From a virus, in IMG/VR virus record IMGVR_UViG_3300030098_005088, positions 1-53,806 of that record: DNA of 53,806 nt. The stretch is one strand, 5' to 3'. Both the position numbers and the translations under genes were made by a program. A model generated the notes under the pieces. It had not been told where the DNA came from, made no database searches, and saw only the letters and a program-made list of their open reading frames with translations. Positions 1 through 53,806 of the stretch are shown one piece after another (the first letter of the stretch is position 1; every line of letters begins with the position of its first letter).

Positions 1-95
1 TAACATGTAAAGCTCTATCATTGTTTGGTTGTGTTTCAATAAGTTGTCCATTATCTGTTAATATATTAACATGTATAGCACATACTTCATCATTA
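1..95. repeat. Terminal direct repeat, left copy (contig closure)
   Basis: These 95 bases recur at 53712-53806 with one difference: C at 19 here, T at 53730 there. The repeat lies inside one reading frame that runs off both ends of the window, so joining the ends restores one intact gene. This is what an assembly of a circular or circularly permuted genome looks like. It could also be a very short true terminal redundancy. The mismatch changes Asp (this copy) to Asn (other copy) in that gene, so it may be a population variant or an assembly error. Confidence 0.93.
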
Positions 96-271
96 TCAAT
101 GTACAGACCTTTAAATAGTACTTTAACTCTATCTCCTGGTTTTACACCATCAGGTAATAACTCTTCATCTTTACTACCTGGTTCAAATTTATATGTTACG
201 TGTCCCTTATAGGGAAGTAAGAATACTCCCCCATAAATATTAGCTTCACGTAATCTAATTTTTCTTGCCAT
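1..271 (-). CDS. Unknown protein, N-terminal part (gene continues at right end of window)
   Basis: The ATG at 271 follows AGGAGG with five bases between. The frame is open to base 1 and, through the terminal repeat, continues at the right end to a TGA at 53518-53520. The joined gene encodes 154 residues. The protein begins MARKIRLREANIYGG, is beta-rich with charged loops and has no signal peptide or membrane segment. I do not recognise the family. It sits in the leftward block directly downstream of a 63-residue gene whose end it overlaps (255-271). Only the N-terminal 90 codons plus one base are in this segment. Confidence 0.85.
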   Translation of the reverse strand, partial: MARKIRLREANIYGGVFLLPYKGHVTYKFEPGSKDEELLPDGVKPGDRVKVLFKGLYIDNDEVCAIHVNILTDNGQLIETQPNNDRALHV

Positions 272-446
272 TATATCCTCCTATTAAGATTTTAAGACCT
301 TGAAGAACTGTTATTATATAATCAATACATGCTACTAACCCTTTGTTAGTTGTATCAATTCCTTCAAATAACTTGTCAGCTTCATCGAATTTTTTATCTA
401 AATAACTTTCTATAATGTGCTGAGGTATTCTACCGTTTTTTGACAT
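255..446 (-). CDS. Small unknown protein, 63 aa
   Basis: The start ATG at 446 is preceded by AAAGGAG seven bases away from the overlap with the upstream gene. The product is 63 residues, mixed charge, with a more hydrophobic C-terminal half (IDYIITVLQGLKILIGG) that could form an amphipathic or membrane-associated helix. It overlaps the upstream 51-residue gene by 17 bases and the downstream 154-residue gene by 17 bases, consistent with translational coupling in one leftward transcript. Family not recognised. Confidence 0.7.
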   Translation of the reverse strand: MSKNGRIPQHIIESYLDKKFDEADKLFEGIDTTNKGLVACIDYIITVLQGLKILIGGYNGKKN

Positions 447-585
447 TAGCCCTCTCCTTTCTGCGTTGTGCTTTTTGTTTACCTATTTCTTTTCTTATAA
501 ACTCTTTTAAAGCACCTTTGCCTTTAATTTCAGGATATTTTTCTTTCCAAGGTTTAATATCAATATATGTGTTATTTATTCTCAT
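430..585 (-). CDS. Small basic protein, 51 aa
   Basis: Reading leftward, AGGAGG and six bases precede the ATG at 585, and the frame ends at a TAG at 430-432. The 51-residue product begins MRINNTYIDIKPWKEKYPEI and ends in a run rich in Lys and Arg (KQKAQRRKERANVKKR), so nucleic-acid binding is plausible but unproven. It overlaps the 147-residue gene upstream by 14 bases and the 63-residue gene downstream by 17 bases, the tight packing seen throughout this block. Confidence 0.7.
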   Translation of the reverse strand: MRINNTYIDIKPWKEKYPEIKGKGALKEFIRKEIGKQKAQRRKERANVKKR

Positions 586-1015
586 CTATATCCTCCTTTA
601 AGCTTTCAAATATAGCTTTTACACCACTCTCAAACTCTTTGGGATCATTTTTACTAATAACACCTGCTACATTAATACCAGCTTTTCTAAATCTGTCAAT
701 TGTATTATTTACCTGATCTTCTACGGTAACATATACAGGAATATTTGCATTCTTAACAGCTTGAGATAGCTCTAAATGTAGTTCATCACATACAGTACAT
801 CTGCATCTAGTAGAATGTATATTTTCTAGTTCGAATCTATGTTCTGCAGGCACTCCTACCCTTTTAAATAGCTTTACTTTATCAATACTAGGGTGAAGTA
901 CTACGTGTTCATTATTCTTCTTTATAGTGGTATAATTACCATCAACTGATATTATAGGATACCAGTTCTTTTTTGAAAACAAATTACTTATACACTTGCT
1001 TACTTTATTAGACAT
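572..1015 (-). CDS. Unknown protein with Cys cluster, 147 aa
   Basis: GGAGG lies seven bases before the ATG at 1015. The 147-residue protein is soluble and carries a CRCTVC cluster near residues 71-76 that could hold a metal, although too few further Cys or His residues are visible for a confident zinc finger. The C-terminal half (NTIDRFRKAGINVAGVI and following) looks alpha/beta. It is the first gene downstream, in the leftward direction, of the large structured non-coding region at about 1.02-2.1 kb, so its mRNA may share a transcript with that RNA. Family not recognised. Confidence 0.75.
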   Translation of the reverse strand: MSNKVSKCISNLFSKKNWYPIISVDGNYTTIKKNNEHVVLHPSIDKVKLFKRVGVPAEHRFELENIHSTRCRCTVCDELHLELSQAVKNANIPVYVTVEDQVNNTIDRFRKAGINVAGVISKNDPKEFESGVKAIFESLKEDIDENK

Positions 1016-1021
1016 GTTGTG

Positions 1022-1930
1022 TCCTCCATTATATTATTAATTTCATTGAACAAAAATTTATGTATACCTGAGACTAGGATATACTCGCTGCTACTTTACT
1101 GATATCTTAAGCTTTAATGCTCATTTTACAGATGTCCTCCACCATTTGCATGATAGAACAACAGCATACACAGTAGTTTATAGAGATACCGCTCTTTCTT
1201 AGATACAAACTATTCCAAGGTTAATCACAGTTATATAGGTTGTACGGCCCATAAAATTGCTTTCATCCCTGAACTATCAAAAGACTCGCGGTCTTTATCA
1301 AGCCTCTCATTATTGCAAGAGGGTTAGTGTATTTTGCTTTGTATCGCAGACCGATTTCTGCAATGTATGGATGTGGCCCCATACGGCCTATCTTCGTTAT
1401 CATTTTATGTATTAGATTTCTCTAACGGTTATTGTTAATAACTGGTTATTTTGATAAAGGCACGGTCAATAGCTCCATAGCTCTTTCGAGTCACAGAATA
1501 CTAATCCCTCATCTATGTCCTGTAGTCACAACACTACACTTCACTCTCAATAAGTATCCATTGGTCTCAGTCTCCTGTTAACCATCACTTATCTTCATGT
1601 TAAGAGTCCCTGGCCTCCTTTGTGTAGTTGGCCTGTTATCTCCTATTAAGGGATCTACCGATTTCACCTATTGGATGTCTCCATCCTCAACGTAGCTACC
1701 ACACTACATATACCTATCTTCATTGACCTCAGGCGCTAACCCACTGGACAGATCATAAGCATGTTGACGGCTTGCTTCTCTGGACTCATTACTGAGCGCA
1801 ATACTAGGACCGTTATAACCCTGCATTACTTTTAATGTATTACTACATCTATCCTTGTGTTTAATATGCGATGTGAAGCCACCACATAATTCTTACTAAA
1901 AGGTTGGTGTTTTTTTGGAGAAAACATTTA
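1022..1930 (-). ncRNA. Candidate giant structured RNA (GOLLD/ROOL-like size and context)
   Basis: About 0.9 kb without any credible gene on either strand, visibly richer in G and C than flanking genes and full of inverted repeats. On the minus strand: GGATG-GAGA-CATCC (1673-1686); CAG-GAGA-CTG inside GGTT/GACC (1563-1583); GCTCA-GTAA-TGAGT (1784-1797); TTGCAGA/TCTGCGA (1344-1363); GTATGG/CCATAC (1365-1384); CCTCTT/GAGAGG (1303-1322); AAAGAC/GTCTTT (1280-1296). Three loops are GNRA only on the minus strand, and four helices contain a G-U pair that would be an A-C mismatch on the plus strand. Flanking genes are also minus. Size and phage location recall GOLLD or ROOL RNAs, but I cannot confirm membership. 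Ends are uncertain; it may start as far upstream as about 2117. Confidence 0.72.
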
Positions 1931-2117
1931 TCCCAAAAACTCTGATATATATCATGGAGGTTGCATAAGGATGCTCCTTTCAAGTTAGTTAATAGTTATT
2001 ATTATTTATCATCTAACTGTCTATCAACTATATATATCAAACGTATGGGGTACATTACTATTAATAACATACCCCTCTATGAATCAGTAAGCAGCGTCAT
2101 AGAAAATATATGTGAGC
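1931..2117. other. Non-coding spacer with further hairpins, possibly the 5' part of the structured RNA
   Basis: No convincing gene. Inverted repeats seen here include GGGGTA/TACCCC (2047-2052 with 2070-2075) and GAGCT/AGCTC around 2113-2130. The plus-strand frame that opens at 1961 has no ribosome site pattern like the real genes, conflicts with the minus-strand 83-residue gene at its end and reads as low-complexity. This stretch may belong to the giant RNA or be the leader that feeds it. Confidence 0.45.
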
Positions 2118-2369
2118 TTAACCTACAGCTCGTGGATACCATATTGCTAGTATCAAAAGATAATACATGACTGCTGCTATACCTGTAGTAATTAATATGT
2201 GATATAGTACTCTATCCCATTTAATACCATTAAGTACACGCCAAGCACCTGTCTTATATCTACTACTTAATACTAAGCAGAATAAGCCAAATGTTCCTAA
2301 TATACTAATACTATTAACCCACTGGAATAACATCACAATTACCATCATTATTAAAGATATTCTTACCAT
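2118..2369 (-). CDS. Small integral membrane protein, 83 aa
   Basis: AAGGAG sits six bases before the ATG at 2369. The 83-residue product has an N-terminal hydrophobic helix (SLIMMVIVMLFQWV), a second stretch (ILGTFGLFCLVL) and a third near the C-terminus (ILITTGIAAVMYYLLILAIW), separated by a short basic loop, so about three membrane spans are expected. It could be an early membrane-acting protein or a holin-like protein. The lysis-like genes of this phage are elsewhere, so its role is open. Confidence 0.75.
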   Translation of the reverse strand: MVRISLIMMVIVMLFQWVNSISILGTFGLFCLVLSSRYKTGAWRVLNGIKWDRVLYHILITTGIAAVMYYLLILAIWYPRAVG

Positions 2370-2485
2370 TCAGTTCTCCTTATGAGTTTGGTATAAGTTT
2401 ATATCTATATCTTAGCCACTTTCGGCTGATTAAGCTTGAAGTAACTATTAAAAGAGTACTATACAAGCTACTCTTTATATTCGAC
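2370..2485. other. Intergenic spacer with a small hairpin
   Basis: Contains the terminator described separately and an AGCC/GGCT hairpin around 2414-2428 (loop GAAAGT on the minus strand). It may also hold a promoter for the membrane-protein gene and the giant RNA downstream, but I could not fix -35 and -10 elements with confidence. Confidence 0.3.
2451..2476 (-). terminator. Hairpin terminator after the 135-aa gene
   Basis: AAAGAGTA (2451-2458) and TACTCTTT (2469-2476) form a perfect 8-bp stem with a 10-base loop. In the leftward direction the stem runs into TTTTAAT, as for intrinsic terminators. It lies just beyond the stop of the leftward gene at 2486. It could attenuate rather than fully stop the leftward transcript. 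Confidence 0.55.
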
Positions 2486-2893
2486 CTAAGGTGTACCTCC
2501 TTTGTTCTCCAAAGCAGTTAATCTTTGCTCGAGTTTACTTACAAAGTTATGGGTTTTACTCATACCCGTTTTAATATCACTATACTGCCTATCCATTACC
2601 TTAGCTAATTTAGCTATTGGATCACCATTAGGTGGATTACCACCACCATTACCACCACCATCTAGATTTCTAATCTTAGTTAGATTATCTATCTTTTCTT
2701 CTAGACTAGCGATAGCTCCAGTCTTACCTAATGCAGATAGTATAGTTGTGAAGTCAGACATTTCTCCACCTGCAGCTGCTGCTACTGCCACACTACCTAA
2801 TGATTCTAAGTTATGCTTACTAAGCTTAACATCAGACTCACCCATCCTTCTTAGTGCTTGCTGAGCACTATTATTTTCACGCCAACCTGCCAT
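2486..2893 (-). CDS. Unknown Gly-rich, coiled-coil protein, 135 aa
   Basis: AAGGAG precedes the ATG at 2893. The 135-residue protein has an Ala-rich patch (VAVAAAAGGE), a predicted helical segment, a flexible Gly/Asn linker (GGGNGGGNPPNG, roughly residues 79-90) and a C-terminal coiled coil (VSKLEQRLTALENKG). It is the first leftward gene from the divergent region at 2.89-3.12 kb, hence probably an early gene, and is followed by a hairpin terminator. Family not recognised. An overlapping plus-strand frame at 2502-2864 is its shadow. Confidence 0.72.
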   Translation of the reverse strand: MAGWRENNSAQQALRRMGESDVKLSKHNLESLGSVAVAAAAGGEMSDFTTILSALGKTGAIASLEEKIDNLTKIRNLDGGGNGGGNPPNGDPIAKLAKVMDRQYSDIKTGMSKTHNFVSKLEQRLTALENKGGTP

Positions 2894-3122
2894 AATTGGA
2901 CTCCTTATATTAATATATTCTAGGTTAATTATTTAACGAGACTAACCATAAACCTCAAAAGGAAAAACTCAAATCATTTATAACGTAATTCCGATAAGGA
3001 AAATCCCCCAGTAAGGGGGTACACAGATATAAAAGACCGCATATCAAAATGCTACAATTTTTAAAACCTTTGGTATTTCTAGTAAGTTTTATTATATTTA
3101 AGTTAAAAATCAAGGGAGAAAG
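2894..3122. promoter_or_regulatory. Divergent control region between leftward and rightward blocks
   Basis: The 229-bp AT-rich gap separates the first leftward gene from the first rightward gene, so promoters for both blocks are expected here. A perfect hairpin CCCCC-AGTAA-GGGGG occupies 3005-3019 near the centre. I could not identify a convincing sigma-70 pair on either strand. A recognition hairpin for a virion-borne polymerase, as in phage N4 promoters, is possible but speculative. Confidence 0.5.
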
Positions 3123-3377
3123 ATGAAGCAAAAAAGAAAGAAGCTTACTTATAAACAAATGGTAGCTATTATGCAAGATCAGAGGATGAGGATAGAGCAA
3201 ATGTACTCAATTATAGACTCTGTGAACTCAGTAATAAATACTTATATAGATTACAAGAAAGATGGTGATAAATTCATGGAGTATTTAAAAAAGAGAAAAG
3301 AAGCTCTTGATAAATCTAGGAATGAGACACCTGATAAAAAAACTGTACTAAAAAAAGAGTCTACCGAGGAGAAATAA
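3123..3377 (+). CDS. Small charged helical protein, 84 aa
   Basis: AAGGGAG precedes the ATG. The 84-residue product is very rich in Lys and Glu, mostly helical (YKQMVAIMQDQRMRIEQMY), with a Lys-rich disordered tail. It is the first gene of the rightward block. It could be a small DNA- or RNA-binding or regulatory protein; no family is recognised. Confidence 0.65.
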   Translation: MKQKRKKLTYKQMVAIMQDQRMRIEQMYSIIDSVNSVINTYIDYKKDGDKFMEYLKKRKEALDKSRNETPDKKTVLKKESTEEK

Positions 3378-3412
3378 ATCCTTGTTTCACAATTTTATTA
3401 GTAGTAATATAG

Positions 3413-3610
3413 ATGGATAACTATCGCATGAAAAAGAAAATATATAACTTGAGGATAGTAGTTGATAGAAATGGAGAGGTTGAGGAAATATATGAGACCT
3501 TAGACTATGATAGAACTGCTTTGCTCATAAGAGGAGTAGATATGAGTGAGTTTTTAGATGATGAAGCAAATGAGCTCATTCAGGGATGCAATGAGGTAGG
3601 ATTATCATAA
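3413..3610 (+). CDS. Small unknown acidic protein, 65 aa (start uncertain)
   Basis: The 65-residue frame reads as a compact alpha/beta protein (IYNLRIVVDRNGEVEEIYETLDYDRTA is split here: strand, turn, strand, helix) with an acidic C-terminal helix. No clear Shine-Dalgarno precedes the ATG at 3413 or the in-frame ATG at 3428, which is unusual here. Composition and co-orientation with neighbours support a real gene. It is followed by two small hairpins. Confidence 0.5.
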   Translation: MDNYRMKKKIYNLRIVVDRNGEVEEIYETLDYDRTALLIRGVDMSEFLDDEANELIQGCNEVGLS

Positions 3611-3643
3611 ATCAACAAGTTGATTTGTCTTGCCCTTACGGGC
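3609..3643 (+). promoter_or_regulatory. Two tandem hairpins after the 65-aa gene
   Basis: AAATCAAC/GTTGATTT (3609-3616 with 3619-3626) is a perfect inverted repeat, followed at once by GCCC-TTAC-GGGC (3632-3643). Neither runs into a clear T tract, so mRNA processing or an attenuating structure is as likely as termination. They separate the small leader genes from the terminase region. Confidence 0.4.
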
Positions 3644-3675
3644 GCATTTAACAATAATAGTAAAAAGGGAGAATT

Positions 3676-3849
3676 ATGGACGCTTGGAAGAATTCAAGAG
3701 ATATCACTATGGTTAAGGATCAGGTTGCACAGGTAAAAGCATACCTACAGACCTTAGAACGTAGGATTTTAGACCTAAATAGTAGGTTACAACCTTTAGA
3801 GAAAAAGGAGTCTGTTAAGCAGAAAAAAAGCTCTAAAGATAAAAAATAA
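3676..3849 (+). CDS. Small coiled-coil protein, 57 aa
   Basis: AGGGAG lies upstream of the ATG at 3676, and the TAA at 3847-3849 shares its last base with the ATG of the next gene (TAATG). The 57-residue product (MDAWKNSRDITMVKDQVAQV at its start) is one amphipathic helix with a Lys/Ser-rich tail. Direct coupling to the small terminase gene suggests a packaging accessory role, but this is context only. Confidence 0.65.
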   Translation: MDAWKNSRDITMVKDQVAQVKAYLQTLERRILDLNSRLQPLEKKESVKQKKSSKDKK

Positions 3850-4580
3850 TGAAATACTTTAAAGTTAATGGTATAGAGCATAAAGTCTTTGAAAAAGACG
3901 ACCCTATACCTGGCTACATTGGCAATATTGTGGACTGGAGGGATGGTCACGTAGGTGACTGGGTTAAAGCCGATGACGGTTGCGTGATACAGGTGTTAAG
4001 ACGTGGAGTTATGCACGCTCGGAAAGGTAAAAAAGCGAAGAAAGAGTACATTGGGACTTGCACAGGGACTTTCCCCGTAAGTAAAAATGTAAAGATGGAC
4101 ACTAATCGTAGGTTAAATATATATTCGTTTAGTGGAAGTAAGAAATCCCATGATATTCTTATAAATAGAACAGACCTAAACAAGAGGGAAGAACTCTTCG
4201 TCTTAAACCTCGCGCAAGGAATGCCATTAGATAAGGCTTATACTAGAGCATTTCCTACTAATAATAAAAGGTATGCATTAGAAAAAGCACAAGATTTAGT
4301 AAAAACAGAGAGAGTAAAAACAGCTATGAAAGAAGAATTAAAACCAGTATTAAAAGCATTAGGCATTAATGAGACAAGTGTCATAAAAAACATTAATACT
4401 ATTGCAATGTCTGCTGAAAAGGATGAAACAAAGCTAAAAGCTTTATTTAAACTTGCAGATATTATGGATTTAGAAGATAAGAATAAAACTACAGTTACTC
4501 AGGTGACTGGTATGCAATTTAAAGGTTTTTTAGATGAAGATGTTGAAAAAGCAGAAAGACCTAAGGAACTAGAGGAATAA
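3849..4580 (+). CDS. terS: Terminase small subunit (probable), with extra N-terminal domain
   Basis: Expected to bind phage DNA and present it to the large terminase. Residues about 107-165 read like the helix-turn-helix region of phage small terminases: TDLNKREELFVLNLAQGM, then DKAYTRAFP, then helices up to TAMKEELKPVL. Residues about 170-215 form further helices suited to oligomerisation. The N-terminal 100 residues are an additional Gly/Lys-containing beta-rich domain (PGYIGNIVDWRDGHVGDWV) that is not usual for this family; its role is unknown. The ATG overlaps the previous stop (TAATG), and the gene lies two genes before TerL. Family assignment is by pattern, not alignment. Confidence 0.7.
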   Translation: MKYFKVNGIEHKVFEKDDPIPGYIGNIVDWRDGHVGDWVKADDGCVIQVLRRGVMHARKGKKAKKEYIGTCTGTFPVSKNVKMDTNRRLNIYSFSGSKKSHDILINRTDLNKREELFVLNLAQGMPLDKAYTRAFPTNNKRYALEKAQDLVKTERVKTAMKEELKPVLKALGINETSVIKNINTIAMSAEKDETKLKALFKLADIMDLEDKNKTTVTQVTGMQFKGFLDEDVEKAERPKELEE

Positions 4581-4918
4581 TGAAAAAATTACCTGAAGAA
4601 TTAGCAGAATTGTTATTTGGAGAAGATGGAAAATATGTAATAGGCAATCCGTCAGATGTCCCAGCTAATGAAGATTATTTCAATTCAAGGAATGAAGACT
4701 CACCTCATCATATGAGTATAAATCATCCAGCATGGGAAAGAGTTAGAGATAAATTTTTCGAAATAGCAAATCCTAGGGGTGTGGCTGAAGAAGAAGAAGC
4801 GCCACCTCCCCCAGACGTAGAAGGCTGCCATTGCAATTGTTACGCTGAATGGCCTATGTGGATGGTAGGTTATGGTTGTCAGAACTATTACGGAGATATA
4901 CTTTCCTGCTGTGGATAA
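4580..4918 (+). CDS. Unknown protein with Cys-rich tail, 112 aa
   Basis: Starts at an ATG overlapping the terminase small subunit stop (TAATG). The N-terminal 65 residues are acidic and helical. A Glu/Pro hinge (EEEEAPPPPD) leads to a C-terminal stretch rich in Cys and aromatic residues (CHCNCYAEWPMWM, then CQNYYGDILSCCG) with six Cys, which could bind metal or be a disulphide knot. Two other virion-region proteins of this phage also end in Cys-containing tails. Function unknown. Confidence 0.7.
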   Translation: MKKLPEELAELLFGEDGKYVIGNPSDVPANEDYFNSRNEDSPHHMSINHPAWERVRDKFFEIANPRGVAEEEEAPPPPDVEGCHCNCYAEWPMWMVGYGCQNYYGDILSCCG

Positions 4919-4938
4919 TAATTAAAAGGGGAATATAG

Positions 4939-5268
4939 TTGGAAGAAGATTTTACAAATGTCGTCTCTGAGGAAGACGAGGTAAGGTCAATACAAGAAAA
5001 GCAGAGTAATGCTTTAAAGCAGCAAATGAGCGCTAACTTGTATTTGATGCACAAAGCTGGTGTAGACATATCGGATTATGTAGACGGATTAGCCAAGGAA
5101 GCTAGCAGAAGAATGTCTATATGTAAAGAATGTCCTAGCTTAATGAGGTTTAATAGATGTTCAGAGTGTGGTTGTTTTATGAATATAAAAACAAAACTGC
5201 CTATGGTAGAATGTCCTTTAGATAAATGGGGTAAATATAATAGAAAAACAAAAATGTTGAAGAAATAG
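4939..5268 (+). CDS. Zinc-ribbon phage protein next to terminase, 109 aa
   Basis: The likely start is TTG at 4939, seven bases after AAAGGGG; no in-frame ATG lies nearby. The C-terminal half has a four-Cys-plus ribbon: CKECP, then CSECGCFMNIKTK, then CPLDKW. This CxxC...CxxCxC...CPLxKW pattern is familiar from small conserved phage proteins encoded next to terminase or head genes, whose function is not settled. The N-terminal half is an acidic helix. It overlaps the GTG start of TerL by one base. Confidence 0.75.
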   Translation: MEEDFTNVVSEEDEVRSIQEKQSNALKQQMSANLYLMHKAGVDISDYVDGLAKEASRRMSICKECPSLMRFNRCSECGCFMNIKTKLPMVECPLDKWGKYNRKTKMLKK

Positions 5269-6821
5269 TGGCAAATATAAATCTTCATAATGTATCTAAA
5301 GAAGAAGAAGCTTTACTTATGGCTAAAAAAGATTTAATATCTTTTGGTAAATTATTTCTTCCTGATGATTTCATGAGAAGTGAAACGCCTTTTTTTCATT
5401 ATGAAGTAGCCGATGCTCTTATAAATAAAGTTCATAGACAATTGGCAGTCATCTTGCCGAGAGGACATGGTAAAACGGTTCTTACCAAATGTAACATTCT
5501 ACACGATTTCTTGTTCTCTAAAGATCCCCTGTTTTACGGTTGGGTGGCTGCCTCCTCAAAGATTTCTGTTCCAAATTTAGATTATATAAAATATCATTTG
5601 GAATATAATGAAAAAGTTTTGTATTATTTCGGTAATTTAAAAGGGAGAAAGTGGACTGAAGACGATATTGAACTTAGTAATGGATGCAAACTTATATCCA
5701 AATCGAACCTTTCAGGTATTCGTGGCGGGGCTAAGCTCCATAAAAGGTATGATCTCATCGTATTGGACGATTTTGAGGACGAAAATAATACCATTACGCC
5801 TGAGTCTAGAGCTAAAATCAGTAATCTTGTTACAGCTGTTGTGTTTCCCGCTCTTGAGCCTCTTGATGGTCGTCTTAGGATCAATGGTACGCCTGTGCAT
5901 TTCGATGCTTTTATTACCAATATTCTTGATGGGTATGAGAAAGCAAAGCACGACGAAAAAGACTATAGCTGGAAAGTAATTACATATAAAGCTTTACAAG
6001 CAGATGGTACTCCTTTATGGCCTTCATGGTTTGGTCATAAGGAAATGGAGAGAAAGAAAAAGTTTTATGCTGATTCAGGTCAGCCGCAGAAGTTCTATCA
6101 AGAGTATATGATGGAAGTTCAAAATGAAGCTGATTCTATTTTTAATAGAAATCACATACAATACTGGGATGGTAAATTCTTGAAAGATGAAGAGTCTGGT
6201 GTTTGCTATATAATAGATGAAGAAGGAAACGAAAAAGCTGTTAGTGTCTTTGCGGGAGTGGATCCTGCTACGGACAGTGCTAGAAGGGATAGCGATTATA
6301 GTGTCATCCTTTTTATCGCTGTTGATGATAATAACAATTGTTATGTTCTCGATTATATACGCCATAGGTCATTACCTGTATTGGGCATACATGGTACGAA
6401 TCAAAAAGGTATTGTTGATTATATATTTCAATATAATAAAATATACAAGCCTAATTTATTTGTCATTGAAGACACTACTATGTCGAAGCCAGTATTTCAG
6501 GCGATAATATCTGAAATGAGAAGAAGAAATGATTTTTCTATTAAACATAAAGCTGAAAAACCTGGCAATAGAATGAGTAAGAGAGATAGAATTCAAGAAG
6601 TTTTAGCACAGAGATTTGCTATAGGAGGAGTTCATTTAAAGAAATCTCAATATGATTTACAAAGAGAGATTATAACATTTGGACCTCGTATGGCTCATGA
6701 TGATACAATAGATGCATTAGCATATGCATGCAAGTATGCTCATCCTCCTCAAGGAGTAAAAAAGAAAAAAGAAGGATGGCATAAACATAAACCTAAAGCT
6801 AGGAGTTGGATAGTTGGATGA
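5268..6821 (+). CDS. terL: Terminase large subunit (ATPase and nuclease)
   Basis: Motor that packages DNA into the prohead and cuts it. The ATPase half shows Walker A LPRGHGKT (63-70) and Walker B LIVLDDFE (163-170). The nuclease half is RNase H-like with acidic residues at D332 (FAGVDPATDS), E401 (LFVIEDT) and D478/D479 (MAHDDTIDALAYA). Length of 517 residues is normal. The start is GTG at 5268, whose first base ends the preceding TAG; it is preceded by the usual purine-rich sequence rather than a strong Shine-Dalgarno. Gene order TerS, two small genes, TerL is normal for tailed phages. It overlaps the next gene by eight bases. Confidence 0.95.
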   Translation: MANINLHNVSKEEEALLMAKKDLISFGKLFLPDDFMRSETPFFHYEVADALINKVHRQLAVILPRGHGKTVLTKCNILHDFLFSKDPLFYGWVAASSKISVPNLDYIKYHLEYNEKVLYYFGNLKGRKWTEDDIELSNGCKLISKSNLSGIRGGAKLHKRYDLIVLDDFEDENNTITPESRAKISNLVTAVVFPALEPLDGRLRINGTPVHFDAFITNILDGYEKAKHDEKDYSWKVITYKALQADGTPLWPSWFGHKEMERKKKFYADSGQPQKFYQEYMMEVQNEADSIFNRNHIQYWDGKFLKDEESGVCYIIDEEGNEKAVSVFAGVDPATDSARRDSDYSVILFIAVDDNNNCYVLDYIRHRSLPVLGIHGTNQKGIVDYIFQYNKIYKPNLFVIEDTTMSKPVFQAIISEMRRRNDFSIKHKAEKPGNRMSKRDRIQEVLAQRFAIGGVHLKKSQYDLQREIITFGPRMAHDDTIDALAYACKYAHPPQGVKKKKEGWHKHKPKARSWIVG

Positions 6822-7770
6822 AGAAAAGAATTATATAAGCCCCGAAGAAAGGACTTATTTTGATGGCGCCGTAGCAGATTTTATAGGAAGGCAAATAGGT
6901 GCTATGAGCATGTGGGACGAAAGTTCTGAGGATAGCTCATATGGGACTGTTGGTAGAGCTATAAAAAGACAGCTAGCTCTTGGCGTAGATAAAGCTGATT
7001 TAGATAAAGTAAATAGAATGGATGTTAATATTATTCTTTTTGGAGAAGAACAATTAGTTAGAGAATTATTTGGAATGGCATCATTTGATGATGAAAGAAA
7101 TCCTAATAGAGACCAGGCTGTTTTTTCTAAAAATAATTTAACAGGCAATATGGTTTTATCAGGCAGTAAACTGGGACAATCTTATCAAAAAGAATTAAAT
7201 CAAAGATTCACAGCTCAACTTTTAGCTGAATATTTCAATGAGGCACCCGATGAACCAAATTGGGGGGATCCAATAAAAGAATATCACATGCCAGGAGAAG
7301 ATTCTGATTATTGGAATGAAGTTATTCAATCTCAAGTTCATTTTGATGGGATAGAAGCTAGATCTAGATATGCTATACATCCAGATACTGGAGAGAAGTC
7401 TTTTATATTTAGAGATCCTTTATTAGAGGTTATTCATGTAGATAAAGATGGGAACTTTTTTGATTATTGGAACGTAGGTTTAGATAAAGAAGAAAATGTC
7501 TTGTTTTTTCCAGATGAGATTAATAAATTAGGGCTAAAGGGTAACGTAAGATTAAGCAATGTTAAGAGAGCTATGGCTGCTCCCTTCACAAAACCACCTA
7601 GGATTTATGGTAATTTATCCATAGATGCAGATATGGTTAATAGGAAATACAATACTTTATCTCAAAGCCAAATGTATATTTTAGAGCAAAGATTTGGATA
7701 TGTTCCAGATGCTTCTCAAATAGCAGAAGAAATATTAAGCTATCATAAACATAGATTAGAAGGAGAATAA
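6814..7770 (+). CDS. Unknown protein between TerL and portal, 318 aa
   Basis: Starts with TTG at 6814, eight bases after AGGAG; the nearby ATG at 6818 is out of frame. The 318-residue protein is soluble, mixed alpha/beta, acidic at its N-terminus and rich in aromatic residues. No catalytic motif is obvious. Position suggests a head-assembly or packaging role. I do not recognise it. Confidence 0.7.
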   Translation: MDEEKNYISPEERTYFDGAVADFIGRQIGAMSMWDESSEDSSYGTVGRAIKRQLALGVDKADLDKVNRMDVNIILFGEEQLVRELFGMASFDDERNPNRDQAVFSKNNLTGNMVLSGSKLGQSYQKELNQRFTAQLLAEYFNEAPDEPNWGDPIKEYHMPGEDSDYWNEVIQSQVHFDGIEARSRYAIHPDTGEKSFIFRDPLLEVIHVDKDGNFFDYWNVGLDKEENVLFFPDEINKLGLKGNVRLSNVKRAMAAPFTKPPRIYGNLSIDADMVNRKYNTLSQSQMYILEQRFGYVPDASQIAEEILSYHKHRLEGE

Positions 7771-7771
7771 A

Positions 7772-8455
7772 ATGCCTCACGGTGGTGGACATGGAAATAT
7801 GAATTTTGGAGGAGACTTACCTGGAGGAGGTTCATCTGGATTTAACCCAGGGGGATCTTCTGGAGGAAGTAGTTCATTTAGTCAAGATATTAATATGGGC
7901 CAAAATTATGGTCAAAATAATATGACTTCATCTAATTTCTCTACTTCAAGTTCTGGTTTTTCTAGTGGTATGGCAGCTGGTTTTGCACTTGCAGACTTTA
8001 TGTCTTTTGGTAAAGACAAAGATAAGGATGATAAAGACGAAAAAGGCTGGAAAGAAAAAGCTAGAGATAAAGGAAAAGAATGGTGGGCTGGAATAAAAGA
8101 AAAGTATACAGAAATTATAGATTCTATTGGTCCTGTGGGAGGTGGAGAGCCTACAATTCAAGGGCCATCTACTACAACTATAGGAGGATGGAATTCTGGA
8201 ATGCATGATCCCCTGTCTCATTTTGTTGACAATAGTGGATTTTATGGACAAGAGTTATTAGATCCCTTTTCAGTAAAGTATCAAGATGGAGATAAAACTC
8301 AAGAAGGCTCCAGGAGCAATAAAAAACTTCCACCTCAAGAAGATTTTAATTTAGAATTATGTTATAGCTCAGAGGGAGACCCTATCCCGTGTGGTACATA
8401 TGGAGGAGAATGCACTCAAGGTCAAATAGAACTAGAAGACGGGACTTGCGTATAA
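7772..8455 (+). CDS. Low-complexity Gly/Ser/Asn-rich protein, 227 aa
   Basis: AAGGAG precedes the ATG. Residues 1-75 are Gly, Ser and Asn with few charges (for example GGGSSGFNPGGSSGGSSS), residues about 80-115 are strongly charged (DKDKDDKDEKGWKEKARDKG), and the C-terminus contains Cys residues in CYSSEGDPIPCGTYGGEC. It is likely a disordered virion or assembly protein, possibly surface-exposed. No family match comes to mind. Confidence 0.65.
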   Translation: MPHGGGHGNMNFGGDLPGGGSSGFNPGGSSGGSSSFSQDINMGQNYGQNNMTSSNFSTSSSGFSSGMAAGFALADFMSFGKDKDKDDKDEKGWKEKARDKGKEWWAGIKEKYTEIIDSIGPVGGGEPTIQGPSTTTIGGWNSGMHDPLSHFVDNSGFYGQELLDPFSVKYQDGDKTQEGSRSNKKLPPQEDFNLELCYSSEGDPIPCGTYGGECTQGQIELEDGTCV

Positions 8456-8559
8456 TGGATTGCTTTACATTAAAAGATTTAGGCGGAGAAGAGGTTTGGA
8501 GAAAAGAGCCTATCGATGAGACATCAGAAGAAAATACTGGTAGAAAATATAATGGCTAA
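8455..8559 (+). CDS. Possible tiny protein, 34 aa
   Basis: An ATG overlaps the preceding stop (TAATG) and opens a 34-codon frame to a TAA at 8557-8559, inside the start of the peptidase gene. The start-stop coupling is the pattern used by real genes here, but the product is short and featureless. It may serve mainly to deliver ribosomes to the ATG at 8552 of the peptidase gene. Confidence 0.4.
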   Translation: MDCFTLKDLGGEEVWRKEPIDETSEENTGRKYNG

Positions 8560-8947
8560 ATTCGGAAGAAGGTCAAGAGAGAATCTAGCAAGTTGTCATA
8601 AAGACTTGCAAAAAGTATTTAATGAAGTTATAAAAACAGTCGATTGTTCTGTTATAGAAGGGCATCGAAGCAAAGAAAGACAGAATAAGTTATATGGAGA
8701 AGGAAAGACTAAAGTACGTTACCCAGATGGTAGGCATAATGCTAGCCCTAGTAACGCTGTTGATGTCGTTCCTTACCCTGTGGATTGGAGCGATAGAGAG
8801 CGTTTCCACCTTTTTGCTGGGTTCGTCCTTGGGGTGGCTTCTAGGATGGGTATTACTCTTCGCTGGGGAGGAGACTGGAATATGAATTTTGAGGTAGATG
8901 ATAATAAGTTCGATGACTTTCCTCACTTTGAATTAAGGAATAAATAA
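8552..8947 (+). CDS. M15 (VanY/T5-endolysin type) peptidase, probable endolysin
   Basis: Predicted zinc carboxypeptidase or L-alanyl-D-glutamate endopeptidase that cuts the peptide cross-bridges of the cell wall at lysis. Counting from the ATG at 8552, the 131-residue protein begins MAKFGRRSRENLASCHKDLQ, as such enzymes do, and carries H62 (RHNASPSNAVDV), D71 and H125 (DFPHFEL) in the metal-binding arrangement of the family, plus the RWGGDW segment. An ATG at 8516 would add 12 residues, but the family-like start at 8552 and coupling to the 34-codon frame favour the shorter form. No signal peptide, so a holin or similar is needed for release. Confidence 0.85.
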   Translation: MAKFGRRSRENLASCHKDLQKVFNEVIKTVDCSVIEGHRSKERQNKLYGEGKTKVRYPDGRHNASPSNAVDVVPYPVDWSDRERFHLFAGFVLGVASRMGITLRWGGDWNMNFEVDDNKFDDFPHFELRNK

Positions 8948-11316
8948 TGGCAAAAAGAACTGATAAAAAAGCTGATAGAGTTCGTCAAATATTTGACAAG
9001 GTAAACTCTAAAACTAGAAAGCAATGGGAATATGTAAACCAAAAAGGATTTGATTTCTCTAATGATAATCAGCTGACAGACGAAGAACATTCTTCTTTAG
9101 AAGAACAAGGCATGCCTACTTTCACTATCAATAGAATCATACCTATAGTGGAAATGTTAAATTTTTACTCTACAGCAAATCAACCTAGATGGCAAGCAGT
9201 TGGAGCTACAGGTGATGACGTAGATGTTGCTGCTGTTTTTTCAGATATAGCAGATTATATATGGTATAATTCAGATGGACAAACATTATATTCAAATGCA
9301 ATTAACGATGCTATAACTAAAAGTATAGGATGGATTTCAGTTAATGTGGATAAATTTGCTGATAATGGAATGGGTGAAGTTAAAATAGAGCAACCAGACC
9401 CATTTGATATATATGTAGACCCTAAGTCTAGAGATATACTATTCAGGGATGCTGCTTTTATTATGATTAGAAAAGTTTTACCTAAGTCTCATTTAGAACA
9501 ATTATTCCCTGAGCATGCATCTAAAATAAAGAAAGCTGGTACTGACAATAACAATGATTACAGTTATACAGAAAAATCTGTAGATAACATGCAGCATGAC
9601 TTTCATTACAAAGACGTTACCGAGTCAGAGGCAGTTAATACAAAAGGGGAGCATGATAAATTAATTGAATTCTTTGAGCTTTATGAAAAAATACAAGTAG
9701 AATATGTCAATGTATTCCACAGAGTACCTGCTGACCCTCAAGCTTTAGAAATGGCTAAACAGGAGCAGGCTGTAGCATTAGAGGAGATGCAAAAAGAATT
9801 AGCAGTTCAATTCAAAGAGCAAGTTCAACAATTACAACAAGCTGCTCAGTCTGGAGAAATGATACCAGATAGATTAAAATTAGAAATAGAAAAGCTACAA
9901 AAAGGAATGCAGGATCAAATTGCTCAAGCTCAAATGCAAATGGAAAGCCAATTACAAGCTATGCAGGAAGTTGTAGAAAATGTTATTATTACAAAAAAAG
10001 AATTTGATATAATGAATGAGAGTGAAGACTTTGCTAAAAACTTAGTTAATGCTGTTCCTTTCTTTGATACTAGAATTAAACAAACTTGCGTTGTAGGAGA
10101 TAAGACCTTATATGAATATGTCTATCCTACTGGTTTAAAAGAATATCCGTTAGTTCCAATACATTATAAATGGACAGGTACTCCATTCCCTATGAGTGCA
10201 GTATCTCCGTTAATAGGTAAACAAAGAGAAATTAATAAAGCACATCAAATAATGGTTCATAATGCATCATTAGGAAGTTCTTTAAGATGGATGTATGAAG
10301 AAGGAAGTATTGATACAGATTATTGGGAAAAATATTCTTCAAGTCCTGGTGCTTTATTGCCTAGAAACCCTGGTTCAGAACCACCTACTCCAGTACAACC
10401 TGCTCCTTTATCAAATGCATTCTTTTCAATAACACAGGAAGGAAAGCAAGATATAGAGCATTTAGCTGGTATATATGGTGCAGCACAGGGAGCTCCTGCT
10501 GATCAACATGAAACATATAAAGGTATGTTAGCTATTGATGAATATGGAACTAGAAGAGTTAAATCTTGGATGAAAAATGCAGTTGAACCAGCATTAAAGC
10601 AAATAGGTGAAATAGTGAAAGATTTTTCTCAAGTTGTATATACTGCAAATAAAGTATTTAGAATAATTCAACCTCAGGATGTAAATGGTGAAAAAGAAGT
10701 AGAAATCAATATACCTGTTTACAATGACTTAGGTGAAGCTATTAACATGATGTATGATTATTCAGCTGCAAAATTTGATGTTAGAATTGTAGCTGGGTCT
10801 ACGCTACCTGTTAATAGATGGGCTTACTTAGCCGAGTTAAAAGAATTAATGCAATTAGGAGTTATTGACGATGTAGCGTTATTAGCTGAAGCTGATATAA
10901 GGAATAAAAAAGCTATACTTAAACGTAAAAGTTTATATTCTCAGTTACAAGGTCAATTGCAAGGTATGGAACAGACCTTAAAAGACAAAGAAGGTACTAT
11001 TGAAACTCTAGAAAGACAATTAGTACAAGCTGGTATTAAAGCTAAGGTAGACCAAGCTAATATAGAAGTTCAAAAACGAAAAGAAGAACAAAAAGGTCAA
11101 GTTACAAAAGAAGTTCTGCAGACTCAAGCTGAGCAGAAATTATTAAGAAATGTTATAAATAATGAAGCTCAGTCAGCAAACTCTAGAATGAAAGATAGAG
11201 AGGCAGCTGCAGCAGAGGGAGTTGCTATGAAACAGAAGGAATTAGAGCAACAATTAGAGCTAGAAGCTCAAGAAATATTAAATTCTGTAAATAATCGTTT
11301 GGACAATAACAAGTAA
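8947..11316 (+). CDS. Portal protein (P22-like)
   Basis: Forms the dodecameric ring at the head vertex through which DNA passes. The 789-residue protein has the N-terminal pattern of P22-type portals (MPTFTINRIIPIVEMLNFY, QPRWQAVGA, then DPFDIYVDPKSRDI). Residues about 270-345 are a Gln/Glu-rich coiled-coil insertion that is long for the family. The C-terminal 150 residues (from about 640) form another long Gln/Lys/Glu-rich helix that could be a barrel-like extension into the head. The start overlaps the endolysin stop. Gene order TerL, portal, scaffold, capsid supports the call. Confidence 0.88.
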   Translation: MAKRTDKKADRVRQIFDKVNSKTRKQWEYVNQKGFDFSNDNQLTDEEHSSLEEQGMPTFTINRIIPIVEMLNFYSTANQPRWQAVGATGDDVDVAAVFSDIADYIWYNSDGQTLYSNAINDAITKSIGWISVNVDKFADNGMGEVKIEQPDPFDIYVDPKSRDILFRDAAFIMIRKVLPKSHLEQLFPEHASKIKKAGTDNNNDYSYTEKSVDNMQHDFHYKDVTESEAVNTKGEHDKLIEFFELYEKIQVEYVNVFHRVPADPQALEMAKQEQAVALEEMQKELAVQFKEQVQQLQQAAQSGEMIPDRLKLEIEKLQKGMQDQIAQAQMQMESQLQAMQEVVENVIITKKEFDIMNESEDFAKNLVNAVPFFDTRIKQTCVVGDKTLYEYVYPTGLKEYPLVPIHYKWTGTPFPMSAVSPLIGKQREINKAHQIMVHNASLGSSLRWMYEEGSIDTDYWEKYSSSPGALLPRNPGSEPPTPVQPAPLSNAFFSITQEGKQDIEHLAGIYGAAQGAPADQHETYKGMLAIDEYGTRRVKSWMKNAVEPALKQIGEIVKDFSQVVYTANKVFRIIQPQDVNGEKEVEINIPVYNDLGEAINMMYDYSAAKFDVRIVAGSTLPVNRWAYLAELKELMQLGVIDDVALLAEADIRNKKAILKRKSLYSQLQGQLQGMEQTLKDKEGTIETLERQLVQAGIKAKVDQANIEVQKRKEEQKGQVTKEVLQTQAEQKLLRNVINNEAQSANSRMKDREAAAAEGVAMKQKELEQQLELEAQEILNSVNNRLDNNK

Positions 11317-11355
11317 AGACGTATATTACAGACATAAATAAGGGAGGAATCTTCA

Positions 11356-12228
11356 ATGGAAGAAGCAACACAAGGTAACCCAAAAGCTGAAAATATGTTT
11401 GGCTCCGAAGGTGGGGACTTTTTCGATGCGCTAGAAGCGGATGTCAACGGCGCTATACAAGACGATGCGCCTCAAATGTCTAATGATGCAAATATGACAG
11501 GCAATAACACGCCTGATCAAGCCCCTAACCAGGCAACACAAAATGCACCAGAAGACGGAGGTGTTGATTGGCAGAAACGGTATCAAGACTCGAGTAGAGA
11601 AGCTCAAAGATTAAACGGCGAGCTTAAAAATTTGAAACCCTTTTTACCCGTTTTAAACGCAATGCGTAATGACTCAGGTCTAGTGGATCATGTCAGGAAT
11701 TACTTAGTAAACGGTGGAGCTCCTACTCCAGGAGTGGCAGGAGGTTTGAATTTACCAGAAGATTTTCAGTTTAATCCTGAAGACTTAGGTGATGCAAACT
11801 CTGATTCATCTAAAGTATTGCAGGCTCAGATAGATGCAGTAGTAAATAAAAAAGTAGGAACAATGCTTAATAAAGAGAAGGCTGCTGCCGTAAAACAGCA
11901 GAAAGCTCAACAAATGAAAGCTCATGAAGTAGATTTTAAAAAGAGGCATAATATGGATGACGCTTCTTTTGAAGATTTAAAGTCTAAAGCTGCAAAGCAT
12001 ATTCTTAGTTTAGATGATATTTATTATATCTTAAATCGTGATAAAACAGCTACTAACGTCGCTAATAACACGAAGAAAGGTATGATGAAACAAATGGAGA
12101 ATGTTAATAATTTGCCTGGTTCAAAGGCAGCTGTTAACAGCCAAGGAACTGCCGAGAAAAGTCCTGAATCTGATGCATTTGACCAGTTATTGAACGTAGA
12201 CCAAGGTAGAGATAATCTATTTGGATAG
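11356..12228 (+). CDS. Scaffolding protein (probable)
   Basis: Placed between portal and major capsid protein, this 290-residue acidic protein has the make-up of phage scaffolds: a disordered Asn/Gln/Pro-rich N-terminus (about 1-75), a helical core (WQKRYQDSSREAQRLNGEL), Ala/Lys/Gln-rich helices about 165-200 and a C-terminal charged tail. GGAGG lies eight bases before the ATG. It is expected to guide capsid assembly and then leave. Assignment is from position and composition. Confidence 0.78.
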   Translation: MEEATQGNPKAENMFGSEGGDFFDALEADVNGAIQDDAPQMSNDANMTGNNTPDQAPNQATQNAPEDGGVDWQKRYQDSSREAQRLNGELKNLKPFLPVLNAMRNDSGLVDHVRNYLVNGGAPTPGVAGGLNLPEDFQFNPEDLGDANSDSSKVLQAQIDAVVNKKVGTMLNKEKAAAVKQQKAQQMKAHEVDFKKRHNMDDASFEDLKSKAAKHILSLDDIYYILNRDKTATNVANNTKKGMMKQMENVNNLPGSKAAVNSQGTAEKSPESDAFDQLLNVDQGRDNLFG

Positions 12229-12297
12229 GCGTTTAAGCCTCCTTATAGATTATTAACAGTAACAGTTAATTAAAATAGAATAAAGGAGGATGATCAC

Positions 12298-13851
12298 ATG
12301 TCTGATCAATTTTCAGTTCGATATCCTAGTGCTGACCTTACTGTGCCTGATAATTTTGCGGGTAGTATCAATGATGCTACAAGTTTAAAGACGGGTGACA
12401 TAAGAAGGAAGTACAATTTCGGAGATCGATTTAGTGAGCTTGCTATATCACAAGATCCATTTTTTAGATTCTTGTCTATGGTAGGTAAAAATCCCACGGA
12501 TGACCCTCAGTTTAAATATGCTGAGAAACGTGGTATGTGGCATAAGAGATATGCATATGTAATGGGCTTTCATAATGGTACAACTTGGAAGTTTGACGAT
12601 GCAACTCTTAAAGACACATCAAACGCAGCTGTAGCAAAAGGTGGTGTAGTAAAATTATTTATGGCCACAGATTACAGCAACAAAGGTAATATACAAAATA
12701 TTCATGGTCAAGCAACAGGTTCAATTGATGTTGGGGGAACAGCTGCAACAGACCCTATTTTCTTATTACCAGACCAAATAATAAAAGTAAACATGTCAAC
12801 AACAGCTAGTGCTACAGTTGAGGACTACTCTTTATTTAAGATTACAGCAGTAACGGCTGGCCAAACAGCTACAGCTACTACTTGGAATCTTGAAACAGGA
12901 GCAGCTAATGGTTCAGGTACTGTAAATGGTAGTTATGTGGATGCCGTATGTATTAAAGCATCTTCAAAAGATGAGCTTTGTTCTTTTAGAAGCGACAAGC
13001 CTTTAGGTACTGTATATGGATCTAGTGTAGCTGATACATTAGAACCTGGCAGAACTTATGTTGTTGGTAGTGGACACTTAGAAGGTTCTGGATATCCTGA
13101 TACATGGAAAGACCAACCTTATTCTTTCAATCACGGTCAAACTCAAATATGGAAAACTGCTATGGCAATGACTAATACTGCTAGAGCAACTTCATTGAAA
13201 TATGATTCAAATGAGTGGGCTAGAGTTTGGAAAGATAAGTTGATTGAACATAAATGGGATATTGAGCAATCTTTATTGTTTGGTTCTCAAGTTAGTCAAG
13301 GTGATATAAATTACACTCAAGGAGCTATCGACTTTGTTTTAAATAATGGTAATGTATTTAATTTAGATACATCTACTAAAACAGCAGATGACTTCCTAGA
13401 TGATATGTCTAATTATATTGACCCTAGATATAACAATAGTCAAGCGACTGTATTCTTCTGTGATACAGCTACATTTAACTGGTTGCATAAATTAGGCGGA
13501 TACTTTAAGAATAATCTTGAAGTTTCTTCTCAATTTAGATCAGATATGGCTATCACTGGTAAGAAAAAAGTCTTCGGTGTTGATATTACTACAATTTCTA
13601 CTCCTTATGGAGATATGAATGTATCTAGAAATATCCACTTAGATGGCAGTTCTGTTAAGATTGTCGGTCTTAATATGAAATATGCTAGCTGGAGACCTTT
13701 AGTTGGTAACGGTGTCAACAGAGATACTTCTGTTTATGTTGGAGTTCAAACATTAGAAAACAGTGGTATTGACCGTAGAGTTGACTTAATCCTTACAGAG
13801 GCTGGGGCACAGTTTGAAATGCCTGAATGTCATGCTGTATGGAAGAGCTAA
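12298..13851 (+). CDS. Major capsid protein (HK97 fold, SU10/phiEco32-like type)
   Basis: The 517-residue protein follows the scaffold gene and has a very strong ribosome site (AAAGGAGG, seven bases before ATG), as expected for an abundant protein. Sequence features typical of HK97-like capsid proteins of this broad group include the helix NEWARVWKDKLIEHKWDIEQ, followed by LLFG and YTQGAIDFVLNNG, and the terminal strand region (YVGVQTLENSGIDRRVDLIL). Residues about 120-250 form a Thr/Ala/Gly-rich insertion that may be a surface-exposed extra domain. Family naming is from remembered patterns. Confidence 0.88.
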   Translation: MSDQFSVRYPSADLTVPDNFAGSINDATSLKTGDIRRKYNFGDRFSELAISQDPFFRFLSMVGKNPTDDPQFKYAEKRGMWHKRYAYVMGFHNGTTWKFDDATLKDTSNAAVAKGGVVKLFMATDYSNKGNIQNIHGQATGSIDVGGTAATDPIFLLPDQIIKVNMSTTASATVEDYSLFKITAVTAGQTATATTWNLETGAANGSGTVNGSYVDAVCIKASSKDELCSFRSDKPLGTVYGSSVADTLEPGRTYVVGSGHLEGSGYPDTWKDQPYSFNHGQTQIWKTAMAMTNTARATSLKYDSNEWARVWKDKLIEHKWDIEQSLLFGSQVSQGDINYTQGAIDFVLNNGNVFNLDTSTKTADDFLDDMSNYIDPRYNNSQATVFFCDTATFNWLHKLGGYFKNNLEVSSQFRSDMAITGKKKVFGVDITTISTPYGDMNVSRNIHLDGSSVKIVGLNMKYASWRPLVGNGVNRDTSVYVGVQTLENSGIDRRVDLILTEAGAQFEMPECHAVWKS

Positions 13852-13863
13852 TAGGAGGATAAT

Positions 13864-14073
13864 ATGAGTTCAATACATCCAATGCAAGGCAGAAATGCTA
13901 ATATAACTAAGTCTATCACTAAGTTAACAGATAGCACAGGTGGTACTGCAGGTAATGAGTGCAATGACACTACAGCTTCTGTAAAAGATGACTTAGCTAG
14001 CATTATTGCTAAAGTTAACGCTATCCTGGACGCTCTTGAAGCTTACGGGATTACAGACGCCTCTGGCAATTAA
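13864..14073 (+). CDS. Small capsid-associated protein, 69 aa
   Basis: AGGAGG precedes the ATG. The 69-residue protein has a Thr/Ser/Asn-rich N-terminus and a C-terminal helix (DDLASIIAKVNAILDALEAY) of the kind seen in short head-fibre or head-completion proteins downstream of capsid genes. Function by position only. Confidence 0.65.
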   Translation: MSSIHPMQGRNANITKSITKLTDSTGGTAGNECNDTTASVKDDLASIIAKVNAILDALEAYGITDASGN

Positions 14074-14084
14074 GGGGGTAGGTA

Positions 14085-14423
14085 ATGGCAAAAGTTAAAA
14101 AACCTGCTATGCACCAACATGATCAGAATGTAGTTTCTGTGACTGCTGCTGCAACTCCAGGTCCTACTGTAAGTGTACCTGCTGGTTTAGTTAAGGTTAC
14201 AAGTGCTAGTTCAGGCTTTATTACTTTAGCTGATGGTGACTACAATGGGCAAAAAGTACTATTGCATTCTGAAGATACTTCAAATGATACGTCAGTTTTA
14301 GATTCATCTGGAACTGCTATAAAAGGACAAGATCAGATTGACGTCAGTGATGGCGTATGTCTTGTTTGCTATTATTATCATGATGGTGAATCAGGTGCTT
14401 GGTACGGAGTTCTAAGTACATAG
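14085..14423 (+). CDS. Probable capsid decoration-type protein, 112 aa
   Basis: Starts after GGGGTAGG. The 112-residue protein is nearly all beta (VVSVTAAATPGPTVSVPAGL, then the YNGQKVLLHSED region and a final aromatic strand AWYGVLST), compact and without Cys-rich tails, like trimeric head decoration proteins. It lies two genes after the capsid gene. Confidence 0.6.
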   Translation: MAKVKKPAMHQHDQNVVSVTAAATPGPTVSVPAGLVKVTSASSGFITLADGDYNGQKVLLHSEDTSNDTSVLDSSGTAIKGQDQIDVSDGVCLVCYYYHDGESGAWYGVLST

Positions 14424-14440
14424 TAAAAAAATGGCAAGGG

Positions 14441-14469
14441 TCTCCAGGCGGATTCTCTCTCCCTGGGGG
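14441..14469 (+). promoter_or_regulatory. Intergenic hairpin after the decoration gene
   Basis: TCTCCAGG (14441-14448) pairs with CCTGGGGG (14462-14469), two pairs being G-U in the plus-strand RNA, with a 13-base pyrimidine-rich loop. The two wobble pairs become A-C on the other strand, so this is an RNA structure of the rightward transcript. No T tract follows, so I read it as an attenuating or mRNA-stabilising hairpin between the abundant head genes and the genes beyond. Confidence 0.55.
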
Positions 14470-14493
14470 CCTGAGCCTTAAAAAGAGAAAATT

Positions 14494-14631
14494 ATGAGTT
14501 TAATGAAAAAGAAAGTAAAGATGCATAGGTGACCTGATAAAGGTACACTGCACCCAGTTGGGGAAAAGCATCATAAAAAGAAAAGTAAACCAATGAGATT
14601 AGGTAATTCTAAATATAGTGAGGGTAAATAA
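14494..14631 (+). pseudogene. Small basic protein frame interrupted by an in-frame TGA
   Basis: From the ATG at 14494 the frame reads MSLMKKKVKMHR, then TGA at 14530-14532, then PDKGTLHPVGEKHHKKKSKP and a further 12 residues to a TAA at 14629-14631 that overlaps the next gene's ATG as TAATG. The downstream half keeps the same basic character and the typical stop-start overlap, so the whole frame looks like one gene of 45 codons. A Trp codon (TGG to TGA) would restore it. TGA is used as a normal stop elsewhere in this genome. Options are readthrough, a recent nonsense mutation or a sequence error. Confidence 0.55.
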
Positions 14632-16412
14632 TGGCATTTGTAGATGATGTATCTGCATTAACTCAGCATACTTTTGGAGCTTCTACAGTTCCAAGCCAAG
14701 ATGATTTATCATCTATTCTTAAGGTAACAGCAAAAGAGATTTATCAAAGAATAAAAATCATGCAGCCTCTGAGGGTACAGGATTTTCAAAATGAAGTTCT
14801 TGTTACAGCCTCTACGACTTTAAGTTATACTGGGGTAACAGCCTCTGCAGCGACACCCAGTGTGTTTACAAAAACAGGACACTCTCTTCAAAATGGAGAT
14901 TGGGTTACTTTATCTGGTTTTACAGGAACAGCTCCAGAACAAATAAATGGAATAACAGCTCAAGTAGAAAACTCAGCTGCTAATACATTTACCTTAAAAG
15001 GAGTTTATTGTAGTAATGCATTGGCAGATGGCGTAGTAGTAAGGTCTGACTTTGCTAGTAGTTTTACTCCAGATAGTTTGGAGATTCAATACATCTTAAG
15101 GCTTGACCATTCTACAGGTAGATATTATAATGCAACGAAAATGTCTACTGGTCAACTAGCAGGAGTTGAGGATCCTTTAAGTGAGAATTACAGAACTCCT
15201 CAGTTTCCAGGATACGTAGTAAAAGGTGGGTCAATTTGGATATACCCAAGTCCTTCAGCTCAAGATAAAGCTGTAGTTGGATTGGCAGGATTTGATAATA
15301 GTTTAGCATATAACTCTACAGATGTAGCATATTTTCCAAAAGATTTAGAACATGCTTTAGTACTTGGAGCATCTATGAAAACAGCTCAAGCTTTGATATC
15401 AGATGTAATAATAAATGGAATGCCTAATGAAGTGGTAATGCCATCTTTTCCATCTACTCCAGTTTTAAGTAGTCTTAATTATAATGATTTTGCATCAGTT
15501 TCAGTGACAGTACCGCATCCAGCAATGCCAACTGCTCCTGAGTATATTTCTAATTGGGCTAATATTACAGAATTTAGTATAGGGGCAGTAGCTCCTGCAG
15601 CGCCTACTCCACCGACTTTTACTCACTATGATGTTCAACAAGCGGTTATGGCTATTAATTCATTTTTAACTACAGCTCCAGAATTTGATTCTACATCTCT
15701 AAATACAGCTGATGTTGCATCTAAAATTTCTGACGATGATCCAGAATTAGCTGGAATAGAAATACAGAAATTAAGTGCTGATACTAATATACAAGTACAA
15801 GAATTTACAGAGCAAACAACGCAATACCAAGCTGAACTGCAGCTTAAGTTACAAGAACTAAATATATTGGGGCAAAAATATCAAAAGGAATCAGATCAAA
15901 AGTTCAATGCTCAATTACAAGAATTTCAATCAGAGCTATCTATATATCAACAAAATATTACGAGGTATCAAGCGGAAGTTTCAAAAGAAATACAAGAATG
16001 GCAAATAGGTCAGTTGCAAAGATATACTAATCAAATACAAGATAATAGTGCGAAGTTTCAAGAAGAAAACACTAAATATCAAGCAGAAATGCAAAAAATG
16101 CTGCAAACATATCAGGGAGACCTTCAAATAGCAATAAAAAATGGAGACGCTCTTTTTCAACAACGTGCAACAAAAGCAGCGAAAGATTTTGAATCATTAG
16201 TAGCTGGCAATACAGAGAAAATACAGAAATATAGTCAAGAGATTCAAGCTTGGTCTGGAAGAGTATCAGGTTTAGTTGGCAAATATTCAGCTGAAGGTCA
16301 AGTAGCCAATCAAAAGCTACAAGGATATCAAGCTTTATATAAAAACTTGTTAGAGCAATATATGACTGCATTCGTAGCTCCTCAGCCAGCACCTCAAGGA
16401 AATAGAAGATGA
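14631..16412 (+). CDS. Large virion protein with beta N-terminus and long coiled coil, 593 aa
   Basis: The ATG overlaps the previous TAA. Residues 1-260 are beta-rich with a Thr/Ala-rich segment (about 55-135) and resemble a connector- or adaptor-like head protein. Residues about 260-340 are Pro-rich. From about 365 to 575 the protein is a Gln/Glu/Lys-rich coiled coil with many YQAE-like repeats (TTQYQAELQLKLQEL, ITRYQAEVSKEIQEW, NTKYQAEMQKMLQTY). It is probably a fibre-like or connector-associated structural protein. Not assignable to a named family by eye. It overlaps the next gene as ATGA. Confidence 0.7.
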   Translation: MAFVDDVSALTQHTFGASTVPSQDDLSSILKVTAKEIYQRIKIMQPLRVQDFQNEVLVTASTTLSYTGVTASAATPSVFTKTGHSLQNGDWVTLSGFTGTAPEQINGITAQVENSAANTFTLKGVYCSNALADGVVVRSDFASSFTPDSLEIQYILRLDHSTGRYYNATKMSTGQLAGVEDPLSENYRTPQFPGYVVKGGSIWIYPSPSAQDKAVVGLAGFDNSLAYNSTDVAYFPKDLEHALVLGASMKTAQALISDVIINGMPNEVVMPSFPSTPVLSSLNYNDFASVSVTVPHPAMPTAPEYISNWANITEFSIGAVAPAAPTPPTFTHYDVQQAVMAINSFLTTAPEFDSTSLNTADVASKISDDDPELAGIEIQKLSADTNIQVQEFTEQTTQYQAELQLKLQELNILGQKYQKESDQKFNAQLQEFQSELSIYQQNITRYQAEVSKEIQEWQIGQLQRYTNQIQDNSAKFQEENTKYQAEMQKMLQTYQGDLQIAIKNGDALFQQRATKAAKDFESLVAGNTEKIQKYSQEIQAWSGRVSGLVGKYSAEGQVANQKLQGYQALYKNLLEQYMTAFVAPQPAPQGNRR

Positions 16413-16855
16413 AAGCATTAGTAAAAGCAAATATAAGACCTTATGAATTCCATGCTGGTTTATCTAGTAGTGGTTTATTAAATGACCCTGAAGGTAGATG
16501 GTGGCCTGACTCTGATGCAGGCGAATATTCTGGAGAATTTTTAATAACAGGGATAGCATCTATAGAGAGTGGTACTGTTGCGTTAGCTACGGGCAGCAAC
16601 CTTCCTTTAACAGGTACTAATGTACCTACTTATGTTTGGTTAAAGAATGCTGCTCCTAAGATTAATGCTGAAACTGATGTTCGTAGAGTATCCGTACAAA
16701 TTGAGATGAACAGTGGAGAGCCTGTAACTTATTTAACAAATCAACAGGCAGCTTTTTTTAAACTAACATCTCATATTACAGCGTTACCAAATCAATGGGA
16801 TTTTACTGTAGGAGGAGGCAAAGTTCGCTTAGAATATTGCCTAATGTATATATAA
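16409..16855 (+). CDS. Unknown beta-rich virion protein, 148 aa
   Basis: The ATG at 16409 overlaps the upstream TGA (ATGA). The 148-residue protein is beta-rich with several Gly/Ser turns (GLLNDPEGRWWPDSDAGEYS), and has no membrane segment. Start-stop coupling on both sides places it in the structural operon. Function unknown. Confidence 0.7.
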   Translation: MKALVKANIRPYEFHAGLSSSGLLNDPEGRWWPDSDAGEYSGEFLITGIASIESGTVALATGSNLPLTGTNVPTYVWLKNAAPKINAETDVRRVSVQIEMNSGEPVTYLTNQQAAFFKLTSHITALPNQWDFTVGGGKVRLEYCLMYI

Positions 16856-17448
16856 TGTCTGCTACACCTGATAAAAGAAGAATAGATATAGGACTTAGTA
16901 TAAGGGTTTTTAGCGAGTCTGAAAGCCCAGAGGCTATAGTCCCTTTAGAAGAGTATAGTGAAACTACTCCTAAAAAATACACTGGAACTGTTCATTTTAG
17001 CAGTGGTTCTCAGAGCAGTATATTAAACGAAGTTTTTTCATCAGATGCTGATGGAACTTGGTCAACTAAATGGAACCCAGGTGTTACTTTTGATAACTGC
17101 AATTTAGTTTTCAATAAAGATGAACCAGACCATCCTTCAGGAGAAGGTAAATGTTTTACAGATACAATGGAGGTGAATGAAGATGGTGCTTCTACTCACA
17201 AGATTCCATTTGTTACAGGCACAAGAAGATTAAGGTTTTATGCTTTTTTTGTTAAGAATAATACAGTAAGAGCTAACACCTCAAATACTTTTAATAAATA
17301 TGCTGTTCAAGCTTCAGCTGGTCAATTTGCTATAGTGCCTATGTATAATACTATCAGTACTAGCTTGCAAGCATACTTTTTAAGTTTTGCTAAAGACGGC
17401 TTAAGTAAGCCAATATTTGAATATATAATAGGAACCGAAGCATTGTAA
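16855..17448 (+). CDS. Unknown beta-rich virion protein, 197 aa
   Basis: The start is the ATG at 16855, overlapping the preceding TAA as TAATG; the same frame is open further upstream, but that part is the shadow of the previous gene. The 197-residue product (MSATPDKRRIDIGLSIRVFS at its start) is beta-rich and Ser/Thr-rich, with an aromatic C-terminal half. Its place before a fibre-like protein suggests a head- or tail-fibre component. Not recognised. Confidence 0.7.
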   Translation: MSATPDKRRIDIGLSIRVFSESESPEAIVPLEEYSETTPKKYTGTVHFSSGSQSSILNEVFSSDADGTWSTKWNPGVTFDNCNLVFNKDEPDHPSGEGKCFTDTMEVNEDGASTHKIPFVTGTRRLRFYAFFVKNNTVRANTSNTFNKYAVQASAGQFAIVPMYNTISTSLQAYFLSFAKDGLSKPIFEYIIGTEAL

Positions 17449-17457
17449 GGAGAAAAT

Positions 17458-19041
17458 ATGCCATTATTAAATACACCTATAAAAGATAAATACAAAGATT
17501 TGCTATCAATAGATAATAGCAATACAGGAGCAACAGGATTAACTGGAGGTGCTGCTAAATATATTGAAGATGGAGATGGCACTAATTTTAATTTATCTGT
17601 TGGGCAAACTAAAATAGGTGTGGGTACTGAATCTCCTTTATATGATTTTGATGTTGTTGGTACAGGAACAACTCTTAGGGTAAAATCAGGCTCTTATGCT
17701 AGATTAAGATTAGAATCAATTGTATCTAATGATACTCAAATATATTTCGATGTATCAGGCTCTACTCATGGAAAACTAGAATTTAATAATAGTTCAACAG
17801 ATACAAATAGGTATTTTATGTTTGACACAGGAGTTACAGAAAGGTCATATTTAAAAGGAGATATGCTTGGGCTTGGAGCTATCTCTCCTGGATCAAATCT
17901 GTATATCTCGTCTACAAAAGATCCTATATCTGATTTAAATGACAATAAAGATTATCAAGTAATTGCATCTTCTTCAGAAACTACAACTGATAAGACAGTT
18001 GGAATAGGTTTTCAAGTAGATAGTGCTGCTGACAATGTTGGGGCTGCAATAATTCATCAAAGAAAAGGGAATAATAGTCAAGGTAGTCTTTATGTATACA
18101 CTAAGACAAGTAATATAGTTAATGCAAATCCTGCAAGAATGATGGCATTTGAATCAACAGGTAAAATTTCTATATCTCCTTATGGTACTATTTCTACAGC
18201 TGCTACAAGTGCATTGCATTTATATCAACCTAATAATAATGCAGACGGAGGAATGGCTATAACATCTTCTGGTTCAAAAACTATAATGTTGTACGGAGAT
18301 GGAACATCTACTACAATCAAGTCAGGTGGAAATTATGATTTAAAATTATTAAGAGATTCTGATACTAATAATATAGTATTAGGTTCTTCTGGAGTAGGTA
18401 TTTATACTACTAGCCCTACTGCTGCTTTAGATGTAACAGGGAATGTAAAATTTAGTGGTAATTTATTAGCAAGTGACGGCAATTTCTATTATAATGGAAC
18501 TGCAAACACTCTTAGTATAGGATTAGGAGCGGGGGCTGCTAATGGAACTTTAGATATAAAAGACGACACTGCAATTATTCGCATGGAAAGCTCAAATACT
18601 GGTTCTGTTATAGGTATGCTTGATTATAAGCTCGGGGGAGTAACTGGAGATTTTCGTACACAAGTTCGAAATAACTCTAATTCTCAGGTATTTACATCTA
18701 CTTATCATCATGAAAATGGAGATGCAACTCAGCGTGAATTAAAAGTTGCTATAGGAAATAGTGCTGCAATAAATCAATGGCATAGTAAAGATTATTTATT
18801 CTTTAATTTCAATAGCTATCTTAATCAGGATAGAGAAGATTTAATTCCTAATGGAGCTAACGATAATGCTAGGGGAGTATTTATTGCTAACGGAGGTCTT
18901 GGTATATATGAAAGAGGTACTATTCCTACTGGAACTCCAGCGGCACTTAATGGATTTGGTTTTATATGGGTAGATTCAGCTACTAAAAAGTTAAAGTATA
19001 GAAGACCTGATGGAACTACAGAAACAATAACATCAACATAA
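17458..19041 (+). CDS. Fibre/spike-like protein, 527 aa
   Basis: AAGGAG precedes the ATG. The 527-residue protein is Gly, Ser, Thr and Asn-rich and consists of short beta repeats, including VGIYTTSPTAALDVTGNV and the earlier variant IGVGTESPLYDFDVVGTG, the pattern seen in trimeric fibre shafts of phages and bacteria. The C-terminus ends FIWVDSATKKLKYRRPDG, a common ending for fibre proteins. Likely a receptor-binding or capsid fibre; no cleaved chaperone domain is visible. Confidence 0.75.
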   Translation: MPLLNTPIKDKYKDLLSIDNSNTGATGLTGGAAKYIEDGDGTNFNLSVGQTKIGVGTESPLYDFDVVGTGTTLRVKSGSYARLRLESIVSNDTQIYFDVSGSTHGKLEFNNSSTDTNRYFMFDTGVTERSYLKGDMLGLGAISPGSNLYISSTKDPISDLNDNKDYQVIASSSETTTDKTVGIGFQVDSAADNVGAAIIHQRKGNNSQGSLYVYTKTSNIVNANPARMMAFESTGKISISPYGTISTAATSALHLYQPNNNADGGMAITSSGSKTIMLYGDGTSTTIKSGGNYDLKLLRDSDTNNIVLGSSGVGIYTTSPTAALDVTGNVKFSGNLLASDGNFYYNGTANTLSIGLGAGAANGTLDIKDDTAIIRMESSNTGSVIGMLDYKLGGVTGDFRTQVRNNSNSQVFTSTYHHENGDATQRELKVAIGNSAAINQWHSKDYLFFNFNSYLNQDREDLIPNGANDNARGVFIANGGLGIYERGTIPTGTPAALNGFGFIWVDSATKKLKYRRPDGTTETITST

Positions 19042-19057
19042 TATAAAAGGAGAGAGA

Positions 19058-19237
19058 ATGAAAGATTTTAAAAAAACAATAGAGGACCTAAAGAATCAGT
19101 TAAAACAGTATGAGATTCTTTATTTTAAAGCACAAGGAGCTTTAGAGGTCTTAGAACAAATGGATAAAAAGGAGGAAAAAGATGACTCACAAGGAGATAA
19201 TGGAAAGAGCTCAAATAGTAGCACCAGGAAAGTATAG
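19058..19237 (+). CDS. Small coiled-coil protein, 59 aa
   Basis: AGGAGAG precedes the ATG at 19058. The 59-residue product is a coiled coil (KKTIEDLKNQLKQYEILYF) with a Lys/Glu- and Ser/Asn-rich tail. Its last 56 bases overlap the next gene in another frame, and the ribosome site of that gene (AAGGAGG) lies inside it. Probably a small accessory structural protein; function unknown. Confidence 0.6.
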   Translation: MKDFKKTIEDLKNQLKQYEILYFKAQGALEVLEQMDKKEEKDDSQGDNGKSSNSSTRKV

Positions 19238-19466
19238 GCAATTAATACAAGAATTCTTTTCTGATTTTCAAGATGCTATGCCTCCTAATACTTCATATAG
19301 ATCTAGTAAGCAGACTATAACAGCTAATAAAAGATTTTATGATATAGATGATGTGCATAAACTTCAAGGGGTATTTGTAAAGAATCATAAAAATACTGAA
19401 GGAGAGTTTAGAGCTATTCCACGATTATTGAATGAGCCTAGTACTCCAGATGAGGATAATGCATAA
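19182..19466 (+). CDS. Unknown small protein in connector region, 94 aa
   Basis: AAGGAGG lies six bases before the ATG. The product is 94 residues, with helical N-terminal (MERAQIVAPGKYRQLIQEFF) and a central motif (TITANKRFYDIDDVHKLQGV) that looks like a folded domain. It overlaps the next gene by one base (TAATG). Order suggests a head-tail connector or head-completion role, without direct proof. Confidence 0.68.
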   Translation: MTHKEIMERAQIVAPGKYRQLIQEFFSDFQDAMPPNTSYRSSKQTITANKRFYDIDDVHKLQGVFVKNHKNTEGEFRAIPRLLNEPSTPDEDNA

Positions 19467-19846
19467 TGAATGAATACGCATATTATATTAAAGATAATAG
19501 TACTTATGCCATAGTAAAATGGGATGAATCTAATGGTAGATGGATATCTCCCAATAAAACTGAAGTAGATAGTCTATACTTCGAATATACAAAAGAGGTT
19601 GATTTATTGGTTTCTATGGTTACTCCATCTTTTGCAACAGCATTGATGGCTACAGAAACTGGATTACATCCAAATGTAGAAAATGCTTTAGTATATTATA
19701 TTAAAGCTAAAGAATTTGAAAGAAATGGTGATTTAAAAGCTAGAGAGTATTTTATGAGGCTGGTTAGAAGACAAATTGGCAAGTACAGCAGGTTGTCTAA
19801 AGGCAGTGTAGTTAAAATATCTTCAGGCAAACATGCAATTAGATAA
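19466..19846 (+). CDS. Probable head-tail connector protein, 126 aa
   Basis: Starts at an ATG overlapping the previous stop. The C-terminal helical part (HPNVENALVYYIKAKEFERN, followed by a DLKAREYFMRLVRRQIGKY helix) resembles small all-helical connector proteins that sit between portal and tail in short-tailed phages. Length of 126 residues fits. The call is from pattern and position; other structural roles are possible. Confidence 0.55.
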   Translation: MNEYAYYIKDNSTYAIVKWDESNGRWISPNKTEVDSLYFEYTKEVDLLVSMVTPSFATALMATETGLHPNVENALVYYIKAKEFERNGDLKAREYFMRLVRRQIGKYSRLSKGSVVKISSGKHAIR

Positions 19847-19859
19847 AGGAGAATAAGTA

Positions 19860-20228
19860 ATGAGTTACTTAAAAAACAAACATAGAGGCCTCAGGGAGTA
19901 TTCAGGAGAAGCAGCAGGAAATGCAACGTTAGGGCAAGGCGGTGTAGATGTAGTAGAGCCTGCTAACGGTGTTGCTGGTAGTGCTGAGTGCGGTGCAGGA
20001 AATTTTGCTGATGTTAAGCAGTGGGTTGGACTTACAGTATGCTGTCTAGCTGCAACCACTGAAGTTGCAATAACAGTTGAGTTTAACAAAGGAAGCAAAG
20101 TAGCAGAAGATGGAGCAAGAACAGATGTTACTTTAAATGTACATGCTGCGCAGACAATTTATGCGCCTATACATAAAATATCCTTCACAGGTATTACTGG
20201 ACTTAAAGTTTTATTATTAAGAGGTTAA
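19860..20228 (+). CDS. Unknown small beta-rich protein, 122 aa
   Basis: AAAGGAG precedes the ATG. The 122-residue protein has an Ala/Gly-rich N-terminal third and a beta-rich remainder (EVAITVEFNKGSKVAEDG; HKISFTGITGLKVLLLRG), like small virion surface or decoration proteins. Two Cys residues (CC) occur near residue 61. Function unknown. Confidence 0.65.
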   Translation: MSYLKNKHRGLREYSGEAAGNATLGQGGVDVVEPANGVAGSAECGAGNFADVKQWVGLTVCCLAATTEVAITVEFNKGSKVAEDGARTDVTLNVHAAQTIYAPIHKISFTGITGLKVLLLRG

Positions 20229-20255
20229 ATTAAAATAACATAAAGGAGACAGAAA

Positions 20256-20747
20256 ATGTCAGATTCAAAACCTTCAATCCTCAGCTTAACTGAAGAGGAT
20301 TATCACACAACTGGCAATTATGTTGCTGGTGACGAGCCTGCTGCTAAAGTTAGCGGAAAGTCTTATGGTGCTAGAGGGCATAGTAAGAAAATAGCAGCTG
20401 CAAATAAGCTAAAAGAAGCAGAAAGACTCGCGAAAGAAAGAGAAAAAGAGAGAGAAAAAGATCAGAAGAAAGCTGCACCTACTTTTAATGAATGGATAGA
20501 GGTTCAAAGTAAAGGTAAATTTAAAGGCCCACATGAAGCATTAACAGCTTATCAACTGGAGTTTGGAGATATTATACCAGGCGCAGGTTTAGGTGGCGGT
20601 GGAAGCGAAGGCAAAGCAGGTTCAGGCTCTGGTGGGGGCGGTCTCGCAGACCAAGCTGGAAGTGGAACTGGAAAATTTTCTAAATTATCCGAACATGTTC
20701 AAAGCATGAAGCCTAAAAATCAAGCTAATAAAGAAAAAAAGAGTTAA
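20256..20747 (+). CDS. Charged, Gly-rich unknown protein, 163 aa
   Basis: AAAGGAG precedes the ATG. After a folded-looking N-terminus the protein has a highly charged helix (KLKEAERLAKEREKEREKD), then a central domain (TFNEWIEVQSKGKFKGPHEA) and a Gly/Ser-rich disordered C-terminus (GGGGSEGKAGSGSGGGG). It is probably a structural or assembly accessory protein of the rightward block. No family is recognised. Confidence 0.65.
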   Translation: MSDSKPSILSLTEEDYHTTGNYVAGDEPAAKVSGKSYGARGHSKKIAAANKLKEAERLAKEREKEREKDQKKAAPTFNEWIEVQSKGKFKGPHEALTAYQLEFGDIIPGAGLGGGGSEGKAGSGSGGGGLADQAGSGTGKFSKLSEHVQSMKPKNQANKEKKS

Positions 20748-20784
20748 GAAGTTATTAATTCATCATTAAAAGGGGGAGAGACTC

Positions 20785-21564
20785 ATGAGTAAGATGAAGT
20801 TATCAAAACGAGCAATTGTAACACCAGATAAGCATTTTCCAGAGCATGACGCTCCAGCTATAAAAGCACTGTGTCAAGCTATAGAATTGGTGAAACCAGA
20901 AATATATGTAGATTTAGGCGATGTTGGAGAATGGCATGCTTTTTCTGCATGGAGGTTTAAAAGGAAGAAAGCTCCACCATTGGAATATCTTATCGATGAT
21001 TTTGATAAAGATGTAAAAGATGTAAACGCAGGAATGGATATAATAGATGAAGCATTGGATAAAGCAAATTGCAAAAAGAAATATATTACAGAAGGCAACC
21101 ATGACAATTGGCTTAACTATGCTGTCGAAAAATACCCTTACATTCCTCAGTATAAATTCAAGAACGCTGTACGATTATCTGAGAGGGGTTATACATATTA
21201 TCCGTTCGGTAAACATCTAAAAATTGGTAAGCTTTATTTTTACCATGGACATCAATATGGAGGTCAATACCATACTTCGAATCATTTAAGAAAACTTGGA
21301 TGTAATGTTATGTATGGGCATTGGCATGATCTTCAACAAATGTCTGCTACTCACATGGATGGACCTAAGTCTGCTTGGAGTATAGGATGTTTAAAAGATA
21401 TGTCAGGAGAGAAGAATAAATGGTTAGACTATAGAAGAATTAATTGGGCACATGCTTTTGCTATAGTTGATTTTTATGATAAAGGAAGATTTACTGTAGA
21501 TGTAGTCCAAATAATAGATGGAGTTTGTTATGTCTGGGGAGAGAGGCTAAATGGCAATAAATAA
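20785..21564 (+). CDS. Calcineurin-like metallophosphoesterase, 259 aa
   Basis: Two-metal phosphoesterase. All family motifs are visible in order: D15-x-H17 (TPDKHFPE), GD at 45-46 (LGDVGEW), GNHD (104-107, EGNHDNW), H154 or H156 (YHGHQYGG) and GHWH (178-181, YGHWHD). It is thus probably active on a phosphodiester or phosphomonoester, but the substrate cannot be told. It lies between virion genes and the membrane-protein genes; it could process nucleic acid or a nucleotide signal late in infection. It ends eight bases before the next gene. Confidence 0.85.
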   Translation: MSKMKLSKRAIVTPDKHFPEHDAPAIKALCQAIELVKPEIYVDLGDVGEWHAFSAWRFKRKKAPPLEYLIDDFDKDVKDVNAGMDIIDEALDKANCKKKYITEGNHDNWLNYAVEKYPYIPQYKFKNAVRLSERGYTYYPFGKHLKIGKLYFYHGHQYGGQYHTSNHLRKLGCNVMYGHWHDLQQMSATHMDGPKSAWSIGCLKDMSGEKNKWLDYRRINWAHAFAIVDFYDKGRFTVDVVQIIDGVCYVWGERLNGNK

Positions 21565-21572
21565 GGTATTTA

Positions 21573-21935
21573 ATGGAAGAACAATTAGAAATACTTATAG
21601 GAAAATATGGTTGGCTTTTAGCGACTGGATTTATATTCCTTTTAGCAAGACAGACAATAGAATCTGCAATAGAGGCATTAAAAGTATTTTTAGGAAACGA
21701 CCTTAATACAGATGATGTCATAATCTTTGACGAAAGACCTGCTAGAGTAGTTAGGGTAGGATTATGGAAAACAATCTTATTCGTCTATGAAGTAGGATGC
21801 ATAAATGGCAAAGCATTCGTTAAAGGAGGAAATAAGGTTGCCATACAAAATGATAAACTAAAGGACCATTTAATAGAAAAGCCTCTTCCGATGCTAGATT
21901 TAAAAAAATGGGACGATTGTAAAGAGGAGAAATAA
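21573..21935 (+). CDS. Membrane protein with MscS-like beta domain, 120 aa
   Basis: One membrane helix near residues 13-30 (WLLATGFIFLLARQTIE) is followed by a short helix and a beta stretch (DDVIIFDERPARVVRVGLW, then TILFVYEV and VAIQNDKL) that resembles the cytoplasmic beta domain of MscS-type channels (pattern GD-V, G-V--I---T, PN--L). Only one span is present, so it is much shorter than a true channel. It overlaps the next gene as TAATG. It might help lysis or osmotic protection; this is inference. Confidence 0.55.
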   Translation: MEEQLEILIGKYGWLLATGFIFLLARQTIESAIEALKVFLGNDLNTDDVIIFDERPARVVRVGLWKTILFVYEVGCINGKAFVKGGNKVAIQNDKLKDHLIEKPLPMLDLKKWDDCKEEK

Positions 21936-22111
21936 TGAATGATACACTCAAAGTATTAAGCACTCATCCTGAAGTAGGCATTATATCTAGTTTTGGCACT
22001 GGATTCTTTGCTATATTTAACGTCTTAAATCCTATATTAACGGCGATATCTTTAATAATAGGTATCTCGATAGGGGTGATGACATTATATGCTAAAATAA
22101 GGGGTAAATAA
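21935..22111 (+). CDS. Holin-like small membrane protein, 58 aa
   Basis: The ATG at 21935 overlaps the upstream TAA, and its own TAA at 22109-22111 overlaps the next ATG. The 58-residue product has two hydrophobic helices (VGIISSFGTGFFAIFNVL; ILTAISLIIGISIGVMTLY), a short turn between them and a basic C-terminus (KIRGK), the layout of a two-span holin. With the MscS-like gene before it, this could be the lysis pair for the endolysin at 8.5 kb. The gene is short but well formed and coupled. Confidence 0.65.
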   Translation: MNDTLKVLSTHPEVGIISSFGTGFFAIFNVLNPILTAISLIIGISIGVMTLYAKIRGK

Positions 22112-22320
22112 TGATTCAAGCATTAATTATTAAAACAGTTATAGGAAAAGTCATGGAGGCTATAGAGAAAGCTGATGATAAAAGAATAGCTAGAAGCCAT
22201 GATAAAAGAATAAAAGCTTTAGAGAAAATAGCTCATAAACCATCTGACTGGGTGTGTTTAGAGTGCGGATGTAAAGCTAAGAAATCAGTTAAAGTTAAAA
22301 AGAAAAGGAGAAGTAAATGA
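22111..22320 (+). CDS. Small basic protein with CxxxC-type site, 69 aa
   Basis: Coupled to the previous gene by TAATG and to the next by ATGA. The N-terminus is an amphipathic helix (LIIKTVIGKVMEAIEKA), then a charged helix, then VCLECGCKAKKSV with CxxCxC, and a Lys/Arg-rich tail (KVKKKRRSK). Three Cys are too few for a full zinc site in a monomer. Function unknown. Confidence 0.65.
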   Translation: MIQALIIKTVIGKVMEAIEKADDKRIARSHDKRIKALEKIAHKPSDWVCLECGCKAKKSVKVKKKRRSK

Positions 22321-22505
22321 ACGGATCTATTAAGGAAATGATAGTAGGATATATATTTAATGATGAGATGGAAGAAAAGATTATCAAAGCATTAAATGAC
22401 AATATAGATATTCCTATTATATCTGAGAAAACAGAGGAAAAGATTTTAAAAGCTGTTTATAGCTCTGTAGAAGAAGTTATTAAAGACGCTATAATGAAAG
22501 ATTAA
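22317..22505 (+). CDS. Small acidic helical protein, 62 aa
   Basis: Overlaps the upstream stop as ATGA and the next start as TAATG. The 62 residues form two similar helical halves (DEMEEKIIKALNDNI and EKTEEKILKAVYSSV), suggesting an internal duplication of a helix. No known family. It sits directly before the tail nozzle gene. Confidence 0.65.
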   Translation: MNGSIKEMIVGYIFNDEMEEKIIKALNDNIDIPIISEKTEEKILKAVYSSVEEVIKDAIMKD

Positions 22506-24904
22506 TGCCTAAAAAGACTTATATAATCAATCAATTTCATGGGGGCTCAATAGGAGCTAGAAATAAAAGTGATTTAAAACCAGAAGAACATATGATTCTG
22601 GAAAATATAGATTTACATAGGACAGGAGCGGCAATTATATCTACTAGATTTAAAGGCAATAATGTCCCTTGGCACAATTCTTCTCATCCTCTTAGCATGG
22701 CTAAACATGGAAGAGGGTTTTTTATAGGGTTTGCAGATATAGACCCTTATGAGGGGAAGCCAGGAAAATATGAGGTAATGTTATTTGAAAATGGTTCTCA
22801 TGTAGAGATATATATTTTAAATGCTGAGGCCCAAACAGCTTTCGCATCAACAGATTCAGCTCATACAGGTTGGTTTAAAACTGGTAATCCATTTGGAACA
22901 GATTCAATAGGAACAGGTCCTTTTGATATGATAAAGGTGGAGAATCAATACTTCGTTTCTTCTTGTGATCATTCTGCTCCAGGAACTGCTGTAATGTTTG
23001 AAATTGTAAGGGAAAATAGGTTTAGTAATACTAGCATAGATGGAGTTAGAGCTATAAAAGGCTACAGGGAGTTAACTCATTATACATATACTGGTATGGC
23101 TCAACTTAATACTGGTAATTGTTTAGATATTCTTATTGGAGGCAGTGGAACAAGCCCCTCTGACCATCGCCAACAAATTGTATGGGATGTTAATTTCGGT
23201 AGCGCAGGAAGTGGTAGTTGGAATATAAATGTAGATACTGACGGAGGAGGAACTAGGGATAGTTATGTAAAGCTTTATGCAACAATATTATACACTAATG
23301 ACGCTGAGTCTTATCCTGTATATATGAGGTCTATGGATATGACTGCTGGCGGTCATGACGGGGCTGGTAATGGATATGATGGCTCTGGTTCTAGTGGTAG
23401 TGCTTTTGGCGCAATTGGAGCAAGAGAATTAGTAAAACTTCAAATACACTGCTGGATGTCATGTCAGTATTCAGGGACTCCAGAAGGACCAATATATGGA
23501 TGGCACCCAGATCAAAGTGTTTTAGGTAATAGAACTGCTACAGCAAAAGGGACAGTACTATATTATAGCACAGTTAACAACGCTACTGGAGAAGAAACAG
23601 AAATGGTTAGATTAGCTGTAGCTGATGCCAATTTAGGGGTAAAAGTTGATACTGATACAGATTTCACTCCTTGGACTAATGCATCTACAGGACATGGTCA
23701 TAATAATGTAGGTATACAACAAGAAGTAGAATCTTTAGAACCACCTCTTTTAAACACTTACGAAATAGTACATGGCTTTAGATTAGAAGATGTATATAAT
23801 TACAATAGTGCTGACCCTTATTTAACTTTAAATAAGTCGATAATGTGGAAATGCAGCACAGTTGCAAATGGAAGATTATTTGTAGGGAATGTTCAATACG
23901 ATGGTAAAAACTACCCTGATAGAGTATATAAAAGTGCATTATTTGAATATGGTATGTTTCCAAAGCAAAATTACTTAGAAGTTGTCCCAGCAGATGGTGA
24001 TGAGATAATCAATATAGAAACACTTGGAGATTCATTATTAGTATTTAAAGAGCAGACTATGTATCTTATAAGTACAGCTAAAGAAATAGAAGTCTTGCAA
24101 AATGAATATCCTGGCATGGGATGTTCTTCATGGGGAGCAGTTTGCAAATTTGAAAAAGGAATAGCTTGGGCTAATAGAACAGGGTTATATGTTTTTGATG
24201 GAGAATCTGTTACTAACTTAATAGAAGGTAAATTAGAAGTTCAAGATGGTTCTTTTGGAGGAGATAATCAGTTTGGATATTGGCAGATATCGCCAAAAGA
24301 TGTTAGTCTTGGATATAATGCAGATAGACAAACTCTGATTGTAAAAATTGCTAATGTAGGAGATCCTGAACCTAGGCATTTAATACATTATTGCTTAAGA
24401 GGAGGAGGTTTTACTAGAACTAGACTTGGGGTAGAATACACAGCTACCACATATTCTAATTTTCAGCTTAACAGCAATAGAGTATTACAAATAGCAACGC
24501 CTGGAGCTGCAGGTAATCGGTCTGGAACTTCTATAAAGACTTTAACAGGAAGTTCTGTTATGTCTGTATTTACTCATGAGACTAATTTTGGAGACCCTTC
24601 ATCTTTAAAAAATATAAGCAAACTTTATGCAAATTGGGGAGCAACAACCGCAACAGGTGTTATGGATTTAGATATTTCTATTAGTTTTGATGGAGGTAAT
24701 AGTTATAACAATGTTGAGTCCAACATAGTTTTATATAGCGCAAGTGCTTCTAGCACAGTAGAATGGAGTAATGACCTGCCTTTAATTTCACCAAGCATAA
24801 AAAGAGGGGTAAAAACCTGCATAGTTAAGTTGCAAGGGACTGTCCCAGGGGACTTTAGATTAGAGGATATAACAATAGTTTATAGAGAATTAGGTAAGAG
24901 ATAA
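22505..24904 (+). CDS. Tail nozzle / stabilisation-type protein (P22 gp10-like), 799 aa
   Basis: The 799-residue protein is almost all beta and includes the segment about 490-580 (TLGDSLLVFKEQTMYLIS; EYPGMGCSSWGAVCKFEKG; WANRTGLYVFDGESV) that is typical of beta-propeller nozzle or stabilisation proteins in short-tailed phages such as P22 and the crAss-like group. Residues about 200-330 form a Gly/Ser/Asp-rich insertion. It starts at an ATG coupled to the previous stop (TAATG). Role: closes the portal channel and forms the short tail tube. Family assigned by pattern. Confidence 0.75.
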   Translation: MPKKTYIINQFHGGSIGARNKSDLKPEEHMILENIDLHRTGAAIISTRFKGNNVPWHNSSHPLSMAKHGRGFFIGFADIDPYEGKPGKYEVMLFENGSHVEIYILNAEAQTAFASTDSAHTGWFKTGNPFGTDSIGTGPFDMIKVENQYFVSSCDHSAPGTAVMFEIVRENRFSNTSIDGVRAIKGYRELTHYTYTGMAQLNTGNCLDILIGGSGTSPSDHRQQIVWDVNFGSAGSGSWNINVDTDGGGTRDSYVKLYATILYTNDAESYPVYMRSMDMTAGGHDGAGNGYDGSGSSGSAFGAIGARELVKLQIHCWMSCQYSGTPEGPIYGWHPDQSVLGNRTATAKGTVLYYSTVNNATGEETEMVRLAVADANLGVKVDTDTDFTPWTNASTGHGHNNVGIQQEVESLEPPLLNTYEIVHGFRLEDVYNYNSADPYLTLNKSIMWKCSTVANGRLFVGNVQYDGKNYPDRVYKSALFEYGMFPKQNYLEVVPADGDEIINIETLGDSLLVFKEQTMYLISTAKEIEVLQNEYPGMGCSSWGAVCKFEKGIAWANRTGLYVFDGESVTNLIEGKLEVQDGSFGGDNQFGYWQISPKDVSLGYNADRQTLIVKIANVGDPEPRHLIHYCLRGGGFTRTRLGVEYTATTYSNFQLNSNRVLQIATPGAAGNRSGTSIKTLTGSSVMSVFTHETNFGDPSSLKNISKLYANWGATTATGVMDLDISISFDGGNSYNNVESNIVLYSASASSTVEWSNDLPLISPSIKRGVKTCIVKLQGTVPGDFRLEDITIVYRELGKR

Positions 24905-25398
24905 TGAGAATCCATGATGATATAAAAAGATTAAAAATATCAGACCCTGTTAAAGTGGTAAAGCGTATTCCTTTAAATGCAGATGGACAGAGTGGAGATA
25001 TGAGATTATTACAAACTTCAAAAAAAGAAGAATTATACTTGAAAGTTAGAAATAAATGGTTTAAATTACCCGTGGAGGAAGTCCGCAGAAATAAAGAAGT
25101 TGTTGAAGTTAAAAGTAAGATGATTGAGGGCATAGTTCCAGCTGCAGGTAAAGATGTATTTTTAAATAAAAAAGAATTTCCTCAAGGAAGTGTTCTTGCA
25201 GTATTCTTAACATTTAGAAGCAAGGATACAGCTTCAGACAAAGATATGTGGGCTATTCCAGATATAAGGTCTTCTGGTAGCTCTAGTAGGTCAGTAGAAT
25301 CTTATTACGATGATGTAAAGCATTCTATTTACTTTGATGCAACAGGCTCTTTTACTAGAGGAAAAAAATTTAGAGCAATAATATTTTATAAACAATAG
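24904..25398 (+). CDS. Tail-associated protein, 164 aa
   Basis: Starts at the ATG overlapping the nozzle stop. The N-terminal segment (LNADGQSGDMRLLQTSKKEE, then LYLKVRNKWFKLPVEE) is like attachment segments in phage fibre or adaptor proteins, and the C-terminal half is a compact beta domain. It is probably an adaptor or short fibre bound to the nozzle, by position and pattern. Confidence 0.6.
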   Translation: MRIHDDIKRLKISDPVKVVKRIPLNADGQSGDMRLLQTSKKEELYLKVRNKWFKLPVEEVRRNKEVVEVKSKMIEGIVPAAGKDVFLNKKEFPQGSVLAVFLTFRSKDTASDKDMWAIPDIRSSGSSSRSVESYYDDVKHSIYFDATGSFTRGKKFRAIIFYKQ

Positions 25399-25406
25399 GA
25401 GATAAC

Positions 25407-26075
25407 ATGGCGAATTGGGCAAGTGCTAAATTAGCTGTAGACGTTTCAAAAGAAACAACCAGAGAAAAAAGAGAATACCAAGAAGCTATGGCTGAACGAG
25501 CTAGGCAGTCTCAAAGACAAGGACTATTTGGTTCTTTACTAGGTTTTTTAGGTGGAGCTTTTTTTGGACCATTAGGTTATCTTTTTGGTAATATGATAGG
25601 AACGGAAGCATATGATGCATATGATAATGCAGAAGATGCTTTTATAGGAATGGGTGGTAAGTTCAATCAAGCAGAAGCTGAACAACTAAATAGAAGTCTA
25701 AGTGATTATGATGACAAAGAGGACACTGATAAGTTATGGGGTTATGCTACTACAGCATTAACTTCTTACGCTATGTCTGGAGGTGATGATTGGACTAGTT
25801 TTGGTAAAGGCGAAGATGCTGCTAAAGGTTGGTTTACGGGAGGAAAAGAACAGGCTAAAGCGGCAGATCGAAATTTCTTTTCACATTTTGCTAAAAACCC
25901 TTCATTCTACAAATCAGTTACTGGAGGAGCAGGTGCAAATTGGGCAGCTCAAAACACGTTAGAAGTGCTTAAAACATTGAACTACTTTGATGATGAAGCT
26001 AAATGTATTGAGGGTGGTGGAACTTGGGATGCTGGAATGTCTACATGTTATAACGATGAAGAAGAAAAAAAATAG
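25407..26075 (+). CDS. Probable internal or ejection protein with Gly-zipper helix, 222 aa
   Basis: The 222-residue protein starts with a charged helix (SKETTREKREYQEAMAERAR), followed at about 36-64 by a Gly-rich hydrophobic segment (GSLLGFLGGAFFGPLGYLFG) that could insert into a membrane, then Asp/Gly-rich soluble parts and an acidic C-terminus with Cys residues (AKCIEGGGTWDAGMSTCYN). It opens the group of probable internal or ejected proteins and could help form a channel. Inference from composition and place. Confidence 0.6.
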   Translation: MANWASAKLAVDVSKETTREKREYQEAMAERARQSQRQGLFGSLLGFLGGAFFGPLGYLFGNMIGTEAYDAYDNAEDAFIGMGGKFNQAEAEQLNRSLSDYDDKEDTDKLWGYATTALTSYAMSGGDDWTSFGKGEDAAKGWFTGGKEQAKAADRNFFSHFAKNPSFYKSVTGGAGANWAAQNTLEVLKTLNYFDDEAKCIEGGGTWDAGMSTCYNDEEEKK

Positions 26076-26088
26076 TTAAGGATTAAAT

Positions 26089-26841
26089 ATGCCAGATAAT
26101 CAATCATATACAGCTTCAGAGCTGTTTAATGTATACACAGACCTAGCATCAGGCAATCAAGGCAGTTTTGCAGGATGGCTTGGTGTTGAAATGGGTTATG
26201 ATGGGAGTAGTGCTGATTTTAATGATAATTACGGCTCTTTTATCACTCAATTTGATCCTGATTTAGGTCTAAATACAGCTCTTCAGGAATACTATAATGC
26301 AACAGGAATAGATATTACAGGAATGTCTGCATTTGACAGAACAGAACTTTTAAATGGTATAAAATTTTCTCCAGATTCAGGTCAAGGAGGCATAATAGAT
26401 GCACTGTCTGTTCAGCTTGATCCAGGTAATATGGGGTCTATTAGAGATGAATATATCATAGCAGACAAAGAAGCTAAAAATGAATTTGACCAACAGGTAG
26501 CAAATACAAGAAATGAATATAAAGGCGCTTCTATAGATATAACAAATCAAAGAGCACAAGCTTCAGGTAGTACTGGAGGAGGCGGTGTTATGAAGAGTGG
26601 AGTTGGTAAAAGGCAGGTAGTTGACAATATATCTGCAGGAAATAAAATTGGCTCTACATTAACTGAAGCTCTTGAGGTAAGCAGAGAAGAAGCAGTAACA
26701 ACTATGGGAGCAGAACTAGAGTCTGCAAATCTTCAATTAAGAAATGCTGTTGGTACTCAAATTCAAGGTTGGTACAACAATGTAATGCAAGGGATAGATG
26801 CCTTGGCAAATGAAAATATATGGGGGGAGGATGACGGATAA
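26089..26841 (+). CDS. Unknown internal virion protein, 250 aa (possible paralogue of next gene)
   Basis: The 250-residue protein begins MPDNQSYTASELFNVY, which resembles the start of the next gene's product (MPDQQPNTAFEYWNM). The C-terminal half is a helical bundle with a Gly linker (GSTGGGGVMKSGVGKRQ). It overlaps the next gene as TAATG. Likely packaged or ejected; function not known. Confidence 0.62.
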   Translation: MPDNQSYTASELFNVYTDLASGNQGSFAGWLGVEMGYDGSSADFNDNYGSFITQFDPDLGLNTALQEYYNATGIDITGMSAFDRTELLNGIKFSPDSGQGGIIDALSVQLDPGNMGSIRDEYIIADKEAKNEFDQQVANTRNEYKGASIDITNQRAQASGSTGGGGVMKSGVGKRQVVDNISAGNKIGSTLTEALEVSREEAVTTMGAELESANLQLRNAVGTQIQGWYNNVMQGIDALANENIWGEDDG

Positions 26842-27692
26842 TGCCTGATCAACAGCCTAATACAGCTTTTGAATATTGGAACATGGCGACCACAGATTGG
26901 GAGAATTATTTATTAAATATTGCTTCTGACTTTGGAGGGTATAGTAATTTTATAGAAGATTACGGCATGTATATGGGTGCTCCAGATGATTATTTGTTTA
27001 ACCTATATAATGAGAAGATGCTTAATACTTATGAGACCTTAAATGAAAAGAAAGCTACTAATTTAAAGAAAATAGATATTAAAGATAGAGCTGATTTGCG
27101 TTCAGCTAGAGAGTCCTATAAAAATACTATGAAAAAAGTAGACACTCAGTTATCTAAGTTGGGCATTAAAAGTGGAGTTGCTGATAGGGTTGTTCAGGAT
27201 ACTACAAAATACAATGTAGAGAAAACACAAAGAACTAAAAATAAAAGAGATGTTGAAGTCAGGCAAGCTGAGGATGCATATAGAAAAGATTTTAAGAAAG
27301 CACAAATAACAAGGACAAAGGGACAATCTAAAGAAGTTGAAAGATGGTTCAGTTCTGCAATGGATGATGTCTCTAGATTAGCACAAGTTGGTGCCTTTTC
27401 TGATTTCCCTAATGCTCAAGATAACCCTATGATAACATTTGAAGATATGATTCAAAATGAAGCGTTTTATGAAGCATGGGGTGCTTGCGCTCCTCCTTGT
27501 CAACCTAGTTATTCAGGTTCTGGACCTAATGTACAGGTCACATGTACTTGTCCTGACTCTGGAGGTGGAGGAGGCGGCGGCGGTGGCACTGGCGGCTGGG
27601 TTCCTGGATGTAGTCATATAATTACTGGACAATGTATAGAATGTCCATCGAGTTCTTGCATTAATAGTTGCGGATCATGTAATGCAGCTTAA
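26841..27692 (+). CDS. Virion protein with poly-Gly and Cys-rich tail, 283 aa
   Basis: Residues 1-60 resemble the previous product; 60-160 are Lys/Asp-rich helices (ESYKNTMKKVDTQLSKLGI). From about 215 the protein changes to Cys-rich sequence (CAPPCQPSYSGS; CTCPD), a poly-Gly run (GGGGGGGGG) and more Cys (CIECPSSSCINSCGSC). Such tails could be metal- or disulphide-stabilised and outside the folded core. Function unknown; it is followed after a short gap by a 524-residue protein. Confidence 0.62.
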   Translation: MPDQQPNTAFEYWNMATTDWENYLLNIASDFGGYSNFIEDYGMYMGAPDDYLFNLYNEKMLNTYETLNEKKATNLKKIDIKDRADLRSARESYKNTMKKVDTQLSKLGIKSGVADRVVQDTTKYNVEKTQRTKNKRDVEVRQAEDAYRKDFKKAQITRTKGQSKEVERWFSSAMDDVSRLAQVGAFSDFPNAQDNPMITFEDMIQNEAFYEAWGACAPPCQPSYSGSGPNVQVTCTCPDSGGGGGGGGGTGGWVPGCSHIITGQCIECPSSSCINSCGSCNAA

Positions 27693-27742
27693 TATAATGA
27701 TGGGTGCTAATTCTAATATGAAAATAACTTTAAGGAGAAACA

Positions 27743-29317
27743 ATGTCAGATATGCAAGCTAAATTTATGGATGCTTTAACAGGCTTTATGAATATGAAGT
27801 CTAGGGAATTTATGCAAGAAGATGCGCAAAAGCATGAAGTTCAAATGCTTGCTTTAGAAATAGCTCTAAATCAAAATACAAAACAAATAAATAGTCTTGA
27901 AACTGAGTATAAAACACTTATGACTGACTACAAGGATAGAGGTGGTAATCTTTCTGGATTAATGGAAATTAATACAACTGGGAATGCTGCTGTACTAGAT
28001 ACTCAGAATACGGAAAAAAGTGCTGAACTTTTAAATTCAGTTCTTCAGGAAAAAAATGCATATGGTCAACAGTTAACTAACGCTATTAACCAAATACAGG
28101 AAAGGCTTGAACAATTTGATGCTGTCGACAAGTTATTAATAGATGTGGAACCTGGAGAAGATAATATATTCACTAAAGAAGATTTTTGGCAAGGATTAGA
28201 AAAGAATTTAGCAAATCAATTAAAGAAAGATAATAACCTTCCTATCAATTTTGCAGTTAATGCTATGGGAATGGATATAACATCAGCAAAGCCTGGAGAA
28301 GAAGCTAAAACAATTAACTACTTAGATAATTATGTAGAGAATATGACTAGCGCTGAAGGTGTTGCTGCAAGGAACGATGTTCTTATAGATAGAGAAAGAA
28401 AGAAATTAGCTTTAGATAAAGCTCGTAAGGAATCAGTCGTTTGGAATGACTCTGAAACAAATATAGTTCAATGGGAAAAAGATGTTAAGAGATTAGACCA
28501 AGGCATAGGTTCAATAATTAATCCTTATTCTAAGTTAATTAAAGGACAGCAATCATTTAAAAACTACACTATGGCTAAATTTAAAAGAGTTCAGTATGAA
28601 CAAGATCAAGGTAGCGATATGACTACTGATATGCTTCAGAAAGATAAAATGTACCAACAATTACTTGGTGCAGAAGGAGCTGCATTACAATCCTTAGCAG
28701 ATCCTCTTGCATTAGCTTTAGGTACTAATAATACTCAAGTTGCAGGACAAGAACTTTTAGAATGGGTAGGATTAGCTGATGCAGGTAAAAGCTCAGTATA
28801 TGAAGGTATGGCAGGGGCATTAGAAGCAATGTATGCATATTATGATAAAATGGATGACAGCATGAAACCTCAGTATAGAAATGTAGTTCTTGCTAACTAT
28901 GGAATTGATTTATCTTCAGATGGATTTAAACAAAGCTTAGATATAGTAGGTCAATCTATGGTTGAAAGAGACAATAGAAGGAAAATGATACTGCAAGAAA
29001 CTATCAAGATGGGTAAAATTAATTCTAGTAATCCAGAGGCAGATATTGCTGAGTCTTGGTTCTTAGATACAATGGCTAAGAAAATGCCTGCTATACAAAT
29101 TACTATGTTAAATATATTAAAGAAATATGATTTGTATAAGGATATTACTCTTGATGATATAGATGCAGATGCTTTTCAGGCAGATTTATATAGTAAAATG
29201 AAATCAACAAATACTACGCCTGCTGAATTTGGTCCTCTATTAGAACAAATGCTAACTATGTTTCAATTAGATATAGAAAATGGCAAGGCTAAATATATAG
29301 GAGAAGGCAATGAGTAG
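27743..29317 (+). CDS. Internal virion protein, helical, 524 aa
   Basis: TAAGGAG lies before the ATG. The 524-residue protein is almost entirely helical with long Gln/Glu/Asn-rich segments (QEKNAYGQQLTNAINQIQER), no membrane span and no Cys-rich tail. It precedes two genes for even larger internal proteins and overlaps the next one by eight bases. Probably an ejected or core protein of the particle. I see no enzymatic motif. Confidence 0.65.
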   Translation: MSDMQAKFMDALTGFMNMKSREFMQEDAQKHEVQMLALEIALNQNTKQINSLETEYKTLMTDYKDRGGNLSGLMEINTTGNAAVLDTQNTEKSAELLNSVLQEKNAYGQQLTNAINQIQERLEQFDAVDKLLIDVEPGEDNIFTKEDFWQGLEKNLANQLKKDNNLPINFAVNAMGMDITSAKPGEEAKTINYLDNYVENMTSAEGVAARNDVLIDRERKKLALDKARKESVVWNDSETNIVQWEKDVKRLDQGIGSIINPYSKLIKGQQSFKNYTMAKFKRVQYEQDQGSDMTTDMLQKDKMYQQLLGAEGAALQSLADPLALALGTNNTQVAGQELLEWVGLADAGKSSVYEGMAGALEAMYAYYDKMDDSMKPQYRNVVLANYGIDLSSDGFKQSLDIVGQSMVERDNRRKMILQETIKMGKINSSNPEADIAESWFLDTMAKKMPAIQITMLNILKKYDLYKDITLDDIDADAFQADLYSKMKSTNTTPAEFGPLLEQMLTMFQLDIENGKAKYIGEGNE

Positions 29318-30350
29318 TTTTTTAATAAACACTATAGGCCGTTTTAATGCTCAAGGATATAGTGATGAATTGCTTGAGCTACAAGATGCCTCCACTATCA
29401 ATGAAGCTAAAGTAGATTTCTTAGTAAAAGAGGCAATTCAAAAAGGTTCTTCTAGAATTTTAGAATCTTCTGTAGCAGAATTAAGTCCCGCAGAACATAA
29501 TATGTTTACTAGCAAAGTAAAGGCTATAACTCAATTAAGAGAGAATCCTAGCTTTGTTTACTCGCAACAGAGGACAGGAGGCACTACGCTTACTAATAAT
29601 TATCATCCAGATTATACAGATGCTGAATATAGAGCGTTGTTTGATAACTATGATAAACTTTCTAACAAGATGTATGAGTATGATCAAAAAAACCTAGGTG
29701 GCTCAGGAGATGGATGGGAATATTTTAATAATTTGACATCTCAGCTTCAAACTGAAAAAAATATAGAAGCAAAGTTAGTTCAAAGAGAATCAGAGATACA
29801 TCAAGAATGGGTTTATGGAGAAGGTGCTACCAATCAATTGCAAGGATTTAAAAAAGGGGGACTTCCTGGAGCTATAGCAGACGTAGCAAGACTTGCAGTA
29901 TTTCCTTTTTATATGCTAGCTGACCTAGTTGAAAATGTAAAATATATTGGCGAAAGAGAGTATGATGAAGAAACAGATTTAGATGTATGGCATACTGCAG
30001 GACTTACTCCTGACCCATTAGAAGAATCGCCTAAATGGCAAGCATGGAAAACCGAGTGGAATGAGAATCAAGAAAGCATTAACAACACTGTCAATTTAAT
30101 ATCAGAAACCTTTTCTCCTACTATTGGAAATGAAGTAGAACAATTAGTTAATATTCAGACATCTATAGATAATAAAGGATTAGTACATTATAAGTACTTA
30201 GATGATGCATTAAATAATGCTGAAGAATATGGTTTAGAATTTAATGAAACTAGTGGATTATACGAGCTTAATCTCGAAATAGACAATATGAATCAAGTCC
30301 AATCTCTAGATACCGAGATTGATGACATTTTGAATAAATACAATAAGTAG
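29310..30350 (+). CDS. Internal virion protein, 346 aa
   Basis: GGAGAAGG precedes the ATG inside the previous gene's end. The 346-residue protein is mostly helical with an amphipathic hydrophobic stretch at about 186-210 (GLPGAIADVARLAVFPFYML) that could interact with membrane during ejection, and an acidic C-terminal half. It stands directly before the giant 3124-residue gene, suggesting that they act together in the particle. Confidence 0.62.
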   Translation: MSSFLINTIGRFNAQGYSDELLELQDASTINEAKVDFLVKEAIQKGSSRILESSVAELSPAEHNMFTSKVKAITQLRENPSFVYSQQRTGGTTLTNNYHPDYTDAEYRALFDNYDKLSNKMYEYDQKNLGGSGDGWEYFNNLTSQLQTEKNIEAKLVQRESEIHQEWVYGEGATNQLQGFKKGGLPGAIADVARLAVFPFYMLADLVENVKYIGEREYDEETDLDVWHTAGLTPDPLEESPKWQAWKTEWNENQESINNTVNLISETFSPTIGNEVEQLVNIQTSIDNKGLVHYKYLDDALNNAEEYGLEFNETSGLYELNLEIDNMNQVQSLDTEIDDILNKYNK

Positions 30351-30361
30351 CAAGGGGGCAA

Positions 30362-33300
30362 ATGAACTACGAAGAAGAGAATAGTCAATATGATTATTTA
30401 GCGAATCAACCATCTTATTTAGACCAACTTTCAGGGAATCAAGCTGGTGGAAGTTTAGAAGCATTAAAGCCTATTCAATATGATTCTATGCAGCAATGGA
30501 GAGTTTTTGACCCTCAAGGGTATCAGAGTGCGATAAGCCAACTTCAAGAAGAACAGGAACAATCTCAAGATCCTAATTATTTTTTAACAGACGATAAATA
30601 TATACCTGGAGTTTCAGACCTAACTACATTTGTAGGTAGTGCTTTATGGGGTGCTACTGAAGCTGTAAGCATGGGAGCTTTAACAGCACTAAATCAATCT
30701 TACAGAGGTGAAATAGGCAAGTCTTTTGGCTATGAGGCTTGGGAAAATGCAGCTGTATCAGGTAAAGCTGGATATTTAGCTGGAAGTATCCCTGCAAGTC
30801 TTTATACTTTAGGTTTAACAGGAAAAGGTTTAAGAGCTGCATCTGGGGCATTAGGAATTGGTCAAAAAACTTTAGCTAAATTTGGCGCAAAGCAAGTTGC
30901 AAAAGGAACTGATGATATACTATCTCAGGTAACTAAAGCAAGTGGAATGTCTGATGATGTTGCTACAGATGTATTTCAATTAGCTAATAAATCAATAAAA
31001 GAAGGAACAGACGAAGCTCTTGCTGCAGCTGAAACTTGGAAAACATCTAGTAGAATTAAAAAGAATCCTTTCGGAGATAGTGACTTACGGTTAGATATAC
31101 AAAATAGAACTAGGATTGCTATAAAAAGCAAGCTAGATGATATGGTAAAAGCTGGAGATGACGGAGCAGAATGGGCTGCAAAGGTGGGTGCAAATCCAAA
31201 TGCAATAGATAATATAGTTAATGAATCACTTAAACAAGCTCAGCAATATGGACATTTAGGAGCTGGGAACTTTTCAAGAGCTTTAGCTATTAAATTAGGA
31301 GATGGTAAGGCGGCTTCATATGTTGGAGATGCTGTTTATGAATCTATTCTACTAGCTACTCATTCAGCAGCTCATACAATTATAGGGAATTATAGTGCAG
31401 ATGCATTAGATTTATCTGAAGAAGAGTATCAGAGAAGAAGTTGGATGAAAGATGCCTTATTTAGTGCTGTTACTGGATGGTTCTTCCCTGCTGTTAGGAG
31501 GATAGGTGGAGGTAAAGATGTTCAAATAGCATGGGATGGTATGATACCTAGAGCCCAATCGGGATCTTTAAAAGATTTTCAGACAATGACTAAAGCTTTA
31601 TGGCAGAAACTTAACTCTCAACCAAAAGTTACATGGGATAACGCTGCTAAAACATTTGGAAAGGATAGTCAATTTACTCCTAAACAGGTTCAGACTATGC
31701 TAAGGAATATATATAATGCTAGTGGCAAAAGTGATGATGTTTTTAGAAATGCTGGTCCAGGTTTCAATATTTCCTTTTTAACCGATAGTAATGCTTTAAA
31801 TCATGCTAGTTCATTAAAAGCGTTGTATAATGCTTATAATTCAGTTACTAAAGATGCATTAAAGATAGCTGTCCCTATGATGAAAGAAATTGGAAAAGAT
31901 TTAACTCAATCAATGTTTAGAATGGTCCCTGGCACAGTAGTTATGAATGCTCATACATGGCATGAAACTGATTGGGATCACTATCCTGCAGACAAGATGG
32001 TAGTAGATGTTGTTACTGGTATGTTATTTATGAAAAGAAAACATAGAGCTCCAGGGGAAAAGTTGAAAGACTTTTATGGCTCAGGAGAATATACTGGTGC
32101 TGAACTTGCAAAATATGCTAAAACACTAGATATATTAAACTATGATAAAAAAACCTTAGATTATTACGCAGGAGTGTATAGCACTTTAGATGTAAATGAG
32201 CAACTGGCTAAGCAATTAGTAGGCAGAGCTAATAAATCTACTCAAGATAGAAGAGATTTAAGTGCTATGGTTGAAAAAGATAAGCTTAATAACATTAAAC
32301 TTGAAGAAGATATAACAACAAGAACTGCTAGAGGAGAAGATGTTAGAAGCTTTGAAGAGCATGGAGCATTAAATTATACTAAGAAAATACAAGAAGCTAA
32401 AAGATTAAGAGATCAAGGAAGAGATGCCGAAGCTAAGGCTATTGAACAGCAAGCAACTAAAGAATTAGCTGAATGGGATATAGCTAGAAAATTAGTAGCT
32501 TCTCTTGAATTAGGAGTAAGCAAAGAGTCAATCAGGCATATGACAGAGACTGAAGCTATAGACTTTATAAAAAAACTAAATTCTATTAAATGGAAAGGTA
32601 AAGAAGTTACTCATGAAAATGTAGATGATTTCTTAAGAGAAAGCAGAATAGCTGCAGTTAATGAAGTTACTGCTGATATACAAGGCTTAATGGAAGGTTA
32701 TATTAAAAATTCATTAAACGCTTTAGGTATGTGGAATGATGCTATGGTTCAAAAAGGGGGCCGTATTAACGTACATAAAGATGTTCTTGATGTTTTAGAT
32801 ATAGTTAATAAAGATATTAATCATGCAAAATCAGCAGAAGTACTAAAAGCAGTTCTTCATATGGCTGACAAGCTGAATATTATTAGGCTTGGAGAAGAGG
32901 GAATTAAATTTGAATCTTCAAGGAGAGAAAATCCTGTAGGTAAAGAAACTTTAGATTTACTTACTCAAGAATATAAAGCAGCTACTGACTTAATGCATGA
33001 TAAAGTGTTTAATGATGGCATGAGCAATTGGAGAAATGTAGTTCCAGGTAAAACTAAGGAAGGATTCTTAGATGTTAATATTCTAGCAGCAACTCCTATA
33101 TGGGATGCTATGCATACAAATATGCTTCATATGAGAAATGCTGTAGGATATGATTTAGTGACTGGCAGAAATCTAACTGGGATGAAGGATAACAGACTAG
33201 GAGAACTTCATGATAAAATAGACAGAGAACTGTATGAAGGGAATGCTAATGTAGCAATAAAAGATGTTCCTTCATCAAAAGATGTCCCTCATGTCCAAGA

Positions 33301-36300
33301 AGTTTTAGATTTTATAAATCATTACAATCAAGCAAGAAAGCTTACAGGAAGAGAAACAGGAACCAAAGAAATAGAATTTACGCAAGCAGAAAAATTCTTC
33401 CAAGAAGTAAAAGCTGAGACAGGTAGTATTTTCACGAATAAAGACCATTTTGCAGCCTTTAAAGACTATATGTACCAAGAGTACTTAACAGAAGTTACTG
33501 GAAGTGATTCTATTGGTAGAAGTTTGAGAAGAGCTGTGAATATGATTTTAGATAGAGATAATCCAATGGCTTTAAGGAATGATCAAAATGGAACTACTAC
33601 TATGCCTTCTTCTAAAGCATTAGAACAAGTGTTATTAGGAAATGTAAGTGAACAAGTAAGGCTTAGTGCTGCTCAAACTAAAGAAATTAGAGATTTAATA
33701 GAAATCTATAGACAGAATATTGAAAATACCCTAAAAGACAAAGGTAATATAATTAAGTTTTCAGATGATTTAATTTTGTCTGAAGCTTCTATATATACTA
33801 GAAAAGATTGGCAAAGACAGCTAACTAATATGGTAACCCAAATAGAAGGTGATAAGCTTTTTAGAATGGGTCATTTAATGAAGAATCTAGATATATTAAA
33901 AGGTTTAGTTGAGAATCCAATGTGGTCAGAAGTTGCTCATTACAAATCATTAAATGATATAGCAGCTAATAAGAAAGAAATAGAAGTTTTACAAAGAGAG
34001 TTTGCAGATTTAAGAATGAACACATTAAAGTTAGTAGAACTTATTTCTAATGCAGCTCAATATGGGGATGTTACTTTATTAAGAACAGCTTTAGACCAGC
34101 AGTTTAATTTAGAAAGAGCATTGGTTGAAGTGAATGAATTTACTGCCAATAAAAAAGCTTATGGCAGAGATACTACATTAGGCAGTCTAGCATCTCAGAT
34201 TGACGTAATGATAAAAGATATTATAAATAAAAGAAATGATAAACTAGGAATTGATAGCTATAATGATGTTCAGAAATTCATAGAAAGCCAGTCTGAGATA
34301 AATAGATATTCTGATAGTGCTGGTAGAATAGTAACTGAAAGACAAACAGTATCTGAGAATGTTTATTTAGATAGATACCAAGTAGGTGATAGAATGATGG
34401 ACATGCTTCGTGGTAATCTTAAATCTACATATGATAACTTTGATGGAGTTTCTGCAGCTGTTAAAGCTGTATTAAACAATCCTGCTATAAAAAATCAACC
34501 TTCACATATTAGAGAAGCTATACTTGAAAACTTAGATAAAATAGGATTAAATGAGCAGTCTTATATAACTCAAATTGTAGAGCCTCAATTAGCTCATCAT
34601 TGGAACGTAATTAAGAATACTAAGAAAGTTAAAGATGCTAACTTAACATATTCTCAATTTATCACTGATACATTTCAGTTGCTAACATCTAGTGGTGGTT
34701 CAAGTAGGATTCAAATAGCTACATATAAAGGTGGAGGTAAGTTAGATTTATCTACAGCTACTGTATCTAATTGGAATAAAGGATTCAATGCTCTTATTGA
34801 TGTATTTGGGTTTGATGCTTCGCCAGGTAGCTTTTTATTAGTTTCTCAAACACATGCAGCTCAAGGAAGATTAACTTCTAAATTAGATATGGCTACTATA
34901 GCTCAAATTAGAGCTGATTTGGGAGCGGGAATAGTCCCTAAGTTTAAAATGAGCGAACTATTAACTGCTGCAGAACAAAATGAACTTGCTAAGTTAATAT
35001 CTGGCAATGTCGTTGTTGGATCAGGTAGAAGAGGTGCTCCTCAGTATGGATTCTTTTCATTGGATTCTAAGACTATGGTTATGATTAATCATAATAAATA
35101 TAAAAGCATTATAGACCAATTTAGAAATCAAAACTCTGATGCTTACAATAGGTTTAAAGATGTATTGGGTCCTGAGACAGTAGAAGCATTCATAAGAGAT
35201 CATTTGAAGATAGATAAGGTTAATTTAACTAATCCTAACGAATCAGTAAATTCAGAGGTTATTGAAACTGTATTACGTGCAACAAGGCTTGCATTTGATA
35301 GACCTGACGTCTTAAGACAGTGGGCTAATGGAACTTTAGACCCTAATGATTTACCTAAAGTATTTAAATACTACAGCCTTTCTAGCCCTAAGAGTGGATT
35401 AGCATTAAATCAAAGAGTTTTAAAGCTAACAGATGCTTTTGTAGATAGAATGTTTGTAAATGACCCAGAATTAGTTCATATACGAGAGAAATACATGCAG
35501 CATAGGGTAGATGCACCTAAGCATAGAAAGTTCATAATATTTGATGAAAAAGACCCTAGCGGCAAAACTGGATTCTTTGATGCTTATACAAGGCATAGAG
35601 ATAGATTGGAAAGACAGCTTATTGAAGAATTTGGAATGTCTCCAGAAGTTGCTAAAGAAACAGCAACTAGGCTTGCAGAAAAAACTAAAGCTGAAAGCAA
35701 AAGTACTGTAGATGGTGAAGTATTTTTAAGCTTACCAGAAATGATATCAATGTTAGTGCCTAAAGGAGCTGACAAGAGTTGGTTCGTATGGGATAAAGGT
35801 GAAATAGTAGGATTTAATGTAGCTATTAAACCAGTAGTATCACATTCTGAAGTTAGCAAAAATGGTGCTATGACTGTAGTTATGGATAAAACAGCCTTTA
35901 AATTTGACCCAGTAATGGATAAAGCTATGAGAAACGCAGATGGTAAATATTGGACTGATTCAATAGCATTCAGGTCTGCTGTTAAAGTTGGTAAAAAATC
36001 TAATGGATGGGGACTTGAACCTACTGATATAGGAGTTGGAATTAAATTAGATACTCCTCTAGAGAAAGAATTAGGTGGAAGATTTAGTGATTGGAAAGAA
36101 GTTGTTGCAAAAGGGCTTGGAGCTTCTCCAAAAGGATTGATTAATCCTGGGATGGTAGAAGTAGATAGAGCTAACATATTGTTAAAATCTATCAGTGGCA
36201 AACATAAAGGATCAGTAAGTGTTGCTTATGGTAACTTTTTATCTAATGATGCTCAAAAAGTATTAGACAACTGGCTTGGAAGTACTGCTAATATATTTGA

Positions 36301-39300
36301 TTTAACTAGAAAGCTTTCTGTTATGAAAGATAATCCTTATGCATTACTACAAGTAGGTAGAGAAATGAGTAGAAATGAACTTCAGTCTGGAGATAGAAGT
36401 AGTAGACTTTCAGGTTTAGAGTTTATATTATCTGAAGGAGGATTACCTACATATGAATTCATGAGACCTCAAATAGAAAAATCATTAACATCATACTATA
36501 TGAATACTCAGAACTTTGTTAACGGTGAGATTAAGTTTGGAGGATATAATGTTATGACTGCAGGGTCAGGACTCTCTGATCCTATTAGGCATGCGGGGAT
36601 ACAAACTTCTTTTGGAGGCTCTGCTGTCCCTCATTTTACTGGGGAACAAGTAATAGGTCATATGTTAAGTTCGACTCATGCTGACGGAATTCCTTTAGTT
36701 ATGAAACTATCTAGTGCTAAGGCAAAAGAATTAAATAGAGTTTTAATAGATAAAATCAAAAAAACTGGTTTAAAGCTTGAAGTTGAAGATGCTAACTTTT
36801 TCGCTAAAGGTGAAGAGTATCTAGGCCTTCATTCTTTATCTGGAGATATGGTTACTGGTCCTATAATAGGTAAAATTAATAGAATTATATTAGATGGTAA
36901 CAGAACTACTAATAGGGAGATAGACCAAACATTTAGAAATAAAATAAATACAGCTGTAAGAGAAACTTTAATAGATGTTATAGCTAAAGATTATAGAGGA
37001 ATATTGAAGAATGCTTCAATTGAAATAGATAAAAGTAATATATCTTATAGTGATTTCGTTAAATACTTAGATAGAGGGTTTGATAAAAATCTAATTGAAA
37101 CCTCTGATCAATTAAACAGAGAATACAGAGTAAAGACAGGAAAGAATGCTAATTCAGGATATGCTGCCACTAAAACAGGATATGATGGTATCTTTGCGTC
37201 AGCTATAGACTTAAGAACTCCTAAAGATGGTATTAATAGCTGGGTAATTAGTAAAGTAGAAAAGATATTAGATAAAAGAAGAGGAGCTGTAAGTGAGATT
37301 AATCAAGCTGATGCGATAAATCCTCAAGATGCTGATTTCGATTTAGATAAAAGTGCTCAATTTACAACATCTCCATCTAAAGTAGTAGAAGAAATATATG
37401 GAGGTGCAGGTTATCACCAAAAGTCAAGTATAGAAATATTAAAGAAAGCTGGAATGGAACTTAAGATTGAAGGCCCAACATACGAGGTATATGTAAATGA
37501 AATGCTAGCACAATTAGACTCTCAAAGAGCTCCATTGGTTAGACAGCATTCAATAGCATCTTTTATTATGCAATACTTTTCTTCTGTTAATGAAGCGAGA
37601 ATGTACAATATATTAAAACCTGGATATAGAACGGGTGTTGACTTTACAGACGGGATAAGTAGAGTATCTAATAGCATACATGATACAGCAGTTATTTCAG
37701 AGTTTAAAGGATCTAATGACCAGTTATATAAAGTTTCCTTTAGAGAAGCTGGAGAATTTGTAGACTCTGTTCAGTTTATGAAAAGCATGATTAAAGAGAT
37801 GATTGATGTACATGGCTCACCTAAAGATTTAGGAGGTGTTAATACAAGAGATTTCTTTTGGTTTTCTAATAAAGTAGGCTTATTTAAAATACAGAAAAAA
37901 GACTTTAAATCAGGTAAATATGAAGAGATTAATTGGAATGATATGAGTGCTGATGTTAGAGCTGTTCAAAAAGGTTTATCAAAGCATGTAGTCAAACCTT
38001 TGAATGATATATTTAATTTAAAAAATGGAGTTGAGACCCTAAGCGACGGGTCAAGTAGAAAGCTTACTGTATATGATTATGTTAGTATTTTTAATAATGC
38101 TAAATGGGAGATGTCTAGATTAAAACCTTTTAAGGTATGGGACCCTACTCAGAAAAAAATGGTTTCTGTAACTCCTTATATGGACAGAAATAAAAGGCCT
38201 ATGTTAGAATCTTTTGCTAATGATATGCTTGCATTTTTAGGAGATGGTTGGTCTCAACGTAATGGAACAGCAAATCATCCTCTTATAAAAGGTTTAAATG
38301 AATTAAGCAAAGCTTTAGATAAGCAATTTACAGGAAGAGATATACAGAGAAATGACCTTCTTGCTAATTTAATAGAAGGTAAGATGCATCCTACCGATGA
38401 AGTAGTAAGCAAAGCATTAAAAGAATATGTTAGAGATGAACAAAGATGGGTAGAGCTATCTAGTGTAAGATGGGAAATAAATAGACTTTCAGATATATTA
38501 AATGATATGCAGGTTTTTAGACAAGATAAAACCAATGAATACGCTAAAAAACAGGCTAGACTAGAAAGACTTAGTAAAATTATGGATGCTGCAGAAACAG
38601 AATTTAATAACACATATATAGGCAAGGCAATTCCTAAAACAAAACGTGGAGGTTATTCAGCAACAGAAGTAACTAGAGTCTATAAGTTAAATGCTAATAA
38701 AGAAGTTATTGACTTTACAGATTATAGACCAGGAGAATTCATTAAGTTTAATAGAGGTGATGTTGTTATTGAAAATCCTAGAAGATATGTTATATCTGAC
38801 AATTTAGATCAAGACCATAGAAGAGCTATGTATAGAGCGTTTGGTAATAGGAATAAAGGAGTTTCAGAGTTTGATGCTTTCCATAAAAATGGTTATATTA
38901 GAGAGCTTAAAAGAGACCTATTTAGCAAAATTGGCGATTTAAATAAAAATAGCTCCGATCAAACTATTAGAGACAGTCAGTTTTATTCTGATATATCTGA
39001 GATGGAATTAAGTATCATGAGAGATGTTTATAATAAAGCTAAAATGAGAGGAGATGCATATGCTACTCAGTTCTTATGGAGCTTATTAACTCCTAAAGTA
39101 AATCAAAATGTAGTATCTATTATGAATTATGATGCTCATGCAAACTCTTATTTCAATTCTTTTTATTTCAACTCTAATAAAAGGTCTGAGAAATTAGTTG
39201 TTAGCTTTTTAAGTAGGGCTATGGAAGGTAAGGTTCCTGAGATATCTTCAAATGATGCGAGGAGTATCTTAAAAAACATAGATAAGAGAAAAAACTTAGC

Positions 39301-39736
39301 ATTAGTTAAAGAATGGGGTAAAACATTAGATGGCGAAGCATTTAGAATGGTGGACAGAGATATAGAAAGAAACATAACTGATTTTAGAGTGCTCCCAGAA
39401 AGAAGTGATTCTCCTCACTGGAATAGAGTTGATGTTAAAAATGAAAGTGCTAGAAGAATAATGCAATCATATATGACAGGTTCTTATAGATTAGACCCTA
39501 TTGAACTATATAGACTTACTGCAGCATTAGATAAAACTAATAACAGTATGATAGATGTAAATAGAATGAGTGAATTAGTTAAAGGTTATTGGACTGATAT
39601 AAGTGATATTGACTTAGGTAGAGGTTCATTTAGATATTCCAGAAGGTCTATGAGAGAAAAAATGGAATTAAACAGAGAATATACTAAAAAAAGAGACGCA
39701 TTAGAGGCTATTGAAGAGTCGGCTTGCGGATTATAA
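30362..39736 (+). CDS. Giant virion protein, probable two-barrel virion RNA polymerase (crAss-like), 3124 aa
   Basis: The 3124-residue protein is the largest gene and is expected to be packaged and ejected. Around residues 2285-2335 it reads RTPKDGINSWVISKV, then about 25 residues on NPQDADFDLDKSAQF, with Asp at 2325, 2327 and 2329. This closely matches my memory of the catalytic region of crAss-like virion RNA polymerases (RxPxQGLNS...DFDIDK), in which the DxDxD triad holds the metal in a double-psi barrel. The N-terminal 120 residues contain small-residue hydrophobic helices (SALWGATEAVSMGALTALNQ; GYLAGSIPASLYTLGLTG) suited to membrane passage. The rest is mostly helical with acidic and basic patches. 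AAGGGGG precedes the ATG. I saw no T7/N4-type polymerase motifs, but structure prediction is needed. Confidence 0.7.
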   Translation: MNYEEENSQYDYLANQPSYLDQLSGNQAGGSLEALKPIQYDSMQQWRVFDPQGYQSAISQLQEEQEQSQDPNYFLTDDKYIPGVSDLTTFVGSALWGATEAVSMGALTALNQSYRGEIGKSFGYEAWENAAVSGKAGYLAGSIPASLYTLGLTGKGLRAASGALGIGQKTLAKFGAKQVAKGTDDILSQVTKASGMSDDVATDVFQLANKSIKEGTDEALAAAETWKTSSRIKKNPFGDSDLRLDIQNRTRIAIKSKLDDMVKAGDDGAEWAAKVGANPNAIDNIVNESLKQAQQYGHLGAGNFSRALAIKLGDGKAASYVGDAVYESILLATHSAAHTIIGNYSADALDLSEEEYQRRSWMKDALFSAVTGWFFPAVRRIGGGKDVQIAWDGMIPRAQSGSLKDFQTMTKALWQKLNSQPKVTWDNAAKTFGKDSQFTPKQVQTMLRNIYNASGKSDDVFRNAGPGFNISFLTDSNALNHASSLKALYNAYNSVTKDALKIAVPMMKEIGKDLTQSMFRMVPGTVVMNAHTWHETDWDHYPADKMVVDVVTGMLFMKRKHRAPGEKLKDFYGSGEYTGAELAKYAKTLDILNYDKKTLDYYAGVYSTLDVNEQLAKQLVGRANKSTQDRRDLSAMVEKDKLNNIKLEEDITTRTARGEDVRSFEEHGALNYTKKIQEAKRLRDQGRDAEAKAIEQQATKELAEWDIARKLVASLELGVSKESIRHMTETEAIDFIKKLNSIKWKGKEVTHENVDDFLRESRIAAVNEVTADIQGLMEGYIKNSLNALGMWNDAMVQKGGRINVHKDVLDVLDIVNKDINHAKSAEVLKAVLHMADKLNIIRLGEEGIKFESSRRENPVGKETLDLLTQEYKAATDLMHDKVFNDGMSNWRNVVPGKTKEGFLDVNILAATPIWDAMHTNMLHMRNAVGYDLVTGRNLTGMKDNRLGELHDKIDRELYEGNANVAIKDVPSSKDVPHVQEVLDFINHYNQARKLTGRETGTKEIEFTQAEKFFQEVKAETGSIFTNKDHFAAFKDYMYQEYLTEVTGSDSIGRSLRRAVNMILDRDNPMALRNDQNGTTTMPSSKALEQVLLGNVSEQVRLSAAQTKEIRDLIEIYRQNIENTLKDKGNIIKFSDDLILSEASIYTRKDWQRQLTNMVTQIEGDKLFRMGHLMKNLDILKGLVENPMWSEVAHYKSLNDIAANKKEIEVLQREFADLRMNTLKLVELISNAAQYGDVTLLRTALDQQFNLERALVEVNEFTANKKAYGRDTTLGSLASQIDVMIKDIINKRNDKLGIDSYNDVQKFIESQSEINRYSDSAGRIVTERQTVSENVYLDRYQVGDRMMDMLRGNLKSTYDNFDGVSAAVKAVLNNPAIKNQPSHIREAILENLDKIGLNEQSYITQIVEPQLAHHWNVIKNTKKVKDANLTYSQFITDTFQLLTSSGGSSRIQIATYKGGGKLDLSTATVSNWNKGFNALIDVFGFDASPGSFLLVSQTHAAQGRLTSKLDMATIAQIRADLGAGIVPKFKMSELLTAAEQNELAKLISGNVVVGSGRRGAPQYGFFSLDSKTMVMINHNKYKSIIDQFRNQNSDAYNRFKDVLGPETVEAFIRDHLKIDKVNLTNPNESVNSEVIETVLRATRLAFDRPDVLRQWANGTLDPNDLPKVFKYYSLSSPKSGLALNQRVLKLTDAFVDRMFVNDPELVHIREKYMQHRVDAPKHRKFIIFDEKDPSGKTGFFDAYTRHRDRLERQLIEEFGMSPEVAKETATRLAEKTKAESKSTVDGEVFLSLPEMISMLVPKGADKSWFVWDKGEIVGFNVAIKPVVSHSEVSKNGAMTVVMDKTAFKFDPVMDKAMRNADGKYWTDSIAFRSAVKVGKKSNGWGLEPTDIGVGIKLDTPLEKELGGRFSDWKEVVAKGLGASPKGLINPGMVEVDRANILLKSISGKHKGSVSVAYGNFLSNDAQKVLDNWLGSTANIFDLTRKLSVMKDNPYALLQVGREMSRNELQSGDRSSRLSGLEFILSEGGLPTYEFMRPQIEKSLTSYYMNTQNFVNGEIKFGGYNVMTAGSGLSDPIRHAGIQTSFGGSAVPHFTGEQVIGHMLSSTHADGIPLVMKLSSAKAKELNRVLIDKIKKTGLKLEVEDANFFAKGEEYLGLHSLSGDMVTGPIIGKINRIILDGNRTTNREIDQTFRNKINTAVRETLIDVIAKDYRGILKNASIEIDKSNISYSDFVKYLDRGFDKNLIETSDQLNREYRVKTGKNANSGYAATKTGYDGIFASAIDLRTPKDGINSWVISKVEKILDKRRGAVSEINQADAINPQDADFDLDKSAQFTTSPSKVVEEIYGGAGYHQKSSIEILKKAGMELKIEGPTYEVYVNEMLAQLDSQRAPLVRQHSIASFIMQYFSSVNEARMYNILKPGYRTGVDFTDGISRVSNSIHDTAVISEFKGSNDQLYKVSFREAGEFVDSVQFMKSMIKEMIDVHGSPKDLGGVNTRDFFWFSNKVGLFKIQKKDFKSGKYEEINWNDMSADVRAVQKGLSKHVVKPLNDIFNLKNGVETLSDGSSRKLTVYDYVSIFNNAKWEMSRLKPFKVWDPTQKKMVSVTPYMDRNKRPMLESFANDMLAFLGDGWSQRNGTANHPLIKGLNELSKALDKQFTGRDIQRNDLLANLIEGKMHPTDEVVSKALKEYVRDEQRWVELSSVRWEINRLSDILNDMQVFRQDKTNEYAKKQARLERLSKIMDAAETEFNNTYIGKAIPKTKRGGYSATEVTRVYKLNANKEVIDFTDYRPGEFIKFNRGDVVIENPRRYVISDNLDQDHRRAMYRAFGNRNKGVSEFDAFHKNGYIRELKRDLFSKIGDLNKNSSDQTIRDSQFYSDISEMELSIMRDVYNKAKMRGDAYATQFLWSLLTPKVNQNVVSIMNYDAHANSYFNSFYFNSNKRSEKLVVSFLSRAMEGKVPEISSNDARSILKNIDKRKNLALVKEWGKTLDGEAFRMVDRDIERNITDFRVLPERSDSPHWNRVDVKNESARRIMQSYMTGSYRLDPIELYRLTAALDKTNNSMIDVNRMSELVKGYWTDISDIDLGRGSFRYSRRSMREKMELNREYTKKRDALEAIEESACGL

Positions 39737-39745
39737 AGGGGAATT

Positions 39746-42733
39746 ATGAGTTATTGCCACGGACAAAGATTTAATACTGAAGAACAAAAAACTAGAGTTA
39801 AAGATGTGAAGAAAGTAGTCTCTGGTTTTGTTAGTAACCCTAAGGTTGTTGCTACAGGATATGGTGATTTCAGTACATTTAAATGGCTCTGGAATAAGGC
39901 TACTGGGACTCCCTGGGATCCTGTAACATTTAAAATAGATAAGTCTGATATAGCAAGGTTTAAAGTTGAGGCTTCTGATTTTATATCAGAAATAGGTAAA
40001 AATCCTGCAGGGTGGAGGCAATGGTTTAAACTTCCTAAAAGATTAACAGATAAAATGCCTGAAACTGAAGCTTTTACTCAAGGAATATCTGATGCAATAT
40101 CTTTCAGACAAAGACATTTAAGAGAAAATGGTGTTAAAGTAGATAGCATGCTTAAAGGTTTAGAAAAAATGTTTCATATGGAAGAATATTATGGAAAAGC
40201 TATAAAAAAATCAGATTATAGAGAGTATCAAAACTTAGAATTAGAATTAGAGCTTGCTAAATCAGTAACCCAAAGAAGAAAAGCTTTAGATAAGATTATT
40301 AAAAAAGCAGGATTAAAAGATTCTGATAACAATCCAGTATTAGGGCAGATATTATTTAGATTTAATGATTTAATTACTTTTAGATCAAATGCTAAGAATG
40401 AAGTAGAAAGACAGATACAAAGAGATTGGAATGATGTAAGGAAAGATTCAGCTTCTATGGCATTATCTGGTATAAATCATGCAAAAAGATTAATACAAAC
40501 TGTAAAAGACCTGCCTACAAGACATCGACTTAAGTTGGCTATTTCTAGATTAGAATCGGCTGCAAATAGAATATTCTTTCAATCTAAAACAGATAATCTT
40601 AAAATAGTAAAAGACCCAGATTTATCTCAGTTTAGAATAAAAGAGAACGAAATTCAAGTTTATGATGCTGACTCTAATACTATGAAGCCTCATAAAGTAT
40701 ATGACCCTTCTACAAATAAATTTGAAACTCCTATAGAGCTTACAAAGTATGCTCCAGAATATGTTATAGAATTAGCAAATACAACTAGATATATTACTGA
40801 GTTTGCAATGAATCCTAAAGATGCTAGATTTAAAGATATGACAGCAGATAAGATATTAAATGAAATTGAAACTAAAGTTGATTTAGGTTCTATGATCAAT
40901 AGACTTAAAGCTAAAGGAGATGCTCAGTCAGAGCATTTTTATTCATTAGACCCAGCTTTCTATCTAAAGAAATATATACATGATGTATCTCATTTTAACT
41001 TTGCTACTAAAATACATTTAGATTATAAGAATGCAGTAGATAAGATGTTTAGTGTTATTCGTAAGGGTAAATATAATACTGCGGAGCTATCTGATTGGGC
41101 TAAGTCTCATTTAGATGTATTAACAGATATTAAAGACTCTGCTTTAAACATGCATGAAGGTAAAATAGCTGAAATGAATAATGTAGTAAGAGCTATTACA
41201 GGCTTAGAATATATATCAAAGTTAGGATTTAGTATAAAAGGTGCTATCAAGAATAGAACTCAAGGTCTGTTTGATTTTATACAATTTGGAACTAGGATAT
41301 ATACTAAGGTTCCTGATTTTTATTCATCTAATAAGATGCACGTAGAAATGGCTGATAGACAGATGAATAGATTTGGTTTTAAATTCGGAGAAAAAGCTAC
41401 TGCTGCTGGCATAGCTGAAGCCACTAGAGGTTCTATAGATATTGAAAAAGCTAATAGAATAGACCCTGAAAAAGGATTAACTATTGAAGGAATGAGTAAA
41501 GGAACTGTTGCTAACAGAGCTATTGATGCTTCTGCTGACTTCGCATCAGGTTTCTGGGGCCCTTTATCTCATAAAGGAGTTGAGAATTCAAACAGAATTA
41601 ATACATTTAAGCGTTCTTTTGCTTTAACATATATGGAAATGATGAAACAATCTGATTATTGGGCTAAAGAATGGATGAGATCTAGGAATACTAATGTTGA
41701 ACCATCAGATAAACAGCTTGCTGAGTTTATAGAGTATAAAGCTGGTAATTTATCTGCTAATATGGTTAAGACGCTTCACTTTGAATATGATAGGTGGGCT
41801 AAGGCTAAAGTATTAAAAACTGGTCCAGGTCAAGTTGTAGGTCAGTTCCAAACTTTTAAATTTGCATTCTGGGATTTACAATATCAAATGTTGAAAGGTG
41901 CTGTCAAGGATGCTAGAGCTGGAACTATGATAAGGGATGGAAAAATATCCCCTGAAGTTGCTAGAGCTATGAGATTATTATCAATGTATTCATTTATAAC
42001 TTATGGCATATCAGCATTAACTGACCATGATTTTACAAATGTTATACAGAATGATAGCTTTCAGTTTATGAGTCAAATAAGTGATTGGCTAACAGCTGAT
42101 CCAGATAGCGCTACAACAAATGAAGAATTTGAAAGAGAAGTAAAGAAAAAACACATGTCTTTCTTTGGAGGAGGTCCTTTGGTAGGTAATATGGGTCCTG
42201 CGGTAAATGATTTACTTGCATTAGCAGAACTATATGATTTCTGGGATAGAACTCCAGCTGAATACCAAGAACTGCTTCATCATAAATACAATCCAGATGA
42301 CCCTAAATGGAATGAAAATGTGGATAGAATCATAATGGGTAATGCATTAGCTAGATGGAAATGGCATGTAATACCTTCTTTATTAAGAGGTTCTGAAGAA
42401 TCCACATTAAGACAGGTTACAGGTCTATATCAACCTAAATGGGTTGATAAATGGATACCTATTGATCCGTTCAACATGAGAGATATGGATGAGTCTTTTT
42501 CTAAGCAAAGAAGAGATTGGCTTAAAGATAAGCCCTGGAGTGTAGCTAATTTATATTCTAAATATATATTAGATGGTCAAAAAGAAGTATTTAAAAAGTC
42601 TAACAAGAAGGGCTCTATTAATGACTATTATAGACTAACAGGACAATCACATTTAAAACCACCATCTGTCGAAACTGGGGAAAGTCTGGAAGCGATAGAT
42701 ATACTAGATAAGATATTAGCTGGGGAATTATAA
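39746..42733 (+). CDS. Internal virion protein following the giant protein, 995 aa
   Basis: AAAGGGG precedes the ATG, nine bases after the giant gene. The 995-residue protein is mostly helical. The C-terminal third has a conserved-looking run (GPGQVVGQFQTFKFAFWDLQ, then MLKGAVKDARAG), hydrophobic helices (SMYSFITYGISALT) and a Trp/Pro-rich region (RWKWHVIPSLLRG) like large internal proteins of short-tailed and crAss-like phages. It is the last gene of the rightward block and ends inside the loop of the terminator at 42718-42744. Confidence 0.7.
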   Translation: MSYCHGQRFNTEEQKTRVKDVKKVVSGFVSNPKVVATGYGDFSTFKWLWNKATGTPWDPVTFKIDKSDIARFKVEASDFISEIGKNPAGWRQWFKLPKRLTDKMPETEAFTQGISDAISFRQRHLRENGVKVDSMLKGLEKMFHMEEYYGKAIKKSDYREYQNLELELELAKSVTQRRKALDKIIKKAGLKDSDNNPVLGQILFRFNDLITFRSNAKNEVERQIQRDWNDVRKDSASMALSGINHAKRLIQTVKDLPTRHRLKLAISRLESAANRIFFQSKTDNLKIVKDPDLSQFRIKENEIQVYDADSNTMKPHKVYDPSTNKFETPIELTKYAPEYVIELANTTRYITEFAMNPKDARFKDMTADKILNEIETKVDLGSMINRLKAKGDAQSEHFYSLDPAFYLKKYIHDVSHFNFATKIHLDYKNAVDKMFSVIRKGKYNTAELSDWAKSHLDVLTDIKDSALNMHEGKIAEMNNVVRAITGLEYISKLGFSIKGAIKNRTQGLFDFIQFGTRIYTKVPDFYSSNKMHVEMADRQMNRFGFKFGEKATAAGIAEATRGSIDIEKANRIDPEKGLTIEGMSKGTVANRAIDASADFASGFWGPLSHKGVENSNRINTFKRSFALTYMEMMKQSDYWAKEWMRSRNTNVEPSDKQLAEFIEYKAGNLSANMVKTLHFEYDRWAKAKVLKTGPGQVVGQFQTFKFAFWDLQYQMLKGAVKDARAGTMIRDGKISPEVARAMRLLSMYSFITYGISALTDHDFTNVIQNDSFQFMSQISDWLTADPDSATTNEEFEREVKKKHMSFFGGGPLVGNMGPAVNDLLALAELYDFWDRTPAEYQELLHHKYNPDDPKWNENVDRIIMGNALARWKWHVIPSLLRGSEESTLRQVTGLYQPKWVDKWIPIDPFNMRDMDESFSKQRRDWLKDKPWSVANLYSKYILDGQKEVFKKSNKKGSINDYYRLTGQSHLKPPSVETGESLEAIDILDKILAGEL

Positions 42734-42747
42734 AACCCCCAGCTTTT
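42718..42747. terminator. Bidirectional terminator between converging blocks
   Basis: AGCTGGGG (42718-42725) pairs perfectly with CCCCAGCT (42737-42744), with an 11-base AT-rich loop that holds the last codon and stop of the upstream gene, and TTTTATCTTT follows on the plus strand. It lies between the end of the rightward block (42733) and the end of the leftward block (42752) and would stop rightward transcripts. Leftward readthrough would meet the same stem. Confidence 0.8.
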
Positions 42748-42751
42748 ATCT

Positions 42752-42928
42752 TTACTTCTTGTAGCGATAGTCTCCTATACTTCTCCTTGTTGTTTGCAAC
42801 ATAGTTTCGCATAAGTTTAAGACTTTATGATAGTTATAACCATCAATACTTTTACTTAGCTCCATCATATGATGCACACAGGTTAAGAATTCGACTCTCG
42901 CATTAACTTTCATCGTTTTATCGTTCAT
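42752..42928 (-). CDS. Small unknown protein, 58 aa
   Basis: GGAGAGG and four bases precede the ATG at 42928; the frame ends at a TAA at 42752-42754. The 58-residue product (start MNDKTMKVNARVEFLTCVHH) is helical and basic at its C-terminus. Its start overlaps the end of the primase-helicase gene by four bases (ATGA), so it is the last gene of the leftward block. Function unknown. Confidence 0.7.
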   Translation of the reverse strand: MNDKTMKVNARVEFLTCVHHMMELSKSIDGYNYHKVLNLCETMLQTTRRSIGDYRYKK

Positions 42929-44685
42929 GATTCCTCTCCGAATGCAGCTTTTATGTTTAGATTATCTAACATTAGCTTTATGTTTATCTGTTCTTTTTCT
43001 CTGTTCTTATCACTTTTCAATTGAAGATGTGTCACTAGCCCGTTTTCTCCTTTAAATGGCTTGATTGATAGCAATTTATTCGCATTATAGGCAATTCTAA
43101 ACGAACCTCTGGCAGATGCTATATCTACTCCATCTCTGAACGCAGCTTTAGTTATTTCGGAAACAGCAAATACTGTAAGATTATACTTAACAGCAACTTC
43201 CATTAACGATTGCGATACTTCTTCCATTTTCATATTTAGGTCTTGATGCTTACTTTGCATTAAACCCATATGGTCTATTATGAGTACTTCTGGAACTCTC
43301 GGTAACATACTTATTCTTTTATCTAATTCATATGTAAAAGGCGCTGAGAAATCTACCATTAAATAATCAAACTCTTTGTCTATGCCGTTTTTCTGCATAA
43401 CTTGATAATGATTCTTTAGGTCTTCTTCACTCCATCCTTTATGTATTTGAATGAATCTAGAGAATAATTGTCTTGGAGACATCTCCATTTCTACAAATAG
43501 TGTAGGTTTCTTTAATGAAACAACCCAATTTTGTAAGAGCATTGTCTTCATACTAGCAGGCGGTGCCTGTAATATAACTACTTCACCTGGATAAACTGGA
43601 AAATCCTGTCCATACAGAGCTCCTAAATTAATAGGTTCTACATTTGAAGCATAGAAATTAATAAGTGCTTTCTCCATTGAGGTAGCATCCATTGTATTCT
43701 GCGACTTCTTACTCTTGTATAATCTACATGTTGAACTGCAATGAGAATCCATAATCTGATCACTACAACCATATCTATTTCCATTACCACCATGTCCATC
43801 ATAACAAGAATCCACTATCTTACTCATCTCTTCGGATGTGAACTGATATTTATCACGATCTACTTGTCTTCTCCAATCTTCCATTATTATTCTTACTGTT
43901 CTTTCTGGGTATCTCCATCTTAAATGAGCAGCTATACGTAATGCAGTAGCATGTCTCTTTCCAATGGCTGTTCCTTGAAGCATTCTTTGAATACACGTGT
44001 AATAGATTGGATCAGGAGACCTTCCTTGGTCTTCTATCTTTACTTTCTGTACTTCTTTTTTAGGCTTGGTATTTGTTCTAATATCAAACACAGGAGCACA
44101 ATCAGTATTAACTGTTTTTATAGGATGAGTTTGTTTAGCCCATGATAATATATTAGATTCGTTAAAATCTTTTTCATGTGTAGGTTCTAGCATGACTTTA
44201 AATAGTCCTGATTTAGAGTTCCTAGTATTAGCTATTCTAATTATCCTTGTTTTATCAGTTACAGATGGGTCAGCATATTCATAGATTCCATATCTAGTTA
44301 AAACTTCTTTTACTTTTGTATGAAGATTGTCACAAGGACTCCATCTAAATGCTGTTCCAGGTATATGTATATGAAATCCTGTACCACTAAAATATGTGAT
44401 ATTAGGCACATCTAAACTACCTAGTAAGGTTTTAAGTTTTTGAACTTTTAACCATGCTTTTCCTATACTAGCTCCATCTACATCTAGTATAAATTCATCA
44501 GGCATATAGATTTCTCCACTAAACCCTGATAATGTCTTATGTTTAGAGAAGTAATGTATTACAGTCTCATCATAATCATATAATGAACAGAATGTATCTG
44601 TATTACTATTTCTAAAGTCATTAATCTTCTCTGCATCATGAAAATGATGTCTTTTATTTAAACCAAAAGCAAATTCTTTAATCAT
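42925..44685 (-). CDS. Primase-helicase: AEP-like primase plus DnaB/RecA-like ATPase, 586 aa
   Basis: Primes and unwinds DNA at the replication fork. The true start is the ATG at 44685, five bases after GGAGG; a TTG four codons upstream overlaps that site. The primase half shows D68-x-D70 (ILDVDG) and FSGTGFHIHIPG (99-110), matching the archaeo-eukaryotic primase signature. Cys residues at 294, 307, 316 and 320 form a metal-binding C-terminal primase module. The ATPase half shows Walker B VLIIDH (467-472). Walker A is degenerate: QAPPASMKT (373-381) keeps Lys-Thr but lacks both usual Gly. 586 residues is normal for fused phage primase-helicases. Confidence 0.82.
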   Translation of the reverse strand: MIKEFAFGLNKRHHFHDAEKINDFRNSNTDTFCSLYDYDETVIHYFSKHKTLSGFSGEIYMPDEFILDVDGASIGKAWLKVQKLKTLLGSLDVPNITYFSGTGFHIHIPGTAFRWSPCDNLHTKVKEVLTRYGIYEYADPSVTDKTRIIRIANTRNSKSGLFKVMLEPTHEKDFNESNILSWAKQTHPIKTVNTDCAPVFDIRTNTKPKKEVQKVKIEDQGRSPDPIYYTCIQRMLQGTAIGKRHATALRIAAHLRWRYPERTVRIIMEDWRRQVDRDKYQFTSEEMSKIVDSCYDGHGGNGNRYGCSDQIMDSHCSSTCRLYKSKKSQNTMDATSMEKALINFYASNVEPINLGALYGQDFPVYPGEVVILQAPPASMKTMLLQNWVVSLKKPTLFVEMEMSPRQLFSRFIQIHKGWSEEDLKNHYQVMQKNGIDKEFDYLMVDFSAPFTYELDKRISMLPRVPEVLIIDHMGLMQSKHQDLNMKMEEVSQSLMEVAVKYNLTVFAVSEITKAAFRDGVDIASARGSFRIAYNANKLLSIKPFKGENGLVTHLQLKSDKNREKEQINIKLMLDNLNIKAAFGEES

Positions 44686-45040
44686 ATTTGCCTCCAATCA
44701 GTCTTGCAAACTCCTTAAACTCTATTATTGCATATGTTTTCGTATTATTACGTTTGATTACTAACACGGGAACTCTATCTTCGCAGTTAGTTTCTGCTTG
44801 TTCTAGTGCTCCCCATAAGTTTAATCTTTCTACATTTTTGCATTCAAAAGAATAAGGTATTGTTTGTTTAGCTTTAGGACTCAAGATTATATCTTCACCA
44901 GGCATCCCCATTGTCTGAGATTTAATATCATCATCTTCTAATCTCGGAACTTTAGTAGTTTCAACAAATATCTTTCTTAGTTGATCCCTGACCCAGTTCT
45001 GAAGTCTTCTTCCTTTAGCTTTAGAGCTTTTTATTTTCAT
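44678..45040 (-). CDS. PD-(D/E)XK endonuclease / resolvase-like, 120 aa
   Basis: The small 120-residue protein shows D50 (MPGEDIIL) and E66-x-K68 (YSFECKNVERLN), the PD-(D/E)XK nuclease core, after a basic N-terminal helix (KAKGRRLQNWVRDQLRKIF). Related phage nucleases act as resolvases or process recombination intermediates. It overlaps the primase-helicase start by eight bases. The start ATG at 45040 has GGAGG 12 bases upstream, rather far. Confidence 0.75.
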   Translation of the reverse strand: MKIKSSKAKGRRLQNWVRDQLRKIFVETTKVPRLEDDDIKSQTMGMPGEDIILSPKAKQTIPYSFECKNVERLNLWGALEQAETNCEDRVPVLVIKRNNTKTYAIIEFKEFARLIGGKYD

Positions 45041-45371
45041 AGTTATCTAGTTCCTCCACAATTGAGTCAATTTTAAGAGTTCTATCATAATCTTCTTTTG
45101 CTTCTTCAGCAGAAGGCTGACTATTATATCTAAACTCATACGTCCTTTTTTTTTGAGATTCAATTATTATTCTAGGCTCATCATCAGGATAGTATCTTTG
45201 ATCATAATCTGTGAAGTCTTCCTTTCCACATAAAACCCATTGTAAAGCTTCAATCCATCCTAAATTTATAAGTTCGTCTTCAGAATGATAAGGCTGTTTT
45301 ATGAATTCTTCTTGAACAAGCATAAGCTCTTTTAAATGAAACTTTATTTCATCTTTACTTGGTTTTTGCAT
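45021..45371 (-). CDS. Unknown acidic protein, 116 aa
   Basis: AAAGGAGG lies five bases before the ATG. The 116-residue protein is helical and acidic, with an aromatic stretch at about residues 30-70 (WIEALQWVLCGKEDFTDYDQ). It overlaps its neighbours by 20 and 17 bases. It is probably an accessory replication or recombination factor, by context only. Confidence 0.65.
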   Translation of the reverse strand: MQKPSKDEIKFHLKELMLVQEEFIKQPYHSEDELINLGWIEALQWVLCGKEDFTDYDQRYYPDDEPRIIIESQKKRTYEFRYNSQPSAEEAKEDYDRTLKIDSIVEELDNYENKKL

Positions 45372-45591
45372 TCCACCCTCCTTTAGGTATTAAACCCTGT
45401 TTTTTTGCTGACTTTATATCCAGCTCACATCTTTCGCGCATCTTACGAAGAGCATCATCCATGCGCTGATTTTCCGATTGGACCACAGACTTTGTTTCAG
45501 ACACTCTTCGTTCGATTTCTTCTAAAATGGCATCCACTGCTAAGATGTGTTTGCGGATTTGTTTTAGTTTACTACTTATCTTCTTCTGCAT
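45355..45591 (-). CDS. Small coiled-coil protein, 78 aa
   Basis: The 78-residue product is a coiled coil (KQIRKHILAVDAILEEIERR, then a second helix with RMDDALRKMRER) with a basic Gly-containing end. The ATG at 45591 lies inside the preceding gene, with no strong Shine-Dalgarno, so it is probably translated by coupling. Function unknown. Confidence 0.6.
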   Translation of the reverse strand: MQKKISSKLKQIRKHILAVDAILEEIERRVSETKSVVQSENQRMDDALRKMRERCELDIKSAKKQGLIPKGGWNAKTK

Positions 45592-45760
45592 ATGACGCAG
45601 CTACAAAGATATGGCCATCATTCTTCCATGCAGCTAATAATAAAGTAGTACCTTTAGGTAAACCATCTTCTAACTTTAAATTACCTCTAAAGTCAGGTTG
45701 TTTGCCTTGTTTATCTTCATTTGCATTAAGATAAGCGTTACCTAGTTTCACGTATTCCAT
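45572..45760 (-). CDS. Small unknown protein, 62 aa
   Basis: AAGGGGG lies nine bases before the ATG at 45760. The 62-residue product (MEYVKLGNAYLNANEDKQGK at its start) is mostly beta, with a KGTTLLLAAWKNDGHIFVAA pair of strands, and resembles small phage beta proteins of unknown role in replication clusters. It overlaps genes on both sides. Confidence 0.65.
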   Translation of the reverse strand: MEYVKLGNAYLNANEDKQGKQPDFRGNLKLEDGLPKGTTLLLAAWKNDGHIFVAASYAEEDK

Positions 45761-46121
45761 TACTTGTTTCCCCCTTTAAACGGTTATAGTAATATTTTGA
45801 TTTATTTGGATATTTCATATCTTCTGAGTCTATCATTCCCCATAATATACTTAAATAAACCATAGCGTCAGTTAGTCGACCTCTAACATCTTCTCTCTGA
45901 GATTGATGTCCTCTTAGATAAGAAGCAATTCCATCTACGTGTTTCATGAAATATATCCATAAAATCATCTTCTTATCAAATCCAGTTTGCTCAGCAATTC
46001 TTTCAAAGTTAGCAAAGACGTTATCTTCATCCATTGCATACTCCTTCTGACCTTTTCTATGAGTGTCCATAATTTCTGTCATTATATCGCTCATTAATTC
46101 TATCATGTGATCATGTTTCAT
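45738..46121 (-). CDS. MazG/DUF1599-like phage protein, 127 aa
   Basis: The ATG at 46121 overlaps the upstream TGA (ATGA) and is preferred to an in-frame ATG at 46145 that has no ribosome site. The 127-residue protein is helical: the YAMDEDNVFANFERIAEQTG segment, then MKHVDGIASYLRG and a LTDAMVYLSILWGMID helix. This matches a widespread family of phage proteins associated with nucleotide metabolism or modification. Acidic residues (E, D) in these helices fit metal and nucleotide binding, but the substrate is not known. Pattern-based call. Confidence 0.6.
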   Translation of the reverse strand: MKHDHMIELMSDIMTEIMDTHRKGQKEYAMDEDNVFANFERIAEQTGFDKKMILWIYFMKHVDGIASYLRGHQSQREDVRGRLTDAMVYLSILWGMIDSEDMKYPNKSKYYYNRLKGETSNGIRETR

Positions 46122-46291
46122 TTGCCAAACCACCCATCTCGCCATTGTTTTTCTATAGATGCAGCATTTGCTGTCTTATATGACTTTTTCTTCTTTTTAC
46201 TCATAGCTTTTTTTCTAGCTAAAGCTGCTCTTTCTTTATGAGCTGTACTAGTACTTAAGTTAACTAGTGTAACTTTCTTTTTCTTTGTCAT
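46118..46291 (-). CDS. Small very basic protein, 57 aa
   Basis: AGGGGG lies before the ATG at 46291; the frame ends at a TGA at 46118-46120 which overlaps the next ATG. The 57-residue product is dominated by Lys and Ala (KKKKVTLVNLSTSTAHKERA; KKAMSKKKKKS), so nucleic-acid binding is likely. It is well coupled and conserved in style with other small basic proteins here. Confidence 0.65.
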   Translation of the reverse strand: MTKKKKVTLVNLSTSTAHKERAALARKKAMSKKKKKSYKTANAASIEKQWRDGWFGK

Positions 46292-46779
46292 TTTATCCCC
46301 CTGACATATGATTTCTTGATCAATCTACATCCTGGAACCTCTTCCCCTTCTTTAAGCTTATTTAAAATAGCTTTTTTATCTAATTTTTGGGTGGTTACTG
46401 TGATATAGTATTCATCTGGAATTAACTCTTCATCTATTATGTCTACAGAACCTGCTGACTCTAAGACTTTAATAGGATTAAATACATCATGACTTGGTAA
46501 TTGATTTGTATCAGCATAAGTATTTACAACGTAAGATTTTAAGCTTTCTTGGCTCTTTTTTAAGAACTTGATGTAAGCCTTTAACTTATCTAATTGCTTG
46601 CTAAATAATATCAATTCTCCTTCAATTTCTCCATGAAGATATTGCATTCCATTTTCTTTAGTAAATCTTTCTTGAAATAATTCTTGCAGCCTTAATTCAG
46701 CTTCTTCTGAATTGAAAACTTCTATTTCATTTTGAGCTACTAATATATCTCTTGTTATTGCTATTAACGATCTTTGCAT
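46288..46779 (-). CDS. Gp157-like phage protein, 163 aa
   Basis: AAAGGAG precedes the ATG. The C-terminal half has the pattern of the siphovirus Gp157 family: a helix (QLDKLKAYIKFLKKSQESLK), then AGSVDIIDEELIPDEYYITV and QKLDKKAILNKLKEGEEVPG. Such proteins are usually encoded beside SSB, Sak/Erf-type annealing proteins or RecA-like ATPases in phage recombination clusters. The order with the SSB-like and ATPase genes just upstream fits. Exact biochemical role is not known. Confidence 0.72.
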   Translation of the reverse strand: MQRSLIAITRDILVAQNEIEVFNSEEAELRLQELFQERFTKENGMQYLHGEIEGELILFSKQLDKLKAYIKFLKKSQESLKSYVVNTYADTNQLPSHDVFNPIKVLESAGSVDIIDEELIPDEYYITVTTQKLDKKAILNKLKEGEEVPGCRLIKKSYVRGIK

Positions 46780-47021
46780 ATTCTTACTCCTTTTAATCCT
46801 CCATTATACTTGAAGAATTGCATGTTCTTTTCTTTAACTAAGCCTTTAAATATATAATAAGGATATGTTTTTCTCTCTGAGGTCCATACAACTGATTCTA
46901 TAATCATTTTATGTAAATCATGTTTCTTTCCTCTGTAATGCAATGTATATTGCGGCATACCTATTGACTTACTTTTAGCTGAGTTAAAGAAATACCAAAA
47001 TCTATAAGGCGTTTCTCTCAT
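46764..47021 (-). CDS. Small basic protein, 85 aa
   Basis: GGAGAG precedes the ATG at 47021. The 85-residue protein is Lys- and Tyr-rich with alternating strands (RFWYFFNSAKSKSIGMPQYT; YYIFKGLVKEKNMQFFKYNG), suggesting a small nucleic-acid-binding beta fold. It overlaps the Gp157-like gene by 16 bases. Not assigned to a family. Confidence 0.65.
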   Translation of the reverse strand: MRETPYRFWYFFNSAKSKSIGMPQYTLHYRGKKHDLHKMIIESVVWTSERKTYPYYIFKGLVKEKNMQFFKYNGGLKGVRICKDR

Positions 47022-47096
47022 AACGATTCTCTCCGAAGGCTGAGTTCTTGTTCTCTCATTTAAGATAGTATTAGTTAGCTACCACCTTCTTTGAGT

Positions 47097-47681
47097 TTAC
47101 TCAGGCATTCCTGCGAAGATGTCCGTAGTGTCATCTCCTTCGTTTATTACCTTGTCGAACTCTTCATGTTCGGTTGTATCAGATACAAAGCCATTAGTAC
47201 TTTCTGAGGGATGCTGTTTTCCAACAACATAATCATTATAGTATTTTTCACATGACTTTTTCCAATAATTAACATCATTTGAGCTGAATTTCTCAACTTG
47301 ATTTTCGAACTCTGTTGGAGCTACGTTAGGTAAAACTCGGAAGTAATCACCTTCTTTGTATAAGAAGAGATTTAGTTGTTTGTTAGCTAATTGTCCAGGT
47401 GAATCATCTATCTGTACTAAAGATTCTCCATCTTCAGCAGAAGATACTGATTGTATACCTGCATTAGCGAATCGGAATATTCTTCCAATTGCGAACTCTT
47501 CTCCGTCCTTGCCTTTTTTTGCATATACCCTTAAATTAAGTGATTCGGGGTAGTCTTTAAACCAGATATCAAGAAATTTAGTTCCTTGCCAATCTCCATA
47601 AGCTGCCTTATGAATAGTTGCTAGATTCCATCCTTCTTGAAAGTTTCCGCCACCACCTTTCTTAATCGTTAGTGTTCTCAT
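47097..47681 (-). CDS. Probable single-stranded DNA-binding protein, 194 aa
   Basis: GAGGAGG lies six bases before the ATG, inside the end of the ATPase gene. The 194-residue protein has a basic, beta-rich N-terminal two thirds (LTIKKGGGGNFQEGWNLATI; TKFLDIWFKDYPESLNLRVY) and an acidic, disordered C-terminal tail ending DDTTDIFAGMPE, the layout of phage SSBs. Its coupling to the Sak4-like ATPase suits a recombination or replication partner. Family assignment by layout and context. Confidence 0.68.
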   Translation of the reverse strand: MRTLTIKKGGGGNFQEGWNLATIHKAAYGDWQGTKFLDIWFKDYPESLNLRVYAKKGKDGEEFAIGRIFRFANAGIQSVSSAEDGESLVQIDDSPGQLANKQLNLFLYKEGDYFRVLPNVAPTEFENQVEKFSSNDVNYWKKSCEKYYNDYVVGKQHPSESTNGFVSDTTEHEEFDKVINEGDDTTDIFAGMPE

Positions 47682-48438
47682 TTGAATCCTCCTCGTTTAC
47701 TTTAGTTAAGGTTTGCAATGCGAAGGTTTTACCACTACCAGGAGAGCCGATAATAAGAATTCTACAATTCTCAAATCCTCTTTCATTAGCTGCAGCTATA
47801 ACCTTGCTATAGTCTTGATCCATTTCAACTGGAAGCAAGCTAGTTCTATCTTTAGCGTGATCATACATCTCGCTTCTTTTGGTTACCCATTTAAAAACTC
47901 TTGAATTATCAGGAGCAGTTGTAGTTTTACAATAGAATACGAAATCAAACCATTTAGATATATCTTCTTTAGTAGAACCATCGATATACGGAGTTAATTT
48001 TGTTGTTCCATCATCCATTGTAGATGTTTTTGAATGGCATGTACATATTACTACTCCAGGTAATCTGCTTATAAACTCTAGAGCTACATCTAAAGTATTT
48101 TTAAGCCTTCCCCAATCTTGTAGTTTTAGTTTACCATCTTTATCAGTTAAACTTCTCATATATTTCTTAGATAGTTCACTGAAAGTATCTAATACAATAG
48201 CGTCAACAGTTGTGCCATTCTTTGGTATTACTTGACTAGAAGTTTCAGGAATTTCTAATCCACCAATTTTATGTATTACTTCTGTTTTCTTTGTTGTATA
48301 GATTTGAGCGATTGTTCTTTGAAAGTCTACCCAAGAGGTAGGACTTAAGACTGGAAAACCAAACATCTTGGAAATGTGCTCTTTACTTCCAATAGTTTGA
48401 TGTCCGCGTTCTAGGTCAAACATGAGTACTTTACGCAT
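47662..48438 (-). CDS. RecA/Sak4-like ATPase, apparently circularly permuted, 258 aa
   Basis: The protein has the elements of Sak4-type RecA-fold recombination ATPases but in rotated order. It begins MRKVLMFDLERGHQTI, normally the strand after the P-loop, then Walker B VDAIVLDT (78-85), WGRLKNTLDV, and the sensor-like strand GVVICTCHSK (128-137), and SKWFDFVFY. The Walker A motif GSPGSGKT is at residues 231-238, 20 residues before the C-terminus, on a strand RILII. In normal relatives Walker A comes first. All motifs are intact, so activity is expected. AGGAG lies before the ATG at 48438; the end overlaps the SSB-like gene by 20 bases. Confidence 0.78.
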   Translation of the reverse strand: MRKVLMFDLERGHQTIGSKEHISKMFGFPVLSPTSWVDFQRTIAQIYTTKKTEVIHKIGGLEIPETSSQVIPKNGTTVDAIVLDTFSELSKKYMRSLTDKDGKLKLQDWGRLKNTLDVALEFISRLPGVVICTCHSKTSTMDDGTTKLTPYIDGSTKEDISKWFDFVFYCKTTTAPDNSRVFKWVTKRSEMYDHAKDRTSLLPVEMDQDYSKVIAAANERGFENCRILIIGSPGSGKTFALQTLTKVNEEDSNENTND

Positions 48439-48523
48439 GATTTCTCTCCTTCTTTTTTATTATATAATTAGTAACATTCGGGTCTATAATATAAGACAAT
48501 TATCTATATTATACAAGTATTTA

Positions 48524-49045
48524 TTAACATATCTGAAAGCCTCCGCTCTCTCCGACAAATGTAGCAAATCTTCTTACATTTTCTTCAGCAAAAGGATAGT
48601 TTCTTGAAAATGAATCAGGTTCTTCTTCATCTGTCAATCTTTGATATTCTTCTTCATATTCTTTAACAGTGCCATTATCCAATAATCTCACTAATCTTTT
48701 AGATATTTTTTTAGATTTTGCTTTGCTTATTACTTTCCCATCATTATAGCTTCCAGCATTCATCTCTTCTTCACTCAGAATATCACTACATTGCTGACAA
48801 ACAAAGTGCCATAAAGGTCTCCACCACCATACATTGTTTCTAAAATATACACCTGGATTATCCTCTTCATATCTTTCCATACTATTCCAGTATTTCTTTC
48901 TATCTTCAGACGTTAAACCTTCTAGCAATTTATGTTGTTCTTTAAAATCTTCCAATAATTCTAATTCTGAATAAATTGGATATAAAGTTGTATCAGTTTT
49001 CTCAGTATTAATCTGAGGTTTTACTCCATAAACATCGAATCCCAT
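48524..49045 (-). CDS. Conserved phage hypothetical protein (VWWWRPLW type), 173 aa
   Basis: AGGAG precedes the ATG. The protein starts MGFDVYGVKPQ and contains YFRNNVWWWRPLWHFVCQQC near residues 67-86 and ends FATFVGESGGFQIC, a combination I associate with a widespread uncharacterised phage and bacterial protein. The Trp-rich patch and CxxC might bind a ligand or metal. Function unknown. Confidence 0.72.
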   Translation of the reverse strand: MGFDVYGVKPQINTEKTDTTLYPIYSELELLEDFKEQHKLLEGLTSEDRKKYWNSMERYEEDNPGVYFRNNVWWWRPLWHFVCQQCSDILSEEEMNAGSYNDGKVISKAKSKKISKRLVRLLDNGTVKEYEEEYQRLTDEEEPDSFSRNYPFAEENVRRFATFVGESGGFQIC

Positions 49046-49054
49046 ATTTCTCTC

Positions 49055-49267
49055 CTATTCTTTTCTATATTTCATTTCTCTTCTTAGTAAAGCTTTATTA
49101 CTTTGCTTTTTAATTTCATGATATTTCTTTTGAATATCCATAAAAGTATCTAAGTCTTTCATCTTCATTTGACAATCCATCACTTCTAAGAACTCCCATA
49201 ATTCATCAATATATTCTACCAATGTTGCAGTAGTTCTGCTTTGTAGTATTGTTTCATCTAAGTACAT
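49055..49267 (-). CDS. Small helical protein, 70 aa
   Basis: TAGGAG precedes the ATG at 49267. The product is 70 residues, mostly helical (LVEYIDELWEFLEVMDCQMK), with a basic C-terminal end (ALLRREMKYRKE). It is the first protein gene after the structured RNA region at 49.27-49.66 kb in the leftward direction. Function unknown. Confidence 0.65.
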   Translation of the reverse strand: MYLDETILQSRTTATLVEYIDELWEFLEVMDCQMKMKDLDTFMDIQKKYHEIKKQSNKALLRREMKYRKE

Positions 49268-49289
49268 TTTTTCTCCTAATTAAATTATA

Positions 49290-49655
49290 AGTTATTAGAG
49301 AGAATGCCTGCGTTTTGCGTATGCAGTATTGATATAATCTCATGCTTCATCGACTTATTGAGTGTCTTCTCGGGACTTACATCTCTCTAAATTATTAATA
49401 GTTGATATGCTACGGAGGACGCCGCCGAGGTAGCACTCGACCTGGACCTTTAGTTACCAGGGACATGGGGTGGAGGCGTCACGGTATCGCTGCTGTTTAC
49501 GGGGTAAACTCCCTGTCTGCACGATTCGTTTGCTTGTCCTATATCAAACTATTTCAAATTTAGGGGTAGCGTTTAGGATTCTAGTAGCTGATTCTATTGG
49601 TATTGTTTGACACATCATCAGTTGCTAGCATTGGATCGATACTACCCCTCTCCTC
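49290..49655 (+). ncRNA. Candidate structured RNA of about 0.37 kb beside the Ubl cassette
   Basis: No gene fits this 397-bp gap (49268-49664), which is richer in G and C than its surroundings. Inverted repeats nest into domains. TTAGAGAGA/TCTCTCTAA (49295-49303 with 49382-49390) encloses CTGCGT/ATGCAG (49308-49326). GACGCC/GGCGTC (49418-49423 with 49475-49480) encloses CGAG/CTCG and CCTGG/CCAGG hairpins. GTTTAC-GGG-GTAAAC is at 49495-49509. AGGGGTAG/CTACCCCT (49562-49569 with 49642-49649) encloses a 12-bp helix CTAGTAGCTGAT/ATCAGTTGCTAG. Three G-U pairs occur only on the plus strand, so the RNA probably runs against the flanking minus genes. I cannot match a known RNA class. Confidence 0.6.
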
Positions 49656-49664
49656 CGCACAAAA

Positions 49665-50327
49665 CTATCTAGCAAGAACCTTCTCCATAGTCATACTAGG
49701 GAAATGAAATGATATAAATTTATCATAAGGTTGTCTTGTTGTTAGTTTTCTCACAGTATTAGAAATAAATGAACCACTCATATTGGAACAATAGCTGGTT
49801 GCTTTTGCATTACAGGGTTCAGGATCACCAGATTCATCTGAGTACCATGTTGAATTGTATTGCGGAACTGTTGGATATTTGAGGACATATTGTTGATAAT
49901 GCTCAGCACCCATTCTACCGTCTATCATTGCAAAAGGAGATAATTTCTTATCAGCACAGATTTTTTCTACAGCATTTAATCTAGCTTTCATACTATCAAA
50001 GGCTAGTATTACTATATCTTTTCTATTTTGATAAGATATTTGTTCAAACATTCCTATATTTATCTCAACGTATAAATTACCAGGAATAGATTCTAAATGT
50101 TTTTTCAAAGCTCTAACTTTAAACTCATTTACATCTTCCTTGGTATATAAAGATACGCCAAGATTTTCTATTGCTACTTTATCTAAATCATATAGATAGA
50201 AATCATCAGCCCCCATTCTACGTAATTGCATAGCAGTACAACTACCTATAGCTCCACATCCTAAGATATGAAAAGAGTGCTCATGTAAGTTATTTACTAA
50301 TCCAGAGGATCTTTCGTTAAATTCCAT
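49665..50327 (-). CDS. E1/ThiF-like Ubl-activating enzyme, 220 aa
   Basis: Predicted to adenylate the C-terminus of the phage Ubl and pass it on. The start is the ATG at 50327, eight bases after GGAGG; two in-frame ATGs up to 50348 lie upstream of this site. The N-terminal Rossmann part shows HILGCGAIGSCTAMQLRRMG (GxGxxG at 23-28), then YLYDLDKVAIENLGVSLY with D47, D49, N55 and K70 as in E1 and ThiF enzymes, and ILAFDSMKARLN. Cys at 172 and 180 (PCNAKATSYC) could form the thioester. At 220 residues it is compact, lacking extra domains. It overlaps the JAMM gene by 11 bases. Confidence 0.85.
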   Translation of the reverse strand: MEFNERSSGLVNNLHEHSFHILGCGAIGSCTAMQLRRMGADDFYLYDLDKVAIENLGVSLYTKEDVNEFKVRALKKHLESIPGNLYVEINIGMFEQISYQNRKDIVILAFDSMKARLNAVEKICADKKLSPFAMIDGRMGAEHYQQYVLKYPTVPQYNSTWYSDESGDPEPCNAKATSYCSNMSGSFISNTVRKLTTRQPYDKFISFHFPSMTMEKVLAR

Positions 50328-51276
50328 GTAAATATCCTCCATATCCATCGTCTATATCTTCATATTCTACAAAATCATGGTCATCGTTATGTTGAATAGC
50401 ATCAAATAATTCACCTTTATGCATTAGAATTATCTTATATTGAAAGCCTTCTTCATCAGCTTGAGCATTGATTTTATTGACTCTGTTTTTATATTTAGTA
50501 TAACTTAATTCACCCATAATGTAATTATGGTTTAGTTCTTTAACTGAATCTACCATATTTAGATATTCTTTAATATCTTCAGGAGATTGACTTAAAGCTT
50601 GAGTTGTTGGATTATTTAACATTGGTTCATGAATTGGTTTATCCCACAGAGTAGCTTGTTGTTGATTTCCAGTTAGTTTATATCCTGTAGTTCTTGCAGT
50701 TCCCCATCCTGAATAGCCTGAGTAACCTTTATGAATTACAGTTTCTTTACTACATAGTTCTTCTACTTCTGTTTGAATAGCATCAGGTACAGTTTTACCT
50801 TCTAATCCTATTACTTCAAACTCTACGTCTTGATGAATTTCTATTGGTTTCCAAATAGATACTCTAAATTTATATTCTTGTTTTAAATTTATAACAAGAG
50901 CAAAACTTATATCTCCTTCATTAAATTCATCAATAGCTGTTAAGTCTGTTGAGCTCCAGAATGCTGCCATAGTATGATGTGAATGCCACCAACAAAATCT
51001 AAAATTCATATCTTTATATTTCATTGCTGTTTTTCCATAATACTGCGCTAATGCATCTTTGTCTAGGTCACAGTTACCTCCACTAACTTCCTGTTTAAGT
51101 ATTACTGGGTCCATTAACACCCAATCACCCTTTTTAATATCTGTTTTTTCTGAATCACTTGGAGACTCAACCATAACAGCCATACCTCCTATTTCAGCTT
51201 TCCATTTATTATAAGCATGTTGAGCATAATGATGCATTTTCATCCAGTTTTTATGAGTTGTTAAGAAACGGTTCAT
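50317..51276 (-). CDS. JAMM/JAB metalloprotease, predicted Ubl-processing enzyme, 319 aa
   Basis: Zinc peptidase of the JAB1/MPN family, predicted to trim the Ubl tail or remove Ubl from targets. The JAMM motif is complete: E28 (WKAEIGGMAV), H98-x-H100, S108 and D111 in HSHHTMAAFWSSTD, matching HxHx7SxxD. The catalytic domain spans about 10-160; about 160-319 is a second region that includes a Gly/Tyr-rich stretch (GYSGYSGWGTARTTGY) and a helical C-terminus of unknown use. GGGAGG lies nine bases before the ATG. It overlaps the E2-like gene by 26 bases. Confidence 0.9.
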   Translation of the reverse strand: MNRFLTTHKNWMKMHHYAQHAYNKWKAEIGGMAVMVESPSDSEKTDIKKGDWVLMDPVILKQEVSGGNCDLDKDALAQYYGKTAMKYKDMNFRFCWWHSHHTMAAFWSSTDLTAIDEFNEGDISFALVINLKQEYKFRVSIWKPIEIHQDVEFEVIGLEGKTVPDAIQTEVEELCSKETVIHKGYSGYSGWGTARTTGYKLTGNQQQATLWDKPIHEPMLNNPTTQALSQSPEDIKEYLNMVDSVKELNHNYIMGELSYTKYKNRVNKINAQADEEGFQYKIILMHKGELFDAIQHNDDHDFVEYEDIDDGYGGYLHGI

Positions 51277-53029
51277 CGTCTGGTTCCTCCCATTGTTGCA
51301 TTATAGTTTCCTCTGAAACATTCTCTGCTTCAGCTTGTTCTTCTTCTGTTATTTCAGGTAGATGGTCATTCCTTCTATTGTGAGGATGGTCGTCTCTGTC
51401 ATCATATGATTCAGATGTATATTCCCCATTGTCTCGCAATTCATAGTTAGGATCTTCAGCATCCGCTGCTCTTTCCATTGAAGTTCTATTAACATTAATA
51501 GGTTGTGCTGTTTGACCATTTGCTGCCATTTGTGCTAGTATTCTATCTTCTTTAGCTTTTTGTGAAGCTTTCTTTCTTTCTTCTGGGTCTTCATTAGCTA
51601 ACTCACGTAAACCATCAAATACATTACTGTTTAAATAACAATTAACAAATGTATAAAGACTATCTGCTTTATCTTCATTGCTTAATCTATCATATAAACT
51701 ATCCCACTCTATATGAAGGTTAATCATAGTATCGTAATATTCTCCAATAGTCTGATCGTCTAGTCCTTCATGTAGCTGGTTTTGAAAATATACTCTTATA
51801 TCACTATCAGTAAATCCTTTATGAGTAAGAAAGTCTTGAAATATTTTCGATATCTCACTTTCACTATACTTTACACTTAATATTTGATATATTGTACAAT
51901 TTCCTCTATTTTCGCATTTGTCGTTATCACATATTTGTTGTACATGAGAATAATCTTCTATGACAGTTCTATCATCAGCCTCTCTTAATCCACTTACTAT
52001 TTGGCATCTTTCATGTCTTCCTATTACATCATACATTTCAGTAGGGAATATTGAAGGTTTGCCTACAAAAGTATCTCTTATATTATTAAGAGGATTAGTC
52101 GAAGGAACTCTATATATACTGTTCCATATATTTAGCATAGTTAATGCTTCTTCTAGTTCCAGTTTATATATATGTGTTTGTATTTGTTTACCTAAATCAC
52201 CTAAACATATTTGGTTTCTTACATTATAGTTAGTCAAGATATTTTCTTCATTATTTGCATTAGTACGCTCATATGGAGACCTATATCTTCTAGATATATA
52301 AGGATGCTGTTTAAAGTATCTAGTACCAAAATAATATCCATATATGTCCATTTTATTTCCTCTGCTATAATATCCATCACGAAAGGCAGGATTGCATCCG
52401 CTAATAAAGTTGTTTAAGTGTTTAAACATATTAACAGAAAATAATAACTGCACTTTATGTCTAGGTATTTCTCCTATTAGTTGATCTTGATTAAACAATG
52501 AGAAATGTCCTTCAGGTAAATCTATAACTATATTCCATGTAAATCTTCTATACGATGGTGCCCCAGTATCTTCATTATATATTGGGTTAATAGTTACTGA
52601 TACATTATCAATAGATGATATTTCATTCATTCTACTTTTTATAGAATCAAAAGCATCTTCTATTTGCTCTGTATTGTCAGTCATTACAATGTTTTGCCTA
52701 GTTAAATGATTTCTCATATCTTCTATTTTTAGTATATCTCTCTTAAAATTATTAGCACTATAGCTATAAGAGCTCATTCTGTCAAATATAGAATACATTC
52801 CGCTAGGTTTCATTTTAAATCTTAAGCCTTCATTAGCATAAGATGTCTTTATGGTATTATAAGTACCTGGAGACCAATAAAACTTTTTAGTAAGTTTTAC
52901 ATTAGTTCCCCATCTTGAATTGAATCGTTCTAATTCTTCTAATATTTCTGCTTGCGGTCCAAGGAATATGTTATTTGCCACCTCTTCAATATTAGGGTTG
53001 AACTCATCTATTTGCATTATTTCATTCAT
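51251..53029 (-). CDS. E2-like protein with extended domains, 592 aa
   Basis: Predicted to carry activated Ubl on a cysteine and transfer it to targets. Residues about 164-315 read like an E2 fold: a strand FTWNIVIDLPEGHFSLF, then HPYIS at 242-246 and NQICLGDLG at 272-280, matching the HPNI...G-ICL signature with C275 as the predicted catalytic Cys, and a later TNPLNN (311-316). The N-terminal 150 residues and the middle part with three Cys (C367, C372, C378) are unassigned; about 475-592 is acidic and disordered. At 592 residues it is about four times a minimal E2. GGAGG precedes the ATG. The fold is inferred from motifs. Confidence 0.72.
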   Translation of the reverse strand: MNEIMQIDEFNPNIEEVANNIFLGPQAEILEELERFNSRWGTNVKLTKKFYWSPGTYNTIKTSYANEGLRFKMKPSGMYSIFDRMSSYSYSANNFKRDILKIEDMRNHLTRQNIVMTDNTEQIEDAFDSIKSRMNEISSIDNVSVTINPIYNEDTGAPSYRRFTWNIVIDLPEGHFSLFNQDQLIGEIPRHKVQLLFSVNMFKHLNNFISGCNPAFRDGYYSRGNKMDIYGYYFGTRYFKQHPYISRRYRSPYERTNANNEENILTNYNVRNQICLGDLGKQIQTHIYKLELEEALTMLNIWNSIYRVPSTNPLNNIRDTFVGKPSIFPTEMYDVIGRHERCQIVSGLREADDRTVIEDYSHVQQICDNDKCENRGNCTIYQILSVKYSESEISKIFQDFLTHKGFTDSDIRVYFQNQLHEGLDDQTIGEYYDTMINLHIEWDSLYDRLSNEDKADSLYTFVNCYLNSNVFDGLRELANEDPEERKKASQKAKEDRILAQMAANGQTAQPINVNRTSMERAADAEDPNYELRDNGEYTSESYDDRDDHPHNRRNDHLPEITEEEQAEAENVSEETIMQQWEEPDDEPFLNNS

Positions 53030-53120
53030 TTGCCCTCCAAGGTTGTATAAAAGGGAAATATATACTAATATCCTCCGACAAGATATATTCTACACCTCCC
53101 TTTTAAATGATTAAAGTTTA
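53030..53120. other. Spacer between Ubl and E2-like genes
   Basis: A 91-bp AT-rich gap. Two purine-rich GGAGG-like sequences lie in it besides the true ribosome site of the E2-like gene, but no convincing short gene follows either of them. It may hold an internal promoter or an mRNA leader; I see no clear elements. Confidence 0.35.
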
Positions 53121-53363
53121 CTATCCGATTACATAATAGACAACTGATTCTAACCCACCAGTTTTATTATTTTGGACAGCTGCTATTATTTGACCATCTG
53201 ATAATTCAAAATCGTCTGTTCTAACAACTCCATCAACACTTACTGACGCACCTGAAGCTATATCAAGTTCAGTTCTTAAAGCTCCAACTGTACCTGCATT
53301 TACTTCTTGTTCTTCAAATCCACCACCTGATAGTATTCTTACTTTTTTACTTGCGTTTGCCAT
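53121..53363 (-). CDS. Ubiquitin-like beta-grasp protein with C-terminal extension, 80 aa
   Basis: Predicted small modifier. The 80 residues read like MoaD/ThiS and ubiquitin: first strand VRILSGGG, strand and helix (VNAGTVGALRTELDI), VSVDGVVR, then DFELSDGQIIAAVQNNKTGG, the segment that in MoaD-type proteins leads to the terminal Gly-Gly. Gly-Gly is at 69-70 and is followed by ten residues (LESVVYYVIG), so a peptidase, probably the JAMM enzyme downstream, must expose it. AAGGAG precedes the ATG at 53363. It is followed by the E2-like, JAMM and E1 genes in order. Confidence 0.82.
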   Translation of the reverse strand: MANASKKVRILSGGGFEEQEVNAGTVGALRTELDIASGASVSVDGVVRTDDFELSDGQIIAAVQNNKTGGLESVVYYVIG

Positions 53364-53374
53364 TTGGCTTCTCC

Positions 53375-53518
53375 TTATTTATCTTTATTATTATCTCGTT
53401 TTACTTCTTTCCATTTACTTTTAGGAATATATTTCCATTCATCAGAGTTAACTAAGGAATATGCTACATCGTCAGCTACTCTTTTGATCTCACCATTACT
53501 ATGTTGGATACATTTCAT
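53375..53518 (-). CDS. Small unknown protein, 47 aa
   Basis: GAGGAG precedes the ATG at 53518, and the frame ends with TAA at 53375-53377, eleven bases before the Ubl start. The start overlaps the TGA of the 154-residue gene (TGATG). The 47-residue product (start MKCIQHSNGEIKRVADDVAY) ends Lys/Asp/Asn-rich. Its coupling places it in the same operon as the Ubl cassette; whether it shares that function is unknown. Confidence 0.7.
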   Translation of the reverse strand: MKCIQHSNGEIKRVADDVAYSLVNSDEWKYIPKSKWKEVKRDNNKDK

Positions 53519-53806
53519 CAGAATCTCCTCGATTTATCCATCATTCTCTTATCACTTCGATATATATCAAAGTACCCTATACGCTCTATAGGATTAGTGA
53601 ACACGGTATAAAACTTAGATTTTGCTAATAATTCCATATCAGTAGATGCAGATAATAATTCTGTCAATCTAATTCCAGCTTCTTGTTTAGGAAAATCACC
53701 AGATGTTATAGTAACATGTAAAGCTCTATTATTGTTTGGTTGTGTTTCAATAAGTTGTCCATTATCTGTTAATATATTAACATGTATAGCACATACTTCA
53801 TCATTA
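53518..53806 (-). CDS. Unknown protein, C-terminal part (gene starts at left end of window)
   Basis: This is the end of the 154-residue gene whose start is at 271. The frame enters at the right edge and stops at a TGA at 53518-53520. The C-terminal part includes ALHVTITSGDFPKQEAGIRL and a basic ending (RSDKRMMDKSRRF). One HxT-like element (HVTI) is visible but not a pair, so no phosphoesterase is claimed. It is coupled to the 47-residue gene by TGATG. Confidence 0.85.
   Translation of the reverse strand, partial: NDEVCAIHVNILTDNGQLIETQPNNNRALHVTITSGDFPKQEAGIRLTELLSASTDMELLAKSKFYTVFTNPIERIGYFDIYRSDKRMMDKSRRF
53712..53806. repeat. Terminal direct repeat, right copy (contig closure)
   Basis: Identical to 1-95 except at 53730 (T here, C at 19), giving Asn here and Asp in the left copy of the same gene. 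It marks contig closure of a genome of about 53.7 kb. Confidence 0.93.

Follow-up and report, generated by a model that had tools for sequence, protein, structure and literature searches.

The window, a stretch of 53,806 nucleotides comprising IMG/VR virus record IMGVR_UViG_3300030098_005088, carries four adjacent minus-strand genes, ordered Ubl, E2-like, JAMM, E1. A preliminary description had reported a co-directed cassette with a motif for each step of ubiquitin-like conjugation at this locus, and all four open reading frames were confirmed (Table 1). The E2-like gene overlaps the JAMM gene by 26 nt, the JAMM gene overlaps the E1 gene by 32 nt, and a gap of 91 nt separates the Ubl gene from the E2-like gene. 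A Shine-Dalgarno-like sequence lies at the starts of three of the four genes.

Table 1 Features of the cassette and the region that follows it, with positions in the window.
Feature	Position	Strand	Description
Ubl, ubiquitin-like modifier	53121..53363	-	80 aa, predicted beta-grasp, K-T-G-G then 10-aa tail
E2-like protein	51251..53029	-	592 aa; ORF
JAMM/JAB metallopeptidase	50317..51276	-	319 aa; EIGG...HSHx7SxxD
E1-like adenylating enzyme	49665..50348	-	227 aa, single ThiF domain
Intergenic region after E1	49268..49664	.	GC-rich, possibly structured stretch ~49390-49664; cassette membership putative

The E1 matched Pfam ThiF above the cut-off (4.2e-18), and its family profile matched UBA5, MccB, UBA6, ThiF, Cap2 and BubCD in the PDB. 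It has the ThiF Rossmann adenylation fold of the E1/ThiF superfamily, with GxGxxG and DxD...N...K present in the window protein as GCGAIG and DLDKV...N...K. GxGxxG, DxDxV, N, K, DGR, C179 and C187 were invariant in all aligned members (16/16), and the invariant C179 is a candidate thioester cysteine. The JAMM active-site stretch HSHHTMAAFWSSTD follows the pattern HxHx7SxxD, which was found in 81/81 family members and, together with an upstream glutamate, is that of the JAMM/JAB peptidases; the EIGG-type glutamate was present in 79 of the 81. The window JAMM matched the PADLOC JAB model (5.7e-6) and scored below the cut-off against Pfam Prok-JAB (0.006), and the family profile matched the archaeal Rpn11-like JAMM 6fjv (2.1e-5). 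At the level of sequence, both family assignments are certain.

The Ubl is a single domain of about 70 residues that ends in ...NNKTGG-LESVVYYVIG. Its AF2 model (pLDDT 75) places the elements in the order strand-strand-helix-strand-strand, and Foldseek matched the model to Mth1743, MoaD, ThiS and ubiquitin-like proteins in the PDB with a probability of about 1. Nine of 15 family members matched Pfam ThiS, the best at 9.5e-5. K-x-G-G was present in every member listed, ahead of a short tail, mostly of 1-3 residues. The protein thus combines a beta-grasp fold, predicted at moderate confidence, with the Gly or Gly-Gly ending of a modifier, and its identity as a Ubl is well supported by the predicted fold, the structural matches and the invariant K-x-G-G.

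Of the four assignments, that of the E2 is the weakest. E2/UBC proteins are recognized by a UBC fold and by an HPN-like motif followed by a conserved catalytic Cys. The protein consists of a helical N-terminus, a beta-meander (residues 143-200), HPYI at residues 242-245, which includes P243xI245, an ICLG stretch that contains C275 (C-x-G), a cysteine cluster and a low-confidence C-terminus. The motif 'HPYI...ICLG' of the preliminary description stood in part: P243 (58/58), I245 (56/58) and C275 and G277 (58/58 each) were conserved, but the histidine was variable, being His in 11/16 and otherwise Phe or Tyr. C275 is a candidate catalytic cysteine. The cluster was conserved as well (C342 57/58, C367 15/16, C372 57/58, C378 56/58), and these four cysteines likely form a metal site. 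The order of helices and strands in the AF2 model fits an E2, although the model is low-confidence around the active site. Pfam and PDB sequence profile searches gave no match to known E2 families, Foldseek of the model against the PDB gave no significant match, and Prok-E2_D was not detected in the window even at an E-value of 10. A viral structure library yielded only six significant matches, one of which (A0A516LHL3) was identical to the window protein, while the remaining five resembled the protein's own family.

Order and strand were kept in 54/54 related IMG/VR loci that hold all four genes. When counts were restricted to loci whose flank reaches far enough for the partner gene, the partners were present at every one (E1 74/74, E2-like 49/49, Ubl 50/50). 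Because order and strand were kept and no member was missing where the flank allowed, chance assembly is excluded, and the four genes form a genuine module; absence of such co-occurrence had been named beforehand as a result that would count against the cassette. In one relative, G020, none of the four genes gave a significant match, yet permuted Sak4, SSB-like and helicase genes were retained, which indicates that the cassette was lost as a unit. All four genes are under purifying selection, with dN/dS of 0.03-0.27 for Ubl and E1, 0.13-0.32 for JAMM and 0.26-0.51 for the E2-like gene. This pattern is that of a conserved core with a variable, presumed recognition part.

The cassette is carried by marine phages of an abundant and uncultured group and, in diverged form, by gut crAss-like phages. 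When the JAMM or the E2-like protein was scanned singly against IMG/VR, no direct relatives emerged, the E2-like protein had zero matches in the phage collection, and no cultured relatives were found by MCP search. Close relatives of the E1 were absent from 84,980 bacterial and archaeal GTDB genomes, in which the E1 profile gave 29 pattern matches and 0 confirmed, and a plasmid search with the window E1 returned only two distant ThiF-family matches.

The cassette adjoins genes for a Sak4-like annealing ATPase, a Gam-like protein, a resolvase-like endonuclease and a primase-helicase. A structured RNA had also been proposed beside it. The GC-rich part of the intergenic region after the E1 gene folded modestly better than shuffled sequences on both strands (z -2.15 minus, -2.25 plus), and relatives retain pieces of the region (for example, L206 over 83 nt at 96%), but the intergenic stretch matched no Rfam family.

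By gene order and E1 sequence, the nearest bacterial match is the PRTRC / type 6d system (Iyer et al. 2006, PMC1779556; TIGR03735-TIGR03738, TIGR03742). Both have the order Ubl, E2-like, JAMM, E1 and, as compared with OS-4, separate unfused adjacent genes. The two E1 proteins aligned with an HHalign probability of 95.6%, the JAMM proteins have HSH...AF[FW]SSTD in common, and both E2-like proteins carry a C-L-G active-site-like motif. The phage cassette differs in that it lacks the helical PRTRC_F gene, which lies between Ubl and E2 in OS-4, and in that its Ubl ends in K-x-G-G plus a tail, whereas that of OS-4 ends in a single Gly. The absolutely conserved histidine downstream of the E2-like cysteine in type 6d has no counterpart among the conserved phage positions after C275. 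The PRTRC_B and PRTRC_C profiles did not match the phage cassette, and NCBIfam cut-offs were not reached (15.5 vs 101.8 bits for TIGR03735 and 26 vs 144.75 bits for TIGR03736). To our knowledge, no function is known for the PRTRC/6d branch.

The same gene order was found in Crassvirales (Steigviridae, e.g. crAss001 gp79-gp76) and in Flavobacterium phage FpV4, also in a replication-gene setting (primase, UDG). Their E1 proteins are homologous to the marine phage E1 (HHalign 99.9% and 99.3%), as are their JAMM proteins (96.2% and 93.8%), whereas sequence similarity of their Ubl and E2-like proteins to the marine family was not significant. Unlike the marine family, they have a long C-terminal Ubl extension after a K-S-G motif, an MHSH...C-x-G motif in the E2-like protein and an extra gene after the E1 gene. 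Alignments of the window E2-like protein to its crAss and PRTRC counterparts paired cysteines but were statistically weak.

Kinship with the Bil antiphage operons (BilABCD), which had been suggested from the common set of Ubl, E2, JAMM and E1, did not hold. In Bil operons, BilA contains two Ubl domains, BilD combines a pair of adenylation domains, one inactive and one active, with a Cys domain, and the motif of BilB is CEHH (PMC11354881); the phage cassette has a single-domain Ubl, a 227-aa E1 with one adenylation domain, and P-x-I...C-x-G in the E2-like protein. With neither a tandem-Ubl BilA nor an E1 of two domains plus a Cys domain, the cassette is not of the Bil type. CBASS Cap2/Cap3 uses E1 and JAMM chemistry in common with the cassette, and Cap2 was among the PDB matches of the E1, but Cap2, in which E1 and E2 are fused, conjugates cGAS without a Ubl protein (PMC10097602), whereas the phage genes are separate and include a Ubl. 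Phage Ubl and JAMM proteins also occur together in the lambda/T1 tail (TAPI and the JAB TAPK, type 5), a module for tail assembly that has neither an E1 nor an E2 (PMC1779556). A lambda-type tail-assembly Ubl is ruled out here by the E1 and E2-like genes and the replication-gene location.

The cassette is complete, is inherited together and lies beside replication genes; conjugation, as initially proposed, is the best reading. The cassette probably encodes a reversible system of ubiquitin-like conjugation that has diverged from the PRTRC / type-6d kind and acts early in infection. JAMM would trim the short Ubl tail to expose Gly-Gly, and the E1 would adenylate the Ubl C-terminus with ATP and may hold the Ubl on C179. 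The E2-like protein would then take the Ubl on C275 and hand it to target proteins, which it would recognize through a built-in (E3-like) module made up of its variable C-terminal part and Cys cluster, and JAMM may also remove the tag. From gene position we infer early expression, and the targets are probably proteins of the host or the phage that are present while the adjacent genes for replication and recombination are active. This position, together with how quickly the E2-like protein evolves, speaks for early action on variable targets rather than a virion role.

It is unlikely that the cassette is instead a sulfur-carrier pathway, in which JAMM would trim the tail of a ThiS/QbsE-like Ubl, the E1 would activate it for thiocarboxylate, and the fourth protein would be a thiol-transfer or substrate protein, with nucleic acid or a small molecule, not protein, being modified. 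In favour of this reading, the E1 is a short enzyme with a single domain of the ThiF type, the Ubl matches ThiS, and the Ubl tails, mostly of 1-3 residues, are short like that of QbsE. Operons of ThiS/MoaD, JAB and E1 for sulfur chemistry are also on record (Iyer et al. 2006, PMC1779556). However, rhodanese and other sulfur-metabolism families were absent among the window proteins scanned (a subset of the ORFs), the fourth protein with its invariant Cys is always present, as in E2-containing operons, and its fast evolution fits variable macromolecular targets.

That JAMM alone would be enough to strip tags, yet the E1 and E2-like proteins are always retained with their active-site residues, argues against a cassette that disrupts host Bil, Bub or CBASS Cap2/Cap3, for example by JAMM stripping tags or a decoy Ubl competing. 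We regard such counter-defence as quite unlikely, although bacteria do use Ubl systems against phages (PMC10097602, PMC11354881), all four genes are acquired and lost together, and PADLOC E1-E2 and JAB models were among the nearest profiles, a similarity at superfamily level only. The failure of Pfam, PDB profile, Foldseek and Prok-E2_D searches to detect E2 homology, and the presence of MccB among the E1 matches, would suit direct modification by E1 and Ubl or a peptide-type modification (MccB/RiPP-like or SAMP-like), with the fourth protein the dedicated substrate or a scaffold. Archaeal SAMP systems, which operate without an E2, offer a precedent. This is improbable given the conserved P-x-I...C-x-G, the fitting helix/meander order and a gene position equal to that of PRTRC_B, which is filed as E2-like.

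A search of open-licence papers found no literature on a phage-encoded Ubl-E2-JAMM-E1 set, which is no proof of novelty, and the main texts of the crAss001 paper and Yutin 2021 mention neither ubiquitin nor ThiF. As far as we found, a full four-gene Ubl tagging set in a phage apparently has no earlier description. In bacteria, Ubl conjugation that employs E1, E2 and JAMM is known chiefly for defending against phages. A phage-owned full set occurs in hundreds of contigs of marine viruses as well as in the cultivable crAss-like phages crAss001 and DAC15. We consider the chances evenly balanced that the cassette is a complete viral Ubl conjugation pathway of a phage-specific lineage (marine and crAss-like) that controls early infection by covalently tagging proteins of the host or the phage, a role opposite to the bacterial use of Ubl conjugation against phages. 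The findings suggest a function for the crAss001 genes labelled 'thiamine biosynthesis', 'metalloprotease' and 'hypothetical', and with crAss001 and DAC15 being cultivable, that function could be tested with a phage-host pair that already exists. If this reading is true, bacterial viruses would run their own ubiquitin-like signalling.

The IMG/VR virus record probably represents a complete genome, because its first 95 bases recur at its end with one mismatch. It encodes terminase subunits, a portal, a major head protein (MCP), an endolysin and a match to an internal virion protein within 53,806 bases of GC 0.343, with Shine-Dalgarno-like leaders at 34 of the 40 genes checked. Relatives identified by TerL make up a large clade of uncultured phages; against the phage collection, the top TerL identity among the matches listed was ~26%, and no match to the MCP was obtained.

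The preliminary description had placed genes for a ubiquitin-like modifier (Ubl), an E2-like protein, a JAMM peptidase and an E1 at 49665-53363, and an ORF check bore out all four there, on the minus strand. The E1 matched Pfam ThiF (4.2e-18), and a 16-sequence phage E1 profile matched UBA5, MccB, UBA6, ThiF, Cap2 and BubCD in the PDB. HxHx7SxxD was present in 81 of 81 members of the JAMM family, which matched an archaeal Rpn11-like protease. The Ubl was predicted to adopt a beta-grasp fold, with structural matches to ThiS, MoaD and ubiquitin-like proteins. All Ubl members listed contained K-x-G-G, followed by tails of 0 to 60 residues (mostly 1-3), and ThiS matches were obtained for nine of 15.

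Features of the phage genome and of the cassette region
Feature	Position	Strand	Remarks
Ubl	53121-53363	-	
E2-like protein	51251-53029	-	592 aa
JAMM	50317-51276	-	
E1	49665-50348	-	227 aa
GC-rich stretch	49390-49664	both	folds better than shuffles, z about -2.2
Sak4/AAA_24-like ATPase	47662-48438	-	258 aa; Walker A (GSPGSGKT) near residue 230
ORF	39746-42733	+	995 aa; neither Pfam nor PHROG match
ORF	30362-39736	+	3124 aa; no Pfam match
Terminal repeat	1-95 and 53712-53806		

Across 58 members of the E2-like family, P243, C275 and G277 were invariant and I245 was retained in 56; four more cysteines were near-invariant. The AF2 model ordered its elements as helix, beta-meander, P-x-I, Cys and helix, with low confidence at the active site. 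Because no search returned a known E2 resembling this protein, the E2 label rests on motif, element order and genomic position. An identical protein exists in BFVD/UniProt as A0A516LHL3, accompanied by five family members with related accessions, so the genome seems to have been deposited elsewhere too.

E1 was found in 15 of 22 records searched, and all 15 carried the full set. Among 80 JAMM loci, wherever the flank sufficed, E1 (74/74), E2-like (49/49) and Ubl (50/50) genes were present, and order and strand were kept in all 54 complete sets. Seven of the 22 records lacked both E1 and JAMM, and G020, a near-full-length record, kept the neighbouring Sak4-like gene with none of the four cassette genes in the stretch examined; the cassette thus appears to have been gained or lost as a unit. 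Purifying selection acted on all four genes, most strongly on Ubl and E1 and most weakly on E2-like. Some related loci (L152, L154, L164, L180, L187, L192-L194) carried a radical-SAM gene (286-291 aa; GFGC-YKC-YCYMRRH) inserted within the cassette, on either the Ubl or the JAMM side of E2-like, its predicted product resembling spore photoproduct lyase, with the cysteine motif judged by eye.

An E1 tblastn search matched 76 phage records; of those that carry a name, nearly all are crAss-like phages or phages of Flavobacterium. Loci in these phages read Ubl-like, E2-like, JAMM, E1 and one further gene, adjoined by primase and UDG. The same kind of cassette is formed by crAss001 gp79-gp75 (2295-7517 of locus L004), annotated as thiamine biosynthesis, metalloprotease and hypothetical; gp75 is the extra gene after E1, and recurs there in other crAss-like phages. 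HHalign of the marine family, the uncultured relatives of this phage, gave 99.9% for E1 and 96.2% for JAMM against crAss, and 99.3% and 93.8% against Flavobacterium phage FpV4; Ubl and E2-like similarity to these groups was not significant. The marine clade formed one group in the E1 tree (support 90/93), and the deeper branching order is uncertain because of long branches. A scan of 84,980 genomes of bacteria and archaea, reaching only patterns shared with the marine clade, turned up no close relatives of the E1, suggesting that this E1 lineage is specific to phages.

Iyer et al. 2006 (PMC1779556) described operons of the Ubl-E2-JAB-E1 kind in bacteria (types 6a-6e), together with a Ubl-JAB pair of phage tails, and no report of a full Ubl/E2/JAMM/E1 set in a phage was found in the open-licence literature. 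Two antiphage systems of the Ubl type, Bil and CBASS, have been studied experimentally; judged by the features tested, the phage cassette is not a Bil operon. By curated cut-offs it is not a PRTRC member either. Proteins of a Comamonadaceae OS-4 plasmid operon matched NCBIfam PRTRC models, in the order Ubl - F - E2-like - JAMM - E1 and with an HHalign E1 value of 95.6% against the marine family. Judged by gene order and E1 sequence, PRTRC is the nearest known system.

The GC-rich stretch contrasts with the AT-rich genome, and pieces of it are conserved 3' of E1 in several relatives; it matched no Rfam family and is neither a tRNA nor a tmRNA. The Sak4-like ATPase, conserved in 27 related ORFs and G020, looks circularly permuted, since its Walker A comes after the rest of the core.

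The cassette is real and looks functional. Its components, linkage, selection and position are the observed steps of a proposed reversible conjugation pathway, in which JAMM would trim the Ubl, E1 would activate it, the E2-like protein would transfer it and JAMM would remove it; E2 activity, conjugation, processing, target recognition and timing are all putative. The neighbouring genes for the Sak4-like ATPase, a Gam-like protein, a resolvase-like endonuclease and a primase-helicase suggest that the cassette acts during replication.
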